Positions 1 to 64,000 of a stretch of 64,000 bases of DNA are shown piece by piece. How positions within the stretch are numbered: the stretch's first letter is position 1; each line of letters opens with the position of its first letter. Under the pieces are notes generated by a model. It was not told the DNA's origin. It saw only the letters and a program-made list of their open reading frames with translations, and ran no database searches. The position numbers were made by a program, and so were the translations under genes. Origin of the DNA: Actinomycetes bacterium (GTDB taxonomy: Bacteria > Actinomycetota > Acidimicrobiia > Acidimicrobiales > Ilumatobacteraceae). The stretch is taken from NCBI GenBank assembly GCA_029782355.1, contig JAKOUY010000016.1:620001-684000 (forward strand). The letters run 5' to 3'.

Positions 1-664
1 TGCTGAGCAGCAGACCGGCCAGGAAGACCCAGGACACCGCCATCAGCACCAGGCTGATCAGCCGGCCGAGCACGCCGGGGATCGACGAGCCGCGGGTGAA
101 CGAGCGAGTGGCCGCCGTGGCCACGTTGCGCAGGAAGAAGCCGACCCGAGCGAGGATGCGGATCGGCAAGCTCAGCCAGTGACCGACGGTCAAGGCCACG
201 GTGTGCAGCCCGAGGTGATGACTCAGCTCGTGGGCCAGCACCCCGGCCAACTCGTCGCGTGGCAGGGCGTCGATGGCGAAGGTGGTGACGATCACCAGGT
301 GCCCACCGCAGGCGAAGGCGTTGAGCTCGTCGGACGGCAGAACCATGACCAGGTAGCGCGATCGGCGCATGCGGTTTCGCTGCAGGACGGAACGCCACGC
401 CGTGTCCAGGCGGGCCAGCTCCTCGCGGGTCGGCCGCCGGGCACCCAACAGGGGCGCCAGGACGAAGCGCTGCACCGGCCGGAAGAACAGCAGGATGCCG
501 GCCACCAGGTAGCCGAGGGCGAACAGCCAGAAGGGCACCGCCCACACCAGGCGGACCGCCAACCAGAACACGGCGAGGGCCAGCAGCCACACGGGGACGA
601 GGGCCAGCACGGGGAGCACGGCCGTCGAGGCGGAGCGATCGAGCCGGCGCGAGCCCCGTGTCAC
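1..664 (-). CDS. M48-family zinc metallopeptidase, C-terminus outside window
   Basis: Reading the reverse strand gives an open frame from a GTG at 664 to the window edge, about 221 residues. It begins with a short basic N-terminus followed by two hydrophobic membrane segments (about residues 15-60). A soluble part then contains HELSHH, an HExxH zinc-binding and catalytic motif, after the stretch ALPRDELAGVLA. Another hydrophobic segment follows near the edge. This order (membrane anchors, then HExxH, then membrane) is that of HtpX/Ste24-like M48 peptidases, which degrade membrane or misfolded proteins. The third zinc ligand lies beyond the window and cannot be checked. It is divergent from the esterase gene at 731, with a 66-bp gap. 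The GTG start is chosen because no ATG lies nearby upstream in frame; it could be slightly off. Confidence 0.8.
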   Translation of the reverse strand, partial: MTRGSRRLDRSASTAVLPVLALVPVWLLALAVFWLAVRLVWAVPFWLFALGYLVAGILLFFRPVQRFVLAPLLGARRPTREELARLDTAWRSVLQRNRMRRSRYLVMVLPSDELNAFACGGHLVIVTTFAIDALPRDELAGVLAHELSHHLGLHTVALTVGHWLSLPIRILARVGFFLRNVATAATRSFTRGSSIPGVLGRLISLVLMAVSWVFLAGLLLS

Positions 665-730
665 GGCGGACAGTCCAGCATCGGTGGGTCGGCCGGTCAA
701 TCGGACCGGCAGCGCTGCGATACTGGCCCG

Positions 731-1501
731 ATGACCGCCCCGATCATCCCCGGCGCCGAACCGATGTCCCACGAGGGCTCGTTGCCCGCCGGTGCCCTCG
801 TCCTCCACGGATTCACCGGCAACCCGTCGTCGGTCCGAGGCCTCGCCGAGGCGCTCGCTGCGGCCGGCTTCCACGTCGAGATGCCGCTGCTGGCCGGACA
901 CGGCACCGCCATCGAGGACATGATCCCCACCCGCTGGGCCGACTGGCAGGCCGATGCCGAAGCGGCCCTCGCCAGGCTGGGCGGCCGGGTCGAGCGGATC
1001 GTGGTGGCCGGCCTCAGCATGGGCGGGGCGCTGACGCTGCAGCTCGGCGCCGACCATCCGGAGGTGGCCGGGCTGATCTGCGTCAACCCGGCCACGCAGC
1101 CCCAGGGCGACGAGCTGGCCGCGATGGTCCAGGACTTCGTCGACCAGGGCATGGAGACGATGCCGGGCATCGGCAGCGACATCGCCGACCCCAATGCATC
1201 GGAGACGGCGTACGAGGGCACCCCGCTGCGGGCCCTGCTGTCGTTGGTGCAGGACGGGCTGACCCCGCTGGCCCAGCGCTACCCACAGATGCAGATGCCC
1301 CTGCTGCTGTGCACCTCGCCCCAGGACCACGTCGTCGACCCGGCGCAGAGCGGATTCCTGGCCGCCAGCTATGGCGGTCCGGTCGAGCGGGTGTCGCTGG
1401 ACCGGAGCTATCACGTGGCCACGCAGGACTTCGACAAGGAGCTGATCTTCGAGTCGTCCGTCGACTTCGCCCGGCGGGTGGCGCTGCCTGACTCGGCATG
1501 A
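731..1501 (+). CDS. alpha/beta hydrolase (carboxylesterase / monoacylglycerol lipase type)
   Basis: A 256-residue alpha/beta-hydrolase. The oxyanion HGFTGNP loop lies at about residues 26-32, the nucleophile elbow GLSMGG puts the catalytic serine at residue 96, and a late acid/histidine pair is suggested by SPQDHVVD and SYHVATQD. The HGFTGN loop and short cap resemble Est30-type carboxylesterases and bacterial monoacylglycerol lipases, so it probably cleaves acyl esters in the cytoplasm. The start is the ATG at 731; the open frame extends far upstream but that part is antisense to the M48 gene. Its stop overlaps the lgt start by 4 bp (ATGA), so the two are probably co-translated. Confidence 0.85.
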   Translation: MTAPIIPGAEPMSHEGSLPAGALVLHGFTGNPSSVRGLAEALAAAGFHVEMPLLAGHGTAIEDMIPTRWADWQADAEAALARLGGRVERIVVAGLSMGGALTLQLGADHPEVAGLICVNPATQPQGDELAAMVQDFVDQGMETMPGIGSDIADPNASETAYEGTPLRALLSLVQDGLTPLAQRYPQMQMPLLLCTSPQDHVVDPAQSGFLAASYGGPVERVSLDRSYHVATQDFDKELIFESSVDFARRVALPDSA

Positions 1502-2337
1502 TCGCCTCGATCCCCAGCCCGTCGTCGGGCGTCATCCACCTCGGTCCGCTGCCGATCCACGCCTACGGGCTGATGATCGCCCTCGGCGTCCTGGCGGCGG
1601 TGTGGCTGATGACCCGGCGCGTCGAGCGGGCCGGGACGGCGACCCGAGACGACGTCAGCTCCATGGCGATCCGGGCCGTCGTCGCCGGGGTCGTCGGCGC
1701 TCGGCTGTACCACGTGGTCACGGACTGGGAGAAGTTCCGCGGACACCTGGGGCGCATCCCCCAGGTGTGGAACGGCGGGCTCGGCGTCCCCGGCGGGGTG
1801 CTGGCCGGCACGCTCGTCGGCCTGTGGGCGATGCGCCGGCGGGGCCGGTCACTGGGGGCGATGATGACCGCCGCGGCGCCGGCCATCCCGCTGGCGCAGG
1901 CCATCGGCCGGGTCGGCAACTGGTTCAACCAGGAACTGTTCGGCCGGCCGACCACGCTGCCGTGGGCGTTGCGCATCGATGACGCCCACCTGCCGGCCGG
2001 TTACCCGTCGGGCACCACGTTCCACCCGACCTTCCTCTATGAAGTGCTGTGGAACCTGGCGCTGTGCGGCCTGCTGCTGACGATCGACCGGCGGATGCAC
2101 CTCCGCCCCGGCCGGCTGTTCGCCGTGTACGTGCTGGGCTACGGCGTCGGCCGATTCTGGATCGAAGGCCTGCGCATCGACCCGGCCAAGTCGGGCGGCG
2201 GCCTGCGCCTCAACCAGTGGATGGCGCTGATCATCGCCGCCGGGGCAGCCGGGTATCTGGCGTGGGACTGGTGGCGGCATCGTGGCCGCCCCGTCGCCCC
2301 GGTGTCAGCGAGTGGCGAGGACGTCGAGGTCGCGTAG
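1498..2337 (+). CDS. lgt: prolipoprotein diacylglyceryl transferase
   Basis: A 279-residue polytopic membrane protein. It transfers diacylglycerol from phosphatidylglycerol to the lipobox cysteine of prelipoproteins at the outer face of the cytoplasmic membrane. The Lgt signature GRVGNWFNQELFG is at residues 137-149, preceded by the conserved HAYGLMIALG segment at about 21-30 and WNGGLGVPGG at 91-100. About seven hydrophobic segments are visible. The ATG overlaps the esterase stop. The 3' end overlaps the convergent DinB-like gene by 33 bp, which is unusual but both reading frames look intact. A possible client, the lipoprotein at 7932, lies in the same window. Confidence 0.95.
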   Translation: MIASIPSPSSGVIHLGPLPIHAYGLMIALGVLAAVWLMTRRVERAGTATRDDVSSMAIRAVVAGVVGARLYHVVTDWEKFRGHLGRIPQVWNGGLGVPGGVLAGTLVGLWAMRRRGRSLGAMMTAAAPAIPLAQAIGRVGNWFNQELFGRPTTLPWALRIDDAHLPAGYPSGTTFHPTFLYEVLWNLALCGLLLTIDRRMHLRPGRLFAVYVLGYGVGRFWIEGLRIDPAKSGGGLRLNQWMALIIAAGAAGYLAWDWWRHRGRPVAPVSASGEDVEVA

Positions 2338-3018
2338 CGCGTAGCGCAGGTGGGCCCACTCCTCGTTGAGGATGACCCGCAGGCAGGCACCGACGGTCAT
2401 CCGGCGGGCCGGGTCGCTGGACCACGGATTGGGGCACCGCTCCTCGAGCCGCTCGGCAGTGATCGACTGGAGCACGTCGGTCAGCATCGCCTGGCGCTCG
2501 GCGCGCACGGCCAGGACGTCGTCGTAGGGCGGCGTGCCCGGCGCGAACACGGACATGTCGTACCCGTCGGTGGCGTACTCGGCATGGGGCTGGCCGAGCG
2601 GGTGCAGCGGCTGGTCGACGCCGAGGACCGCGCCGCGCAGCCAGATGTCCGTGGCCGTGACGAGGTGCCGCAGCGTCTGGGCAAAGGACCACTCGCCGTC
2701 CACCGACTCGTCGTGCGTGCCCGCCGGCATCGACGCGACTCGCCGGACCGCCTCGGCCCAGGCGGCCCGGACGTCGACCCACGCCTGGCGCAGGCCGTCG
2801 GGTGTCGTCGCCAGCCGCCCGGCCCGGCCGGGGAAGCGGCGGTCGAGCTCGGCCTCGACATAAGGCATCACGTCGACCCCCTCGACCAGCAGGGTGCCGT
2901 CGCAGTAGCCGTCGAGCTGCAGATCGGTCAGGTCGGCGGCCCGGACCACCGCCCCGGCGAGGATGCAGCGCACGAAACGCGCCCCGGCGAGATCGGCATC
3001 GACGAACTCCTGCCCCAT
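2305..3018 (-). CDS. DinB-like protein with N-terminal pentapeptide-like repeats
   Basis: A 237-residue protein. The first 45 residues contain A-D/N-L-x-x periodicity (FVDADLAGARFVRC, then AADLTDLQLDG) typical of pentapeptide repeats. The rest looks like a DinB/YfiT four-helix metal-binding fold, with helix-1 motif GEWSFAQTLRHLVTATDIWLRG and a late histidine in NEEWAHLRYALRDL. The two histidine regions are the usual metal ligands. DinB-like proteins include thiol-dependent transferases, but no substrate can be named. The gene is monocistronic on this strand; its tail overlaps the end of lgt. Confidence 0.75.
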   Translation of the reverse strand: MGQEFVDADLAGARFVRCILAGAVVRAADLTDLQLDGYCDGTLLVEGVDVMPYVEAELDRRFPGRAGRLATTPDGLRQAWVDVRAAWAEAVRRVASMPAGTHDESVDGEWSFAQTLRHLVTATDIWLRGAVLGVDQPLHPLGQPHAEYATDGYDMSVFAPGTPPYDDVLAVRAERQAMLTDVLQSITAERLEERCPNPWSSDPARRMTVGACLRVILNEEWAHLRYALRDLDVLATR

Positions 3019-3107
3019 CGCCCCACCCTACTGTGCCTGCCCGCGCCCGACCCGGCGCCGACACATCGTGATGTGGGACGCGTCCGAGCAGTCGCCGGTC
3101 CCGCCGG

Positions 3108-4583
3108 TCAGGAGTCCCAGGTGTGGACCGGTTCGTTGCGGTGCATGCGCTCGCGGTAGTCGGCCAGGATGGTGCGCAGCACGGCGATCGGGTCGGCGGC
3201 GTCCGGGCCGTGGCGCGCCACCCATTGGCGGGCCCACCAGTCGGCGGCGTTGGTCTGGGCGATGCAGCGCTGCTCGATGACCGACAGGTACCGGTCGGCC
3301 ACGGCGCTGTCGACACCCCACGCCTCGAGACCGGCGTACGCCATGGGCAGCAGCCGGCGCAGGACCAGCTCGGTGACCGGCACCTGCCCGGCGCCCGGCC
3401 AGTAGACCTCGGCGTCGATGCCACGGCGGGCGCCCTCGGTGAAGTTGTCCTCGGCGGTCGCGAACGACAGCTGCGACCACACCGGGCGGTCCTGCTCGGC
3501 CAGGGTGCGGACCACGCCGAAGTAGAAGGCGGCGTTGGCCATCATGTCGATGACCGTCGGCCCGGCGGCCAAGGCCCGGTTCTCGACGCGCAGGTGCGGC
3601 ACGCCGGCGGCGACGTCGTACACCTGGCGGTTCCACCGGTAGATCGTCCCGTTGTGCAGGCGCAGCTCGTGCAGCGCGGGGACCCCACCGGCGGCCAGCA
3701 CCGCGGCCGGGTCCTCCTCGGACACGATGGGCAGCAGCGAGCCGAAGTAGCGGACGTTCTCCTCGAACAGGTCGAACACGCTGGTGATCCAGCGCTCGCC
3801 GAACCACACCCGCGGGCGGACCCCCTGGGCCTTCAGCTCGTCGCTGCGCGTGTCGGTGGCCTGCTGGAACAGCGGGATGCGGGTCTCGCTCCACAGCTGG
3901 CGGCCGAACAGGAAGGGGGCGTTGGCCCCCAGGCCCAGTTGCACGCCGGCGATCGCCTGCGCCGCGTTCCAGTAGGCGGCAAAGGTCTCCGGGCTGACCT
4001 GGACGTGCAGCTGGAAGCTGGTGCAGGCCGCCTCCGGCAGGATCGAGTCGGCCGTGGACTCCAGATGATCGACGCCCTCGATGTCCAGGCTGAGGTCCTC
4101 ACCGCGGGCGGCCAGGATCTGCTCGCCGAGCAGCCGGTACCGCGGGTTGGGACTGATCGAGGCCCAGGACATGTGCGACTCGCGCAGCGTCGGCAGGATG
4201 CCGACCATCACCAGGTGGGCGCCGACCTCGGCGGCGTGGCGCTCGGCCTCGTTGAGACTGGTGCGCAGGCCGTCCTCGTACTCGGCCAGCCCACGGCCGG
4301 CCAACCGGCGAGGGGGGACGTTGAACTCCAGGTTGAACTGTCCGAGCTCGGTCTGGAAGGCCGGGTCGGCGATGGCCGCCAGGGCCTCCATGTTCTTCAG
4401 CGCCGGATCGCCCGCCTCGTCGACCAGGTGCAGCTCGACCTCCAGGCCGGTCATCGGGTCGTCGGTGTCGAAGTGCGAGGCGCTGAGCATCTCGGCGAAG
4501 ACGTCGAGGCACTGGTGGACCTTGGCCCGGAACCGCGCCCGGTCGGCCCCGGTGAACTGCTGGGCGGCGACGTCTTCCCCCAC
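3108..4583 (-). CDS. glutamate-cysteine-ligase-like (GCS2 family) carboxylate-amine ligase
   Basis: A 491-residue GCS2-family protein. Visible conserved blocks are MTGLEVELHLVDEAG near the N-terminus (the acidic ATP/metal site), LGQFNLEFNVPPRRL, and RLHNGTIYRWNRQVYD in the C-terminal half. Members ligate an amino group to the gamma-carboxylate of glutamate with ATP; actinobacterial relatives include enzymes of glutathione/ergothioneine-type thiol biosynthesis and others of unknown substrate. I use the GTG at 4583, giving VGEDVAAQQFTGADRARF, because family members characteristically begin just before such an FTxxDR segment. A longer frame to 4715 would run into gatC, which is divergently transcribed from 4681. 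Exact substrate is not deducible. Confidence 0.8.
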   Translation of the reverse strand: MGEDVAAQQFTGADRARFRAKVHQCLDVFAEMLSASHFDTDDPMTGLEVELHLVDEAGDPALKNMEALAAIADPAFQTELGQFNLEFNVPPRRLAGRGLAEYEDGLRTSLNEAERHAAEVGAHLVMVGILPTLRESHMSWASISPNPRYRLLGEQILAARGEDLSLDIEGVDHLESTADSILPEAACTSFQLHVQVSPETFAAYWNAAQAIAGVQLGLGANAPFLFGRQLWSETRIPLFQQATDTRSDELKAQGVRPRVWFGERWITSVFDLFEENVRYFGSLLPIVSEEDPAAVLAAGGVPALHELRLHNGTIYRWNRQVYDVAAGVPHLRVENRALAAGPTVIDMMANAAFYFGVVRTLAEQDRPVWSQLSFATAEDNFTEGARRGIDAEVYWPGAGQVPVTELVLRRLLPMAYAGLEAWGVDSAVADRYLSVIEQRCIAQTNAADWWARQWVARHGPDAADPIAVLRTILADYRERMHRNEPVHTWDS

Positions 4584-4680
4584 GCCCGTGATCGTAGGCG
4601 CCGCATCGACCCTGCCCGAGCGCTCGGGTGGGCAGAACCGGGGCGGGTGGCCGAGGACTGCGTCCGTAGACTCGACGCTC

Positions 4681-4983
4681 GTGTCCGAACGCATCTCCGA
4701 AGCCGACGTGGCCAAGGTCGCCCGGCTGGCCCGGCTGCACCTGACGGGGGAGGAGGTCCAGCGGATGACCGCCCAGCTCGGCGGGATGCTGGAGCACTTC
4801 GCCGATGTCGACGCCCTCGACCTGGCCGAGGTCGAGCCGATGACCCAGCCCTACCCGCTGGTCAACGTGCTGCGCGACGACGTCGTCGCCCCCTCGCTCG
4901 ACCGCGCCGAAGTCCTGGCTGCGGCCCCGTCGGCCGAGGACGGCCGATTCCGGGTCCCCCCGATCATCGGGTTGGAGGGCTGA
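4681..4983 (+). CDS. gatC: aspartyl/glutamyl-tRNA amidotransferase subunit C
   Basis: A 100-residue GatC, the small subunit that clamps GatA to GatB in the amidotransferase making Gln-tRNA(Gln) and/or Asn-tRNA(Asn) from mischarged precursors. The family pattern is plain: ISEADVAKVARLARLHLTGEE at the N-terminus, the central LxxVEPMTQPYPLVNVLRDD, and a C-terminal FRVPPIIG. The start is a GTG at 4681, just downstream of a divergent promoter region shared with the GCS2-like gene. The stop TGA shares its last base with the ATG of gatA. The gatC-gatA-gatB order is the classic bacterial operon. Confidence 0.95.
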   Translation: MSERISEADVAKVARLARLHLTGEEVQRMTAQLGGMLEHFADVDALDLAEVEPMTQPYPLVNVLRDDVVAPSLDRAEVLAAAPSAEDGRFRVPPIIGLEG

Positions 4984-6419
4984 TGGCCGGCCTGCGCGAC
5001 ACCGCCGCCGCCGTCCGGCAGGGCTCGACCCGCGCCGCCGATCTGCTGGAGGCCAACCTGGCGGCCATCGCCGAGCGCGAGGCGGAGATCCACGCCTTCA
5101 ACCTGGTCCTCGCCGACGAGGCCCGAGCCCAGGCCGCGTCGATCGACGCGGCGGTCGCCGCCGGCGATGATCCCGGTCCGCTGGCCGGGCTCACCGTGGC
5201 GCTGAAGGACAACCTGTGCACCCGGGGTATCGCCACGACGTGCTCGTCGAAGATCCTCGAGGGCTGGCGCCCGCCCTACGACGCCACGGTCGTCACCCGG
5301 CTGCGGCAGGCCGGGGCGATCATCGTCGGCAAGACCAACCTCGACGAGTTCGCCATGGGGTCGAGCACGGAGAACTCGGCGTTCGGCCCGACGCGCAACC
5401 CGCTCGACCCCAGCCGGGTTCCGGGCGGCAGCAGCGGTGGCAGCGCCGCGGCGGTGGCCGCCGGCTTCAGCGCCTTCAGCCTGGGCAGCGACACCGGCGG
5501 ATCGATCCGCCAGCCGGCCGCGCTGTGCGGGGTGGTCGGGGTCAAGCCGACCTACGGCTACGTCAGCCGCTCCGGCCTGGTGGCCTTCGCCAGCAGCCTC
5601 GACCAGATCGGCCCGTTCACCCGCACGGTGGCGGACGCCGCCGTGGTCCTCGACGTCATCGGTGGTCACGACCCGGCCGACTCGACGTCGATCCCCGAGG
5701 TCCACCCCTCGCTCGCCGTCGCCCTCGACCAGGGCGTCGAGGGCCTGCGCGTCGGGCGGATCACCGATCTGCCCGAGGGCGCCGACCCGGACGTCGCCGA
5801 ACGGCTCGAGGTGGCCTTCGACGCCCTGCGCGCCGCGGGCGCAACCATCGTCGACGTCCAGGTGCCGGCGTTCACCTTCGGGCTGACCGCCTACTACCTC
5901 ATCGCCCCGGCCGAGGCCAGCAGCAACCTGGCTCGGTACGACGGCGTGCGCTACGGCCTGCGGGTCGACGCCCCGGACACCAACACCATGTACGGGGCGA
6001 CGCGCGAGGCCGGGTTCGGCGACGAGGTCAAGCGGCGGATCATGCTCGGGACCTACGCCCTGTCGGCCGGCTACTACGACGCCTACTACGGCAAGGCGCT
6101 GAAGGTCCGCCGGCTGATCCACGACGACTTCGAGCGGGCCTACCGCAACGCCGACGTGCTGCTGACCCCGGCGTCGCCCAGCGTGGCGTTCCCCTTCGGC
6201 GCCAAGGGCGACAACCCGCTGGCCATGTATCTGTGCGACGTGTACACGATCCCCACCAACCTGGCCGGTCACCCCGGGATGAGCGTGCCGTTCGGGACCG
6301 GTGCCGACGGTCTGCCGGTGGGGATCCAGGTGCTCGCCGGCACGCTGAACGAGCCGGCCATGTTCCGGGCGGCGGCCGCCCTGGAACGCGCCGCCGGCGG
6401 CGCTGGAGGTGCGTCATGA
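4983..6419 (+). CDS. gatA: aspartyl/glutamyl-tRNA amidotransferase subunit A
   Basis: A 478-residue amidase-signature enzyme that hydrolyses glutamine and supplies ammonia to GatB. The Lys-Ser-Ser triad is present with correct spacing: K75 in VALKDN, S150 in PGGSSGG, and S174 in DTGGSIRQP. The amidase signature runs from about residue 147 to 180. It overlaps gatC by one base and gatB by four, implying tight translational coupling. Presence of this complex suggests the organism lacks a direct GlnRS and/or AsnRS, as is usual in Actinobacteria; that is inferred, not visible here. Confidence 0.97.
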   Translation: MAGLRDTAAAVRQGSTRAADLLEANLAAIAEREAEIHAFNLVLADEARAQAASIDAAVAAGDDPGPLAGLTVALKDNLCTRGIATTCSSKILEGWRPPYDATVVTRLRQAGAIIVGKTNLDEFAMGSSTENSAFGPTRNPLDPSRVPGGSSGGSAAAVAAGFSAFSLGSDTGGSIRQPAALCGVVGVKPTYGYVSRSGLVAFASSLDQIGPFTRTVADAAVVLDVIGGHDPADSTSIPEVHPSLAVALDQGVEGLRVGRITDLPEGADPDVAERLEVAFDALRAAGATIVDVQVPAFTFGLTAYYLIAPAEASSNLARYDGVRYGLRVDAPDTNTMYGATREAGFGDEVKRRIMLGTYALSAGYYDAYYGKALKVRRLIHDDFERAYRNADVLLTPASPSVAFPFGAKGDNPLAMYLCDVYTIPTNLAGHPGMSVPFGTGADGLPVGIQVLAGTLNEPAMFRAAAALERAAGGAGGAS

Positions 6420-7855
6420 GTGCCATCGACGGGCTGCCGGGCGACTGGCAGATGGTCGTCGGCCTGGAGGTCCACGTCGAGCTGGCCACCGCCACGAAGC
6501 TGTTCTCGGCCAGTGCCAACCGCTTCGGCGACGAGCCGAACACGCACATCGATCCGGTGACCCTCGGCCTGCCGGGCGCCCTGCCCGTGCTGAACCGCCA
6601 GGCGGTGGAACTGGCCATGCGCATCGGCCTGGCGCTCGACTGCACCATCCAGCCGTGCACCTTCCACCGCAAGAACTACTTCTATCCGGACATGCCGAAG
6701 GCCTACCAGATCAGCCAGTACGACCAGCCGTTGAACGTCGACGGTCACCTCGACCTGCCCGACGGGACGCGCATCGGGATCGAGCGCGCCCACCTCGAGG
6801 AGGACACCGGCAAGTCCACCCACCTCGGTGGCGCCGGCGGGCGGATCCACGGCAGCGAGGCCTCGCTGATCGACTTCAACCGGGCGGGCGTGCCGCTGGT
6901 GGAGATCGTCAGCCGTCCGGACATCCGCTCCGCCGAGCAGGCCCGCCAGTACGTCACCGAGCTGCGCGCCATCCTGGTGGCCGTCGGGGCCAGCGACGCC
7001 AAGATGGAGGAGGGCTCGATGCGCTGCGACGCCAACGTCAGCGTGCACCGGCCCGGCACGCCGTTCGGGACGCGCTGCGAGATCAAGAACGTCAACAGCG
7101 TCCGCTCGCTGGGACGGGCCATCGAGTACGAGGCCCGCCGCCAGATCGACCTGATCGAGGCCGGGGAGCGGGTCGTCCAGCAGACTCGCCACTGGGACGA
7201 GGGCGATGGGCGGACCCACACGCTGCGGTCCAAGGAGGACGCCGACGACTACCGCTACTTCCTGGAGCCGGACCTGGTGCCGTTGGCGCCGTCGGCCGAG
7301 TGGATCCAGGCGGTGGGCGACGCCCTGCCGATGCTGCCGGGCGCCCGCCGGGCTCGGCTGGCCGGCGCCACCGGCGTGGCGGCCGACAGCGAAGCGGCGA
7401 TGGTGGTGGTCGAGCGCGGCCAGGACGACTACGTGCTGGCCGTGGGCGCCGCCGGCGGCGACGTCGCCCGGGCGCTGGTCCACGTCAAGGAGGCCTACGC
7501 CGACCAGGGGGCCACCCCCACGGTGCCCGCAGCCGACCTGGCCGCGCTCACCGTGCTGGAGACCGGGGGGCAGCTGACCGCGACCCAGGCCAAGGCGGTG
7601 CTGGCCGACCTGGTGGCCAACGGTGGGGGGGACGCGGCCGCCATCGCCCGGGCCAGGGGGTTCGAGGCCATGGACACCGGCGCGTTGGAGGCGATGGTCG
7701 ACCGGGTCATCGCCGAGCAGGCCGATGCCTGGGCCAAGTTCTGTGCCGGCGAAGGCAAGGCCATGGGCGCGTTGGTCGGTGCGGTGATGAAGGCCAGCCA
7801 CGGCAAGGCCGACGGCAAGGCGGTCACGGCCCTGCTGCAGGCCCGCCGCGGCTGA
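6416..7855 (+). CDS. gatB: aspartyl/glutamyl-tRNA amidotransferase subunit B
   Basis: A 479-residue GatB, the kinase/transamidase and tRNA-binding subunit. The N-terminal cradle begins WQMVVGLEVHVEL; family blocks FYPDMPKAYQISQYDQP and LVEIVSRPDIRS follow, and a C-terminal helical YqeY-like tail (from about residue 400, ending AVMKASHGKADGKAVTALL) contacts the tRNA. The length matches the family. It is the last gene of gatCAB and is followed by a GC-rich hairpin at 7866-7888. Confidence 0.97.
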   Translation: MSAIDGLPGDWQMVVGLEVHVELATATKLFSASANRFGDEPNTHIDPVTLGLPGALPVLNRQAVELAMRIGLALDCTIQPCTFHRKNYFYPDMPKAYQISQYDQPLNVDGHLDLPDGTRIGIERAHLEEDTGKSTHLGGAGGRIHGSEASLIDFNRAGVPLVEIVSRPDIRSAEQARQYVTELRAILVAVGASDAKMEEGSMRCDANVSVHRPGTPFGTRCEIKNVNSVRSLGRAIEYEARRQIDLIEAGERVVQQTRHWDEGDGRTHTLRSKEDADDYRYFLEPDLVPLAPSAEWIQAVGDALPMLPGARRARLAGATGVAADSEAAMVVVERGQDDYVLAVGAAGGDVARALVHVKEAYADQGATPTVPAADLAALTVLETGGQLTATQAKAVLADLVANGGGDAAAIARARGFEAMDTGALEAMVDRVIAEQADAWAKFCAGEGKAMGALVGAVMKASHGKADGKAVTALLQARRG

Positions 7856-7865
7856 CCGGGGCCGC

Positions 7866-7888
7866 CCCGCCGCCAGCGGCGCGGCGGG
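7866..7888 (+). terminator. GC-rich hairpin after gatB
   Basis: Perfect 8-bp inverted repeat (cccgccgc / gcggcggg) with a 7-nt loop, beginning 11 bp after the gatB stop. No T-tract follows, so it is a possible high-GC terminator rather than a canonical one. Confidence 0.4.
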
Positions 7889-7931
7889 TGACGCCGCCGA
7901 GCCGACCACAGCGAATACCGTGGTCGGCGCC

Positions 7932-8744
7932 ATGTCCCGCCGCTCCTCGATCGCCCACGCCACGGTGCTCGCCGCGGCGCTGGCGGCGGCCGGCTGCACG
8001 ACCGAGTCGAGCCGTGGGCTGCATGCCGTTCCGCCGGCCTCGAACCCGGCCGAGCCCACCATCGCCGCGCCCACCGACCCCATCCCGCTGACCTCGCCGC
8101 GTGATCTGCGCCTCGACACGGTGCCGCAGCCGACGACCCCGCGAACCACCACGACGGCGCTGCCCGTGTTCACCCTGCCGTCGGTGACCGAGCCGCCCTT
8201 CCGCCAACCGTCGGGCGGGTCGGGTCAAGCGCCGGCGGGCGCGGCCGGTGGCGGGCCGGTCATCCCGGCATCGGTGGCGGTCAGTGCGGTGAAGGCCTCG
8301 TGCCAGGCGCCCAACGGCAACCAGGCCGATGGCACGGTCATCTCCTTCGCCCCGCAGAACGTGGTCGACGGCAACCCCCTGACGGCGTGGCGCTGCGCCA
8401 GCCCGGTGAACGGCCAGCAGCTCACCGTCCGGCTGCCGGGGGCCACCCGGCTCGCTCGGGTCGGGTTGATCAACGGTTACACGAAGACCGACCCGTCGAG
8501 CGGGGTGGACCGCTACGTCGAGAACCACCGCATCAAGAAGGTTCGCTGGGACTTCGATGGCGGCCACTCGATCATCCAGACCCTGCGCGACGGGGTCCGT
8601 GAGGTGCAGCTGATCGACGTCAACGTGCGCACCAAGCGGGTCACGCTGACGATCCTGGCGGACTACGACAGCTCCTTCGGCCGCACCAGCAACCGCCGGC
8701 GGGACTTCCTGCCGATCAGCGAGATCAGCCTGATCGGGGGGTGA
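7932..8744 (+). CDS. secreted lipoprotein with discoidin / NADase-type glycan-binding-like domain
   Basis: A 270-residue exported lipoprotein. The signal peptide MSRRSSIAHATVLAAALAA leads to the lipobox LAAAGC, so the mature protein starts at Cys22 and would be lipidated by Lgt. Residues about 25-115 are Pro/Thr-rich linker. The C-terminal 150 residues form a discoidin-like beta domain with markers VVDGNPLTAWRC, LTVRLPG, VGLINGYTK and DFLPISEISLIG, a pattern shared with NADase-type glycan-binding domains of actinobacterial surface proteins. The ATG at 7932 is preferred over an in-frame GTG 12 bp upstream because it gives a standard n-region. A ligand cannot be inferred. Confidence 0.8.
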   Translation: MSRRSSIAHATVLAAALAAAGCTTESSRGLHAVPPASNPAEPTIAAPTDPIPLTSPRDLRLDTVPQPTTPRTTTTALPVFTLPSVTEPPFRQPSGGSGQAPAGAAGGGPVIPASVAVSAVKASCQAPNGNQADGTVISFAPQNVVDGNPLTAWRCASPVNGQQLTVRLPGATRLARVGLINGYTKTDPSSGVDRYVENHRIKKVRWDFDGGHSIIQTLRDGVREVQLIDVNVRTKRVTLTILADYDSSFGRTSNRRRDFLPISEISLIGG

Positions 8745-8769
8745 CCCGCCGGTCGGGCAGACTGGCGCG

Positions 8770-10317
8770 ATGACTCCCAGCCGAGGCGTGGCGGCGGCCA
8801 GCGCCGACCGTCTGGCAACGGGCGCGGCGATGGACATCCTCGACGGCGGTGGCAACGCCGTCGACGCGGCGCTCGCCGCCAACGCCGTCCTGGCGGTGAC
8901 CGCCCCGCACCTGTGCGGCATGGGTGGTGACCTGTTCGCCCTGGTGCACCGCGACGGCGAGGTGGCCTGCCTGAACGCCAGCGGCCGGGCCGGGAGCGGT
9001 GCCGACCCGGTGGCCATGCGCCGGGCCGGCCTGGTGGCCATGCCGATGCGCCACGACATCCGCAGCGTCACCGTGCCCGGTTGCGTGGACGGGTGGATCG
9101 CGTTGCACGACCGCTACGCCACCCGATCGCTCGACGACCTGCTGGCCCCGGCCATCGCCGTCGCCGACGGCGGGTATCCGGCCAGCCCGCTGCTGGTGGG
9201 TTCGCTCGGTCTGCTCGACCCCGCCGGTCGGGCGTCGCTCTCCGAGCTGGCCGGCCAGGCGACCACGGCCGGCGCCACGATCCGCCGACCGGGCGTCGCC
9301 CGGGCGCTGCGCGCCGTCGCCCGACGCGGGCGCGCCGGGTTCTACGGGGGTGACGTCGGCGACGGTCTGCTGACCCTCGGCGGCGGGTGGTTCCACCCCG
9401 ACGATCTGGCGGCCGCTCAGGCCGAGTGGGTCGAGCCGCTGTCGGCGTCGGCCTTCGGCGTGCGCCTGTGGACGGTGCCCCCCAACTCGCAGGGGTACCT
9501 GCTGCTCGGTGCGGCCCGGTTGGCCGATGCCGTCGGGTTGCCCGACGATCCGGGCGACCCGATGTGGGCCCACCTGCTGATCGAGTGCGCGATCGCCGCC
9601 GGTCATGATCGACCGGCGGTGCTGGCGGACGGCGCGGACGGCGTGGCACTCGTGGAGGGCATCGCCCGGCGGGCGGCGATGGTCGGCCGTCGTCGCGCCC
9701 GGCGACTGCCGTTCCGCTCGGCGCCGGGCGACACCACGTACCTCTGCACGGCGGACGCCGCGGGGATGGTGGTGTCCCTGATCCAGTCCAATGCCTCCGG
9801 GTTCGGTTCGTGGCTGGTCGAGCCGTCGACCGGCATCAACCTGCACAACCGCGGCATCGGCTTCACCCTGCAGCCGGATCACCCGGGCGAACTGGGCCCC
9901 GGGCGGCGGCCGCCGCACACCCTGGCGCCGGCCCTGGCCACTGCAGCCGGAGGTCGGGTCGCCGCCCTCGGCACCATGGGCGGTGACGCCCAACCGCAGA
10001 TCGTCCTGCAGCTCGCCGCCCGCCTGTTCCGCCACGGACAGACGCCCGCGGCGGCGGTGGACGCCGGGCGGTGGGTGTTGCACGGCGCAGGGAGCGGGTT
10101 CGACACCTGGACCGGGGACCGCCCGCCGGGCGTGCTGGTGGAGGACCGTGCCGATCCCGCGTGGGCCGCCCGGCTGCGCCGCCTCGGGCATCGCGTCACC
10201 CTCCGCTCCGGAGCCGGCGGGGGGTTCGGCCATGCCCACGTCGTTGCCGGCACGCCGGGACGCTGGCAGGCCGCGGCGGACCCGCGGGCCATCGTCGGCC
10301 TGGCAGCCACGCGCTGA
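8770..10317 (+). CDS. gamma-glutamyltransferase-family protein
   Basis: A 515-residue Ntn-hydrolase of the gamma-glutamyltransferase family. The N-terminal block GGNAVDAALAANAVLAVTAPHLCGMGGD and the autocleavage region DTTYLCTADAAG (Thr322/Thr323, candidate nucleophile) are present, followed by SGFGSWLVEPSTGINLHN. The small-subunit end contains GTMGGDAQPQ. Relatives cleave gamma-glutamyl compounds or act as acylases. No signal peptide is apparent, so a cytoplasmic role is likely, unlike secreted GGTs. At the autocleavage motif the usual TTH is TTY, so activity should not be assumed to be classical GGT. Confidence 0.82.
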   Translation: MTPSRGVAAASADRLATGAAMDILDGGGNAVDAALAANAVLAVTAPHLCGMGGDLFALVHRDGEVACLNASGRAGSGADPVAMRRAGLVAMPMRHDIRSVTVPGCVDGWIALHDRYATRSLDDLLAPAIAVADGGYPASPLLVGSLGLLDPAGRASLSELAGQATTAGATIRRPGVARALRAVARRGRAGFYGGDVGDGLLTLGGGWFHPDDLAAAQAEWVEPLSASAFGVRLWTVPPNSQGYLLLGAARLADAVGLPDDPGDPMWAHLLIECAIAAGHDRPAVLADGADGVALVEGIARRAAMVGRRRARRLPFRSAPGDTTYLCTADAAGMVVSLIQSNASGFGSWLVEPSTGINLHNRGIGFTLQPDHPGELGPGRRPPHTLAPALATAAGGRVAALGTMGGDAQPQIVLQLAARLFRHGQTPAAAVDAGRWVLHGAGSGFDTWTGDRPPGVLVEDRADPAWAARLRRLGHRVTLRSGAGGGFGHAHVVAGTPGRWQAAADPRAIVGLAATR

Positions 10318-10319
10318 GG

Positions 10320-10358
10320 GCCGGCCGCGGCGCGGTGGGCCGGGTCGGAGCGGCCGGC
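10320..10358 (+). terminator. inverted repeat after the GGT-like gene
   Basis: Perfect 9-bp arms (gccggccgc / gcggccggc) separated by 21 nt, starting 3 bp after the stop codon. It could act as a terminator before the P450 gene; the large loop and lack of a T-tract keep confidence low. Confidence 0.3.
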
Positions 10359-10392
10359 TCGCGCTCTGCTAGACAGCCGGTCAGGGGGACCC

Positions 10393-11616
10393 ATGGGCGA
10401 CACTGCGACCGTCGACATCTACGACCCGGACTGGTATCTCACCGACGAGGTCCACGCCACCTTCGACCGTCTGCGCGCCACCGAGCGGGTCCACTGGCAG
10501 GAGATCCCCGGCGACACCGGCTACTGGGCGGTGCTCAGCCATCCTGACGTGGTCACCGTGGCGCGCAACCCCGAGCTGTTCTCGGCGGCACTCGGTGGGA
10601 TCATGTTGGAGTCCGCCGACGAGGCCACCCTGACCCGGCTGCGCAACATGCTGCTGGCCATGGACCCCCCGCAACACCTGGTGTACCGCCGCCCGCTGGC
10701 CCCGCACTTCCTGCCGGCCGTGGTCGGCAGGATGACCGAGCAGATCCGCGCCCGCTGCCGGGCGATCATGGAGCGCGCCGCCGAGCAGGGCGATGTCGAT
10801 CTGGTCCACGACGTGGCCGGCCCACTGCCCGCCCAGGTGATCGCCGCCGTCATGGGCTTGCCCCACGAGGACACACCCATGCTCCAGCGTTGGGCGGAGA
10901 TCCAGACCGGTGGGCAGGACGCCGAGGTCCTGCAGGGCTACGAGGGCAATGCCTCGGTGGAGATGGCGCAGTACGGCATCGCCCGGGCGGCCGAGCGACG
11001 TGGCGGGCCGCGCCGCGACGACCTGACCTCGCTGCTGCTGGAGACCACCTTCGAGGACGGCACGACGATGACCGAGGCCCAGTACGGCTCGTTCTTCGTC
11101 CAACTGGTGACCGCCGGCAACGACACCACCAAGACGGCCATGTCCGCAGGCGTGCACGAGCTGCTGGCGCGCCCCGATCAGCTCCAGGCGTTGCGTGACG
11201 ACCCCACGCTGATCCCGCTGGCGGTCGAGGAGATGGTCCGGTTCTGCAACCCGCTGCACTACTTCCGGCGCACGGCCACGGCCGACACCGAACTGGGCGG
11301 CCAGCAGATCCGCGCCGGCCACAAGGTGGCCATGATGTACACCGCGGCCAACCGCGACCCGGCGGTGTTCGACGATCCGCACCGCTTCGACATCCGCCGC
11401 ACGCCGAACCCGCACCTCAGCTTCGGCATCGGCGAGCACTTCTGCCTGGGCGTCCACCTCGCCCGCCTCGAGATCCGCATCTTCCTCGAGGAGCTGCTCG
11501 GCACCTTCGCCGAGATCGAGCCGTTGGGGCCGCCGGTGAAGATCCGCTCCAACCTGAACAACGGCTACCGGCGGATGCCGGTCCGTTTGCACCGCCACCC
11601 CAGGAGGGCGTCATGA
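10393..11616 (+). CDS. cytochrome P450 monooxygenase
   Basis: A 407-residue soluble bacterial P450. The I-helix oxygen-activation motif AGNDTTKTA, the K-helix ExxR in a VEEMVRFCNPLHYFRRTA context, and the haem-binding loop FGIGEHFCLG with the axial thiolate at Cys351 are all present. The preference for ExxVRF plus HYFRR resembles CYP families that oxidise steroids or long-chain substrates, but the substrate is not deducible. It overlaps the cupin gene by 4 bp, so the cupin protein may act on the same pathway. No ferredoxin is adjacent. Confidence 0.93.
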   Translation: MGDTATVDIYDPDWYLTDEVHATFDRLRATERVHWQEIPGDTGYWAVLSHPDVVTVARNPELFSAALGGIMLESADEATLTRLRNMLLAMDPPQHLVYRRPLAPHFLPAVVGRMTEQIRARCRAIMERAAEQGDVDLVHDVAGPLPAQVIAAVMGLPHEDTPMLQRWAEIQTGGQDAEVLQGYEGNASVEMAQYGIARAAERRGGPRRDDLTSLLLETTFEDGTTMTEAQYGSFFVQLVTAGNDTTKTAMSAGVHELLARPDQLQALRDDPTLIPLAVEEMVRFCNPLHYFRRTATADTELGGQQIRAGHKVAMMYTAANRDPAVFDDPHRFDIRRTPNPHLSFGIGEHFCLGVHLARLEIRIFLEELLGTFAEIEPLGPPVKIRSNLNNGYRRMPVRLHRHPRRAS

Positions 11617-12074
11617 CTTCCCGCACCACAGCCGTCCCGGAGGCGATCCACGTCGGCGCGGCCGACCTGCCCTTCGTCGACATCGGCGGCGGCAACCGCC
11701 TGAAGGTGCTGCACGTCGACGAGCGCCAGGGCTTGTGGATCGTCGAGAACATCTTCATGTCCGGCTTCACCGTGGCCACCCACCGGCACACCGGTCCGGT
11801 CTACGGCTACACCACGTCCGGTGCCTGGAAGTACCGGGAGTACGACGACGTGAACCGCGCCGGCTCGTACTTGTTCGAGCCGGCCGGCTCGGTGCACACG
11901 CTGACCTGCATCGAGGATCACACCCAGGTGTGGTTCCAGATGTACGGCTGCAACCTCAACCTCGACGCCGACGGCAACATCGAGAGCGTGTCCGACGGTG
12001 CGGGCACGCTGGCCGCCTACTACGCCCTGTGCGAGGCCCAGGGCCTGCCCCGCCCGAACGTCGTCGTCGCCTGA
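11613..12074 (+). CDS. cupin-domain protein (dihydroxyacetophenone-dioxygenase / ChrR-cupin like)
   Basis: A 153-residue single-cupin protein. Cupin motif 1 is THRHTGPVYGYTTSGAWKYRE, giving two histidines and a later acidic residue as metal ligands; cupin motif 2 is EPAGSVHTLTC with the fourth ligand His. This composition resembles 2,4'-dihydroxyacetophenone dioxygenase-like cupins, which cleave C-C bonds using iron. Its start overlaps the P450 stop, suggesting consecutive steps of one oxidative pathway. The stop abuts the convergent pncB stop with no intergenic base. Confidence 0.8.
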   Translation: MTSRTTAVPEAIHVGAADLPFVDIGGGNRLKVLHVDERQGLWIVENIFMSGFTVATHRHTGPVYGYTTSGAWKYREYDDVNRAGSYLFEPAGSVHTLTCIEDHTQVWFQMYGCNLNLDADGNIESVSDGAGTLAAYYALCEAQGLPRPNVVVA

Positions 12075-13235
12075 TCAGCCGCCCGGCAGGCCGAAGACCT
12101 GGCGGAGGTAGGCGAGGTAGCCGGGGTCCTCGCACATGCCCTTGCCCGGGTCGTCGCTGACCTTGGCGACCGGCTGGCCGTTGCAGCGGACCATCTTCAG
12201 GACGAGGGGCACGGGCGGCGGGCCGAGGTCGTTGGTCAGGTTGGTGCCCACGCCGAAGGCCAACCGGCATCGTCCCTCGAAGTGGTCGAACAGGGTGATG
12301 ACCGTGGGGATGTCCAGACCGTCGCTGAACACCAGCGTCTTGGTGCGCGGATCGACCCGGTTGGCCGCGAGATGGTCGAGGACCCGCTCGCCCCACTCGA
12401 TCGGGTCGCCGGAGTCGTGGCGCATCCCGTCGAACAGCTTGCAGAAGTACATGTCGTAGTCGTCCAGGAACGCGTCGAGGCCGACGACGTCGGACAGGGC
12501 GATCCCGAGGTCGCCGCGGTACTCGCCGGCCCAGGCCTCGAAGGCCGCCTTCTGGGAGTCGCGCAGTCGTGGACCCAACGCCTGGTGGGCCTGCAGCCAC
12601 TCGTGGGCCATCGTCCCGTGCGGGGTGAGCCCGAGGCGCATGGCCAGGCGGACGTTGCTGGTGCCGGCCAGCTGCGGGCCGAGGATCGCGCTGGCGATGG
12701 GCAGCAGGCGCTCGTGCCAGGCGCGCGAGGAGCGCCGGCGGGTGCCGTAGTCGGCGATGGTGCACGCCGGACGGGTGCGCAGCAGGTCGAGCTTGGCCGC
12801 CAGCCGCCGCTCACCCTCGGCCAGATCGGGCGGCCCCTGGTGACGTTGCCAGACCTCGCTGATGATCGCCAGGATCGGCACCTCGAACAGGATCGTGTGC
12901 AGCCACGGTCCGTGCACGGTGAGGTCCAGCTCGCCGTCGCGACCCGGCTGCAGCCGGACGTGGCGGCGCTTGAGCTGGAACAGCTCGAGGAAGTCGACGA
13001 AGTCCGCCTTCACGTATCGCAGCCCACCCAGGTAGGCCAGCTCATCGGGCGTGAAGCGCAGCGTGCACAGGTGCTCGATCTCGTCGGCGATCTCGTCGAG
13101 GTGTTGGGCCAGGTCGACGCCCGGGCGGCGGCAACGGAACCGGTAGTCGGCCTGCGCGCCCGGATAGTGGTGCAGGACGGCCTGCATCATTGAGAACTTG
13201 TACAGGTCGGTGTCGAGCAACGACTCGATGATCAT
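12075..13235 (-). CDS. pncB: nicotinate phosphoribosyltransferase
   Basis: A 386-residue PncB that makes nicotinate mononucleotide from nicotinate and PRPP for NAD salvage. Recognisable features are the N-terminal [20 protein letters not shown], the phosphorylated-histidine region [10 protein letters not shown], and the C-terminal phosphate-binding [10 protein letters not shown] and [10 protein letters not shown]. The length matches the E. coli-type enzyme. It starts 7 bp after the upstream M20 hydrolase stop, so the two form an operon. Confidence 0.95.
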
Positions 13236-13242
13236 CGGTGAT

Positions 13243-14481
13243 TCACAACGCCCCGTCGGCCACCAGCTCGATGGCCCGCCGGCAGGTGCGGTCGAACGCG
13301 TCGGCGGCCATCTGCAGGTGCTCGTCGGAGGTGTTCTCCTCCTTGGTGTGGCTGAGCCCGTCGATGGACGAGGAGAAGATCATCACCGTCGGGATCCGCC
13401 GGGCCACTTCGCTGGCGTCGTGCAGGGCGCCGCTCGGCAGCTCGACGTCGTGGCCCTCGACCTCGGCCACGCTGGCCCGGGCGGCGTCGAGCAGGGCCGG
13501 ATGGAACGGCATCGGCGGGATGCGGAAGATGTGCTCCCACTCCACGGTGCAACCCTCGGCCGTTGCGGCGCGTTCGGCGGCGTCGTGGGCGTCGGCGAAC
13601 ATCGCCGCCAACGCCTCGGCCGAGATGTGGCGCATGTCCATCGTGATGCGCGTCTCGCCGGCCACGGCCGTGACCACGCCCGGTTTGCACGCCGCAACGC
13701 CCACGGTGGTGACGCCGTCGTGTCGGGCGCCGATCTCGGCGATCTCCAGGGCGAACCGTCCGGCCGCCCGGAAGCTGTCGCGGCGCATGTGCATGGGCAT
13801 CGTCCCGGCATGGGCGGCCTGGCCGCGAAAGGTCAGGTACTCGCGCTCGATGCCCTTCGTTCCGGTCACGGTGCAGATCCCCCTGCCCATCGACTCCAGC
13901 ACCGGACCCTGCTCGATGTGCACCTCGACGTAGGCCTTGACGTCGGCCATCCGGGTCTGGGCGCCGTCGAGGTTGTCGATGTCCACCCCGTGCTGGGCGA
14001 GGATCTCCGGGAGGGCGCCGCCGTCCTTGTCGCGCAGGCCGCGCAACACCTCGACGTCCACGGTGCCCATCGCTGCCGCCGAACCGAACAGGCTGCGGCT
14101 GAATCGGGCACCCTCCTCGTCGGCCCAGTCGACCAGGGCGACGGTCACCGGCGGGGTGCCGTCCTCGGCCAGGGCGCGCAGCAGCTCCAGGCCCGACATC
14201 ACCCCGAGGGCCCCATCGAGCCACCCTCCCTTCGGCACGCTGTCGAGGTGGCTGCCGACGAGCAGCGTGTCCGGCCGAGCGCCGCGCAGGACGGCCCACA
14301 GGTTGCCGGCCGGATCGGTGTCGACCTCGACGGGGAGCGTGGCCAACGACTCGCGCAGCAGGGCGCGGGCCTCCAGCCACTCCGGTGTCCACGCCAGCCG
14401 GCGGCTGCCCTCCGGCCCCCCGGTGCGGGCATCGAGCTGGCGGAGGCTGGCAACCACGTGGTCCGGTCGGAAGGTGCTCAC
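13243..14481 (-). CDS. M20-family amidase / N-carbamoyl-L-amino-acid hydrolase type
   Basis: A 412-residue dinuclear zinc amidohydrolase of the HyuC/AmaB branch of M20. Metal and catalytic motifs are in order: [19 protein letters not shown] (first His-Asp), the EEGARF Glu pair, and HIEQGPVLE; a dimerisation/exopeptidase domain with [11 protein letters not shown] follows, and the last ligand His is in SHTKEE. The branch includes L-carbamoylases, beta-ureidopropionases and allantoate amidohydrolases. Being upstream of pncB in one operon hints at nitrogen or pyrimidine/nicotinamide-related catabolism, but substrate is uncertain. Confidence 0.88.
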
Positions 14482-14510
14482 CCCCGCAACCTAGTCGGGC
14501 CCGCAGCCGC

Positions 14511-15677
14511 TCAGTCGAGGGTGGCCGGCACGTGCTTCCAGCCGCGCACGGTGCTGGTGTGCAGCCGCACGGCACGGTCGTGGTCGACCTCCCACGCGGG
14601 GAACCGGGCGAGCAGTTCCTCGGTCGCCACCCGGGCCTCCAGGCGGGCCAGCGCCGCGCCGAGGCAGAAGTGGATGCCGAACCCGAACGACAGGTGGTGG
14701 TCGAAGCGGCGGTGGATGTCGAAGCGGTCGGCGTCGGGGTACTTGCGCTCGTCACGCCCCGCCGATCCGGTGAGCAGCAGCACCGTGGCGCCGGCCGGGA
14801 TCGTCTCGCCGGCGACGCGGACCTCCTCGGCCGCGTAGCGCCCCTGCACCGGCGAGGGCGCCTCGTAGCGCAGCAGCTCCTCGATGGCCTGGGGGACCAG
14901 CGAGGGATCACCGGCCAGCTCGGCACGCTGGTCGGCGTGCTGGTCCAGCACGATCGCCGCCCAGCCCATCAACCGGGCCACGGTCTCGGTGCCGGCGGCC
15001 ACCAGCAGCACGCCGAAGTCGGCGCACTCCTGCATGGTCAGATCCTGGCGAACGAGCTCGGACAGCATGTCGCCGCGATCGTGGGCGGCGCGGTCGGTGA
15101 GCAGCCGGGTCAGGTAGCCGTGCAGGTCGATCATCGCCATCATCGAGGTGTCGTTGATCATCCCGACGTCGGGCTCGATGTGGAAGATGGTGTCGATGGT
15201 GTCCTTGGCCCAGGCCCGGTCCTCGGCCGGCACGCCCAGCAGCCGGCTGATGACCATCGACGGCAGCAGGGCGCCGTAGTCCTGCACCAGGTCACATCCA
15301 TCCGGATCGAGCCGGTCGAGCAGCTCCCGGCAGATCGACCGGATCTCGGCTTCCATCGCCGCCACCCGCTTGGGCGTGAACGCCCGGGCCGCCATGGCTC
15401 GTAGCCGGGTGTGCTCGGGCGGGTCGTTGGTGATCATCTGCCCGTTGTTCAGCGGTTGCGGGCCGATCAGCTCGAGGGTGATCCCGTGCCCGGACCGCAA
15501 CCGGTGCGGGTCGCGGTGGGCAGCTTCGACATCGGCGAAGCGGGACAGGGCGTAGAAGCCGAAGCGCTCGTTGTGGTAGACGGGCGCCTCGTCGCGCAAC
15601 CGCCGCCAGATGTCGTAGGGGGCGGTGTCGATGGCGATGTCGTACGGATCCCAGTACACGGCGGCCGGGTCGGTCAT
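14511..15677 (-). CDS. cytochrome P450 monooxygenase
   Basis: A 388-residue bacterial P450. The I-helix carries AAGTETVARL, the K-helix EELLRYEAP, and the haem loop FGFGIHFCLGAALAR with the thiolate at Cys338. Substrate is unknown. I use the ATG at 15677 (MTDPAAVYWDPY); the frame extends to a GTG at 15743, but that would place coding sequence over the divergent promoter and the 15718-15736 dyad. It is divergent from ilvD with 107 bp between starts. Confidence 0.92.
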   Translation of the reverse strand: MTDPAAVYWDPYDIAIDTAPYDIWRRLRDEAPVYHNERFGFYALSRFADVEAAHRDPHRLRSGHGITLELIGPQPLNNGQMITNDPPEHTRLRAMAARAFTPKRVAAMEAEIRSICRELLDRLDPDGCDLVQDYGALLPSMVISRLLGVPAEDRAWAKDTIDTIFHIEPDVGMINDTSMMAMIDLHGYLTRLLTDRAAHDRGDMLSELVRQDLTMQECADFGVLLVAAGTETVARLMGWAAIVLDQHADQRAELAGDPSLVPQAIEELLRYEAPSPVQGRYAAEEVRVAGETIPAGATVLLLTGSAGRDERKYPDADRFDIHRRFDHHLSFGFGIHFCLGAALARLEARVATEELLARFPAWEVDHDRAVRLHTSTVRGWKHVPATLD

Positions 15678-15717
15678 GGACCGACGGTACCTGGCGTCCT
15701 CCCGTCTCGTCGTGACG

Positions 15718-15736
15718 GAACCGCACCGTGCGGTTC
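15718..15736. promoter_or_regulatory. perfect 19-bp dyad, candidate operator
   Basis: GAACCGCACCGTGCGGTTC: 9-bp arms around a single central base, lying between the divergent P450 and ilvD genes, 40 bp and 48 bp from their starts. The size and tightness resemble a dimeric repressor site (for instance TetR type). No regulator gene is adjacent, so the cognate protein is unknown. Confidence 0.45.
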
Positions 15737-15784
15737 GGGTCACGACCAGATCGGGGGAGTGGGACCACGGGTAACCTCGGCGCC

Positions 15785-17491
15785 ATGAGCAGCGAGGGAA
15801 CCCCGGTCGACATCAAGCCGCGCAGCCGCGACGTGACCGACGGCATGCAGAAGGCCCCGTCGCGGGCCATGCTGCGCGCCGTCGGGATGGGCGACGAGGA
15901 CTGGGTCAAGCCGCAGGTGGCGATCGCCTCGTCGTGGAACGAGGTCACCCCGTGCAACATGACGCTGCGCAAGCTGGCCGAGCACTGCAAGGACGGCGTT
16001 CGCGCCGCCGGCGGGTTCCCGCTCGAGTTCGGCACCATCACGGTCAGCGACGGCATCAGCATGGGTCACGAGGGCATGCGCGCCAGCCTCGTCAGCCGGG
16101 AGGTGATCACCGATTCCGTCGAGTGCGTGATGCACGCCGAGCGGCTCGACGGCTTCGTCGGCCTCGCCGGTTGCGACAAGAGCATCCCGGCCATGTTGAT
16201 GGCCGCGGCTCGCCTCGACCTGCCCAGCGTGTTCGTCTACAACGGCAGCACGATGCCCGGTCAGCTCGACGGCAAGGCCCTGGACATCACCTCGGTGTTC
16301 GAGGCCGTCGGTGCCTGCGCCATCGGCACCATCAGCGAGGACGAGCTGAGCGCCATCGAGCGCAACGCCTGCCCCGGTGAGGGAGCGTGCGGGGGCATGT
16401 TCACGGCGAACACGATGAGCTCGATCGCCGAGGCGATCGGCATGTCGCTGCCCGGCACGGCCTCGCCCCCGGCCATCGACGGCCGCCGCGAGGCCGACGC
16501 CCGCGCCGCCGGCGAAGCGGTGGTCAACCTGTTGCGCCTCGGCATCACACCCCGCCAGATCATGACCAAGGCGGCCTTCGAGAACGCCATCGCCGTGACC
16601 TCGGCGCTCGGTGGGTCGACCAACGCCGTCCTCCACCTCCTGGCCATCGCCAACGAGGCCGGGGTCGAGCTGCACCTCGACGACTTCAACCGGATCGCCG
16701 CGACGGTGCCGCACATCGCCGACATGAAGCCCGGCGGTCGGTTCCACATGAGCGACCTCGACGCCGTCGGCGGGGTCCCGGTGGTGCTCAAGCACCTGCT
16801 CGACGCCGGGCTCCTGCACGGCGACGTGCTGACCGTGACCGGCAAGACGATGGCCGAGAACCTGGCCGACATCGATCCACCGGCGCCGGACGGGGTGGTC
16901 GTCCACCCGCTCAGCGACCCGATTCACGCCGAGGGCGGCATCGTCGTGCTGACCGGCACCCTGGCCCCCAAGGGGGCGGTGGTCAAGGTGGCCGGGTTGA
17001 CCGCCGAGCAGCAGCGGTTCGAGGGGTCGGCGCGGGTCTTCGACGGCGAGGACGGGGCCATGGCTGCCATCCTCAGCGGCTCGATCGAGCCGGGCACGGT
17101 CCTGGTCATCCGCTACGAGGGACCCAAGGGTGGGCCGGGCATGCGCGAGATGCTGGCCATCACCGGGGCGCTGAAGGGTGCCGGGCGTGGCGGCGACTGT
17201 GCGCTGATCACCGACGGGCGGTTCAGCGGTGGCACGTGGGGGTTCTGCATCGGTCACGTCGCCCCGGAGGCCGTCGACGGCGGCCCGATCGCCTTCGTCC
17301 GTGACGGCGACCGGATCCGCATCGACGTCCACGCCCTCAGCCTCGACCTGCTGGTCGACGATGCCGAGCTGATCCGCCGGAAGGCCAGCTGGGTGCCCAA
17401 CCCGGCGCGCTACACCACCGGTGTGCTGGGCAAGTACGCCCGGCTGGTGCAAGGCGCCGAGACCGGGGCGATCACCAACACCCTCGACTGA
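15785..17491 (+). CDS. ilvD: dihydroxy-acid dehydratase
   Basis: A 568-residue IlvD, the Fe-S dehydratase giving 2-oxoisovalerate and 3-methyl-2-oxopentanoate in branched-chain amino-acid synthesis. Cluster/metal motifs are visible: [22 protein letters not shown], and [18 protein letters not shown]. The C-terminal block is [21 protein letters not shown]. The start is the ATG at 15785 giving [20 protein letters not shown], standard for the family. It stands alone, without other ilv genes nearby. The dyad upstream may regulate it, the P450, or both. Confidence 0.96.
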
Positions 17492-17521
17492 CCCCGGCGC
17501 GGGCCGCGGCCACGGCGGCAG

Positions 17522-17749
17522 TCAGCGCCGCCCACCGGCCAGCAGCATCTCCACGGCCCGTGCGGCGCGCCGGGCACGAGTCGGCGCCTGCGCGGCCGAA
17601 CCGACCCAGGTGGCGTACTCCCGGCGGTGGCTGGGCGCCAACCGCTGGAAGGCGGCGCCGGCCGCCGGACTGGCCTGCAACGCGGCGACCAGCTCGGCGG
17701 GGACGTCGACGGCAGGCTCGGTCGGTCCCGGCTCGACGTTCGCCGTCAC
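17522..17749 (-). CDS. YdeI/OmpD-associated-like small protein
   Basis: A 75-residue protein corresponding to the C-terminal part of YdeI/OmpD-associated (bacteriocin-protection-like) proteins. The hallmark is LAPSHRREYATWVGSAAQAPTRARRAARAVEMLL. I take the GTG at 17749 (VTANVEPG) because an ATG start at 17845 would overlap the DsrE-like gene and add a Pro/Arg-rich extension. It lacks the N-terminal DUF1801-like domain some relatives have. Function unknown. Confidence 0.6.
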   Translation of the reverse strand: MTANVEPGPTEPAVDVPAELVAALQASPAAGAAFQRLAPSHRREYATWVGSAAQAPTRARRAARAVEMLLAGGRR

Positions 17750-17813
17750 ATCGGCCGAGCGTAGCCGGGTCGGTCGGGCAGGGCGGACGACCGACCCGGC
17801 TGATCCGGCGGTG

Positions 17814-18293
17814 TCAGGTGAAGATGATCTGACCGCCGGCGGCACGCTCGTAGAACTCGCCGACGGTGATGATGTCCTGGATCTGGGGGACGAAGTCGTC
17901 CTTGCTCAGGCCGAACATGTCGACCGAGGCCTTGCACGCGTACATGCCGGCGCCGGTGTCACCGATCATCTCGATGAACTCGCTGATCGGCGGGATGTCC
18001 AGCTCGTGCATCTTCTTGTTCATCATGTGGGTGGCCAGGGCGCTCATGCCCGGCAGGCCACCGAGCAACGTCGGGATGTGCATGCCCGGGTTGCCGACGG
18101 TGGCCACCTTGATGTGCTCGATCCGCTTGGTGTGCACGGCGTCGAGCCCGAAGAAGGTGAAGAACAGGTTGGCCTCGATGCCTTCGGCGCGGGCGCCGTT
18201 GGCCATGATCAGGCCGGGATAGATGCCGTCGAGCGAGCCGCGGGAGATGATCACCGACACCTTGGTGATCGGTTCGGGGGTGGTGGCGCTCAT
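17814..18293 (-). CDS. DsrE/DsrF-like sulfur-relay protein
   Basis: A 159-residue DsrE-fold protein with the N-terminal VSVIISRGSLDGIYPGLIMANGA strand-helix, FFTFFGLDAV, and the conserved active Cys120 in GMYACKASVDMFG. DsrE-like proteins carry persulfide sulfur. It lies 3 bp after the TusE/DsrC-like gene, downstream of sulfide:quinone oxidoreductase, so it probably accepts sulfane sulfur produced by sulfide oxidation. It is the last gene of a three-gene operon. Confidence 0.85.
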   Translation of the reverse strand: MSATTPEPITKVSVIISRGSLDGIYPGLIMANGARAEGIEANLFFTFFGLDAVHTKRIEHIKVATVGNPGMHIPTLLGGLPGMSALATHMMNKKMHELDIPPISEFIEMIGDTGAGMYACKASVDMFGLSKDDFVPQIQDIITVGEFYERAAGGQIIFT

Positions 18294-18296
18294 GAT

Positions 18297-18614
18297 CTAG
18301 ATGCAACCTTTCGGCTTGGGGATCCCGGCGATGCGCGCAGCCATCTTGGCCGGGCCCTTCGGGAACAGCTGGTACAGCTCTTTGACGGCGACGCCGGACG
18401 ACTTGCCGAGGATCCGGACCGTCGGTCCGGTGCCCTTGGCGAAGTACTCCGAGCGCATGAAGTCGATCACCTGCCAGTGCTGAGGGGTGAGCTCGTCGAT
18501 GCCGTCGGCGCGGGCCATCTCCTCGGCCATCTCCCGGGTCCATTGGTTCGGATCGACGAAGAACCCTTCGTCGTTGACCTCGACCGGGGTTCCGGCAAGG
18601 GTGGTGGTGCTCAT
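18297..18614 (-). CDS. TusE/DsrC-family sulfur carrier
   Basis: A 105-residue protein of the TusE/DsrC/DsvC family. The family core EGFFVDPNQWTREMAEEMARADG, TPQHWQVIDFMRSEY, and the C-terminal arm AGIPKPKGCI are clear. The penultimate cysteine that carries sulfur is present (Cys104). The second cysteine of true DsrC, 11 residues upstream, is an alanine here, so it cannot form the DsrC trisulfide and is a TusE-like carrier. ATG at 18614 overlaps the SQR stop by 4 bp; the longer frame upstream lies inside SQR. Confidence 0.85.
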   Translation of the reverse strand: MSTTTLAGTPVEVNDEGFFVDPNQWTREMAEEMARADGIDELTPQHWQVIDFMRSEYFAKGTGPTVRILGKSSGVAVKELYQLFPKGPAKMAARIAGIPKPKGCI

Positions 18615-19867
18615 ACGTGGGCCTCCTGGTGGATCTCGTCGGCGGGCAGTTCCTTGCCGCCGTGGGGCATCGGCGATTCGATGCCCGGGACGTGTCGGGC
18701 CGGCAGCAGGGTGTGCCAGTAGAACCACTGGAACATCAGCTTGCCGAGATGGTTCATCCGGCTCTCCTTCAACAACGGCATGCCGATGCGGCTCGGGTAG
18801 TGACCCGGGAGCGGTTCGGTGTCGTAGTTGAAGTCGATCAGCAGGGCCTTGCCGAACCCGGTCTCGATGAAGCAGTTGGCGTGGCCGTCGTAGCTGGCGT
18901 CGAGCGGGCGGTCGGCGAGGAAGCGCAGGATGTTCTCGACCAGGACCTCGCCCTCGAAGTGGGTCACCGACCCGGCCTTGGAGGCCGGCACGGTGGTGGC
19001 GTCGCCGATGACGAAGATGTTCGGGCGCACCGTGGACTGCAGGGTGTGCGGGTCGGTGGGCACGAAGTTGAGCTCGTCGCCCAGGCCCGGGCTGCGCCCG
19101 ACGTAGGCCGCGCCAGCGTGCATGGGCACGACGACGGCCAGGTCGAAGGGCTGCTCGCGGCCGTCGTAGGCGACGAGCTTGCCGCCCGCGCCGTCGACCT
19201 CACCGGTGTTGAACTCCGTCACCATGGCGACGCCCTTCTCGGCGAGCAGGTGGGCGAGTCGCTCGGCGGCCACCGGCTTGGTGAACGCCGCGTCCAGCGG
19301 TGTGGCGAAGATCAGCTCGACCCGGTCGCGGATCCCCCGCTCGGTGAAGTACCAGTCGGCGAGGAAGCAGAACTCGAGTGGGGCAACCGGACACTTGATG
19401 GGCATGTCGACGACGTTGACGACCAGCCGGCCGCCGGAGAACGTGGCCAACTTCTCCGCCAGGGCGGTCGACCCGGCCAGGTCGTAGAACGTGTGCACGG
19501 TGTCCCCGAAGACCAGGCCCTCGGTCTCCTCCGGTGCCAGCACGGCGCCGGAGGCGATGACCAGGAGGTCGTAGGGGAGCTGCCGGCCGTCACCGAGGTG
19601 GACCACCTGGGCGTCGATGTCGACCCGCTCGATCGGTTGCTCGACGAAGTCGATGCCGTGGTGCAGCTGCTGGTGGCGGAGCTTGACGATGTCCGCCGGG
19701 GCGGTCAGGCCGAAGGGGACGAACAGCAGGCCGGGTTGGTAGATGTGGTGGTCGTCCTGGTCGACGACGGTGATGGTGGCGTCGTGGGTGGACAGCTCAC
19801 GGCGAAGCCGGTTGGCGGTGAGGGTGCCTCCGGTGCCACCTCCGAGGATGACGATCCGCTTGGTCAT
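18611..19867 (-). CDS. sulfide:quinone oxidoreductase-like flavoprotein
   Basis: A 418-residue FAD-dependent oxidoreductase of the SQR/FCSD family. The N-terminal Rossmann motif ILGGGTGGT (residues 7-15) binds FAD, and IFVIGDATTVPASKAG (about 284-299) is the second flavin motif. Cysteines expected to shuttle polysulfide are Cys159 in IKCPVAPLE and Cys332 in HANCFIETGFGK; the third Cys of classic type I SQR is not evident at its usual place. It oxidises sulfide and passes electrons to quinone at the membrane. A strong Shine-Dalgarno, AAGGAGG, precedes the ATG at 19867, and an operator-like palindrome lies 23 bp further upstream. Operon with TusE- and DsrE-like genes. Confidence 0.87.
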   Translation of the reverse strand: MTKRIVILGGGTGGTLTANRLRRELSTHDATITVVDQDDHHIYQPGLLFVPFGLTAPADIVKLRHQQLHHGIDFVEQPIERVDIDAQVVHLGDGRQLPYDLLVIASGAVLAPEETEGLVFGDTVHTFYDLAGSTALAEKLATFSGGRLVVNVVDMPIKCPVAPLEFCFLADWYFTERGIRDRVELIFATPLDAAFTKPVAAERLAHLLAEKGVAMVTEFNTGEVDGAGGKLVAYDGREQPFDLAVVVPMHAGAAYVGRSPGLGDELNFVPTDPHTLQSTVRPNIFVIGDATTVPASKAGSVTHFEGEVLVENILRFLADRPLDASYDGHANCFIETGFGKALLIDFNYDTEPLPGHYPSRIGMPLLKESRMNHLGKLMFQWFYWHTLLPARHVPGIESPMPHGGKELPADEIHQEAHV

Positions 19868-19890
19868 GGCGGCCTCCTTGCACCTCTCAG

Positions 19891-19908
19891 CATACCCCCA
19901 CGGGTATG
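19891..19908 (-). promoter_or_regulatory. CsoR/CstR-like operator upstream of the SQR operon
   Basis: Palindrome CATACCC-CCAC-GGGTATG, 24 bp upstream of the SQR start codon. The ATACCC/GGGTAT half-sites with a short G/C spacer match the operator style of CsoR-family repressors, including the persulfide sensor CstR that controls sulfide-oxidation genes. No csoR/cstR gene is in the window. Identification by pattern only. Confidence 0.6.
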
Positions 19909-19963
19909 AGGCACCAGGGGAGTGCGGTGGGGTCGTCTAGGGCCGAACGTCCCGAAACGCGGG

Positions 19964-19990
19964 ACATCCCGCCCCGGTGGGGCGGGATGT
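19964..19990 (-). terminator. strong hairpin after the 20012 gene
   Basis: Perfect 12-bp stem (acatcccgcccc / ggggcgggatgt) with a 3-nt loop, 21 bp past the stop of the minus-strand membrane-protein gene. A second smaller hairpin (gtcccg / cgggac) adjoins it at 19949-19965. Probable terminator insulating the SQR promoter from read-through. Confidence 0.6.
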
Positions 19991-20011
19991 CGAGGTCAGG
20001 TGCGGGTGCGG

Positions 20012-20584
20012 TCAGGGCCGCGGGGGTGGCGGCGGGCTGAAGCCGCCGGGCGGGGGTGGCGGCGGCGGGGTGCCGCGGCCACGCTGGCCACCCTGGTTGA
20101 GGCTCTGCTTCAGCTTGTTGACGTCGGTGAGGTCCTTGAGATCGCCACCCGACTCGGTGAAGCCCTGGACGGCGCCGACCACGGCGAGGATGCAGGCGAT
20201 CAGCGCCAACCACATGCCGATGCCCCGGCTGATGCTGAACCCGCCGCCGCTGCCGGTTTCGACACCGGGGTTGAACAGCACGCGAATCAGGACCAGCAGG
20301 GCGGCCAGTCCGGTGGCTCCCAGCATGACCAGCGGCCACGGTGCCGATCCGGACTTGAGCATGCCGCTGGCCAACAGGAAGGTGATCACCCCGACCGCGA
20401 TCACCAGGATCCACGGCAGCGTTCCGGTCCAGAAGAAGTCGAAGGCGTTCGGCTCGCTGGGTGAGAACGAACCGGCAGCAGACGGCACATCGATCGAGAT
20501 CCACGCCAGGAACCCGGCGATGAGCATCAGCACACCGCCGCCGACCTTCAACCAATCCGATGTCTTGAACTTGCTGAGATCCAA
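20012..20584 (-). CDS. four-TM membrane protein with proline-rich C-terminal tail
   Basis: A 190-residue membrane protein. Hydrophobic segments lie at about residues 13-31, 51-72, 82-101 and 124-143. The tail from about residue 172 is GGQRGRGTPPPPPPPGGF and further proline runs. The start is a TTG (LDLSKFKTSDWLKVGGG), chosen because AAGGAGGGCC is ideally placed just before it; the longer frame to 20638 has no such site and approaches purH. The fold resembles generic actinobacterial small membrane proteins; function unknown. Divergent from purH. Confidence 0.7.
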   Translation of the reverse strand: MDLSKFKTSDWLKVGGGVLMLIAGFLAWISIDVPSAAGSFSPSEPNAFDFFWTGTLPWILVIAVGVITFLLASGMLKSGSAPWPLVMLGATGLAALLVLIRVLFNPGVETGSGGGFSISRGIGMWLALIACILAVVGAVQGFTESGGDLKDLTDVNKLKQSLNQGGQRGRGTPPPPPPPGGFSPPPPPRP

Positions 20585-20689
20585 GGTGGCCCTCCTTGTC
20601 GTGGGGTCCCCGTGGCGAGGACTCACCGAACCGTACACCTTGTCAACGGCCCGGCCGGGGAAATCGGTTCACGGCTACCGTCGCTGGCC

Positions 20690-22204
20690 ATGCCCACCGC
20701 GCTCCTGTCCGTGTTCGACAAGTCCGGCATCGTCGAGCTGGCCACCGGTCTGCACGACGCCGGGTGGCGGCTGATCAGCAGCGGCGGCACGGCGGCAACC
20801 CTGGCGGCCGCCGGGCTCCCGGTCACCGATGTCGCCGAACTGACCGGCGTCCCGGCCATCCTCGACCATCGGGTCGTCACCCTCCACCCAACCGTCCACG
20901 GTGGCCTGCTGGCCGACCCGACCAACCCGAGCCATCGTGCCGACATGGCCGCCCACGGCATCGAGCCGATCGACCTGGTGGTGGTCAACCTGTACCCGTT
21001 CGAGGCCAACCCGTCGATCGAGCAGATCGACATCGGCGGACCGGCCATGGTCCGGGCCGCGGCCAAGAACTCGGCCCACGTCGCCGTCGTCGTCGATCCG
21101 GCCGACTATGCCACGGTGCTCGCCGAGGTGGGCCAGCACGGCGAGGTGGGTGCCGACCTCCGTGCCCGCCTGGCCACCACCGCCTTCGCCCGCATCGCCG
21201 CCTACGACGCGGCCATCGCCAACTGGTTCGCCAGTGGTGCGGCGGCGGGTGCCGCCGCACCGGAGGTCCTGCCGGCGTCTCTGCACCTCTCGCTCGAACA
21301 CGCCCAGTCGTTGCGCTACGGGGAGAACCCGCACCAGTGCGGCGCCCGATACCGGATCCACGGCCGGCGCAGCTGGTGGGACGACGCTCGCCAACTCGGG
21401 GGCAAGGAGCTGAGCTACCTGAACCTGGCCGACACCGAGGCCGCCTGGCGGCTGGTGCACCGCTTCGCCGAGCCGGCGTGCGTCGTCGTCAAGCACGCCA
21501 ACCCGTGCGGGGTCGCCGTGGCCGGCGACATCGCCGAGGCCTACCGCCGGGCCCACGAGTGCGACCCGATCAGCGCCTTCGGGGGCATCGTCGCCCTCAA
21601 CCGTCCGGCCACCGCGGCGATGGTCGAAGCGCTGGGAACCGTGTTCACCGAGGTCCTGGTGGCACCGGCGGTGGACGATGACGCCGCCGCGGCGCTGGCG
21701 GCGCGGAAGAACCTGCGCGTCCTGGTCGGGCCGCCACCCGTCGGGGAGGGCGTCGACCTGCGCTCGATCGACGGCGGGCTGCTGGTGCAGGAGCCCGACC
21801 GGGTCGAGGTCGACCCCCGGGCGTGGCGGGTGGTCACGGCGGCCCAGCCGACGCCGGCACAGTGGGACGACCTGGCCGTGGCCTGGCAGGTCGGCGCGGC
21901 GGTGTCCAGCAACGCCATCGTGCTGGTCAAGGACCGCCAGGCCGTGGGGATCGGCGCCGGTCAGCAGAACCGGGTGGACAGCGCCCGGATCGCCGTCACC
22001 CGGGCTGCCGGCCGGGCGGCCGGCGGGGTGTGTGCCTCCGACGCCTTCTTCCCGTTCCGCGATTCCCTGGACGTCGTCGCCGAGGCGGGTGTGGCGGCGG
22101 TGGTCCAGCCCGGTGGCAGCGTGCGCGACGAGGAGTCGATCGCCGCCGCCGACCAGCACGGCATCGCCATGGTGTTCACCGGTCAGCGGCACTTCCGCCA
22201 CTGA
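20690..22204 (+). CDS. purH: bifunctional AICAR formyltransferase / IMP cyclohydrolase
   Basis: A 504-residue PurH catalysing the last two steps of de novo IMP synthesis. The N-terminal cyclohydrolase (MGS-like) domain has [15 protein letters not shown] and LHPTVHGG; the transformylase domain shows RYGENPHQ and the catalytic KHANPCGVA, then [14 protein letters not shown]. The C-terminus [16 protein letters not shown] is canonical. ATG at 20690 is the family start; the frame extends upstream into the divergent intergenic region. Its stop is 1 bp from the stop of the convergent DUF2510 gene. Confidence 0.97.
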
Positions 22205-22205
22205 C

Positions 22206-22445
22206 TCACGACGGGTGGCGCCGCCAGCGGTTCCACCAATGCCGTCTGGGTGGGGCGGCCGGACGGATCGCCGGGCCCCCGGCGGATTCGGGGACGGTGA
22301 ACGGGATGACCGTCGAGGTGCCCATCGGGTCGACCAGCTCGGTGCCGGCGGCGTCGATGACCCGCGCCGTCCACTGCTGGCCGTCCCAGTACCGCTGGAC
22401 GAACCGGCCGTACGGATCGTGCTGCCAACCGGCGGGTGTGCCCAT
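22206..22445 (-). CDS. small DUF2510-domain protein
   Basis: A 79-residue protein. The N-terminal half is a DUF2510 module, GWQHDPYGRFVQRYWDGQQWT, common at the start of actinobacterial membrane or secreted proteins. Here it ends in a basic, Trp/Arg-rich tail (RRHWWNRWRRH) with no membrane segment. The ATG at 22445 is preceded by GGAGGG. Function unknown; divergent from metF. Confidence 0.7.
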   Translation of the reverse strand: MGTPAGWQHDPYGRFVQRYWDGQQWTARVIDAAGTELVDPMGTSTVIPFTVPESAGGPAIRPAAPPRRHWWNRWRRHPS

Positions 22446-22511
22446 GTCGCCCTCCACGGTGATCGGGTGCCCCGAGCTTGGCAGGTGGACCACCGTTAGC
22501 CTGGGACCCGC

Positions 22512-23393
22512 ATGACCCGGATCGCCGATCTGCTCGCCGCCGGGCGGACGGCATCGTTCGAGTTCTTCCCGCCGAAGACCGAGCCCGGGTGGGCCACCTT
22601 GGGCCGGACCATCGCCGATCTGGAGCCGATCCGGCCCAGCTTCGTCAGCGTCACCTACGGCGCCGGCGGCAGCACCCGCTCCCGGACCCACGAGCTGGTC
22701 AACTGGGTGCGCCAGGAGACACCGCTGACTCCGATGGCCCACCTGACCTGCTTCGGGCACCGGCGCGCCGAGATCGAGGCGATCCTCGAGGGCTATCGGG
22801 CCGCCGGCGTGACCAACATCCTGGCGCTCGGCGGCGATCCACCGGCCGACGCGCTGGCCGAGGCCCCGCCCAGCGACTACCGCTACGCCGTCGACCTGGT
22901 GGAGCACATCGTCGGGTTCGGCGGCTTCTCCGTCGGTGTCGCCGCCCACCCCGAACTGCATCCGCGCTCCGCCGACCGGGCCGACGACCGCCGCCACCTG
23001 GCCGTCAAGCTGGCGGCCGCCGACTTCGCCATCACCCAGTTCTTCTTCGACGCCACGCACTACCTGCGGCTGGTCGACGAGCTGGCCACCCTCGGGGTCG
23101 ACCGACCGGTCGTCCCGGGGATCATGCCGATCACCAACCCGGCCCAGGTGCGCCGGATGGCCGAGCTGAGCGGTGCCGAGGTGCCGGCGTGGCTGGTGTC
23201 CCGCCTCGACGCCGCCGGGGGTGATCCCGACGAGCTGTACCGCATCGGCGTCGACGCCGCCACGGAGCTGTGCGCCGAGCTGCTCGACCAGGGCGCACCG
23301 GGCCTGCACTTCTACACGATGAATCGGAGCACGGCCACCCGCGACATCGCCACCCGCCTCGGCCTGCCGGCTGCCCTGCGCACCACCCGCTGA
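22512..23393 (+). CDS. metF: methylenetetrahydrofolate reductase
   Basis: A 293-residue MetF-type TIM-barrel flavoenzyme that reduces 5,10-methylene-THF to 5-methyl-THF for methionine synthesis. Visible motifs: SFEFFPPKTEPGW with the catalytic Glu, SVTYGAGGSTR, HLTCFGH, NILALGGDPP (flavin binding), and QFFFD. The end LHFYTMNRS is typical. It has a leaderless-looking or short-leader start close to the divergent DUF2510 gene. No methionine synthase is nearby. Confidence 0.95.
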   Translation: MTRIADLLAAGRTASFEFFPPKTEPGWATLGRTIADLEPIRPSFVSVTYGAGGSTRSRTHELVNWVRQETPLTPMAHLTCFGHRRAEIEAILEGYRAAGVTNILALGGDPPADALAEAPPSDYRYAVDLVEHIVGFGGFSVGVAAHPELHPRSADRADDRRHLAVKLAAADFAITQFFFDATHYLRLVDELATLGVDRPVVPGIMPITNPAQVRRMAELSGAEVPAWLVSRLDAAGGDPDELYRIGVDAATELCAELLDQGAPGLHFYTMNRSTATRDIATRLGLPAALRTTR

Positions 23394-23457
23394 TCCACCC
23401 GGCGCGGCGCCGAGGGTGACGGCGTCGACCAGGTGCGGTCGGCCAGACTGTGCGGCG

Positions 23458-25524
23458 ATGCCGGCAGCCCCCTCCTTGCACCGGCACGGGCCACTGATCA
23501 GCCGGATGCCGTACGTGGGTGGCCTGGACGGCCTCCGTGCCCTGGCGGTCGGGGCGGTCGTCGTCTACCACGCCAACCACGGCTGGCTGCCCGGTGGGTT
23601 CCTCGGCGTCGAGGTCTTCTTCGTCATCAGCGGCTACCTGATCACCCTGCTCTTGATCGGCGAGCACGAGCGCAACGGCAGGATCAGCCTGCGAGCCTTC
23701 TGGCGGCGACGGTTCCGCCGGCTGCTGCCGGCGCTGTACCTCACGCTGGCCGCCGTGGCCGTCTATCTGGCGTTCTGCTGGCGGGCCGCCCAGGGCCGGG
23801 TTCGTGGCGACCTGGTGGCCGGGCTGACCTACACCACGAACTGGTTCCAGATCTGGGTCGGGCAGAGCTACACGGCCATCGAAGCGTTCGCCCCGCTGCG
23901 CCACCTGTGGTCGCTGGCGGTGGAGGAGCAGTTCTACCTGGTGTGGCCCCTGCTCATGGTGCTCGTCGTCCGGCTGGGCCGGGATCGCATCCCCCGAGTC
24001 GGTGCGGCGCTGGTGGTGCTGTCGGTGGCCATCGCCACGGCGACGGCGCTGGCGTTCGTGCCGGGGGACGTCGAGACCACCTGCCCGGCCGGCGGGGGTC
24101 GCGGCTACGCCACGGTGTTCGGCCGGTGCATCAACATCAACGAGGCGCTGTACCTCGGCAGCTTCAGCCGGGCCGGTGGTCTGGCCCTCGGCGCAGCTAT
24201 GGCCATGCTGTGGCGGCCGGTCGCCATCATGCGTGGCCCGTTGCGCCGCCGGGCCCGGCGCCTCGACCTCGTGGCCCTCGTGGGCGCCGCCGGCCTGGGC
24301 CTGCTGATGTGGCGGGTCACCCTGTCCGGGCCCGGTCGCCAGCTCGGCATCCGCTACAGCACCGTGCTGTTCCGCGGCGGGTTCCTGCTCACCGGTGTGG
24401 CCACGGTGCTCGTCATCGGCGCGGTCACCCACCAGCGCACCGCGGCCCACCGGCTGATGGCCATCGCCCCGCTGCGCTGGGTCGGCATGCGCAGCTACGG
24501 CATCTACCTGTTCCACTGGCCGATCTTCCAGGTCCTGCGCCGAGGCCTGGCTCCCGAGCTGTCCGCCCTGCGCTTCGCCATCGGTGCGGTCGTCACCTGC
24601 GTGGCGGCCGAGCTGAGCTTCCGGTACGTGGAGATGCCGGTCCGCCAGGGCCGCCTGGCCGAGTGGCTGCGCGGCCAGCGCCGGGCGCGCACCGCCCGGG
24701 CCCGCCAGCGGACCCGCGCGCTGATCGGGCTGTTCGGCGCCTTCGTGCTGGTGACCTCGTTCGCCGCCGTCTCCGTGGCGCTCTCGGACAACCGCTGCGA
24801 GGGCGGGCAGGAGTGCGACAACGAGGCCGGCCGGCAAGCCGTCGACCCGGCGTTGACCACCGCCCGGACGCCCGCTGCGGGAACGACGGCGACCGTCGCC
24901 GACGTGCCCGGTTCGGTACCGACGGCCTCGACACCGCCAGGGCGCCCGCCGGGCCCGGCCGGCGCGGGCACGGTGGCCCGACCGTCCGTCTCGCCCAGCG
25001 CGGCGACCACCACGGTCCCGCCGAAACGCTCGGTCGCCGCCTTGGCCGTCGGCGAGTCGGTGATGCTGGGCGCGGCGCCCAACCTCAAGTCGGGCGGCGT
25101 GCGCGTCGACGCAGTCACCAGCCGCCAGGGGCCCGACGTGGCCAAGTTGCTCGAGGCGATCGCCCCGATGGGCATCATCCCCAGCACGGTCGTGATCCAG
25201 ACGGGGACCAACGGCAGCGTCTCCCCGGCCACCTTCGCCCGGATCATGAAGCAGCTCCCGGCGGCCACGGTTCCGCACGTCTACTTCCTCACCGTCAAGG
25301 CCCCCAAGGCCTGGATCGCCGCCAACAACGCCACCATCCGCGCCCTGCCCGCCAGCTATCCGAACGTCACGATCATCGACTGGGAGCGCGAGGCGTCGGC
25401 CATCGAGCCGGAGCTGAGCCGATCCGACGGGCACATCCACCTGCGCACGCCGAAGGCCAAGCAGTTCTACGCCAACATGATCTTCCGGGCGATCGGGCTG
25501 ACCGATCAGATCAAACCGGTCTGA
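23458..25524 (+). CDS. acyltransferase-3 / SGNH fusion membrane protein (copy 1)
   Basis: A 688-residue OafA-type protein. Residues about 20-390 are the acyltransferase-3 membrane domain with about ten hydrophobic segments and hallmarks YHANHGWLPGGFLGVEVFF, RFRRLLPAL, RHLWSLAVEEQFYLVWP and FHWPIF. After a TM helix and a Pro/Thr-rich linker (about 450-520) comes an extracytoplasmic SGNH-like domain with AVGESVMLGA, IQTGTNGS and a late DGHIHL acid/His pair. Such proteins O-acetylate cell-surface glycans. The canonical GDS is GES here. ATG at 23458 chosen; the open frame begins earlier in the metF spacer. It is followed after 33 bp by a paralogue. Confidence 0.85.
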   Translation: MPAAPSLHRHGPLISRMPYVGGLDGLRALAVGAVVVYHANHGWLPGGFLGVEVFFVISGYLITLLLIGEHERNGRISLRAFWRRRFRRLLPALYLTLAAVAVYLAFCWRAAQGRVRGDLVAGLTYTTNWFQIWVGQSYTAIEAFAPLRHLWSLAVEEQFYLVWPLLMVLVVRLGRDRIPRVGAALVVLSVAIATATALAFVPGDVETTCPAGGGRGYATVFGRCININEALYLGSFSRAGGLALGAAMAMLWRPVAIMRGPLRRRARRLDLVALVGAAGLGLLMWRVTLSGPGRQLGIRYSTVLFRGGFLLTGVATVLVIGAVTHQRTAAHRLMAIAPLRWVGMRSYGIYLFHWPIFQVLRRGLAPELSALRFAIGAVVTCVAAELSFRYVEMPVRQGRLAEWLRGQRRARTARARQRTRALIGLFGAFVLVTSFAAVSVALSDNRCEGGQECDNEAGRQAVDPALTTARTPAAGTTATVADVPGSVPTASTPPGRPPGPAGAGTVARPSVSPSAATTTVPPKRSVAALAVGESVMLGAAPNLKSGGVRVDAVTSRQGPDVAKLLEAIAPMGIIPSTVVIQTGTNGSVSPATFARIMKQLPAATVPHVYFLTVKAPKAWIAANNATIRALPASYPNVTIIDWEREASAIEPELSRSDGHIHLRTPKAKQFYANMIFRAIGLTDQIKPV

Positions 25525-25557
25525 CCCGCATCACCCGTTGCGATACTGAGAGCCCTC

Positions 25558-27534
25558 ATGCCGGTCGTTCCCGTTCACTCGCCCAAGGGTCAGCTCAGCC
25601 GCGTCCCGTACCTGCCGGGGCTCGACGGCATGCGCGCCCTGGCGGTGGGTGCGGTGATGGTGTACCACGCCAACCACGACTGGTTGCCGGGCGGCTTCCT
25701 CGGCGTCGAGGTGTTCTTCGTCATCAGCGGCTACCTGATCACCCTGCTCCTGCTGGGCGAGGAGGAGCGTGCCGGGCACATCGACCTGAAGGCCTTCTGG
25801 ACCCGTCGCTTCCGCCGGTTGCTGCCGGCGTTGCTGACCATGCTCGGCCTGCTGTCGGTGTTCATGGCCGTCACCCGGGACAAGGCGATGGGTCGGACTC
25901 GCGGCGACTTCGTGGCCGGGTTCCCCTTCTACGCCAGCAACTGGTACCAGATCTGGGTCGGCCAGGGATACACGGCCACCGAGTCGTTCGTCCCGCTGCG
26001 CCATCTGTGGTCGCTGGCCGTCGAGGAGCAGTTCTACCTGGTCTGGCCGCTGCTCATGGTGCTGCTCCTGCGCAGCCGGGACCGAGGCGGCCAGGTCCGT
26101 CTCGGTCTGCGGCTGGCCGGCATCGCCGGGGGCATCGCCGTGCTCACCGGGTTGCTCTACGCCGGGGGCGACATCGACACGTCGTGCAGTGCGGGGCAGA
26201 TGAACGGCTACTGGAAGCTGTTCGGTCGGTGCATCAGCACCAACGACTTCCTGTACCTCAGCTCGATCACCCGAGCGGGTGGGATCCTGCTGGGGGCCGC
26301 CCTGGCCATGCTGTGGCGGCCGGCGGCCATCACCCGTAGCCGGGTCGCCGGGCGTGGCTCGGCCATCACCCTCGTCGGTCTCGGTGGCCTGGCCGTCATC
26401 GGGGCGCTGGTCGCCACCATGTACCTGCAGGAGACCGGCGAGAACTTCGGCTTCCGCTTCAACCCGTGGTTGTTCCGCGGCGGGCTGCTGCTCACCGGGC
26501 TGGCCACCCTCGCCGTGATCACGGCGGTGACCCACCACGGCTCACCGATCGGCCGGTGGCTGGGCAACCCGGTGCTGAACTGGATCGGGACGCGCAGCTA
26601 CGGGCTGTACCTGTACCACTGGCCGGTGTACCAGATCATCCGCCGCCAGGCCGGCCTGGCGCTCAGCCCGGCGCAGTTCGTCGGGGCGATGGCGATCACC
26701 GTCCCGCTCACGGAAGCCAGCTACCGGTTCGTCGAGACCCCCATCCGCCAGGGCCGGCTGGGGTCGTGGTGGTCCCGGGTCCGCACCGACGGCCGCTCGC
26801 TGGTCGGGGTCGCCGCGGCGGCCACCCTGGTGGTGTTCGGCGGCGTCAGCGTGGCCACGGCGCGCAACCGCTGCGTCGGCGAGGTCGAGTGCAGTCTCGA
26901 GGCAGCACGCAACTCCACGCCGCCGGCCAACCCGGGCGGTCCGCCCACCGCCGACACCGCGGCAGGCGGCACCGAACCCACGGCGCCGCCCGGGAGCGCG
27001 GCGACCCCCGGGACGGTCACTTCCGGCGGCACGTCGAACACCCCGACGACCAAGCAGGTCCCGTACGTCGCGTTCGGCGAGTCGGTCATGGCCGGAGCGG
27101 TCACCCAGTTGCGCGCCGGCGGCGGCCTGGTCGTGGCCCAGGAGGGCCTGCAGGCGCCGGCGCTCATCGCCAAGTTGCGCCAGGTGCTGGCCACCGGGGA
27201 GATCGGCCGGCGCACGCCCGTGGCCATCCACATCGGCACCAACGGCACGGTCAGCGCCGACTCGCTCGAGCAGATCATGGCGCTGCTCCCCACCCAGCCG
27301 GTGGCCGTGCTCACGGTGAAGGCCCCCAAGTCGTGGATCGCCGGCAACAACCAGCGGATCCGGGCCCTGCCCGACACGCACCGCAACGTGACGGTCGTCG
27401 ACTGGGCCACCGAGGCCGCCAAGGTCAAGCTGTGCAAGGACAAGGTGCACATCTCGTGCAACACCGCGGCCGCCCAGGAGTACGCCAACCTGGTGTTCCG
27501 TGGCCTGGGTCTCGATCGCCTGGTCACGCAGTAG
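25558..27534 (+). CDS. acyltransferase-3 / SGNH fusion membrane protein (copy 2)
   Basis: A 658-residue tandem paralogue of the preceding gene with the same architecture: VPYLPGLDGMRALAVGAVM, YHANHDWLPGGFLGVEVFF, RHLWSLAVEEQFYLVWP, YHWPVY in the membrane part; then a Pro/Thr/Gly linker and an SGNH-like domain with AFGESVMAGA, IHIGTNGT and KDKVHIS. Both copies keep the paired cysteines after the last membrane segment (NRCxGxxEC). Likely role: acyl (acetyl) transfer onto a surface polysaccharide or lipid. Ends 42 bp before mdh. Confidence 0.85.
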   Translation: MPVVPVHSPKGQLSRVPYLPGLDGMRALAVGAVMVYHANHDWLPGGFLGVEVFFVISGYLITLLLLGEEERAGHIDLKAFWTRRFRRLLPALLTMLGLLSVFMAVTRDKAMGRTRGDFVAGFPFYASNWYQIWVGQGYTATESFVPLRHLWSLAVEEQFYLVWPLLMVLLLRSRDRGGQVRLGLRLAGIAGGIAVLTGLLYAGGDIDTSCSAGQMNGYWKLFGRCISTNDFLYLSSITRAGGILLGAALAMLWRPAAITRSRVAGRGSAITLVGLGGLAVIGALVATMYLQETGENFGFRFNPWLFRGGLLLTGLATLAVITAVTHHGSPIGRWLGNPVLNWIGTRSYGLYLYHWPVYQIIRRQAGLALSPAQFVGAMAITVPLTEASYRFVETPIRQGRLGSWWSRVRTDGRSLVGVAAAATLVVFGGVSVATARNRCVGEVECSLEAARNSTPPANPGGPPTADTAAGGTEPTAPPGSAATPGTVTSGGTSNTPTTKQVPYVAFGESVMAGAVTQLRAGGGLVVAQEGLQAPALIAKLRQVLATGEIGRRTPVAIHIGTNGTVSADSLEQIMALLPTQPVAVLTVKAPKSWIAGNNQRIRALPDTHRNVTVVDWATEAAKVKLCKDKVHISCNTAAAQEYANLVFRGLGLDRLVTQ

Positions 27535-27576
27535 GCCGATTTCGGCACCCTGGCGGGCGGGCCTACGCTCGACGCC

Positions 27577-28563
27577 ATGACAACTCCCGTTCGTGTGGCG
27601 GTCACCGGTGCCGCCGGCCAGATCGGCTACAGCCTGCTGTTCCGCATTGCGTCCGGATCGATGCTCGGCCCGGACACGCCCGTCGCCCTGCAACTCCTGG
27701 AGATCACCCCGGCGCTCAAGGCGCTCGACGGGGTGCGCATGGAGCTCGACGACTGTGCCTTCCCGCTGCTCACCGAGGTGATCTGCACCGACGACGCCAC
27801 CGTCGCCTTCGGCGATGCCGACGTCGCCCTGCTGGTCGGTGCCATGCCGCGCAAGGCCGGCATGGAGCGCAGCGACCTGCTCAACGCCAACGGTGGGATC
27901 TTCAAGCCCCAGGGTCAGGCGCTGAGCGCCGCGGCCAAGCGCGACGTCAAGGTGCTGGTGGTCGGCAACCCGGCGAACACCAACGCGCTGATCGCCCAGC
28001 AGAACGCCCACGATCTCGACCCGAAGCGGTTCACGGCGATGACCCGGCTCGACCACAACCGGGCCATCAGTCAGCTGGCCGCCAAGACCGGCGTGACCGT
28101 CAACGACGTCAAGAAGATGACCATCTGGGGCAACCACTCGGTGACCCAGTACCCGGACCTGTTCCACGCCGAGGTCAACGGCAAGCGGGCCTCCGACGTG
28201 GTCGGCGACCACGCCTGGGTCGACGGCACGTACATCCCCACCGTGGCCAAGCGCGGCGCGGCCATCATCGAGGCGCGGGGCGCGTCGTCGGCGGCGTCGG
28301 CGGCCAACGCCGCCGTCGACCACATCCGTTCGTGGTCGCTCGGTACGCCGGCCGGCGACTGGGTCTCCATGGGTGTGGTCAGCGACGGCAGCTACGGCGT
28401 CCCCGAGGGACTGATCTCCAGCTTCCCGTGCACCTGCGCGGATGGCATGTGGTCGATCGTCCAGGGCCTGGACATCGATGACTACAGCCGCGCCAAGATC
28501 GACGCCTCCGCCGCCGAGCTGGCCGACGAGCGCGACGCCGTGAAGGACCTCGGCCTGATCTGA
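27577..28563 (+). CDS. mdh: malate dehydrogenase
   Basis: A 328-residue NAD-dependent malate dehydrogenase of the longer (cytosolic-like) group found in Actinobacteria. The nucleotide motif [19 protein letters not shown], the substrate loop with [21 protein letters not shown], the catalytic TRLDHNRA and [12 protein letters not shown] are all present. It oxidises malate in the TCA cycle, matching the sdhCAB operon later in the window. Followed by an unusually C-rich spacer and a 45-bp palindrome. Confidence 0.97.
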
Positions 28564-28565
28564 CC

Positions 28566-28684
28566 CGGCCCCCACGCCCGCCCGGGCCGCCCGCCCCGCC
28601 CGCCCGGGAATGCCCTCCCGCCCGGGCCCCCGCCCCGCCCAGGCCCCGCCCGCCCGCCCGGGCCCCCACCCTCCCACCCACCCA
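28566..28684. other. C-rich tract with potential G-quadruplexes on the minus strand
   Basis: About 120 bp after mdh composed almost only of C and G with repeated CCCGCCCG/GGGCCCCCGCCCC blocks and very few A/T. The minus strand therefore has many GGG runs separated by 1-3 nt. No coding frame is convincing. Confidence 0.6.
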
Positions 28685-28729
28685 GGTGATCATCGAATGT
28701 CGGCATGGCATCGACAATCGCTGATCACC
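28685..28729. repeat. 45-bp palindromic repeat, copy 1
   Basis: 18-nt arms (starting ggtgatca) with 2 mismatches around the 9-nt loop gcatggcat. It differs from copy 2 at 30760-30804 at 3 of 45 positions. It lies downstream of mdh and could also act as a terminator; REP-like. Confidence 0.8.
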
Positions 28730-28800
28730 GGGGGTCGGGGTGGACGGGTGGTGACCAGCGGTCGCGGAACGGTTCGGCCGGCTCTGCCGTCATCTCCACT

Positions 28801-29295
28801 GTGGACGCGTCGATCGGGCTCGCAGTGAGCGACTGGGCCGGCGCGACGCCGGCGGACGACCTCGCCGACCTGTACCGGCGTCACCGCCGCTCGCTGGTCG
28901 GACTGGCCACGGCGATCGTGTTCGACGCGGCGGTTGCCGAAGAGGTCGTCCAGGACGCGTTCCTCGGCTTGCACCGGCGCGGCGCCCACTCGGTCGCCGA
29001 CGCGGGCGCCTACCTGCACCGGGCTGTGGTCAACGGGTGCGTCTCGGTGGTGCGGCGACGCCGAACGGTGGCTGCGCACCCTCCGGTCCCGCTGGAACCC
29101 GCCAGCACCCCGGAGGTCGACGAAGCCTGGCAGGCGATCATGGGCCTCCCCGAGCGCCAGCGGGTGGTGGTGGTCCTGCGCTACTACCGCGACTTGAGCG
29201 TCCCGCAGATCGCCGAGTCGCTCGGCTGGCCGGCCGGATCGGTGAAGTCGACCCTGCATCGCGCCTTGGCATCGCTGAAGGAGGTCCTCCGATGA
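28801..29295 (+). CDS. ECF-type RNA polymerase sigma factor
   Basis: About 164 residues with sigma region 2 (LYRRHRRSLVGLATAIVFDAAVAEEVVQDAFLGLHRR, ending in the typical VVQDAF) and region 4 (LPERQRVVVVLRYYRDLSVPQIAESLG, then GSVKSTLHRALASLKEVL helix-turn-helix). It lies in the ECF group allied to actinobacterial SigE-like factors. The start is uncertain: GTG 28801 is used, GTG 28825 is equally possible, and the ATG at 28705 lies inside the palindrome and is unlikely. It overlaps the membrane-anchored partner gene by 4 bp, a typical sigma/anti-sigma arrangement. Confidence 0.8.
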   Translation: MDASIGLAVSDWAGATPADDLADLYRRHRRSLVGLATAIVFDAAVAEEVVQDAFLGLHRRGAHSVADAGAYLHRAVVNGCVSVVRRRRTVAAHPPVPLEPASTPEVDEAWQAIMGLPERQRVVVVLRYYRDLSVPQIAESLGWPAGSVKSTLHRALASLKEVLR

Positions 29296-30740
29296 TTCCC
29301 GACCTGGTCGAACCAGAGCTGGAGCACCGGCTCCGCGCCGTCGTCCGGGAGATGGTTCCCAAGCTTGCCGCACCGGACGGACTGCCCGCCGCGGCTCGGA
29401 CGGCACCGTCGCCGGCGCCCCGCCGGCTGCGCTGGCGGCCGCTGGCCGCAGCCGCCGTGGCAGCGGCCACCGTGGCCGGTCTGGTCTCGCTCGGTGCGTC
29501 ACCCGCCGGGCGGGTGGGCAGCGTGGCAACTGCGCCACCGGTTGGTGCTGCGGCGTGGCACTGGGCGGCGCTCGACACGGGCGGGGTGGTCCGGTCGGGG
29601 CTCGATCCGGTGGGCCGCCTGCCCGACGGTCGGATCGTGTTCGTCCCATCCAATGCGCCCGACGCGGTGCAGAGCACGGCGTTGACGTTCTTCGATCCGG
29701 CGAGCGGGAGGTGGTCGACCTCGCACCTGGTCAACGTCAACCTCGGCATGGCCGGGAGGTACGTCGTCGGTGGGCTGGTGGTGATCAACGAGGGCACCCC
29801 GCAGTGCGCCAACCGCTACGTGGTCTACGACCCGGCGACCGACTCCTGGGCGGCGCCGCCGTCACTGACCTCTGCCGATTGCGTGTTCGCCTGGGGTATG
29901 CACGGGCGGACGCTGGCCGTGGCGGCCGGGGCCGGCGACCTCACCGCCACGACCTTCTGGGTCAAGCGCTGGACCATCGGCGACGCCGACTGGTCGACGG
30001 GGGCGCCGGCTCCGCTGTCGCCACGCAACATGGTCGGCTCGACCATGGGTCAAGCGGGGCTGGTCATCTACGGCGGGATGACCGATCGGCCCACGACGGC
30101 GACGCGCACCCTGCCCGACGGCGTGGCCAACCGGGCCGAGGGGGCGTTGCAACTGGGCCAACCCTTCGACCGGCTCGGGCTGATCGATGGGGCCACCTAC
30201 GACATCGCCGCCGATCGCTGGACGATGCTGCCGACGTCGCCGCTCCCCGGTCTCTCGGCGCCCCTGGTCTGGCTCTCGGGAGATGCGCTGATCGTCTCCG
30301 GGGGGCAGTCGACCCGGGTCTTCACGGGCAGCTCGATGCTGGCCGCCCGCTACACGCCGGCGCTCGGGTGGGAGATGCTGCCCGGGGGCACCGAGCAGGC
30401 CATCTCGGGGGAGATCGGCAGGGACGACCGCGGCGGCTGGGCCCTGACCGGCACCGGCGTGTACCGGCTGTCGGAGTCGACGGGCTGGCACCTCCTGGCG
30501 CCCGGCGAGACGTCCGGGCGGATGGCCGTGCTGCGCCCCCTCGGCGACGATCACTTCCTGCAGTACGACCTGGCCAGCGCGGCGCCGCACGCCAAGCTGG
30601 TGACCCCGGCCGGCGTCGTCCCGCTGCCGAGCGTTCCGTGGGATCCAGGCACCGAGACCAATCCGGCCGGGGTGTGGACCGACCGCGGGGGCCTGTTCGT
30701 CGCCCCCGACGGGTCGGCCTGGCTGCTCACCGACCGCTGA
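29292..30740 (+). CDS. membrane-anchored Kelch-like beta-propeller protein, putative sigma-factor partner
   Basis: A 482-residue protein. Residues about 1-45 form a cytoplasmic N-terminus (MIPDLVEPELEHRLRAVVREMV), followed by one membrane helix at about 50-72. The extracytoplasmic part has repeated Kelch-like blades, e.g. LTFFDPASGRWST, YVVYDPATDSWAAPP, GATYDIAADRWTML and RYTPALGWEML. Overlap with the sigma gene and the topology suggest it senses something outside and controls the sigma factor. No zinc-binding anti-sigma HxxxCxxC motif is visible in the short N-terminus, so an anti-sigma role is inference. Confidence 0.7.
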   Translation: MIPDLVEPELEHRLRAVVREMVPKLAAPDGLPAAARTAPSPAPRRLRWRPLAAAAVAAATVAGLVSLGASPAGRVGSVATAPPVGAAAWHWAALDTGGVVRSGLDPVGRLPDGRIVFVPSNAPDAVQSTALTFFDPASGRWSTSHLVNVNLGMAGRYVVGGLVVINEGTPQCANRYVVYDPATDSWAAPPSLTSADCVFAWGMHGRTLAVAAGAGDLTATTFWVKRWTIGDADWSTGAPAPLSPRNMVGSTMGQAGLVIYGGMTDRPTTATRTLPDGVANRAEGALQLGQPFDRLGLIDGATYDIAADRWTMLPTSPLPGLSAPLVWLSGDALIVSGGQSTRVFTGSSMLAARYTPALGWEMLPGGTEQAISGEIGRDDRGGWALTGTGVYRLSESTGWHLLAPGETSGRMAVLRPLGDDHFLQYDLASAAPHAKLVTPAGVVPLPSVPWDPGTETNPAGVWTDRGGLFVAPDGSAWLLTDR

Positions 30741-30759
30741 GCCCGCCGGTGAGCCCGCC

Positions 30760-30804
30760 GGTGATCAGCGATTGTCGGCATGGCATCGACATTCGCTGAT
30801 CACC
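30760..30804. repeat. 45-bp palindromic repeat, copy 2
   Basis: 18-nt arms with 1 mismatch around the same loop gcatggcat as copy 1. It starts 19 bp after the Kelch-like gene stop and is preceded by a direct repeat of gcccgccggtga. The two copies bracket the sigma/Kelch pair in the same orientation. Confidence 0.8.
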
Positions 30805-30882
30805 TTGGGGTGGGCGAGGGGCAGGGCGGTGCGGGGCGGGTGGGACGGGCGGGCGGCGTGGGGTTCGGTAGGGTCGGGCGTG

Positions 30883-31773
30883 ATGCCGAGCCGCGAGTAC
30901 CTGGCGTTCGCCGAGCGGATGGCGGGGCTGCCCCGGCCCCCGGCCGGCGAGACGCTGGTCGAGCAGCGGGCCCGGATCGACCGGACGCTGGGCGGCCTCC
31001 CGTTGGCCGCCGGAACCATCGCCCAACCGGCCCGCATCGGGGACGTGCCGGTGATCGGGTGCCGACCGGTTGATCTGCCCGCCGACGCGCCGACCATCGT
31101 GTACCTGCACGGCGGGGGGTTCCGCACGGCGTCGGCCCTGGCGTACCGGACCTATGGATCGCACCTCGCGGCGCGCTGCGCTGCCCATGTCGTGGTGGTC
31201 GACTACCGCCTGGCGCCCGAGCATCCGTATCCGGCGGCCCTGGACGACACCGTGGCGGTGTACGACGCCCTGGCGGCCGACCGGTCCGGGCGACGCATCG
31301 TCGTCGCCGGCGACTCGGCCGGGGGTGGGCTGGCCGCCTCACTGGTGCTGCGCTGCCTGGCCGGCAGGCGTCCCGTGCCGTCGGGCGTGGTGTGCACCTC
31401 GCCGTGGGCCGACCTGCGCGTCGACGCGCCCAGCTTCGACACCAACGCCACGACCGACCAGTTGTTCTCCGCCGAGGCAGCTCGCCAGGCGTCCGCGACG
31501 TACCTCGCCGGTCACGATCCGGCTGATCCGCTGGTCTCGCCGGTACGCGGTGACTGGCACGGCGGCCCGCCGATGCTGATCCAGGTCAGCGAGGCCGAGG
31601 TGCTGCTCGACGACGCCCGGGCCCTGGCTGCCGCAGCCCGTGCGGGCGGGGTCGACGTGACCGTGCAACTCGAGCCGGGCATGCCGCACATCTGGCCGGT
31701 GAGCTATCCGGCCTACCCCGAGGCCGTCGCCGCCGTGGAGCAGATCGCCGGGTTCGTCGGTCGGGTGGCCTAG
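30883..31773 (+). CDS. alpha/beta hydrolase, hormone-sensitive-lipase type
   Basis: A 296-residue esterase of the HSL (family IV) group. The oxyanion motif YLHGGGFRTAS, VDYRLAPEHPYPAALDD, nucleophile elbow GDSAGGG, the acid in VSEAEVLLDDA and the histidine in GMPHIWP complete the triad set. It hydrolyses short- to medium-chain acyl esters. ATG 30883 is used; upstream in-frame codons fall in the palindromic repeat. It heads a same-strand run with an LLM monooxygenase and two SDRs that look like a catabolic cluster. Confidence 0.88.
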   Translation: MPSREYLAFAERMAGLPRPPAGETLVEQRARIDRTLGGLPLAAGTIAQPARIGDVPVIGCRPVDLPADAPTIVYLHGGGFRTASALAYRTYGSHLAARCAAHVVVVDYRLAPEHPYPAALDDTVAVYDALAADRSGRRIVVAGDSAGGGLAASLVLRCLAGRRPVPSGVVCTSPWADLRVDAPSFDTNATTDQLFSAEAARQASATYLAGHDPADPLVSPVRGDWHGGPPMLIQVSEAEVLLDDARALAAAARAGGVDVTVQLEPGMPHIWPVSYPAYPEAVAAVEQIAGFVGRVA

Positions 31774-31802
31774 CTGCGAGCATCCTGCGTCGAGGGGGCG
31801 CG

Positions 31803-32966
31803 ATGAAGCTCGATCTGCTCTACGAGTTCCAGCCGAAGGTCAAGCCGTGGGCGGACCCGTTCCCGCTCGGCCAGAAGCGGGCCGAGCAGGCCTGCTACGA
31901 CGAGGCGCTGGAGGAGATCCGTTTCGCCGACTCGCTCGGCTTCCACACGGTGTGGTGCGTCGAGCACCACTTCCGCGACGGGCGCTCGGCGTGCCCGAGC
32001 AACGAGGTCGTCCTCGGCGCCCTGGCCACGCTGACCAAGAACCTGCGCCTCGGCTTCGGCGTCAGCCTGATGCCGCCCGGCTTCCAGCACCCGGCCCGGG
32101 TGGCCGAGAAGGTCGCCACGGTCGACGTGCTCAGCCATGGCCGGGTCGAATGGGGGACCGGGCGCTCCACGCCGATGGAGCAGATCGCCTTCGGCGTGCC
32201 GGCCACCGACGCCAGCCGGGCCCAGTGGCGTGAGGCGGTGGAGTTCGTCGTCGCCGCCTGGACCAACGAGCGGATCAGCTGGGACACCCCGCTGCTCTCC
32301 TTCCCCGAGCGGATCCAGACACCCAAGCCGTACCAGGACCCGCACCCGCCGGTGTGGCTGGCGGCGGCCAGCCCACCTTCGGCCGTGACCGCCGGGCGGG
32401 AGGGTCTCGGGCTGCTGTCGTTCGCCCTGCTGCAGCCGGTGTCGGTCATGGCCGACACCATCCGCCAGTACCGCGCCGCTCAGCTGGAGGCCGAGCTGGA
32501 GGGCCACCCGCCGATGACCCAGGTGCGCAACGATCGGGTGGGTGCGTACACGCTGGTGCACTGCACCGACGACATGGACGCGGCCAACGCCTACGGGCTG
32601 TGGGACTCGGTGAGCTGGTGGTACCGCCACTTGGCCGAGTTCACCCTGGAGTGGGAGCTGCCCAACCTCAGCGAGGAGGAACGCCAGAAGGTCTTCCCGC
32701 TGCTCGAGGATTCGATCCGGGGCAACGTCGACGTGCAGCGCTACATCGACGAGGACATGATCGTGGTCGGCACGCCCGAGCAGTGCTTGGAGAAGATCGT
32801 CCGCTACGACGAGGCCGGCGTCGATCAGCTGCTGTGCTACGTGCAGTTCGGCATGCTCCCCCACGAGCAGGTGATGCGCTGCCTCGAGCTGCTCGGCACC
32901 CGGGTGATCCCCGAGCTGGAGCGCCGCGGCCACCGGGTCGAGCAGGCGCTGACGGCGCGGGCATGA
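31803..32966 (+). CDS. LLM-class (luciferase-like) flavin-dependent monooxygenase
   Basis: A 387-residue TIM-barrel flavoprotein of the bacterial-luciferase family. Characteristic parts: CVEHHFRDGRSACPSNEVVLGALATLT, LRLGFGVSLMPPGFQHPARVAEKVATVDVLSHGRVEWGTGRS, and PPVWLAAASPPS. Enzymes of this class use reduced FMN/F420-like flavins for Baeyer-Villiger or hydroxylation reactions. Its place between an esterase and two SDRs suggests an alkanone/terpenoid/steroid breakdown pathway; substrate not deducible. Confidence 0.88.
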   Translation: MKLDLLYEFQPKVKPWADPFPLGQKRAEQACYDEALEEIRFADSLGFHTVWCVEHHFRDGRSACPSNEVVLGALATLTKNLRLGFGVSLMPPGFQHPARVAEKVATVDVLSHGRVEWGTGRSTPMEQIAFGVPATDASRAQWREAVEFVVAAWTNERISWDTPLLSFPERIQTPKPYQDPHPPVWLAAASPPSAVTAGREGLGLLSFALLQPVSVMADTIRQYRAAQLEAELEGHPPMTQVRNDRVGAYTLVHCTDDMDAANAYGLWDSVSWWYRHLAEFTLEWELPNLSEEERQKVFPLLEDSIRGNVDVQRYIDEDMIVVGTPEQCLEKIVRYDEAGVDQLLCYVQFGMLPHEQVMRCLELLGTRVIPELERRGHRVEQALTARA

Positions 32967-32976
32967 GGCACGACCG

Positions 32977-33852
32977 ATGGACATGATCTCCGGGCTGCGT
33001 GCTGCCGCCGCCGGGACCGCCGGGACGGGCGTCGACACCGCCCGGTCCCGAGCGCTGCTGAGCGACGACCTGGTCTCCGCCTTCTCGCTGCGCGGCCGCA
33101 CTGCTGTGGTCACCGGGGCAGCCAGTGGCATCGGCCGGCAGGCGGCGATCACCTTCGCCCATGCGGGTGCCGACGTGGTCTTGGGCGACCTCGACCGCGA
33201 CGGTCTGGAGGCGACCGCGGCCGAGGTCGTCGCTGCGGGTGGGACGGCCACCGTGGCGCCGACGGACGTCTCCGACCGGTCGCAGGTCAACGCCCTTGCC
33301 GTGGCCGCGGTGCGAGCCGGTGGGCGCCTCGACGTGTGGGCCAACGTGGCCGGTGTGATCCGCACCTGCCGGATCGTCGACGCGACACCCGAGGACCTCG
33401 ACGCCGTCACCCGGGTGAACCTGTACGGCACGTACTGGGGCGTCGCCGCCGCCGGACGGGCGATGAAGCACGGCGGCTCGATCATCAACGTGTCCTCGGC
33501 CGGCGGGGAGATGCCGGCACCGACGCTGTCGGTGTACGCGATGACCAAGGCAGCCATCGCTCACCTGACCCGCTGCGCCGCGGCCGAGCTGGGCCCGGCC
33601 GGCATCCGGGTCAACGCCGTCGCCCCCGGGTTCACCGACACGCCGATGGTGCAACGACTGTGGACACGGCCCGACGGGTCGGTGGACGAGGACGCCAGAG
33701 CCCAGATGCTGGCGCTGCGCTCGGCGCAGTCACCGCTCGGCACCACCGCCACAGCCGACGACCAGGCCTGGGCCATGCTCTACCTCGCCGCCGACGCCTC
33801 CCGCTTCGTCACCGGTCAGGTGCTGCGGCCCAACGGCGGGGTGGTCATGTGA
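32977..33852 (+). CDS. short-chain dehydrogenase/reductase
   Basis: A 291-residue classical SDR. Cofactor motif VVTGAASGIGRQAA at about residue 47, NVAG at about 125, the catalytic Ser in INVSSAGGE and YAMTK for Tyr-Lys. The Asp after the second strand (LGDLDRD) favours NAD(H). It has an unusual 35-residue N-terminal extension (MDMISGLRAAAAGTAGTGVD) before the Rossmann fold; an internal start is possible but no better codon is evident. Overlaps the next SDR by 4 bp. Confidence 0.88.
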   Translation: MDMISGLRAAAAGTAGTGVDTARSRALLSDDLVSAFSLRGRTAVVTGAASGIGRQAAITFAHAGADVVLGDLDRDGLEATAAEVVAAGGTATVAPTDVSDRSQVNALAVAAVRAGGRLDVWANVAGVIRTCRIVDATPEDLDAVTRVNLYGTYWGVAAAGRAMKHGGSIINVSSAGGEMPAPTLSVYAMTKAAIAHLTRCAAAELGPAGIRVNAVAPGFTDTPMVQRLWTRPDGSVDEDARAQMLALRSAQSPLGTTATADDQAWAMLYLAADASRFVTGQVLRPNGGVVM

Positions 33853-34670
33853 CCACGGCCGACCGCTCCGAGATCCCCGACTACCTCGACCGACTGCGCC
33901 TCGACGGCCGTCACTACGTCGTCGCCGGTGCCGGGCAGGGCATGGGCCGCCAGACCTGCCATGCGCTGGCCCAGGCCGGGGCGGCCACGGTGGTGTGCGC
34001 CGACGTCGATGAGGCCCGGGCCGTCGAGATCGCCGCCGAGCTGGACCAGGCCAGCGGCCGCCACGTCGGCGTGGCATGGGTGGGCGACGTCACCAGCCGG
34101 GCCGAGGTCCGCCGACTGGTCGACGACTCGGTGGTGGCCGGCAACGGGCGGATCGACGGGCTGGTCGACATCATCGGCATGGCCAAGTGGCAGTCGATCC
34201 TCGACATGGAGGACGAGACCTTCGACTGGGAGATCGACATCTGCCTGCGCCACGCCTTCCTGCTGTCCCAGGAGGTTGCTCGGCGCATGCTCCACACCGG
34301 TGGCGGGGCGATGGTCTTCATCGCCTCGGTCAGTGGGCTGACCGCCGCGCCGATGCATGCTGCCTACGGTGCGGCGAAGGCGGCGCTGATGGCCTGGGTG
34401 CAGTCGCTGGCCGTCGAGCTCGGCCCGCACGGCATCCGGGCCAACGCGGTGGCTCCGGGCACCGTGCTGACCCCGCGGATGGATGCCGCGTTCACCGACG
34501 CCCAGCGGGCGGCCAATGCGGCCAACTCGCCGCTCGGGCGGATGGGTGCCACGGCGGACATCGCCGCCGCGGCCCTGTTCCTGATCAGCGACCTGGCCGG
34601 GTACGTGACCGGGCGGACGCTGGTGGTCGACGGTGGCGTCGACGCCAAGTTCCCCTACGGAACGTTATGA
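33849..34670 (+). CDS. short-chain dehydrogenase/reductase
   Basis: A 273-residue SDR starting with GTG in a GTGA overlap with the first SDR. The cofactor motif is VVAGAGQGMGRQTC, a variant of TGxxxGxG; the DVDEARA Asp favours NAD(H); FIASVSGLTAAPMHAAYGAAKAA holds Ser and the Tyr-xxx-Lys pair; the end YVTGRTLVVDGGVDAKF is typical. Both SDRs are likely to act on related alcohols/ketones, possibly as two subunits or successive steps. Confidence 0.87.
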   Translation: MTTADRSEIPDYLDRLRLDGRHYVVAGAGQGMGRQTCHALAQAGAATVVCADVDEARAVEIAAELDQASGRHVGVAWVGDVTSRAEVRRLVDDSVVAGNGRIDGLVDIIGMAKWQSILDMEDETFDWEIDICLRHAFLLSQEVARRMLHTGGGAMVFIASVSGLTAAPMHAAYGAAKAALMAWVQSLAVELGPHGIRANAVAPGTVLTPRMDAAFTDAQRAANAANSPLGRMGATADIAAAALFLISDLAGYVTGRTLVVDGGVDAKFPYGTL

Positions 34671-34676
34671 CCGCGG

Positions 34677-35393
34677 TCAGCTGACAGCGACCTCGCAGGC
34701 CACCGACATCATCCGGTCGACGCCGCGACGGAGCTCCTCGTCGCTGATCCGCTCGTGGTCGCTGCCGTCCATGTCGATGATGTCGCTGACCACGGCGACG
34801 GCCAGGGCCTCGAACCCGTGCATCGCCCCGAGCGTGTACAGCACGGCGGCCTCCATCTCGACGGCCAGCGCCCCGAGGTCCCGCCAGGCGGCCATCTTGC
34901 CGTCCGGAGTGTCGTAGAACAGTGCCGCCGACACCAGCGGACCGACGTGCACCGTGGCGCCGGACTCGCGCAGGTGCGCGACGCAGCGCTCCAGCAGGCT
35001 GAACGTGGCTGTCGGGGCGTACCGCAGGCCGCGGGTCAGCTCGAACACCATCGAGTCGTCCGGGCAGGCGCTCATGCCCACCACGGTGTCGCCCATGCGT
35101 AGCTGAGGTTGCAGCCCGCCGGCGGTGCCCACCCGGATCAACCGCCGGACTCCCAGCTGGGCCAGCTCGCTGTAGTAGATGGCGGCTGACGGGCATCCCA
35201 TCCCGACGCTCTGCACGCTGAGCGGCTTGCCGCGGAAGGTTCCGGTGAAGCCCAGCTCGCCGCGCTCGGTGTTGACGCACCGGGCGCCGGGATCGAAGAA
35301 GGTCTCGGCGATGTAGCGGGCCCGGTTCGGGTCGCCCGGCACCAGGACGGCAGGGGCGTAGTCGGAGGCCTCGGCCCGGATGTGGATCGGCAT
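34677..35393 (-). CDS. purine/uridine nucleoside phosphorylase (DeoD family)
   Basis: A 238-residue PNP_UDP-family phosphorylase. Motifs: VLVPGDPNRARYIAETFF (phosphate site), QSVGMGCPSAAIYYSELAQLG, IRVGTAGGLQP, and AVEMEAAVLYTLG for ribose binding. Hexameric DeoD/Udp enzymes split nucleosides with phosphate. Base specificity: the C-terminal VVSDII replaces the canonical TVSDxL; I cannot decide between purine and uridine. It was probably immediately downstream of fpg before the island inserted, since the displaced fpg stop is only 71 bp upstream. Confidence 0.88.
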   Translation of the reverse strand: MPIHIRAEASDYAPAVLVPGDPNRARYIAETFFDPGARCVNTERGELGFTGTFRGKPLSVQSVGMGCPSAAIYYSELAQLGVRRLIRVGTAGGLQPQLRMGDTVVGMSACPDDSMVFELTRGLRYAPTATFSLLERCVAHLRESGATVHVGPLVSAALFYDTPDGKMAAWRDLGALAVEMEAAVLYTLGAMHGFEALAVAVVSDIIDMDGSDHERISDEELRRGVDRMMSVACEVAVS

Positions 35394-35464
35394 GCCGGCG
35401 AGTGTACGAGCCCGCCCCGGCGCCCCGATGTCGAACGGTGCCTTGGGGCCCGCGCCCGGCTCGG

Positions 35465-35500
35465 CTACCTCAGGAACTTCGAGGTCGTGTTGTCGGCCAG
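35465..35500 (-). repeat. att copy distal to the recombinase: displaced native fpg 3' end
   Basis: On the minus strand reads LADNTTSKFLR then TAG. It matches 52718-52753 at 32 of 36 positions; all four differences are at third codon positions. Its codons are the GC-rich ones (acg, aag, ttc, tag), as expected of the original chromosomal sequence. Its fpg-upstream side is now element DNA. Confidence 0.8.
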
Positions 35501-36275
35501 TTCGATCGACAGGTATTCACCGCAACGCTGAGAGGCTCCGCTCGAACGGTAGCACCGGGCGTCCTCCAGGCCGTCGGACGCGTCCCCGCACGCGGCGGGT
35601 GAGTCGCGCGTCAGCGTCCGTGTCGACCGGCTGTGACTGGCGACGCCGGTCCCCTGGCTCGGCTCGAGGATCGTCAGGGCCCGCTGGGCGACGTCGGTGC
35701 GAGCAGCGACTGCCCGGAGCTCGGCCACCAGCTCCGGATCGAGCAAGGTCCCGGACCGGACGCCGACCATCGTCGGGGCCTCGGTGGGCCCTTGAGCTTG
35801 CGTCGAGTCCGCCGAGGTTCCGGCGCTTAGTACTGCCGGGCCCGTTGACGACTCGCCAGCAGAGGCACGATCTAGGTGGCCCACGGATCGGACGGATACC
35901 GAGTCGGCGCGCATGTCTCTGTACGCACCCCGCTGTGCCGCCATGTGCGACAGGTCGCGGCACCGACGCGCCTGGTCGGCCGCCGGCACTACACCTGGTG
36001 TCGCGAGAGGATCGGCCGCCATGCGTGTCGCCGACTGGCTTGACGGCGCAGCAGGCGCTCCGACCGAATCGTTCATCGGGAGCAAGATCGGGCAGCACTC
36101 ACAGATAATCACCGGGACGGTGTGCACGATTCTCGGGCGTCGCCAGCCGACCCGGCGTGGGACGATGGGCGGCGTGAGCAGCGGTCGTTGGTTCCTATAC
36201 GGGCCCGGCCCGGTTCGTCTGCGACGCTCATCTGCTTGCTCGTTCGTGCGTAGGGTCCGCGGCGGCCCGTTCCGG
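35501..36275. other. element left end, no confident gene
   Basis: About 775 bp without a convincing coding region. A minus-strand frame runs through it and ends at the displaced fpg stop (35465). The part encoding LDPELVAELRAVAARTDVAQRALTILEP looks protein-like, but the rest is low-complexity and no good start or Shine-Dalgarno is seen. It would be a chimeric protein created by integration. Left unassigned. Confidence 0.4.
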
Positions 36276-36678
36276 ATGATCGAGCTGAACATCGTTGGAT
36301 GGTCGGCGCTCCTGGCTCCGTCGGCCCTGATCGGCGGCTTGGTGGCGCTCGCTCTTGGTCGCCCCGTCGCTGTCGGCGCATTGGGAGTTGCTGGCGCTGC
36401 GTTGGTGGTTGCTGTGGCCTGGGACCGGTGGCGTTGGTGCAACAGCATGGTGTCGGTATCGAGCGATCTCGACCTCGACGAGCTCCGGCGAGTCGTCGGC
36501 CGCCTCCGCGTCGAGGGCGTCGACGTCACCCCTCGATGCCGCCGATTCCGGCCTGGTCGTGGCGCCGGGCTCAGACCGCAACGAGGACGTCGATCGGAGG
36601 CTCACCACACATCAGCGCTGGGTGAACCGAGTCATCGCCGCGCTCGACGACGCGTCGGAGGCTCGGCCTCCCGACTGA
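36276..36678 (+). pseudogene. small two-TM membrane protein broken by a +1 frameshift
   Basis: Frame A from ATG 36276 encodes two hydrophobic segments (VGWSALLAPSALIGGLVALAL and VAVGALGVAGAALVVAVAW) and then DLDELRRVVGRLRVEGVDVT. At the CCCC run 36529-36532 coherent coding moves to the next frame: LDAADSGLVVAPGSDRNED, ending DDASEARPPD at the TGA 36676-36678. Removing one C joins the halves into a 133-residue protein. It may be a true pseudogene, a sequencing error in a homopolymer, or a slippery site. Function unknown. Confidence 0.5.
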
Positions 36679-36933
36679 CCAACACGTCGGCAGGCAATCG
36701 GGAGCAAGTCCGGGAGTTCCATCGGGAGCAACTACGGGACGTGGGTGTGCCTCCGGCGGCAACCCGATGGGTGGCAGTGGGCCGCGTGCCCTGGTGGCGC
36801 CATGTCGTTGTCCGCCCGCTTTGGCAGGCCGATGCGTCTGGTGGGACACGGGCGGACGATCCTGTGGATACGTGGGGGACGATCATGCAAGTAAAGGCGG
36901 GACGATTCTTCAACTTCGAGTAGGGTCGCTGGC

Positions 36934-38217
36934 GTGATCCCCACGATCGAGCACGTGCAGCGGTGGGCAGAACCGTTCGTCAACGACCTGCTCGACGAGG
37001 AGCCGGCGATCCTGCTCGAGGGGCCGCGAGGGTCCGGTAAGTCCACGCTGCTGCGCTCGATTGCCAAGCGACGTGGCGCGCTGGTGCTCGATCTCGACGA
37101 CGACAGCGTGCTCCAGCTCGTTCGGGAGGATGTCGGCACGGCGTTGGCATCGCCGGGGCTCGTCGCCATCGATGAGTTCCACCGAGCGCCCGAAGTGCTC
37201 TCGTACGTCAAGCGCGTCGTCGACCGCGAAGGCGGCGCAGGGCGCTTCCTGCTCGCCGGATCGGTGAGCTCCTTCCTGCTCCCGCCCGGGACCGAGACGC
37301 TCACCGGTCGAGCACATCGACTCTCGCTGATGCCGCTGGCTGCGGCCGAGACGTTCGGTGCCAAGCGGCGATGGCTGGCTGAGCTGCTCGAAGGGGGCGA
37401 GCCTCGCAACTTCCGGACCGAGCTCGGGCGTAGTGATGTCTTCGACGTGGTGGCGGCGGGCGGGTACCCGGCTGCCCTCCGGCGTGCCACGCCGACCCAG
37501 CGAACTCGATGGTTCGCGAGCTACCTCGCAACCGTGACCGATCGAGACCTTCCCGACCTTGTCGACATCCGTCATTCCGGCGCGTTGTCACGCCTCTATC
37601 GGCTGATCGCTCAGCGAACCTCGTCGACAGCGGTCAACACCGAACTCGCTCGTTCTCTCGACGTGTCGCAGCCGACGGTGGCGACCTATCGGCGGCTGCT
37701 CGAGCGCTTGTACCTCACGACCGAGCTGCCTGGCTGGACGGTTGGCGTCTCCGCCAAGACCGGGCATCGGGCGAAGGTTCATGTCACCGATACGGGGCTC
37801 GCCACGGGCGTGCTGTCGCTCTCGGCGCAGCGGCTCGGTTCGTCGGCGATCGGCGGTGCGTTCCTCGAATCCTTCGTGCTCGCGGAGCTGATGCGCCAAG
37901 CGACAGCGATCGACGAGGCGTTGACGTTCGCCCACTTCCGGGATCGCTCCGGTATCGAGGTCGACGTCATCATCGAGCGCCCGGACGGCACTGCGATTGC
38001 GATCGAGGTGAAGTCGGCCCGAACCGTGAACCAGCGCGACGCGAGCGCCCTGACGTTCCTGAGTGATCGCCTCGGCGATCGATTCCAATGCGGCATCCTG
38101 TTCCACACCGGCCCACTGACCGCCCGCCTCGGCGATCGTGTGTGGGCAGTCCCGGTCGCGGCGCTGTGGGACGGAGCCAAAGGCGGGCGCGATTCGTCAG
38201 AGGAAGGCAATTCATGA
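36934..38217 (+). CDS. AAA ATPase with DUF4143 domain
   Basis: A 427-residue protein. The N-terminal AAA_14 domain has Walker A EGPRGSGKST at about residues 29-38 and a Walker B-like LVAIDEFHRAPE at about 75-86; sensor region LLAGSVSSFLLP. The C-terminal DUF4143 region contains a winged-helix-like stretch (RSLDVSQPTVATYRRLLERLYL) and a restriction-endonuclease-like strand ending AIAIEVKSARTV (ExK). Start GTG 36934. Stop overlaps mod by 4 bp (ATGA), so it is co-expressed with the type III system, an unusual partner. Such ATPases are common in archaea and bacteria, role poorly defined. Confidence 0.85.
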   Translation: MIPTIEHVQRWAEPFVNDLLDEEPAILLEGPRGSGKSTLLRSIAKRRGALVLDLDDDSVLQLVREDVGTALASPGLVAIDEFHRAPEVLSYVKRVVDREGGAGRFLLAGSVSSFLLPPGTETLTGRAHRLSLMPLAAAETFGAKRRWLAELLEGGEPRNFRTELGRSDVFDVVAAGGYPAALRRATPTQRTRWFASYLATVTDRDLPDLVDIRHSGALSRLYRLIAQRTSSTAVNTELARSLDVSQPTVATYRRLLERLYLTTELPGWTVGVSAKTGHRAKVHVTDTGLATGVLSLSAQRLGSSAIGGAFLESFVLAELMRQATAIDEALTFAHFRDRSGIEVDVIIERPDGTAIAIEVKSARTVNQRDASALTFLSDRLGDRFQCGILFHTGPLTARLGDRVWAVPVAALWDGAKGGRDSSEEGNS

Positions 38218-40139
38218 GACCTCCGAAGGGGCGCCTCGAGCTCACGTGGATGGGCAAGGACATGGCGCTCATCCCGACTGCGCACGGCAAGTACGACTAC
38301 GAGTGGGTCGACCCAGCGGATCCTCGCGCGTGCGAGATCAAAAGCATCGAAGTCGTTGACACCGTCGGGGAGCCGGCCGGCCCGAACGGAGCGGAGGAGA
38401 ACCTGCTGATCATCGGCGACTCCGGCGACGCACTTCGCTCGCTCTCGACCGTGCCGGAGTGGGCGGCGAAGTACCGGGGCAAGGTCAAGCTCGTCTACAT
38501 CGACCCGCCGTTCAACACCGAGCAGACGTTCGAGCACTACGCCGACCAGCTTGAGCACTCGATCTGGCTCACCATGATGCGCGACCGGATCAGGGACATC
38601 AAGCCTCTGCTCCACGAGGACGCCTCCGTTTGGGTTCATCTCGACGACTCCGAGGTGCACCGGATGCGCGTGGTACTCGACGAGGAACTTGGTGCCGAGC
38701 ACTTCGTCGCGACGATCGTCTGGGAGAAGTCACCGGGCAGCAAGGGCGACGCGGGTATCGCGGTCAACCACGACTACATCCTCATCTACGCCCGCAACGA
38801 GCCGGCCTGGAAGAAGCTCCGAAACAGGATTCCTCGCTCCGCACGCCAAGCAGGTAGGTACGCAAATCCTGACAACGACCCGCGGGGACCCTGGCGGCAA
38901 GGCGCTGACGGCACCGCCAAGAGCGGCAACGACGACCTGAGATTCGAGGTGACCACGCCGTCAGGAAGGGTGGTGACCCCACCGAAGGGAAACTACTGGC
39001 GCTTCTCGAAGCAGACGTTGGAGACGGCCCGTGCTGAAGGCCGCGTATGGTTCGGAAAGAAGGGGGACGCGCTTCCCGTCATCAAGACCTACCTGTCCGA
39101 GATCGCGGAGGGAGTGGTGCCCGGGACCTGGTGGCCGAATCACGAGGTGGGAAGCAATCAGGAGGCCAAGCGTGACCATCTAAGGAAGCTGTTCCCCGAC
39201 ATCGAGCCCTTCTCCACACCGAAGCCCGAGCGGTTGTTGCAACGGATCCTGCAGATCGGAAGTAACCTGGGGGATCTCGTTTTGGACGCCTTCGCAGGCT
39301 CGGGCACGACAGCGGCAGTCGCGCAGAAGATGGGGCGGCGGTGGGTCACGATTGAGCTGTCGACCGACAACGTGGAGCGCTACACGCTGCCGCGTCTACG
39401 TAAGGTCGTGGAGAACGCTGACCCGTGGGGAATCACGTCGTCGACTGAACGTGTCCCGGTCAGCGTCTTGCCGGACGGCGTGAGTGCTCAAGAAGCCCAG
39501 CAGTTCACAACGATGCTCACCAAGCTGACTGACGGCGAGGCATTGCCGGTTGATTTCGCCCGAGAGATCACGAAGGCGGTTCGAGATCTGGCGTCGTCTG
39601 AGCGTTCACCCATCTCGCAGGAAGAGGCGAAAACCCTGCTTGCGCTCCTGCGAAAGGTCGCCGGGTCCGACGTCCGCGTCGAGGTCGACGTCATGCCGCA
39701 GGTACGCGCTCAGCTTCGCGAGAAAGCCAAGACCCGCAACGAGACGACCATTCTGTGGGAGGGTGGCGGCGGGTTCACCGTCGCCCGGGTCGGTCCATCG
39801 ATGTACGAGGTGGACGACGACAGCGAGGTGTACCTCTCCGCTGCAGCGACGAACGGTGCCTGGTCGAAGGCGGTCGCGGGCCAGCTCAAGTTCACGCTCA
39901 CACCGGACCACCCAGTGTTCTGCGGCGTGAGGAACCGTCAGCGGCTTGCCGTGATCGATGGGGTCGTTGACGAGACGATTGTCCGAACGGTCGTGGAACA
40001 CCTCCACGAGAAGGAGAAGGCGGTCGTCGTCGGCAAGGGTGTGCTCCCTGAAGCCGAGGCGCTGCTCGCGGAGCTCTCGCCCGGCTCCCGTATTCGCAAG
40101 GCTCCGGGCGACCTGTTCGGAAAGGCAACCGTCAGATGA
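38214..40139 (+). CDS. type III restriction-modification DNA methyltransferase (Mod)
   Basis: A 641-residue beta-class N6-adenine/N4-cytosine methyltransferase. The catalytic motif IV is VYIDPPFNT at residues 94-102 and the SAM motif I is DAFAGSGTT at 358-366; the order IV then I with a recognition region between them is that of type III Mod. AGGAAGG precedes ATG 38214, which overlaps the ATPase stop. The C-terminal 200 residues would contact Res. Mod recognises an asymmetric site and methylates one strand. Codon use is less GC3-biased than chromosomal genes, in line with acquisition. Confidence 0.92.
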   Translation: MRPPKGRLELTWMGKDMALIPTAHGKYDYEWVDPADPRACEIKSIEVVDTVGEPAGPNGAEENLLIIGDSGDALRSLSTVPEWAAKYRGKVKLVYIDPPFNTEQTFEHYADQLEHSIWLTMMRDRIRDIKPLLHEDASVWVHLDDSEVHRMRVVLDEELGAEHFVATIVWEKSPGSKGDAGIAVNHDYILIYARNEPAWKKLRNRIPRSARQAGRYANPDNDPRGPWRQGADGTAKSGNDDLRFEVTTPSGRVVTPPKGNYWRFSKQTLETARAEGRVWFGKKGDALPVIKTYLSEIAEGVVPGTWWPNHEVGSNQEAKRDHLRKLFPDIEPFSTPKPERLLQRILQIGSNLGDLVLDAFAGSGTTAAVAQKMGRRWVTIELSTDNVERYTLPRLRKVVENADPWGITSSTERVPVSVLPDGVSAQEAQQFTTMLTKLTDGEALPVDFAREITKAVRDLASSERSPISQEEAKTLLALLRKVAGSDVRVEVDVMPQVRAQLREKAKTRNETTILWEGGGGFTVARVGPSMYEVDDDSEVYLSAAATNGAWSKAVAGQLKFTLTPDHPVFCGVRNRQRLAVIDGVVDETIVRTVVEHLHEKEKAVVVGKGVLPEAEALLAELSPGSRIRKAPGDLFGKATVR

Positions 40140-42613
40140 CCATCGAGATCACCTACGACGACACGCTGATCGAGGAGATCGCCGCCCGGTTCGATCTGCG
40201 CGATCCGAACAAGCGAGCGCTGCAGGCTGTCGTCCGGGCCGTGGAGTCGGCGAACGGGACATTCGCAGAGATCGTCGCTGATCTCGCCACGGGTGTCGGC
40301 AAGACCTTCCTGATGTCCTCCCTGATCGAGTACCTCGCTCTCCAGGGCGTTCGCCATGTGCTCGTCGTGACCCCCGGATCGACGATCCAGCGCAAGACGC
40401 TCGCGAACTTCGACGAGGCCAGCAGCAAGTACGTCGCGGGCGCCGACGTTGCCCCATACATCGTTACTCCTGACAACTTCCAGGCCGCGTCGGTCGGCAC
40501 CGTGCTGCGCGATCCGAGTCGCCTGAAGGTGTTCGTGTTCAACGTGCAGCAACTGATCCGGCCGACCGACAACGTCAGCCGCAAGGTGCGTGACGAGGAC
40601 GAGAACCTCGGTGACGCGCTGTACAGCCACCTCGAGAACGCTGACGATCTGTTCGTCATCGCCGACGAGCACCACGTGTACCACGAGAAGGCGAAGGCGT
40701 TCTCTGCGGCGATCCGTGACCTCGACCCGGTTGCCCTTGTGGGGCTGACAGCGACACCCGACAGGGCTGACGTTGCCAAGATCGTCTTCCAGTACACGCT
40801 GGGTGAGGCGATCGCCGACGGCCACGTCAAGGTCCCCGTGATCGTCTACCGGAAGGACGGAACGAAGGACGAGCGGACCCAGCTGCGGGACGCGTGTCAG
40901 CTACTCGGCCACAAGACCGTCGCCTACGAGCAGTACCGAGCGATCAACGCCGACGCGCCCGCCGTCAAGCCGTGCCTGTTCGTCGTGTGCCAGTCGATCG
41001 ACCATGCCACCGATGTCGGGCAGGTACTCGCTGGCCCCGGCTTCATCGGGGACCCCGGTGCGGTCCTGGAGATCACGTCCCAGTCGTCAGACGAGGCGCT
41101 GACTGCGCTCGCGGCGGTCGAATCACCCGACTCGCCGATTCGGGCGATCGTCAGCGTCAACATGCTCCGCGAGGGCTGGGACGTGCGCAACATCGCCGTG
41201 ATCGTCGCCCTACGCAAGCTCGCGTCGCAGACGCTGACGGAACAGATCCTGGGTCGCGGTCTTCGGCTGCCGTTCGGTCGCCGCACCGGCGTGCCCGATG
41301 TGGATCAGGTCGACCTCGTCGCGCACGATTCCTACAGCCAGCTCTTGGCCCAGAAGGACGTCCTTCGACAGCGAGTCCAGCTCCCGACCACGGCGGTGGA
41401 GGTGGACGAACATGGCGCAGCGACGACTGCTGAGGTCGACGTCAGCGTCGCTGTTGGAGCCGGCGACTCGGACAGCCCCGTAGGCACGGCAGTCCGGCCG
41501 CTCCCGGGACAGACGTCGCTCTTCGACGGGCTCGGCGAGGAGTACGACGCGTATCGCAGCGAGGACCATGCGCCAGCGCCGACCTTGACCTTCAGGGAGA
41601 CCGAGGGCCGGCTCGCTGTGGCAGCCCCGGAGCCGAAGGGGCGCGTCGAGGGCGCACCCCAAGTCGTTTTTCCCCGACGCGAGTCGAGGCTCTCCTACGC
41701 AGCGTTCAGTCTCTCCGACATCCCAGACGGTGATGCTCAGGCAGCCGGCGCCCGGTTCATCAAGGAGGTTCCGACCTTCATCTACCGTGACGCGCTCGAA
41801 GCGACGAGGAGTGGTGACGACGACGTAACCATCACCCGAGTCCCTCTGGCCAACGAGGAAGCACAACAGACTCTGGCTGGGCTCGACATCGTGCGCCTCG
41901 ACCTGATCGCAGCGGTCATGCAACAGCCCGAAGTGCCGCAGGAACGGGCGAGCAAGAACGCCGCCGAGCGACTCGTGCGTGCGTTCTTGAAGGGTGCTGG
42001 TGTGAGCTCTGACGCAGACAGCGCCGAGTGGGGTCAGAAGCGTCAACAGCAGGCCGTCGAGGGGATGCGAGAGCTGATCCGGACGGCGATCGGCGGCCGC
42101 AAGAAGGAGGCACGGTACGAGCTCGTTCCAGTGGCGCTGCCCATCGAGCCGGTCCTGATCGCCAGTGACGCGAGGAACGCGTACAACGACGACTTCGTCA
42201 AGTACCAGCCGTTCGTCGGCTGGAACAAGAGCATCATGCCTGTGGCGAGCTTCGACGCCGGCTCGACCGAGTGGGCGCTGGCACACCTTCTCGACCGTGA
42301 CGACGAGATCACCTGGTGGCTGCGCCTCTACGTCGGCGAGCAGGCGTACGTCCCGACGACCGACGGGAACTACTTCCCAGACTTCATCGCGATCGACAGG
42401 GACGGGACCTTCTGGTTGATCGAGGGCAAGTCGGACAAGAACGCCAACGATGCGGATGTCCTTCGCAAGAAGGCAGCAGCCGAGAACTGGGCACGGTCCG
42501 TTCGAGACGACGGACGCTTCGGGACCTGGCGATTCCTCTTCGCGACCGAGAGCCACATCAGGCAGGCGGCCGGCTCCTGGAACGCGCTCCTCGTTGCCAC
42601 GAATCCGGAGTAG
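40136..42613 (+). CDS. type III restriction enzyme subunit (Res), helicase-nuclease
   Basis: An 825-residue SF2 helicase-nuclease. Helicase motif I is ATGVGKT (51-57), motif II ADEHH (176-180), motif III GLTATP, and motif VI QILGRGLRLPFGRR. The C-terminal nuclease has a PD-(D/E)xK core: PD at 748-749 and E763-G-K765 in FWLIEGK. ATP-dependent cleavage occurs when two unmethylated sites are met. ATGA overlap with mod. All key residues look intact, so the system is probably functional. Followed by a hairpin separating it from the convergent Rad50-like gene. Confidence 0.93.
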   Translation: MTIEITYDDTLIEEIAARFDLRDPNKRALQAVVRAVESANGTFAEIVADLATGVGKTFLMSSLIEYLALQGVRHVLVVTPGSTIQRKTLANFDEASSKYVAGADVAPYIVTPDNFQAASVGTVLRDPSRLKVFVFNVQQLIRPTDNVSRKVRDEDENLGDALYSHLENADDLFVIADEHHVYHEKAKAFSAAIRDLDPVALVGLTATPDRADVAKIVFQYTLGEAIADGHVKVPVIVYRKDGTKDERTQLRDACQLLGHKTVAYEQYRAINADAPAVKPCLFVVCQSIDHATDVGQVLAGPGFIGDPGAVLEITSQSSDEALTALAAVESPDSPIRAIVSVNMLREGWDVRNIAVIVALRKLASQTLTEQILGRGLRLPFGRRTGVPDVDQVDLVAHDSYSQLLAQKDVLRQRVQLPTTAVEVDEHGAATTAEVDVSVAVGAGDSDSPVGTAVRPLPGQTSLFDGLGEEYDAYRSEDHAPAPTLTFRETEGRLAVAAPEPKGRVEGAPQVVFPRRESRLSYAAFSLSDIPDGDAQAAGARFIKEVPTFIYRDALEATRSGDDDVTITRVPLANEEAQQTLAGLDIVRLDLIAAVMQQPEVPQERASKNAAERLVRAFLKGAGVSSDADSAEWGQKRQQQAVEGMRELIRTAIGGRKKEARYELVPVALPIEPVLIASDARNAYNDDFVKYQPFVGWNKSIMPVASFDAGSTEWALAHLLDRDDEITWWLRLYVGEQAYVPTTDGNYFPDFIAIDRDGTFWLIEGKSDKNANDADVLRKKAAAENWARSVRDDGRFGTWRFLFATESHIRQAAGSWNALLVATNPE

Positions 42614-42672
42614 CTACTGCGAACTGACGGACATGGCGTTCCGTCACATGGCCCGCATTGAGCGATCACCTT

Positions 42673-42692
42673 CCTACGGTCGACGCCGTAGG
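42673..42692. terminator. bidirectional hairpin between convergent res and Rad50-like genes
   Basis: Perfect 7-bp stem (cctacgg / ccgtagg) with a 6-nt loop in the 96-bp space between two convergent stops. No T-tract. Confidence 0.5.
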
Positions 42693-42709
42693 TGACAGGC
42701 GTAGCCTCA

Positions 42710-44548
42710 TCAAGAACACTCGCGGAGCTCTGTTGCGTGTTCCGCTGACGACTCGTTGTCGTACGTGTCTCGTCGACGCGGTGGGAGCTCGAAGGAGTCC
42801 GTCCGGTTGATCTGGCGCAGGTGCGTGTTCGGCAGGTCCTCGGCCAGTTGCCGCGCCAGGGTGTGCTCGTAGGTGGTCACGATCAGCTGAGACGGGAGCC
42901 CGGAGCTTGTCGACATCGCAAGGTCGGTGGCAACGATTCGTCGTGCTCGGGGGTCGAGGTGCTCAAGGGGCTCGTCGAGCCACGCGAACGGAAGGGTGGT
43001 AGACGAGCGGAGGACGAGGAGGCTGGCGACGAGCCGAGCCCAGATCTGCTCGCCGCTGCTGAGCTGGTTCCAAGGGAGTTGCCGGTCTCCAACGACCCGC
43101 ACGATCGTGCCGTCGGGGCGGAGCTGGAGCCCGTCTTCGCCAAAGAGCATTTTCCATCGCCACTGCACCTGTCGTGACAGCGGCTCGATGTATTCCTCGG
43201 CGAGCCGCTCCGCGGTAGCAGTGAGCGCTGCGGCCGACGCCTGGGTGAGCGCTTCACGTCGCCACGCGACGCGCTCAGCTTCGTACGCCGCCGTCAATGC
43301 CTTGTCGTCATCGAGTCGAGCAGCGATCGAGCCATGTTCGGCGGTGATGCTGCCGGCGTGCTCGTCGTGCCGGCGCAGCGCTGCCTGCGCCAACTCGACG
43401 ATGGCATTCGGGTCGTCGGCCGGTCGAGGCTGGCCAGGCTCGGCGATCATTCTGCGCAGTTCGGCCGCCCTGCTGCTGAGTTGTTCCAGGTGCTCCCGCA
43501 GGTCGGCGAGAGCCACGAGCTCGGCCGCGGTCTCATCGATGCTGGATTGCGCCGTTGCGCGACTAGCCCGTTGTGCATCGAGAGCGCGCCGAAGCTCGTC
43601 GCCGTGGAAGGGTCGGGAGCAAGTCGGGCACGCGGGATCGTGGGCTTGGAGCAGGTCAAGCGCGGTGCTGGCGGCGAGCGCATGGGCGCGAGCCTCGTTC
43701 TGCCGTGTTTGCGCAGCCTCCGCGGACTCCTGGTTGGCTGCTATTGCCGTCCGGAGCTCGGACGCGACCTCATCGATATCGAGGCCTTGGATGCCGCCGT
43801 TGGCGGCGACGACAAGGAACTCAGCGATGGCGTCGGCCCTGGCGGCAACAGCGGCGTCGTACTCCTGCCACTGCGTCGCGATGCGCTGAGCATGGATTGC
43901 GTCGGCCACAGCTGCCGAGAGAGAGACGCGTCGATCAGCCATCGCCTCGAGCTCTCGCTCGAGGTTCGCTGCTGCGTTGGCTAGCTGGTCACGGTTGGCA
44001 ACTTGGGTGCGGGAGGCTGTTCGGAGCTTCTTGCGGGCTGCGACGGCCTCCTTGTGCAGCTTGCCGGCGACTGTGGCGGAGCGCCGCAGTCCCGATACTC
44101 CGAACGCGTCGTAGAGATGCTCGCGGAGCTGCAACTCGCCGTCATCCTTTCCGGATCCGCGAATCACTGCGAGACGTGCTGCAATGTCGATGGGCGCGCC
44201 GAACTGTCCAACCAGAAGTTCGTTGGCCGTCGACGCGGGGATCGACTGATGTCCGTTGGTGAATTCGACCGTGGTCTTTCCGGCGACAGTGACTGTTCTC
44301 CGAATGACCAAGCGGGCGGTGTCCGGCAGGAGCAGCGTGACTGAGGCCTCGGCGTGGTCGCTGCCGAGGCGAACGCACGCCCTCGCATCAACGGTGGAGT
44401 GTTCACCGAAGAGCGCCCATGCGAGGCCGAGGAGCAACGATGTCTTGCCGATCCCATTGGGTGCGACGAGGAACGTCGTACCAGGTTGGAAGCCGATCTC
44501 GACGTGGTCGAACGATCGCCAGCTGCGGAGTTCAAGATGTTCGATCAT
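42710..44548 (-). CDS. Rad50/SMC-like AAA ATPase with zinc hook
   Basis: A 612-residue protein. Walker A APNGIGKTS (29-37), long coiled-coil arms (about 160-300 and 330-460), a Rad50-type zinc-hook CPTC at 307-310, the ABC signature LSSGEQIWARL (496-506) and Walker B FAWLDEPLEHLD (521-532). Architecture is that of Rad50/SbcC or RecN-like DNA-end-handling ATPases, though much shorter than Rad50. Start ATG 44548 overlaps the previous stop by 4 bp. It ends a same-strand series beginning with the ubiquitin-like gene at 48355. No Mre11-type nuclease is adjacent. Confidence 0.85.
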   Translation of the reverse strand: MIEHLELRSWRSFDHVEIGFQPGTTFLVAPNGIGKTSLLLGLAWALFGEHSTVDARACVRLGSDHAEASVTLLLPDTARLVIRRTVTVAGKTTVEFTNGHQSIPASTANELLVGQFGAPIDIAARLAVIRGSGKDDGELQLREHLYDAFGVSGLRRSATVAGKLHKEAVAARKKLRTASRTQVANRDQLANAAANLERELEAMADRRVSLSAAVADAIHAQRIATQWQEYDAAVAARADAIAEFLVVAANGGIQGLDIDEVASELRTAIAANQESAEAAQTRQNEARAHALAASTALDLLQAHDPACPTCSRPFHGDELRRALDAQRASRATAQSSIDETAAELVALADLREHLEQLSSRAAELRRMIAEPGQPRPADDPNAIVELAQAALRRHDEHAGSITAEHGSIAARLDDDKALTAAYEAERVAWRREALTQASAAALTATAERLAEEYIEPLSRQVQWRWKMLFGEDGLQLRPDGTIVRVVGDRQLPWNQLSSGEQIWARLVASLLVLRSSTTLPFAWLDEPLEHLDPRARRIVATDLAMSTSSGLPSQLIVTTYEHTLARQLAEDLPNTHLRQINRTDSFELPPRRRDTYDNESSAEHATELRECS

Positions 44549-45435
44549 GCTGCGGCCGCTGCGGCAGTGATGCGCTCGTCGAGATCGGACTCGGTCAGTT
44601 CCCCAGCAGCCGCTTCCTCGCAGAGAGCGACCAGGAGCTGATGCTCGTCGAACGCATGCCAGGTCTCCCTCTTGGCGTCGGTGCGCGCCTTCTTGCCCTC
44701 GCTCACGACCATTGCCTGGGCCCGCGAACACTCGGCGTGGATGATCGCAGTGAGGTCGATGGGTTGGTGGTGATCACCAGCGTCCACCGAAAGGTCGGGC
44801 GCAAGTTCATCAGCGAGCCTTCGCAGGGTGTCATAGAGCGGGAGGATTGGGCGGGTAAGGCGTGGCGGATAGGTCCTTCCATCGGGGGTGCCGATGAACT
44901 CCTCGGTGTCGTATGGGTCGATGGCGACGCTGGAGAATTCGGGGTCGCCGATGACGACGACGACGGCGGCGGTCTCCGGAAATCGACCGAAGACCGGCCC
45001 TGCCGACGTGCGGGGGTCGATCTGGGAGAGACCTTCCAGCGTCGGCACGTCGTCGCGGAACTGAACTCGAATTCGAAGGGCGCCGAAGCGCACGACCGCA
45101 TCTGACTGGATCCCCTCAGCTTGCGCCGCGGCGTCCACGATTGGCTCCGAGGCGCTGCCGAGCGAGCTCACGATCTCGATGCGAACGGCGTCGAGGCTGA
45201 GGCCCACCGGGGTCGGGACCGCGAGCGCGTCCTCGAGCTCTGTGCCGCGGAGCAAGGCATCCAGCGATGGACGGGACTGGTAGGGGTCGATGCCGCGGCC
45301 TGCGTTAAGGCTGTGGATGAGGTCCTCTGCCAGCGCGCGGTCTTCGGGGGTCAGGTGGTCGAGCGACGGCTCAGGCGCACCGTCTTCCAGGTAGGAGAGG
45401 TATTCCTGGATCACTTGGTCGACGTAGTCGTTCAC
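44545..45435 (-). CDS. uncharacterised protein between sigma-like and Rad50-like genes
   Basis: A 296-residue soluble protein I do not recognise. The N-terminal 60 residues are acidic and helical (MNDYVDQVIQEYLSYLEDG, then TPEDRALAEDLIHSLNAG). The middle is mixed alpha/beta with VVVVIGDPEFSSVAIDPYDTEE; the C-terminal part is helical and ends in an alanine run. The opening resembles regulatory N-termini of proteins paired with sigma factors, but that is weak. Both ends overlap neighbours by 4 bp, so it is almost certainly made in fixed ratio with them. Confidence 0.7.
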   Translation of the reverse strand: MNDYVDQVIQEYLSYLEDGAPEPSLDHLTPEDRALAEDLIHSLNAGRGIDPYQSRPSLDALLRGTELEDALAVPTPVGLSLDAVRIEIVSSLGSASEPIVDAAAQAEGIQSDAVVRFGALRIRVQFRDDVPTLEGLSQIDPRTSAGPVFGRFPETAAVVVVIGDPEFSSVAIDPYDTEEFIGTPDGRTYPPRLTRPILPLYDTLRRLADELAPDLSVDAGDHHQPIDLTAIIHAECSRAQAMVVSEGKKARTDAKRETWHAFDEHQLLVALCEEAAAGELTESDLDERITAAAAAA

Positions 45436-46115
45436 GACTGGTTCCCTCCTCCGTAGTCGCTGATTCTCATGAACTCTGGGTCTCTCTGTGCTTCCTCGTT
45501 CAGCTTTCTGGCGGCCTTTGCGTAGATCTGGCCGACGGCTTGGGGCGAGATGCCGTAGTCGGGGCCGATCGCCTTGCGCGCTTGCCCCAAGTAGTGGATC
45601 CGGAAGTAGATCTCTCGATCTCGTTCACTGAGGTGCTGTAGTGCCAGCCGCTTCAGAATTAGCTCCTGCTGCAGGGCGATGGCCTCTCCCTCGGGATCTG
45701 CGAGCTCGTCGGCGAGTCCGTCGGCATGGCTTCTTCCGTTCTCGTCCTGCGCGTCGAGCGATTCGAGGTGGATCTCTTGGGGTCCGGAGCGCCGGCCCTT
45801 GGTCTTGTCACGCACGGCCTGGACCGCCTTGTTGTGCGCGATTGTGGTGGCGAGTGCCTCCCAACTCGTGCGAACGGTTCTCGGTTCCGTGTGCAGGAGC
45901 GCGGCAAGGGCATCGGCAAGGACGTCTTGAACGACGATCCCTCCAACAACGACCAAGTCAGCGCTGGATCGCCGCCTCACTCGCGGCCCGTGGGGAGCCA
46001 CTGTCTTCTGGATCCTGGCCCACATGACATCCGTGATGGCATCCAGCCGGGCGCGGTCCTGTAAGAGGGGATGGTCTGTGGGGAAGGCCCGCCTCCCGGA
46101 CGCCGCGCTGTTCAT
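45432..46115 (-). CDS. sigma-70-like transcription factor
   Basis: A 227-residue sigma-like protein. The C-terminal LKRLALQHLSERDREIYFRIHYLGQARKAIGPDYGISPQAVGQIYAKAARKLNEEA is region-4-like with a helix-turn-helix. The central TSWEALATTIAHNKAVQAVRDKTKGRR is region-2-like but lacks a clear DAF/QD motif. I use ATG 46115 (MNSAASGRR); ATG 46142 is an alternative. It overlaps the next gene by 4 bp and starts 127 bp after the JAB-E1 stop on the same strand. It may drive the two downstream genes or sense induction. Confidence 0.7.
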   Translation of the reverse strand: MNSAASGRRAFPTDHPLLQDRARLDAITDVMWARIQKTVAPHGPRVRRRSSADLVVVGGIVVQDVLADALAALLHTEPRTVRTSWEALATTIAHNKAVQAVRDKTKGRRSGPQEIHLESLDAQDENGRSHADGLADELADPEGEAIALQQELILKRLALQHLSERDREIYFRIHYLGQARKAIGPDYGISPQAVGQIYAKAARKLNEEAQRDPEFMRISDYGGGNQS

Positions 46116-46242
46116 GACGTGTCCATTGTCGCGAGCGCGCATGGTCGCGAAAGCAGATCCGTGCGAAAACAGTTCGCTGACTTCCTGGGCCTGGTCGCCA
46201 CTGAGGGGGTACCGGCGCGGGTCGCGTGAACATCAAGCCAGG

Positions 46243-47763
46243 TCAGTCGGGCCGGTTGCGTCTCGCCGTGCGGTCCTCGACCAGTCGGTGAGTCACCTCG
46301 GCGAGCCTGCTGAGCCATCGATCTATGCGGCTCTCGGTGGCGCATGCTCGGATCGCGCGCTGCGCACGAGCTGCGGGATGCTCGCCACTCAGGTCCTGGC
46401 GGCGATCGCCGGCGGCCTCAGCGTTCTCGTACTGGCAGCCGTCTCTCGTCGTGTGGCCGAGGTGCTCAAGGGTGTGCGTGCAGAGGAGGTACTGCAACGG
46501 CCCCGGCTCGCCGATGCCGCCGGGCGCGACGTTGAAGCTGACGAACTGAGCGAGCAGCGACGCGGTCGCACTAACAGACAACAACGCGACGTTCTCACCG
46601 CCGCGCTCGCGACCTGCGCCTGCGATGTACGTGGGATCGTCGAGCAGGCCCTGGATGTCGAGAGACACGTCGGAGACGTTGACCTGACGGTTGCATACGA
46701 GGCACGGGCGACCAGGCCGGAGTACGTGGCTGCGCCACGTTGCGTTCCGCATGCCATTGCCGTCATCGAAGACATCGACGCTGATCCCGCCGTCGATGAC
46801 GGGAACGAGATCGGCGTAGGCGATCTGATTGAGGATGACGCGTGCCCACGGCCGGTCGACACAGCAGATGACGAGATCATGGTCGAGGGCTACCGCGAGC
46901 CCGCCCTGCTCGCACACGCTGAGGTCGTAGAACGCGAACTCCGGCTCGGCGGCAGTAGCTGCGGAGCGCATGAGTCTCTCCGCGACCTCGATCTTGGAGC
47001 GGCGTGTCAGAGCATCGCGGCGGGTGGCCCCGATGAGTCTGTCCAGATTCCCGAACTCGACGATGTCGAAGTCCATGACGCTGACGTGGGCCATTCCGGT
47101 CGCGGCGAGTCGGACCGCAACGTCGAGGCCGACGCTGCCTGCCCCGACGACGAGAACCTTTCGACGCACGAGATCGCCGTGAACTTGGGCACCCCAGCAG
47201 GACACCGACCGTCGCTGACTGACGGTCGCGCGCTCCGCCGGCCTGAGTTCGTCATTCCAGCTGATCTGGAGGCGGTCGCCGATCACACGGACGTTCTCGC
47301 AATGTGTGGCCGACACCTCGAGGCCAGTGCCACGATCCCAGTGGCGGGCGGACCACGATCCGTCGCCGCCGCTGTATGTCATGCCGACCAGGGGGAAGCC
47401 GGTCAACTCTCGTACGAGGTTGGCGAAGCTGTGCTCGGCGTCGAAGTCAGGGCCGCTCATGCGCTGCCACCCGCGACTCCCTGGATGGCTGTGACAGAGC
47501 ACGAGTCCGTCCCCGCGCTCGTGAGCGATGACGGCCGCGCGAAGAACGTAGTCCCCGGCAATGGATGCGTTTCCGTGCACCTCTCGCTCGCCCGGCAATG
47601 GAGTAATCACCGACGTCAGCAAGGCGCTCGTGCGGGTTGCCCCCGTCGAGGAGCGGTAGGTAGCGAGACAGATGTCTTCCTGACCGTCCGACCGATCCAC
47701 GTGTGACTGAAGGACCTCGGCGAGGCCACAGCTCATGGCGACCGATGTAGTTCGCCGGTTCAT
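46243..47763 (-). CDS. JAB-E1 fusion: JAMM isopeptidase plus ThiF/E1-like adenylyltransferase
   Basis: A 506-residue two-domain protein. Residues about 1-150 are a JAB/MPN domain with JAMM motif H91-S-H93 ... S103-x-x-D106. Residues about 190-430 are a ThiF/E1 adenylation domain: nucleotide loop VVGAGSVG (205-212), NLDR (239-242), K257, and CVDRPWAR (301-308). PCLVC (354-357) is one CxxC for zinc or catalysis; C428 and C443 may provide more ligands. The E1 half would adenylate the ubiquitin-like protein encoded two genes upstream; the JAB half would process or remove it. ATG 47763 overlaps the E2-like stop by 4 bp. Fusion of the deconjugase and the activator is known in predicted bacterial Ubl operons. 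Confidence 0.85.
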   Translation of the reverse strand: MNRRTTSVAMSCGLAEVLQSHVDRSDGQEDICLATYRSSTGATRTSALLTSVITPLPGEREVHGNASIAGDYVLRAAVIAHERGDGLVLCHSHPGSRGWQRMSGPDFDAEHSFANLVRELTGFPLVGMTYSGGDGSWSARHWDRGTGLEVSATHCENVRVIGDRLQISWNDELRPAERATVSQRRSVSCWGAQVHGDLVRRKVLVVGAGSVGLDVAVRLAATGMAHVSVMDFDIVEFGNLDRLIGATRRDALTRRSKIEVAERLMRSAATAAEPEFAFYDLSVCEQGGLAVALDHDLVICCVDRPWARVILNQIAYADLVPVIDGGISVDVFDDGNGMRNATWRSHVLRPGRPCLVCNRQVNVSDVSLDIQGLLDDPTYIAGAGRERGGENVALLSVSATASLLAQFVSFNVAPGGIGEPGPLQYLLCTHTLEHLGHTTRDGCQYENAEAAGDRRQDLSGEHPAARAQRAIRACATESRIDRWLSRLAEVTHRLVEDRTARRNRPD

Positions 47764-48104
47764 ACTGCTTCCCCGATGACGCCGCGCACATGGGCAACCC
47801 ACCCGGCCGTCGGGTCTGGATCGTTGCCCCACCCGACGATCTGGCGGGAGTGTCCGAGCCAGCCTGGCATCGGGCATGGCTGCGTGTTGGTTGCTGCGAA
47901 GCCAACGCCGTTCGGCAGGTAGATCCAGTGCGGCGGCACGAGTGGCCAGCGAGAGAGTTCATCGATTGCGACGGCGCTCTCTACAACCTCGCCAGCGAAG
48001 CGACCGTCCACGACGTCGACGTCGTAGACGATGTGTCCGTCGACGGATCTGGGGGCGGCCCCGTAGGCGGTGAGCCCGGCGGTGAACCCCTCGGGGCCGC
48101 TCAT
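47760..48104 (-). CDS. E2-like ubiquitin-conjugating-type protein
   Basis: A 114-residue protein resembling prokaryotic E2-like families. The core PPHWIYLPNGVGFAATNTQP, then GWLGHSRQIVGW and GWVAHVRGVI. There is a single cysteine, Cys77 in TQPCPMPG, placed after the beta sheet as in E2 folds, so it is the candidate thioester residue. It lies between the Ubl and JAB-E1 genes with overlaps (TGATG and ATGA). The assignment rests on context plus the LPxxVxF and W/HSR pattern; it is below certainty from sequence alone. Confidence 0.7.
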   Translation of the reverse strand: MSGPEGFTAGLTAYGAAPRSVDGHIVYDVDVVDGRFAGEVVESAVAIDELSRWPLVPPHWIYLPNGVGFAATNTQPCPMPGWLGHSRQIVGWGNDPDPTAGWVAHVRGVIGEAV

Positions 48105-48355
48105 CAGGCCACGTCTGCGCGGTGTCGGATGCTCACGAACCGCGCCATGTCGTGGATCTCGACAACGTTCTCGTCGCCGTACCGCACCGGCTCGGGGCGG
48201 TGTCCCTTGAGTTCACCGAGATCGAAGTTGGCGGGATCGAGGCCGGCCAACCGGAGCAGATCCTGGGCCAGCTGCTTGCGATCGGTCGTGGTGTAGGGCC
48301 GACCGTCGATGGTGAATCGGATCTGCCGGCGGAGTGCGGAGATGTTGTCGTTCAT
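48104..48355 (-). CDS. single-domain ubiquitin-like (multiubiquitin-type beta-grasp) protein
   Basis: An 83-residue protein that matches one repeat of the bacterial multiubiquitin family: QIRFTIDGRPYTTTDRKQLA, then LLRLAGLDPANFDLGELKG, and VVEIHDMARFVSIR. These proteins are ubiquitin-like modifiers. Here only one beta-grasp unit is present and the C-terminus is RHRADVA, without the terminal Gly-Gly. A strong Shine-Dalgarno AAGGAGGG precedes ATG 48355; the longer frame upstream is antisense to the DUF3024-like gene. First gene of the Ubl-E2-JAB/E1 operon. Confidence 0.8.
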   Translation of the reverse strand: MNDNISALRRQIRFTIDGRPYTTTDRKQLAQDLLRLAGLDPANFDLGELKGHRPEPVRYGDENVVEIHDMARFVSIRHRADVA

Positions 48356-48413
48356 GGGGGCATCCCTCCTTAGGGGGCGGGTCGAGCCGAGCGGCTCTGA
48401 TCCACTTGTCGCG

Positions 48414-48785
48414 ATGGCGGACCGCGGCGAAAGTGGGAGGGAGACGCAACGCCAGGGGACCTGGTTCTCGGTCGGGCTCGAGAGAGAGCGACGAGAGGAA
48501 TTTGGCCGTTGTGCGCGACGCCCCCGTCCAGCAGGTCGGCGACACGTCCCGAGAGCGGAGGAGCCCCGGAGCGTCCCGTGGCGGGCAGACTTCGGCTCGG
48601 CGTGGACCCGCTTCCCGATTGCCCGGCTGCGATACACGAGGGCGTGCCGGGAGTGGCAGATCTACTGGCGTGATCGGAATCTCAAGTTCCACGTCTACGA
48701 CCTCGTCGCGCCGACGGCGAACGTCGGGGCTCTGCTGGCGGAGATCGATGCTGACGCTGACCCTACCGGCATGTCCTGGAGCTGA
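48414..48785 (+). CDS. DUF3024-like protein, divergent or degraded N-terminus
   Basis: A 123-residue frame. The C-terminal 65 residues fit DUF3024: WRADFGSAWTRFPIARLRY, then WQIYWRDRNLKFHVYDLVAP and LLAEIDADADPTGMSW. The first half (MADRGESGRETQRQGTWFSV and an Arg-rich stretch) does not look like the usual family N-terminus and may be degraded; no alternative frame restores it clearly. Divergent from the Ubl gene by 58 bp. Function unknown. Confidence 0.45.
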   Translation: MADRGESGRETQRQGTWFSVGLERERREEFGRCARRPRPAGRRHVPRAEEPRSVPWRADFGSAWTRFPIARLRYTRACREWQIYWRDRNLKFHVYDLVAPTANVGALLAEIDADADPTGMSWS

Positions 48786-48994
48786 GCAGGGGTGCCTCGC
48801 GCGCTGGTGAGCCCCGCCGTGGTCCAAGGCGCTGGAACATCGGCGTCATCGCTGGCCCCGCATTTCAGCGCGCGGCGCTGTACTGGAATACGAACAGCCT
48901 TCGCCGGTCGCGAGAGCGAAGCAGCTCAGGGCGGTTCGGTCAGGGCGTAGTCGAGCCTCAGTCGAAGCAGCTGGTGAGCGCCGTGTTGGTTCGA

Positions 48995-50089
48995 TCAGCC
49001 GTCGGTGCTGCCCAGGCCGAGACCGGAGAGGTACTCGAGGACCAGCCGGTTGCCGCGGAACCACAGTGCGGCCACGCTCGACCACTCGTCGGTCTGAATC
49101 TCGCCATCAAGGCGGAAGACCTTGCGGTACTGATCGCTTCTGCCACGACTGGCGAAGTCGTTGACAGTCCGGGGGTAGAGACTCGGCTCGTACCCCTTGA
49201 CCGCGCCGTCGCAGTGAATGAAGACCCCTCGCGATGTGTCGCGGATGGCATGGAGGTACCGAGCCAACACGAGATCCGATTCGTCTGAGCGTATGGGAAC
49301 GAGCTCCTCGATCTCGATCGTCTTCAGCTTGTCATCAGCCGTCCAACGAAACGACGTAGCGACGTAGGGATTCAAGATGGACTGCCCACCCGCTGGGTCG
49401 CCATGGATCGTCTCACCCACGAGGTGTTCGTTGTCGAGAAGTTCGTTGTTGAGCGGTGGGCCGAACCAGTAGTCGCGCTCCTCGATCTCCTCGTGCTCGG
49501 ATCTCAAGCGCAGTCGGTGCCCATCGACCGCCAGCCGAGCTTGGACCTCCTTGACGCGCGCGATCCCGAGCACCGTTGCGACGAGGTCGTAGTGGATGTT
49601 CGAGGCGAAACCCCGGCGGAGGAACTGGTGGTAGTGGATGGAAAGGTCGGCGTGGAGCAGTCCGTGGGGGCGCGCGTCGAGGTCCGCCACCGAAAGCAGC
49701 CCATCGTCGTCGACTCGATCGAGCAGGTCGGGTGCCTTACTGAAGACACGGTCGGTCAACGCAGGCTTCTGGAATACTGGCCAGTGCATGTCGAAGTAGT
49801 CCGCCCACGGCGCTGCCTCGAGCAGCGAGGCGGCCGCGTCGCCAAGTTGCATGACCTCCGGCAGCCGATCCACGAGTCCGTCGACCACCTCGGGCTCCGA
49901 GGCGTGCCAGTCTTCTATGCAGGTGACGGCTCGGGAGCGCGCCTCCACCAGACGAGCCCTCTCGTCGCTGAACAAGAAGATGGGCGGCGTTGCGAGATCC
50001 GTCATGACCTCGAGCAGGTCTTCGTAGATCACGCCAAGCCGGCCCTTCACTGCGGCCACGAGGTCTGCAGGGATGAAGTCAGGTGTCAT
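48995..50089 (-). CDS. uncharacterised protein paired with HNH-like gene
   Basis: A 364-residue soluble protein I do not recognise. The N-terminal 120 residues are helical (FIPADLVAAVKGRLGVIYEDLLEVM). The middle contains HADLSIHYHQFLRRGF and EERDYWFGPPLNNELLDNEHLVGETIHGDP, the C-terminal part is beta-rich (SSVAALWFRGNRLVLEYLSGLG). ATG 50089 overlaps the preceding gene by 11 bp, so the pair is co-translated. Context suggests defence cargo; no catalytic motif is recognised. Confidence 0.65.
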   Translation of the reverse strand: MTPDFIPADLVAAVKGRLGVIYEDLLEVMTDLATPPIFLFSDERARLVEARSRAVTCIEDWHASEPEVVDGLVDRLPEVMQLGDAAASLLEAAPWADYFDMHWPVFQKPALTDRVFSKAPDLLDRVDDDGLLSVADLDARPHGLLHADLSIHYHQFLRRGFASNIHYDLVATVLGIARVKEVQARLAVDGHRLRLRSEHEEIEERDYWFGPPLNNELLDNEHLVGETIHGDPAGGQSILNPYVATSFRWTADDKLKTIEIEELVPIRSDESDLVLARYLHAIRDTSRGVFIHCDGAVKGYEPSLYPRTVNDFASRGRSDQYRKVFRLDGEIQTDEWSSVAALWFRGNRLVLEYLSGLGLGSTDG

Positions 50090-50915
50090 CCGTCTGCGAC
50101 CGCTCGGCTTGGGCAAGTGCGTCCGGGCGCGGGAACTCGGGATTGAGGATTCCCGTCCAGAAGGATTCGTGGAACTGACGAAGGCCGTCACGATCGCGCA
50201 CGACGGGGGCGTGCGGTGGCCAAGAGATGCCATCCGGCGTGGGAGGCCAGATCATGAGGGGGAAGTCGCTCCCGCGCGCCCACCGCTCGTGATTCTCCAT
50301 ACCCGGGCCGCCCACGATTGCGATCACGACGTGGCCGATCGCGAGCGTCACCGAGAAGGAGTTGGGCGCCGTCGGTGCTTCGAGATCGGTCGTTCGCGTC
50401 GGCGCAGCGAGGTGACCACTCACGTAGAAGTCGAAGGGCTGGGAACCGGGCTCGGGCCGGAAGGCAAGCCGCATGTGATAGCTGGGCGGCGCGATGCCAT
50501 CCCGGTAGATCTGGCGGAGATCGTCGTGGCCGAGAACGATGGCGCCATCTTCGTAGTGATCGAGGAGGACAGCGACCTTGGCCGCCCAGCGAGCCAGTGC
50601 CATCTGATCCGCGACGGCGAGCCGTGCATCGCCACCGCGGACCATGGGTTCGAGGAACGGCCGCACCTGGCCCTCCAGCGATGACATCCAGCCGTTGTTG
50701 CACTCCTCGCAGACTGCCTTGACTACGACTTCGGGTCTGCGCTGTGGGTGCGACCGTGTGGTGCGACTTCCGTCGGAGTCGATGAACTCGAACCCGAAGT
50801 CGTAGCCCTCGTTGTCCCCGAACGCGTCCGCAAGCACCTCGCCGAGCCAGAACGGCACGAGGTGCTCCCTTGTGAGCGGCGTCGAACCGCACCATGCGCA
50901 ACTTGTGCCGGCCAC
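50079..50915 (-). CDS. HNH/treble-clef zinc protein, putative nuclease
   Basis: A 278-residue protein. The N-terminus has CAWCGSTPLTREHLVPFWLG and, 45 residues on, VCEECNNGWMSSLE: two CxxC pairs with an EHLVP (His) motif, the layout of HNH endonuclease-like treble clefs. The rest is an alpha/beta domain (FRPEPGSQPFDFYVSGHLAA, FSVTLAIGHVVIAIVGGPG). GTG 50915 gives VAGTSCAWCG; an upstream ATG at 51032 would add an Arg-rich leader and is less likely. Partnered with the overlapping unknown gene at 48995. Confidence 0.65.
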   Translation of the reverse strand: MAGTSCAWCGSTPLTREHLVPFWLGEVLADAFGDNEGYDFGFEFIDSDGSRTTRSHPQRRPEVVVKAVCEECNNGWMSSLEGQVRPFLEPMVRGGDARLAVADQMALARWAAKVAVLLDHYEDGAIVLGHDDLRQIYRDGIAPPSYHMRLAFRPEPGSQPFDFYVSGHLAAPTRTTDLEAPTAPNSFSVTLAIGHVVIAIVGGPGMENHERWARGSDFPLMIWPPTPDGISWPPHAPVVRDRDGLRQFHESFWTGILNPEFPRPDALAQAERSQTDDT

Positions 50916-51145
50916 CCGCCCAGTCTGCCGGAACCTGAGGCGCGCCCTGTCGCCTCCGCCTGGCCAACCGGTCCGTCTGTCTCGTTCCCGTCGAGCAGCG
51001 ACGTTTGCGCTCCGTGGGCTGAACCGCGCCATCGGCTATCAACAGGGAGAGCGCCGCATGGCCCCTTGCCAACCGCCGAGCAAGATCGTTGCAGTCAGTG
51101 CGCGGTTCGGGCCCCGCCACCATGGGCCGTCGAAGGTGCCGAGCT

Positions 51146-52642
51146 CTACGGCTCGGGGCAGCGGATCACTACCTCATGAGCGCCGGCATCGACCGGTACC
51201 GGTTGGACTCGGCTGTGGTCGAAGTACCGACCCCGCTTGCCCTTACGGATCACGACGTGCTCGACGAACAGGCCGACGAGGGCACGTTGCTGGTCGAGGT
51301 CGAGGCGGTCCCAAGTCTCGGCGGTCACGCACTCCCAAGTCGTGCCGTCGAGTTTGGGGTGGATGATCAGCTGGTCGAGCCGTCGCCTTGCGAGCATCAG
51401 GCGAGCGTGGATCGGATCCTGTGCCGCAAGGAACTGCGCGCGGCTGATCCGCTGAGCGCCGTAGTCCTCCGCAAGGCCGGCGAGGAACCGTTCGTCGGAC
51501 TCGATCGAAGCGACCAACTGGTGGGCGTCGCCGCCGGCTCGGCGAGCGCGGGCGGTTGCGATGTCGGTGTGTTCGAGCGCGGCGAGCACGTAGTCGACGA
51601 CGATCTGCTCGACGTAGTCGGCCTTCACCGTGTTGGAGCCGCAACCGTGGCGGTTCGCCTTGTCGCTCGCGATCGTCCGACGAGGCGGACGCTGTCCCGG
51701 CTTGAGCTTCTTGTCCATGCGCTCGCTGACCGCGGCCATCACCGAGCCGCACTCGGCGCACCGGCACATCCCGGCGAGCAGGTTGACCTTCGGCCGGCGA
51801 CCGATGGGTGCATGGGTGAGACGGGAACGCACTTGCTCCCATGTCGCCCGGTCGAGGATCGGCTCCCAGTTCGCTTCGCCGACCACTTCGCCTTTGGACT
51901 CACGGAGTCCGGTGATCCGCCCCGCCTTGAGGATCATGCTCAGCGAGCCTGGCCGCCACTTCTTGCCATGCGCCGACTGGATGCCGCGATCGTTGAAGTC
52001 GACGACGATCGAGGCGAGCGACTGGCCGCCCAGCACACGTGCAGCCGCCTCCCGAATGACGGAAGCCTCCTCCGGTACGACCTCGATCTGGCCCTGTGCC
52101 ACTCGCCGGTAGCCGTAGGAGCGGCCGCCGCCGTGGGCGTTGCCGCGTTCCGCGTTCTGGTGGTGCTTGGCGCTGACACGCTCACCGATCCGAGCGGACT
52201 CGTGCTCTGCCGCCGCACCGAGGACTTGGGCGGTGAAGCGGCCGCTCGCTGTGTTGAGGTCGACGTGACCGGCAGCGACCGTTCGGATCTCGACCCCTGC
52301 TGAGGCGACCACCTTGGTCAGCTCGACGAGGTCGGCAAGCCGCCGGTACAGCCGGTCGGGGTGATAGGCGACGATGACGTCGATCTCGCGCCGACGGACG
52401 AGGTCGAGCAGACGCTCGTACTCGGGGCGGCACGCACCGGAGTAGGCGCTCAGGTCGTTGTCGACGAGCACCTCGTCGACGCTCCAGCCTTCGAGGTCGG
52501 CCAGGTGGCGGCATGCGTCGATCTGTCGGCCGACACCGGCCGCCTCGCCGACCTTGTCCAACGAGATCCGGGCGTAGACCGCAGCACGCCCGAACAGCGT
52601 GCCTGCCCCCGTGCGGACGTTCGAATGTCGCTTCGCCGTCAT
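51146..52642 (-). CDS. large serine recombinase (integrase)
   Basis: A 498-residue site-specific recombinase. The resolvase domain carries the catalytic serine at S27 in VYARISLD, then VGRQIDACR and VIVAYHPDRLYRR. The recombinase domain follows (GGRSYGYRRV and VNDRG-type FNDRGIQSAHGKKWRPGSL), then the zinc ribbon with CRCAECGS and a distal Cys in RHGCGSN, and a C-terminal helical segment. ATG 52642 gives a standard start; the frame extends to 52690. Its position next to the fpg att site marks it as the element's integrase. No recombination directionality factor was identified. Confidence 0.93.
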   Translation of the reverse strand: MTAKRHSNVRTGAGTLFGRAAVYARISLDKVGEAAGVGRQIDACRHLADLEGWSVDEVLVDNDLSAYSGACRPEYERLLDLVRRREIDVIVAYHPDRLYRRLADLVELTKVVASAGVEIRTVAAGHVDLNTASGRFTAQVLGAAAEHESARIGERVSAKHHQNAERGNAHGGGRSYGYRRVAQGQIEVVPEEASVIREAAARVLGGQSLASIVVDFNDRGIQSAHGKKWRPGSLSMILKAGRITGLRESKGEVVGEANWEPILDRATWEQVRSRLTHAPIGRRPKVNLLAGMCRCAECGSVMAAVSERMDKKLKPGQRPPRRTIASDKANRHGCGSNTVKADYVEQIVVDYVLAALEHTDIATARARRAGGDAHQLVASIESDERFLAGLAEDYGAQRISRAQFLAAQDPIHARLMLARRRLDQLIIHPKLDGTTWECVTAETWDRLDLDQQRALVGLFVEHVVIRKGKRGRYFDHSRVQPVPVDAGAHEVVIRCPEP

Positions 52643-52717
52643 TCGCTGCGCTAGCTCCTCGGGTGCTCGGGACTCCCTTTGAAGTCCCACCTGCGGGAGC
52701 TGCTCAGCGCGTCGTGA

Positions 52718-52753
52718 TTACCTCAGAAATTTCGAGGTGGTGTTGTCGGCCAG
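52718..52753 (-). repeat. att copy proximal to the recombinase, inside fpg
   Basis: Encodes LADNTTSKFLR then TAA, the present fpg C-terminus. Codons acc, aaa, ttt and taa are the element-derived, A/T-ending versions. Matches 35465-35500 at 32 of 36 bp; the last 14 bp are identical, so strand exchange probably fell there. Confidence 0.8.
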
Positions 52754-53566
52754 CACCTTGCCGCCGGTCTGGCAGGTCGGGCAGTAGGCCACGGTGTACC
52801 CGCTGTAGGTCACGCTGCGCACCGTGTCGGCGCACACCGGGCACGGCTGGCCCACCCGCCCGTGGACCCGACCGGGCCGATCGGCCGACGAGCTCATGTC
52901 GGTGCGGGTGCGTTCGTAGGCCAGGCCGTCCTCCACCGCCTCGGCGATGGCCGCGTGGATGGCGGCGGCACCGTCCCGACCGAGCTTGGCGGTCATGGCG
53001 AACGGCGACACCCGGGCCCGGTGGCAGACCTCGTTGGCCAGCATCCGGCCGAGCCCGGCGATCTGGTGCTGGTCGCGCAGGAAGCCGTGGATCCGCATGT
53101 TCGTGGCGGCGAAGCGCCGAGCCAGATCCTCGGGGCCGAGCGACAGGGCCTCGGGACCGAGGCGGTCCAGCGGTGGTGCGTCGAGCGGCGTCCGACCGTC
53201 GACGTTGGCCAGGCACCACACCCCGGCGCGGCGCTCCGTGCCGGCCTCGGTGAGCAGCAGGGCCGGACCCTCGGTGAAGACGAATCGGCCCCGCCCATTG
53301 CGTGGCGTGGCCGACTGCTTGGCGTCCACCAGCAACCGCCCACCCTGCATCAGGTGGACGGCGAAGGTGACCGGCTCGAAGCGGACCAGCAGGTACTTGC
53401 CGCGTCGGCCGACGTCGAGCAGCGGCCACCCGGCGGCCGCCTCGGGCGGCGGCACTGCCGTCTTCAGCACGGTGAAGTTGAACGGCACGAAGCGCTGTAG
53501 CACGCGGCCGGCGAACGCTGCGGTGAGCCGCTCGGCGTGGGCCTGGACCTCGGGGAGCTCGGGCAT
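52718..53566 (-). CDS. Fpg/Nei-family DNA glycosylase (element insertion site)
   Basis: A 282-residue Fpg/Nei DNA glycosylase that removes oxidised bases. The catalytic N-terminus MPELPEV (Pro after Met) is intact; the middle has the H2TH region AGLGRMLANEVCHRARVSP, and the C-terminal zinc finger is CPVCADT...YCPTCQTGGK. The last 11 residues LADNTTSKFLR come from the integrative element, replacing the native but identical residues. It overlaps nothing upstream; the SCP2-like gene ends 12 bp before its start. Which branch (Fpg or Nei) is uncertain; the finger is the Fpg type. Confidence 0.93.
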   Translation of the reverse strand: MPELPEVQAHAERLTAAFAGRVLQRFVPFNFTVLKTAVPPPEAAAGWPLLDVGRRGKYLLVRFEPVTFAVHLMQGGRLLVDAKQSATPRNGRGRFVFTEGPALLLTEAGTERRAGVWCLANVDGRTPLDAPPLDRLGPEALSLGPEDLARRFAATNMRIHGFLRDQHQIAGLGRMLANEVCHRARVSPFAMTAKLGRDGAAAIHAAIAEAVEDGLAYERTRTDMSSSADRPGRVHGRVGQPCPVCADTVRSVTYSGYTVAYCPTCQTGGKVLADNTTSKFLR

Positions 53567-53578
53567 GGCTGGGTGCGC

Positions 53579-53971
53579 TCAGCGGTACTCGGTGCGCGGG
53601 GCGATCTCGGCGAAGACCGAGCTGAGCGCGGCGAACACCGGTTGTGCCTCGATCAGCTTGGACTGGTCGCCGGTGAGGCGGATCCGCCCGGTGACGAAGG
53701 CCTCCTGGGCGGTCAGCGTGCCCGTGGCCACGGCCACGGCCGTGGCCCAGTCCTCGATCATGCCCACGTCCTGCGGATCGGCCGGGCCGGCGCCGAACGT
53801 GGCCCGTCCATCGCCGGCCTGGAGGTGGTACACCACCGTGCCCTCCGGCCCGTCGGTGATCTCCTGGGTGATGCCGATGGCGTGCGAGCGGGCCAGGTCG
53901 GCCAGCTGCGGTGAGGCGGCGACGGCGTCGGTCAGGGCCTCGATCCAGGCCAGGCTGAGGTAGCGCAACAC
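53579..53971 (-). CDS. SCP2/sterol-carrier-like small protein
   Basis: A 130-residue protein that looks like a bacterial SCP2-fold lipid-binding protein: VLRYLSLAWIEALTDAVAA, then EGTVVYHLQAGDG, WATAVAVATGTLTAQEAFVTGRIRLTGDQSKLI, a pattern shared with SCP2-domain proteins. I take GTG 53971; the longer frame would run into the divergent gene. It sits 12 bp upstream of fpg on the same strand and may be co-transcribed. Confidence 0.7.
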   Translation of the reverse strand: MLRYLSLAWIEALTDAVAASPQLADLARSHAIGITQEITDGPEGTVVYHLQAGDGRATFGAGPADPQDVGMIEDWATAVAVATGTLTAQEAFVTGRIRLTGDQSKLIEAQPVFAALSSVFAEIAPRTEYR

Positions 53972-53990
53972 CCCCGTAGTCTGCCCGACG

Positions 53991-54659
53991 ATGGGCGAGC
54001 TGACTGCGGCCGACGAACTGGCCCACGCCGACGTCGCCGTCGAAGCGTGGTGGTGGTGGGCGTGGGACGCGGCCGGGACCACCGGTGTGTTCGTCGGGCT
54101 CGAACTGCATGGCGAGCGATTCGACTACTGGGCGGGGGTGGTCCGCCCCGGCCAGCCCTACCTGTATCTCGGGGAGCTGAGGGGCACCGGACGGCGCGCC
54201 GGGCTGGAGCTGAAGCCCCCGGAGCTGTGGGCCGACCATGTCTGCGACTCGCCGTGGCGGCAGTGGTCGGTGGCCAACGAGGGGTACGGGGTGCTGCTCG
54301 AACCCGCCGAGGAGGCCTGGGGCCGCGCCTACGGCGAGCGCGTGCCACTGGCCGTCGACCTGGAGTGGTCGGCCGCCGGGCCGCCGGTGGTGTTGCCGGC
54401 CGGCCGGACGGGCCCGCCGGACGGGGCCCGCGGCTACGCCCAGGACGGGTCGGCCGACGTGGTGGTCGAGCTCCTCGGTGGTCCGCTGCATCTCGACGGT
54501 CGAGCCCGCCGCGTGCACGTGTGGGGCGCGCCGTACGTGCCGGCCGACCTGGCCGCACCGACGCAGTGCCCCGTGGCGCCGTACCGGCGCAGCGATGGGC
54601 GCCGGGTCCAGCAGGTGCTCACCCCGGGCGGCTACCTCGGCCGTACAGTGAGCGAGTGA
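53991..54659 (+). CDS. uncharacterised protein upstream of a DUF3097 gene
   Basis: A 222-residue soluble protein I do not recognise. It is Trp-rich (VEAWWWWAWDAAG), mostly beta by pattern, e.g. YLYLGELRGTGRRAGLELKP and ADVVVELLGGPLHLDGRARRV. It overlaps the DUF3097 gene by 4 bp, so a shared role is likely. The divergent gene starts 20 bp away. No catalytic motif seen. Confidence 0.65.
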   Translation: MGELTAADELAHADVAVEAWWWWAWDAAGTTGVFVGLELHGERFDYWAGVVRPGQPYLYLGELRGTGRRAGLELKPPELWADHVCDSPWRQWSVANEGYGVLLEPAEEAWGRAYGERVPLAVDLEWSAAGPPVVLPAGRTGPPDGARGYAQDGSADVVVELLGGPLHLDGRARRVHVWGAPYVPADLAAPTQCPVAPYRRSDGRRVQQVLTPGGYLGRTVSE

Positions 54660-55465
54660 CCCTCGGCCCCGGCGACGACATCCTCGACGACCGGCACCGT
54701 GACCGCCGCTCCACGTACCGCGCCGTGGCGGCGACCGCCGGTCTGGTGGTCGAGGATCGATCGAGCGGCTTCTGCGGTGATGTCGTCCGCCTCGGCGGTG
54801 GCGCCGTGGCCTTGCGCGACCGCCACGGTCGGGTTCGCCAGTTCACCCTCAAGCCGGGCGGGTTCCTCCTGGACGGCACACCGGTCACCCTCGTTCCCCC
54901 GGCCGCGCCCCCCACGGCGCCGTCGCGCACCGCCAGCGGGTCCGTGGCGGCCACCGTCCGTCAGCCGGCGGCGGTGGCGGCGGCCAGCCGGATCTGGGTC
55001 GAGGGCATCCACGACGCCGAGCTGGTCGAGCACGTCTGGGGCGACGACTTGCGCACCCTCGGCGTCGTGGTCGAGCCGATGCACGGGGCCGACTATCTCG
55101 CCGCCGCGGTCAGCGGATTCCGGCCTGGCCCGGACCGCCGCCTCGGCGTGCTGCTCGATCACCTCGTCGCCGGGTCGAAGGAGTCACGACTCGCTGCCGC
55201 GGTGCGCAGCCCGCACGTGATGGTGACCGGTCATCCGTTCGTCGACGTGTGGGCGGGCGTGCGCCCCGACCGGCTGGGGCTCGCCGCCTGGCCGGACGTC
55301 CCCCTCGGCCAGCCAAGGAAGCTCGGCGTGTGCCGGGCACTCGGGGTCGACCCGGACGGCTTCTGGCCGCGCCTGCGCAACCGAGTCGAGACCTACGCCG
55401 ACCTCCGGCCCGAGCTGGTGGGAGCCGTCGAGGCGTTGATCGACTTCGTCAGCGAGCCGTCGTAG
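54656..55465 (+). CDS. DUF3097-family protein
   Basis: A 269-residue protein of the actinobacterial DUF3097 family. It has an N-terminal beta domain (VVRLGGGAVALRDRHGRVRQFTLKPGGFLLDG), a Pro/Ala linker, then a Toprim-like core RIWVEGIHDAELVEHVWGDDLR and LLDHLVAGSKESRLAAAV, HVMVTGHPFVDVWAGV. The acidic residues in VEGIHD and HLVAGSKE are the Toprim-type candidates. GTG 54656. Function not established. Its 3' end overlaps the convergent DedA gene by 17 bp. Confidence 0.85.
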   Translation: MTLGPGDDILDDRHRDRRSTYRAVAATAGLVVEDRSSGFCGDVVRLGGGAVALRDRHGRVRQFTLKPGGFLLDGTPVTLVPPAAPPTAPSRTASGSVAATVRQPAAVAAASRIWVEGIHDAELVEHVWGDDLRTLGVVVEPMHGADYLAAAVSGFRPGPDRRLGVLLDHLVAGSKESRLAAAVRSPHVMVTGHPFVDVWAGVRPDRLGLAAWPDVPLGQPRKLGVCRALGVDPDGFWPRLRNRVETYADLRPELVGAVEALIDFVSEPS

Positions 55466-56087
55466 GCGCCGCCGCGGCCTTGGCCTTGCGGTGGCGGTAC
55501 AGCTCGATGGCCATCGGTGTCAGGGAGATGGCCACGATGACGATGGCGGCGAACTCGATGTTCTTCTTGATGAACTCGACCTCGCCGAGGAAGTAGCCGA
55601 GGGTGGTCACTCCGGCGCCCCACAGCAACCCGCCGACGACGTTGTAGGACACGAACCGCCGGTAGTGCATGTGGCCGACCCCGGCCACCGTCGGCACGAA
55701 GGTGCGCACGATGGGCACGAACCGGGCCAGGACGATGGTCTTCGGTCCGTGCTTGGCGAAGAACGCCTCCGACTTGGCCACGTTGGCCGGATTGAACAGC
55801 CGGCTCCTCGGCCGCTGGAACACCGTCGGGCCCAGCTTGCGCCCGATCACGTACCCGACCTGGTCGCCGGCGATGGCGGCGACCACCGCCACGAGGGCGA
55901 CCCACGGCAGCGCCGGGAGCTGGTGCCCACCGGCACTCGACGCCAGGAACCCGGCGAAGAACAGCAGCGAGTCACCGGGCAGGAAGAACCCGAGCAGCAA
56001 GCCGCTCTCGGCGAAGATGATCAGACCGAGGACGACCAGCCCGCCCTTGCTGATCCAGTCGTTGGCGAAGTCGAGCAGGGCGAGCAC
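55449..56087 (-). CDS. DedA/VTT-domain membrane protein
   Basis: A 212-residue DedA-family integral membrane protein, likely involved in undecaprenyl-phosphate or lipid transport across the membrane. The family core is FFLPGDSLLFFAGFLA, GDQVGYVIGRKLGP, and ARFVPIVRTFVPTVAGVGHMHYRRF, with the conserved Gly/Arg pair. About five hydrophobic segments. The start is a GTG at 56087. It lies 45 bp downstream of hppA on the same strand and is probably in its operon. Confidence 0.9.
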   Translation of the reverse strand: MLALLDFANDWISKGGLVVLGLIIFAESGLLLGFFLPGDSLLFFAGFLASSAGGHQLPALPWVALVAVVAAIAGDQVGYVIGRKLGPTVFQRPRSRLFNPANVAKSEAFFAKHGPKTIVLARFVPIVRTFVPTVAGVGHMHYRRFVSYNVVGGLLWGAGVTTLGYFLGEVEFIKKNIEFAAIVIVAISLTPMAIELYRHRKAKAAAAPTTAR

Positions 56088-56132
56088 GACGGGTCACGCT
56101 ACCGCCGGGCTGGCCCGTCGGACCGGCGGGTC

Positions 56133-58457
<2,325 letters not shown>

Positions 58458-58767
58458 CCGCTGTCTCCGGGTTTGCTCGGGCGCGCCACGCTGCGCGCTT
58501 GGGCTGAGTGACGAGCCGATTGTACGGGTACAGCGCCGCCGGAGCGAAACGAACCGCCCATCACGCAACCGTCATGGCCCACCCGAGACCCGTCGCGGAC
58601 CCGCCGCGACACCCGCGTCTCCGCCCCCATCCGTCGAGGTGGTCAGCGTTTCCAGGGCTCCGGGCAGGAAACGCTGACCAGTGAGGCGGCGTGGCTGGCT
58701 GGCACGGGGGCCGTGGCCGTGGGCCGAAATTCCGCGCTCGAGGGGTCGACGGCTACCGTTCGTCGTG
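58458..58767. promoter_or_regulatory. divergent intergenic region between hppA and sdhC
   Basis: A 310-bp region with no gene. It must hold the promoters of both operons; no clear -10/-35 is recognised. Its one notable structure is the hairpin at 58641-58679. An alternative open frame from GTG 58681 continues into sdhC and is not the preferred start. Confidence 0.6.
58641..58679. repeat. perfect 13-bp inverted repeat upstream of sdhC
   Basis: Arms ggtcagcgtttcc / ggaaacgctgacc around a 13-nt loop, 89 bp upstream of the sdhC ATG. Could be an operator, a 5'-leader hairpin, or a terminator for unseen transcription. Confidence 0.7.
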
Positions 58768-59529
58768 ATGGCACAGGCAGTCCAAACCCGTGGCCCGGTA
58801 ACGGGCACGGCCGCGGCACGTACTCGCCGCAAGAAGCCCTTCCTGCTGGATCTCTACAGCACGGCCGTGGGCAAGAAGTACGTCATGGCGATCACCGGCA
58901 TCATGATGATCGGCTTCGTCGTGGCTCACATGATCGGCAACCTGAAGATGTACCTGGGGGCCGCCGATCTCAACCACTACGCCGACTTCCTCAAGCACCT
59001 GCTGTATCCGCTGGCGCCCAAGGGGGTCACGCTGTGGCTGATGCGAGCCGGCCTGCTGGCTGCGCTGGTGCTGCACGTCCACGCCGCCTACAGCCTGACC
59101 CGCCTCAACCACCAGGCCCGCGCGGTGAAGTACCAGGGGCCGCGTGACTACCAGGTGGCCAACTTCGCCAGCCGGACGATGCGGATGACCGGCATCGTCG
59201 TCGCCCTGTTCCTGATCTGGCACCTGCTCGACCTCACGTTCGGCACCGTCAACACCGTGGGCGGCAGCGGCACCTTCGTGCGCGAGGACGTGTATCAGAA
59301 CGTGGTCAACAGCTTCAACCGGCCGGTCGTGGCCATCTTCTACATCCTCGCCAACATCGCCCTCGGCGTGCACCTGTTCCACGGGACCTGGAGCCTGTTC
59401 CAGTCGATGGGGTGGAACAACCCGCGGTTCAACTCGTGGCGGCGGGGCATCGCCGCCGGCATCGCCACCTTGGTGGTGGTGGGCAACGTGTCCTTCCCGA
59501 TCGCCGTCCTGACCAACGTCGTCGGCTGA
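58768..59529 (+). CDS. sdhC: succinate dehydrogenase cytochrome b membrane subunit
   Basis: A 253-residue, five-TM fused cytochrome b subunit, as in Actinobacteria and Bacteroidetes where no separate SdhD exists. Features: [29 protein letters not shown] with a haem-ligand His; [37 protein letters not shown]; and [18 protein letters not shown]. These histidines would bind haem b and quinone sites. ATG 58768. Ten base pairs separate it from sdhA; the order C-A-B is seen. It anchors the complex and reduces menaquinone. Confidence 0.93.
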
Positions 59530-59539
59530 GGAGCATCGC

Positions 59540-61495
59540 ATGACTGACACCCTCACCCCGCCGGCCGTCGCCGCCGACCCGAAGCTCCAGTCGAAGATCC
59601 CCGCCGGCCCGGTGGCCGAGAAGTGGGACGCCTACAAGGGCTCGATGAAGCTGGTCAACCCGAACAACAAGCGCAAGTTCCGGATCATCGTGGTCGGCAG
59701 CGGACTGGCCGGTGCGTCGGCCGCCGCGACCCTCGGCGAGCTCGGCTACCAGGTCGACGTGTTCACCTTCCACGACTCGCCGCGCCGGGCCCACTCCATC
59801 GCCGCCCAGGGCGGCATCAACGCCGCCAAGAACTACAAGGGCGACGGCGACAGCATCTACCGGCTGTTCTACGACACCATCAAGGGCGGAGACTTCCGCG
59901 CCCGGGAGGGCAACGTCTATCGCCTGGCCCAGGTCTCGGTGGACATCATCGACCAGATGGTCGCCCAGGGCGTGCCCTTCGCCCGCGAGTACGGCGGCCT
60001 GCTGGACAACCGCAGCTTCGGCGGGGCCCAGGTCAGCCGGACGTTCTACGCCCGCGGCCAGACCGGCCAGCAGTTGCTGCTCGGCGCCTACCAGCAGCTG
60101 GCCCGCCAGATCGGCCTCGGCAACGTCCGCCTGTTCAACCGCACCGAGCTGGTCGACACGGTGGTGATCGACGGGCGCTGCGCCGGCATCGTCACCCGTG
60201 ACCTGATGACCGGCGAGGTCGCCAGCCACGCCGCGCATGCCGTCGTGTTGTGCACGGGCGGCTACGGCAACGTCTTCTTCCTGTCCACCAACGCCATGGC
60301 CTGCAACGTCACCGCGGCCTGGCGAGCCCACCAGCGCGGCGCCTACTTCGCCAACCCGTGCTACACGCAGATCCACCCGACCTGCATCCCCCAGGCCGAC
60401 GACACCCAGTCGAAGCTGACCCTGATGAGCGAGTCGCTGCGCAACGACGGCCGGGTGTGGGTGCCGAAGAACCCGGACGAGTCCCGCGCCGCCGACCAGA
60501 TCCCCGAGGACGAGCGCGACTACTACCTCGAGCGGCTGTACCCGAGCTTCGGCAACCTGGCGCCGCGGGACATCTCCTCCCGGGCGGCCAAGCGCGCCGT
60601 CGACTCGGGTCGCGGGGTCGGTCCGCTGAAGAACGGCGTGTACCTCGACTTCGCCGCGGCCATCGGCCGGCTGGGCTTCGACACGGTGTGGGAGCGCTAC
60701 TCGAACCTGTTCGAGATGTACGAGCGGATCACCGGCGAGGACCCCACCAAGGTGCCGATGCGCATCTACCCGGCCAGCCACTACACCATGGGCGGGCTGT
60801 GGGTCGACTACGAGCTGATGACCACGATCCCCGGTCTGTATGCCGCCGGTGAGGCCAACTTCAGCGACCACGGCGCGAACCGGTTGGGCGCCTCGGCGCT
60901 CATGCAGGGGCTGGCCGACGGCTACTTCGTGCTGCCCTACACCATCGGCAACTACCTGGCTGGCCTGCTGAACAAGCCGATCCCCGGGACCGACCATCCC
61001 GACTTCGCCGCCGCCGAGCAGGCCGCCCGCGACCGCTTCGCCCGCTACGTGTCCACCAAGGGCAGCCGCTCGCCGGACTGGTTCCATCGCGAGCTCGGCA
61101 AGATCATCTGGGACTACTGCGGCATGGAGCGCACCGAGGAGGGTTTGAACAAGGCCCTCGGCGAGCTGCCGGCGCTGTACGAGGAGTTCCAGCGCGACCT
61201 GCGGGTCACCGGCGACGGCGCCAGCCTGAACCAAACCCTGGAGAAGGCCGGGCGGGTCGACGACTTCTTCCAGCTCGGCATGCTGATGTGCCGCGACGCC
61301 CTCGAGCGGCGGGAGAGCTGCGGCGGGCACTTCCGGGCCGAGTACCAGGACGAGGAGGGCGAGGCCCAGCGCGACGACGAGCACTTCGCCCACGTGGCCG
61401 CCTGGGAGTGGACCGGCGACCCGATGCACGCCACCCGGCACCAAGAGGAGCTGGAGTTCGAGGCCATCCACCTGGCGAAGCGGAGCTACAAGTAA
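59540..61495 (+). CDS. sdhA: succinate dehydrogenase flavoprotein subunit
   Basis: A 651-residue SdhA. FAD-binding [18 protein letters not shown], the covalent-FAD His region [16 protein letters not shown], and active-site blocks [26 protein letters not shown] and [19 protein letters not shown] are present. It oxidises succinate to fumarate. The N-terminal extension of about 50 residues ([18 protein letters not shown]) is typical of the Bacteroidetes/Actinobacteria type. Its TAA overlaps the sdhB ATG by one base (TAATG). Confidence 0.96.
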
Positions 61496-62271
61496 TGAGC
61501 CACCATCTGCAGAACCTGGTGCTGAAGATCTGGCGCCAGACCGGACCGAACGACGCCGGGCACTTCGAGAGCTACCGGATCGACGACATCAGCGACGAGG
61601 CCTCGTTCCTCGAGATGCTCGACGTGCTGAACGAGCGGCTGATCGCCGACGGCAAGGAAGCCATCGTCTTCGACCACGACTGCCGCGAGGGCATCTGCGG
61701 GACCTGCTCGCTGATGATCAACGGTCAGGCCCACGGGCCGCAGAAGGGCACGGCCACCTGCCAGCTGCACATGCGCACGTTCCGCTCCGGCGACGAGATC
61801 GTCGTCGAGCCGTGGCGGGCCACCGCGTTCCCGATCATCAAGGACCTGATGGTCGACCGGGCGGCCTTCGACCGGATCATCGAAGCCGGCGGGTTCATCA
61901 CCGCCGATACCGGGGGCGCGCCGGACGCCAACCTGATCCCGGTGCCCAAGCCAGTGGCCGATGCGGCCATGGACGCCGCCGAGTGCATCGGCTGCGGGGC
62001 CTGCGTGGCGGCCTGCCCGAACGGTGCGGCCAACCTGTTCACCTCGGCCAAGATCGCCCACCTCAACCTGCTGCCGCAGGGCCAGGCCGAGCGCTACAGC
62101 CGGGTCGAGGCGATGGTCGACACGATGGACCAGTACTTCGGTTCGTGCACCAACCATGGCGAGTGCGAGGCGGCGTGCCCCAAGGGCATCTCCATCGACT
62201 TCATCGCGATGATGAACCAGGACTACCGCAAGGCCAAGTTCAAGAACCGCAAGGCCCTGGCCCGCACCTGA
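61495..62271 (+). CDS. sdhB: succinate dehydrogenase iron-sulfur subunit
   Basis: A 258-residue SdhB with three cluster motifs: [2Fe-2S] C63REGIC68GTC71 plus a later Cys in ATCQLH; [4Fe-4S] [12 protein letters not shown]; and [3Fe-4S] region [14 protein letters not shown]. It relays electrons from the flavin to quinone. The C-terminus ends in a basic tail ([10 protein letters not shown]). Followed by a strong hairpin at 62310. Confidence 0.96.
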
Positions 62272-62309
62272 CCAGGAGCTGACCACTCCGCCGCCCGCCC
62301 AACCCGGCT

Positions 62310-62355
62310 CCATGCGTGCGCAAACCTCCGCAATCGGCGGTTTGCGCACGCATGG
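62310..62355. terminator. long hairpin after sdhB
   Basis: 17-bp perfect arms (ccatgcgtgcgcaaacc / ggtttgcgcacgcatgg), then one mismatch and 3 more pairs around the loop caat. Placed between convergent sdhB and the GH2-like gene, so a bidirectional terminator is likely; the motif contains an ATG that is not a start. Confidence 0.75.
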
Positions 62356-62360
62356 AACTT

Positions 62361-62401
62361 GGTTGCCCGGTTGCCCGGTTGCCCGGTGCCCGGTTGCCCG
62401 G
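62361..62401. repeat. GGTTGCCC short tandem repeat
   Basis: Five copies of GGTTGCCC (one lacking a T) directly after the terminator hairpin. Non-coding; may vary in copy number. Confidence 0.8.
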
Positions 62402-62428
62402 TGGGAGTTTGCCCGGGGTTCGAGCGGG

Positions 62429-64000
62429 TCAGGTCGGGCGGGCGATGATGCTGACGTAGCGGTTGCTGGCGGCCACGTCCGGGCTCTCCAGGGTGACGTC
62501 GAGCCACAGCTCGCCGGGGGCGTCGGCCACGACCAGTTGCACCGTGCCGATGCGCGCCACGCTGTCGGCCTCGACGTCGCCCTCGAACGCCCAGCGATGA
62601 CTGCCGCCGGGCCACCGCAGGGTGGCGGTGCAGCGGGCCCCGGCGATGGTCCGGCGCTCGTCGTTGACCACGTGGATGTCGACGGCGTGCATGGAACCGG
62701 CGGTGACCTCGGCGGGCAGCCGGTCGGCGACCACGATGACCCGCCGGCAGGCGTCGGTCACCGCCTGGTAGGCGGCCTTCGGCGCGCGATGGACGTCGAG
62801 GATACCGAAGCCGATCTCGTCGATCGGGTCGAACAGGTGGCTGAAGCACAGCCCGCCGGTCGGCCGGTACTTCAACCGACGAAGGGTCTCGATCTGGGTG
62901 CGGAGCAGCTCGGCCTGGTAGCGCTGGGTGGCCTCGACCCACGCTTCCGGCCGGGCGTAGCGATCGGGTGGGACGTGGTCGGCGAAGGGGGCCAGATCGG
63001 GGCGGTCGGAGCTGCCGGCGCGCGCCTGGGCCGGGTTGGCGGCCGACGGCGCACCGAAGTCGCTGACGAAGCGGACCATCCGTGGCACGGCTGAGGCGAA
63101 CCCGCCGAGGTCGGCCGCGGCACCGTGGTACCAGCCGAAGAACAGGTGGGTGTCCCCGCCGGAGAACAGCGGCGGCCGGGGGACGTGGTCGCTGTGGGCG
63201 ATGGCCGGACGGGTCTCGTCGGCCCGTTCGAAGGCCCGCTTGATCCACGGGTCGAGCAGCAGCTCGTTCCACGACGGCCGTTGCTCGCGCAGCATGTGGT
63301 GGGCGATCCCGCCCCCGAGCGCCAAGGCCCGGGTGTCGCGCAACTCGAGCGGTTCATTGTGCCCGCACCACACCAGGATCGACGGGTGGTGACCGAGCAG
63401 GTCGACCAGCTCGCCCGCCTGGCGAACGGCCTGGCGGCGAACGCTGCGCTGGTACCCCCACTGCAGCGGCATGTCCTGCCACACCAACATGCCCAGCTCG
63501 TCGGCGGCGTCGTACAGCGCCGGGTGGCTGACGTGGCCCTGGACCCGCACCAGGTTCAGCCCGGCCTCCTTGGCCAGTTGCAGATCGTGGCGGAGGAGCT
63601 CGGGCGTGGCGTTGGCCAGGTCGAGGCGGGCCGGCGCCAGGTTGGCCCCGAGGAGGAACAGCGACTCGCCGTTGACGGTGAACGTCCAGTGATCCATGGC
63701 GACCTGGCGCAGGCCGGTGCGCACCGTGCGCCCGTCGCTGCACTCGTCGCCGACGAACACCTCGACGGTCACGTCGGTGAGCTGCTGGTCGCCCAGGCCC
63801 CACGGCCACCACAGCGCCGGCTCTGGCACGTCGACATCCCAGTCGACCTCGTTCAGTCCGGTGGCCAGGGAGAACTCGCGCTGGGCGAGGGGGCGGCCAT
63901 CGACGGTGGTGCGGACCTCGACCCGGGTCGGGGCGGCGCTGTCCAGCCGGGCGTGGAGGCGCAGGTGGGCGTGGTCCTCGGCCACGTCACGGCACAGGAC
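62429..64000 (-). CDS. GH2-family (beta-mannosidase-like) glycoside hydrolase, N-terminus outside window
   Basis: At least 523 residues, open at the window edge: the frame passes the GTG at 63985 and continues past 64000. GH2 features: the Ig-like sandwich (WDVDVPEPALWWPWGLGDQQLTDVTVEV), NLVRVQGHVSHPALYDAADELGMLVWQDMPL, and the acid/base region VWCGHNEPLEL. The nucleophile position, normally SEFG, reads VSDFGAP with Asp. Another C-terminal beta domain follows. It would hydrolyse terminal beta-linked sugars, but the Asp may change or abolish activity. Confidence 0.85.
   Translation of the reverse strand, partial: VLCRDVAEDHAHLRLHARLDSAAPTRVEVRTTVDGRPLAQREFSLATGLNEVDWDVDVPEPALWWPWGLGDQQLTDVTVEVFVGDECSDGRTVRTGLRQVAMDHWTFTVNGESLFLLGANLAPARLDLANATPELLRHDLQLAKEAGLNLVRVQGHVSHPALYDAADELGMLVWQDMPLQWGYQRSVRRQAVRQAGELVDLLGHHPSILVWCGHNEPLELRDTRALALGGGIAHHMLREQRPSWNELLLDPWIKRAFERADETRPAIAHSDHVPRPPLFSGGDTHLFFGWYHGAAADLGGFASAVPRMVRFVSDFGAPSAANPAQARAGSSDRPDLAPFADHVPPDRYARPEAWVEATQRYQAELLRTQIETLRRLKYRPTGGLCFSHLFDPIDEIGFGILDVHRAPKAAYQAVTDACRRVIVVADRLPAEVTAGSMHAVDIHVVNDERRTIAGARCTATLRWPGGSHRWAFEGDVEADSVARIGTVQLVVADAPGELWLDVTLESPDVAASNRYVSIIARPT

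Follow-up and report, generated by a model that had tools for sequence, protein, structure and literature searches.

In a member of the Ilumatobacteraceae, a small ubiquitin-like (Ubl) conjugation operon adjoins a second operon, encoding a sigma factor (P0004), a protein of probable restriction-endonuclease-like fold (P0005) and a Rad50-like ATPase (P0006), and both operons are preceded by the same promoter-like element, CTTTCG-N15-GCGACA. The Ubl operon is of a kind already known; what sets it apart is its putative sigma-P0005-Rad50 controller. We consider it probable that the six genes constitute one mobile, two-operon module in which Ubl tagging would be switched on by the sigma factor following sensing by the Rad50-like ATPase. 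The genes lie in the window, i.e., the whole stretch of 64,000 nt that was analysed (contig JAKOUY010000016.1 of assembly GCA_029782355.1, positions 620,001-684,000 of the forward strand). The first-pass annotation had singled out the interval 46243-48355, which contains the trio of Ubl, E2-like and JAMM-E1 genes but ends before three co-inherited genes (42710-46115), and the sigma, P0005 and Rad50-like genes, like the element common to both operons, had been missed.

Table 1. Features of the locus, with positions counted from the first letter of the window.
Feature	Position	Strand	Evidence or remark
Ubl (P0001), one beta-grasp unit of 83 aa ending in ...RHRADVA	48104..48355	-	AGGAGG ribosome-binding site; Multi_ubiq E = 0.0035, below Pfam cut-off
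E2/UEV-fold protein (BubB-like), 114 aa, without conserved catalytic Cys, invariant S86-R87	47760..48104	-	AlphaFold2 model and PDB match
Fusion of JAMM peptidase and E1/ThiF adenylation domain (BubCD-like), 506 aa	46243..47763	-	ThiF 3.5e-23
Putative sigma promoter of Ubl operon, CTTTCG-N15-GCGACA	48407..48433	-	One of two exact genome copies
Putative sigma promoter of sigma-P0005-Rad50 operon, CTTTCG-N15-GCGACA	46127..46153	-	Ends 11 nt before ATG at 46115; the other exact copy
P0004, ECF-like sigma-70 family factor	45432..46115	-	TIGR02937 45.7 bits against cut-off 42.9
P0005, 296 aa, probable restriction-endonuclease-like fold in the middle, flanked by N- and C-terminal helices	44545..45435	-	AlphaFold2 model
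P0006, 612 aa, Rad50/SMC-like ATPase with CPTC hook	42710..44548	-	SMC_N 7.9e-13, AAA_23 3e-11
Type III R-M genes	38088-42610	+	
Large serine recombinase	51146-52690		

The trio was found as three overlapping minus-strand ORFs exactly where they had been placed, the Ubl and E2-like frames overlapping by 1 nt and the E2-like and JAB-E1 frames by 4 nt, and the sigma, P0005 and Rad50-like genes follow on the same strand. These ORFs are real genes, since a Ubl is kept upstream of JAB-E1 in 79/81 distinct homologous loci and an E2-like gene in 80/81. Of 159 confirmed loci, only the best 80 were retained, and therefore all locus counts given here describe nearer relatives; the near-identical copies L042 and L063 were excluded. 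The identities first proposed for the three proteins have held, that of the Ubl by sequence family (Multi_ubiq), that of the E2-fold protein by its AlphaFold2 model and match to BubB, and that of JAMM-E1 by matches to ThiF and BubCD. Judged by its sequence, P0001 is a beta-grasp protein, standing upstream as one of the one to three units typical of the known operons, and it was among the 33 of 63 aligned Ubl units (the window's own plus 62 of 102 domain hits) that matched Multi_ubiq at 0.01, the best at 2.4e-8. The tail of the Ubl is -VA or -VS (-VA in P0001) and not the GG in which sulphur carriers end. Its single unit, correctly described, is no special feature; it is the commoner state, present in 59 of 79 loci.

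The JAB/JAMM domain is fused to the N-terminus of the E1-like domain, as in Bub and type 6e operons, and the protein matched Citrobacter BubCD (9ea4) with an E of 3.3e-22, its E1 domain also resembling MoeB (8.8e-11). The JAMM residues E29, H91, H93 and D106 were present in 79/79 rows with letters there. Across 80 rows, the near-universal E1 cysteines were only C301, C354, C357 and C443, and those besides C301 are likely a zinc set; C32 of the JAMM part (56 rows), C439 (39) and C284 (38) were partly conserved, and an extra conserved catalytic E1 cysteine of the Bil kind was not seen among these rows.

For the E2-like protein, an AlphaFold2 model (pLDDT 96.7) predicts an E2/UEV-like fold, the absence of which the first-pass annotation had named as refuting its reading. 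The best PDB match was BubB (9eae_C; Z 7.8, rmsd 3.7, 108 residues), and a Foldseek search with the model returned no E below 0.1 and a list mixing E2s with unrelated folds. In profile searches of the trio, which had been suggested as a check, ThiF matched and Multi_ubiq matched weakly, below its cut-off; Prok-E2_E was unmatched by this E2-like protein, the profile matching 12 of 74 aligned homologues (the window's own plus 73 of 82). Cys77 is literally the sole cysteine of the protein, as had been noted, but it is not conserved: of 80 distinct homologues, 18 have a cysteine in the motif matching its region, all of them within one other clade, which also has cysteine-less members and whose cysteine lies one alignment column off Cys77. 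None of nine six-gene relatives has a cysteine at the position of this motif (L045 has a different one, immediately before the conserved Trp), and no conserved catalytic cysteine was present in the 80 distinct E2-like homologues. On its non-conservation among homologues and a FastTree tree, Cys77 was rejected as a catalytic E2 cysteine. With Cys77 unconserved and no further invariant E1 cysteine, a classical E1-E2 thioester relay is therefore unsupported.

That the operon kind is known from comparative genomics was confirmed; on sequence grounds, and for the E2-like protein also on its predicted structure, the trio is a member of the Bub or 'type 6e' kind. Bub operons contain Ubl, E1, E2 and protease, according to PMC12687455, and Citrobacter BubCD/BubB (9ea4, 9eae) is alike in its JAMM-E1 fusion and E2-fold partner; a CxxC is conserved in this E1, whereas BubCD is without it in the alignment. 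Type 6e of Iyer, Burroughs and Aravind 2006 (PMC1779556) has a polyUbl, an inactive E2/RWD protein and a JAB-E1, with the E2-like gene in the middle, a cysteine-less E2-like domain, one to three Ubl repeats and mobility. All three core genes and their order are alike, and the likeness rests on these three. That paper also has a zinc-finger protein Y, and a metal-binding protein C-x3-C-x35-38-H-x2-C is a mark of 6e only; sigma factor, Rad50 and SMC have 0 occurrences in PMC1779556. Among the papers searched, none was found to describe a sigma- or Rad50-linked Ubl operon, although Chambers 2024, Ye 2026 and Gong 2025, the principal works on Bub, may mention one.

BilABCD and type II CBASS Cap2/Cap3 have a Ubl-like conjugation logic with a JAMM peptidase in common with the trio. 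In type II CBASS, a CD-NTase gene is part of the operon and Cap2 is an E2-E1 fusion; here, ten proteins of the locus were scanned and no CD-NTase was seen among them, and the E2-like protein is separate, not fused to E1. Bil, according to PMC11354881, has an E2 bearing a catalytic cysteine and a CEHH motif, and a Cys-domain E1; the trio has neither a cysteine-bearing E2 of this kind nor such an E1. The controllers of Bub operons in PMC13373217 are CapW, CapH+CapP and CapK+CapS, in place of which sigma-P0005-Rad50 stands here. They too are switches encoded beside a Bub-type operon, and the known ones respond to DNA damage, but they act through repressors, in contrast to the sigma factor here, which is accompanied by a Rad50-like ATPase and a protein of predicted nuclease fold; according to the same paper, a block to phage by Bub operons has yet to be demonstrated.

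P0004, for which Pfam sigma region 4 fell below its cut-off, is the only protein at the locus from a recognised promoter-binding family, and its homologue was found alongside the trio in other loci. P0006 bears Walker A, a hook CxxC, an LSSGE signature and Walker B, and PADLOC matched it in part to mad3 (1.3e-16) and to LmuB (1.2e-12). The P0005 gene overlaps that of sigma by 4 nt. A first Foldseek search with its modest AlphaFold2 model (pLDDT 73.8) gave no E below 0.039, and the call of a probable restriction-endonuclease-like central fold therefore rests on second-look matches to that model, the top ones being Hjc-type resolvases (Z up to 7.9, residues 74-212). In alignments of 12 and 16 homologues, no catalytic (D/E)xK was among the columns that are invariant or nearly so, and P0005 had no similarity to a known anti-sigma factor; from its gene position, it is probably an anti-sigma factor or adaptor.

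The linkage of the two operons recurs. Sigma, P0005 and Rad50 genes all lie <10 kb from the trio in 9/81 other loci; the 8 named six-gene loci are from MAGs titled Actinomycetes, Thermoanaerobaculia, Deltaproteobacteria, Hyphomicrobiales, Gammaproteobacteria and Caldilineaceae, and the six genes stand in the same order on the Mycobacterium plasmid pP7a. Collinear and divergent layouts were both seen, and L065 and L082 have P0005 and Rad50 with the sigma homologue undetected. The sigma-P0005-Rad50 operon also has an independent life, since it stands without JAB-E1 in 7/9 phylum genomes having P0005. In L131, an intact Ubl gene lies beside sigma-P0005-Rad50-Ku, with E2 and JAB-E1 undetected; Ku adjoins Rad50 there and lies beside the module in L132. 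Other Ubl loci have genes for M78 (ImmA/IrrE) peptidases, some accompanied by an HTH (XRE) gene and some not (47/81, counted by single-linkage gene clusters, with L080, where Rad50 is at the contig end, entered as none detected and L095, with a Rad50-like gene ~5 kb off, as M78). Pfam was run on one representative each of clusters C4, C6, C7 and C28 (C28 being below cut-off), with C22 and C23 left out. A profile comparison by hhalign of P0005 with the partner protein (C12) of the sigma/M78 class was not significant (prob 1-5%), and one member alone, L132, bridged the two (E=0.0017).

The element, first spotted by eye in the upstream regions, has exactly 2 exact copies in the 3.79-Mb genome, one per operon front, against 0 for a reversed control; one mismatch allowed 10 more sites against 9 controls. 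Sites with at least 10/12 letters were present upstream of Ubl in 8/11 module loci versus 7/86 control rows, the latter being Ubl domain hits with tandem Ubls counted twice and with 260 nt taken from the domain start as against 200 nt from the chosen start codon. L065 (score 8) and L082 (7), their sigma undetected, were left out, and including them gives 8/13; L032, L041 and L044 reached only 9/12 (p 0.17-0.27 against random stretches). Upstream of sigma, the same threshold was attained in 7/10 linked loci (L032, L048 and L049 scored 9), and similar sites precede the sigma gene in 5/7 of L131-L137. With a relaxed pattern, both expected sites were found in 7/11 genomes and none at the locus in G021, G396 and G399; the pattern was nearly unique only in G000, G386, G397 and G398 (2 to 5 matches), whereas G399-G403 had 13 to 20 matches each versus 5 or 6 controls. 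A composition table of the sites held 19 of 24 possible ones, the weaker being omitted, and is therefore descriptive. Most likely, P0004 drives both operons via this putative promoter; recognising the element before each, it would therefore turn on both.

GC is 64-67% at 36-52 kb, compared with 67-74% in the remainder of the window, where it also dips at 18-20 and 56-62 kb, and the lower GC and the serine recombinase agree with the mobile element first proposed, but its boundaries were not delimited and no convincing att repeat was seen, the longest shared words being 14 bp and, by rough arithmetic, near chance. No tRNA was found in the 64-kb window, and of 16 candidate stretches among viral_contigs none was confirmed as phage carriage. 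Type III R-M genes are present nearby, as was reported, but are not a conserved partner: at E 1e-10, there was no match to Res and one (L074) to Mod in 81 other loci with the trio plus seven additional loci, and on this near-absence the R-M system was rejected as a component of the module. P0007 and P0008 were likewise rejected, since searches of the locus sets at 1e-4 and 1e-10 gave no homologue of either.

Homology, gene linkage and the shared element are established by computation; the conjugation, its target, the DNA sensing and the anti-sigma role are inferred. The Bub-type cassette would adenylate the -VA terminus of the single Ubl, which would be attached to a protein with the aid of the non-canonical E2-like partner and matured or removed by the JAMM domain. 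The sigma factor would bind the element before its own operon and the Ubl operon, activating both, and the Rad50-like ATPase would sense DNA ends or damage (e.g., phage entry or replication collapse) and, with P0005, translated directly after sigma, would free the sigma factor. That the trio adjoins an apparent transcription switch of its own, and that both carry the same promoter-like sequence, suggests that tagging is induced by DNA damage or phage attack.

Other readings of the locus can be drawn from the same observations. The independent occurrence of sigma-P0005-Rad50 without JAB-E1 in seven genomes, its proximity to Ku in L131 and L132, and the PADLOC matches of P0006 would fit two unrelated defence or stress modules on one island, in which Rad50-P0005 would be an effector (SMC plus nuclease fold, a Lamassu-like logic) and sigma would co-opt the Ubl operon; we think this rather unlikely, as P0005 showed no conserved (D/E)xK nuclease motif and the linkage recurs in records from several phyla and in two gene layouts. 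Conversely, the Ubl could be a tool of the Rad50 module, conjugated to sigma, P0005 or the Rad50-like protein so as to prime or release it, by analogy with the priming of the cyclase in type II CBASS. The recurrent linkage, the shared element and the intact Ubl of L131 speak for this, but L131 may be merely a decayed locus, most trio loci are without the module and often have an M78 gene instead, and the sigma module also stands without the trio, leaving it unlikely.

Two further readings are harder to sustain. The element might be the operator of an unlinked regulator and not a promoter of P0004, given its recognition by eye, a promoter role read from sequence, and the many other relaxed-pattern matches in five relatives' genomes; its fixed 15-nt spacer, its short distance to start codons, the similar sites before sigma in most of L131-L137 and the lack of any further exact copy in the genome of the window, along with P0004 being the only protein here from a known promoter-binding family, make this improbable. 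Highly improbable is a ThiS/MoaD-like or peptide-adenylating small-molecule pathway in place of protein tagging: the resemblance of E1 to MoeB and its lack of invariant cysteines beyond C301, C354, C357 and C443 would allow it, but the fused JAMM, the E2-fold partner, the homology to BubCD, the Ubl tail and a scan of ten proteins at the locus, which revealed no biosynthetic genes, all argue against it.

Returning to the sigma-switched module, we tentatively suggest, at somewhat less than even confidence, that sigma, P0005 and the Rad50-like protein represent a hitherto undescribed DNA-end-sensing switch for immune operons: broken DNA would be bound by the Rad50-like protein, P0005 would release sigma, and cysteine-poor Ubl tagging would be turned on via the two-site promoter. 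Such a switch may be interchangeable with controllers made of HTH plus M78 peptidase, and may have a sigma-partner domain in common with a second type, made of sigma plus M78. The locus sharpens the puzzle of how a Ubl would be transferred without a conserved E2-like cysteine and with an E1 that has no conserved cysteine beyond C301 and the likely zinc set. It links a bacterial Ubl system with a Rad50-like ATPase and a sigma factor of its own, and the short element, unique to two sites in the genome, would be a direct reporter for the trigger, making testable which stress activates Bub-type systems and what these systems do.

The three overlapping minus-strand genes that the first-pass annotation had claimed are present (overlaps of 1 nt and 4 nt): a ubiquitin-like modifier (Ubl, 83 aa), an E2-like protein (114 aa) and a fused JAMM and E1/ThiF protein (JAB-E1, 506 aa). 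The family memberships suggested for them were recovered in part from the window proteins alone, in that JAB-E1 matched ThiF (3.5e-23) and the Ubl reached Multi_ubiq under the cut-off (E=0.0035), while the E2-like protein matched no family and JAB-E1 no JAB family. Since these scans were weak, identities were settled through relatives at 81 distinct loci (the best 80 of 159 confirmed, plus three more, minus two near-identical copies), where a Ubl lies upstream of JAB-E1 in 79/81 and an E2-like gene in 80/81. Multi_ubiq is matched by 33 of 63 aligned Ubl units, and Prok-E2_E by 12 of 74 aligned E2-like proteins. The fused JAMM and E1 identity is upheld by the solved Citrobacter BubCD (E=3.3e-22, residues 14-359) and by an alignment in which JAMM residues E29, H91, H93 and D106 are intact in 79/79 rows with letters there and the adenylation motifs are also conserved. 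The genes lie in an island (~36-52 kb) that has GC below most of the window and ends with a gene for a large serine recombinase.

Features at the window locus and at related loci (L-numbers)
Feature	Position	Strand	Remarks
Element copy 1	48407-48433	-	upstream of Ubl start
Ubl ORF	48104-48355	-	good ribosome-binding site
E2-like ORF	47760-48104	-	
JAB-E1 ORF	46243-47763	-	
Element copy 2	46127-46153	-	11 nt ahead of sigma ATG at 46115
DUF4143/AAA_14 ATPase	36934-38217	+	island left end; relatives near L043 and L081 trio loci
364-aa protein	48995-50089	-	just upstream of Ubl operon; no family match, no homologue in other loci
278-aa protein	50079-50915	-	by eye, cysteines in an HNH-like CAWC...CEEC pattern; Pfam gave no match
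Inserted element	L036:8146-12278		splits and breaks JAB-E1 gene; its genes transposition-like by eye
Small divergent ORF	L065:8764-9222		between module and Ubl, also in L082; PemK/MazF-like by eye; no Pfam match (L065)
Ku region	L131:4863-7462		Ku gene (3.6e-47) directly after Rad50-like gene

An E2/RWD-like fold for the 114-aa protein agrees with its predicted model (pLDDT 96.7), for which the E2-fold protein BubB was the top PDB match in both programs: Foldseek gave E=0.1, with no match below 0.001, and the second-look structure comparison gave Z 7.8 (rmsd 3.7, 108 residues), modest by the tool's own note on Z below 8. Next in the second-look ranking were the UEV domain of TSG101 and E2 enzymes, and E2/UEV-type folds filled its 50 rows nearly throughout. 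The assignment of Cys77 as the conjugation cysteine did not hold up. The invariants of the 74 aligned rows are P58, S86 and R87 (74/74), with no conserved cysteine; 18 of 80 distinct homologues, all in one other clade, carry a cysteine in the matching motif, one column from Cys77, and 31 are altogether cysteine-free. In a weak UBE2F profile alignment (E=0.61), that clade's cysteine column falls on the cysteine of UBE2F's CLSLL, the catalytic one. Near-universal in the E1 (80-row alignment) are C301, C354, C357 and C443, the last three of which probably form a zinc site like that of MoeB; partial conservation is seen at C439 (39 rows), C284 (38) and, within the JAMM domain, C32 (56). These cysteine patterns in the two proteins would make a classical thioester relay unlikely for the trio. 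For Bub, a known bacterial Ubl operon, unusual intermediates were reportedly described by Ye in 2026. An E2-like domain without a classical thioester role was already proposed by Iyer and colleagues (PMC1779556).

The 76 Ubl units that reach a stop codon end in VA (42), VS (18), TA or TS (10), VV, VT or VE (4), HG (1) and RE (1). In the Ubl-E2 fusions L101, L108 and L119, a short linker separates the same -VS or -VA from the E2 domain, which suggests -V-A/S as the mature tail and as the presumed cut site of the JAMM domain.

Downstream of JAB-E1, on the same strand and joined by 4-nt overlaps, lie genes for an ECF-like sigma factor (P0004, over the TIGR02937 cut-off), a protein of 296 aa (P0005) and a Rad50-like ATPase (P0006). 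All three accompany the trio in 9/81 other loci, in collinear and divergent layouts. Eight of these nine records are MAGs labelled Actinomycetes, Thermoanaerobaculia, Deltaproteobacteria, Hyphomicrobiales, Gammaproteobacteria and Caldilineaceae, and as MAGs they may individually be mislabelled. In the plasmid collection, P0005 and P0006 each match a single record, Mycobacterium avium plasmid pP7a. Six of its genes are arranged as in the window: two small hypothetical proteins stand where Ubl and E2 would be, and a ThiF protein (58% identity), a sigma-70 factor, a relative of P0005 (27%, E=1e-4) and an AAA ATPase (35%) follow. At L065 and L082, P0005 and Rad50 stand behind a 350-aa gene, sigma-like by eye, that at L065 has no Pfam match. 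In the JAB-E1 phylogeny, loci with the complete module fall in the window's clade, where L040 and L046 carry M78 (ImmA/IrrE peptidase) cluster genes instead; the Rad50-bearing L065/L082, L080 and L095 are placed elsewhere, so exchange of modules is probable.

P0005 relatives (E 1e-6) occur in 9/396 phylum-sample genomes, two of which (the window's and G021) also have the trio. The other seven all carry contiguous sigma, P0005 and Rad50 genes, arranged in this order (the L132 sigma match being weak, E=0.0007). JAB-E1 is absent from the 9.6-17.5 kb examined at each of the seven loci, and their genomes hold distant ThiF-type matches only (best 1.6e-13). At L131 a lone intact, divergent Ubl gene stands beside the module, with neither E2 nor E1 detected at the locus. 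A Ku relative also adjoins the L132 module, and by association these Ku neighbours, in 2/7 loci only, tie the ATPase to double-strand breaks. The P0005 model (pLDDT 73.8) had no significant Foldseek match; the second-look comparison placed Holliday-junction resolvases in its top rows (Z 7.9, rmsd 3.3, 105 residues) and restriction-endonuclease-like folds in most rows, and no conserved (D/E)xK was found among aligned homologues.

More than half of the trio loci (47/81 by gene cluster) have M78 genes, in some cases together with an HTH gene; sigma, partner and M78-like genes occur at 6/81, and no controller was detected at 17/81, some on short contigs. The second class (L054, L055, L075, L076, L077, L109, L121 and Nocardioides plasmid pCHL) consists of genes for a sigma factor, a partner of ~220-280 aa and an M78-like peptidase, all upstream of the trio and in its orientation. 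The N-terminal part of P0005 may be common to this partner, whose profile found just one further ORF in the set, P0005 of L132 (E=0.0017); direct profile comparison of the two was not significant. The M78 genes with or without HTH resemble the CapH+CapP controllers of Bub operons, which together with CapW are reported for 219/544 such operons (PMC13373217).

The putative sigma promoter CTTTCG-N15-GCGACA was spotted by eye in upstream regions of relatives and window, fixed on the window's letters and then scored on the relatives. The 3.79-Mb genome (98% complete) contains just two exact copies, upstream of Ubl and sigma, against none for the reversed control; one mismatch adds 10 matches versus 9. 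Upstream of Ubl, at least 10/12 letters are found in 8/11 module loci versus 7/86 control rows (Fisher ~6e-6) and at least 11/12 in 5/11 versus 0/86 (~7e-6), with tandem Ubls counted twice among controls, control stretches of 260 nt versus 200 nt, and L065 and L082 (scores 8 and 7) left out, their inclusion giving 8/13. Upstream of sigma, 7/10 linked loci score at least 10 and three score 9, and 5/7 of the stand-alone L131-L137 score at least 10; taken one at a time, sites at that level reach p 0.01-0.06 relative to random stretches. In the sigma/M78 class, sigma genes score no better than chance (8 or 9). A relaxed pattern matches both expected sites in 7/11 genomes and one of them in G400, and three genomes lack it at the locus. 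Genome-wide it is nearly unique in G000, G386, G397 and G398, but in G399-G403 it gives 13 to 20 matches versus 5 or 6 controls, so uniqueness is established for the window's genome but not across the relatives.

No link of sigma, Rad50 and a JAB-E1 operon was found in the literature compared, and PMC13373217 never mentions Rad50 or SMC; novelty is provisional because the two main Bub papers fell outside that comparison. Anti-phage action of Bub is, according to PMC13373217, not shown, and a review describes such bacterial systems as apparently mainly anti-phage (PMC12687455). Provisionally, the locus is a known conjugation cassette joined to a controller for which no description was found in the literature compared.
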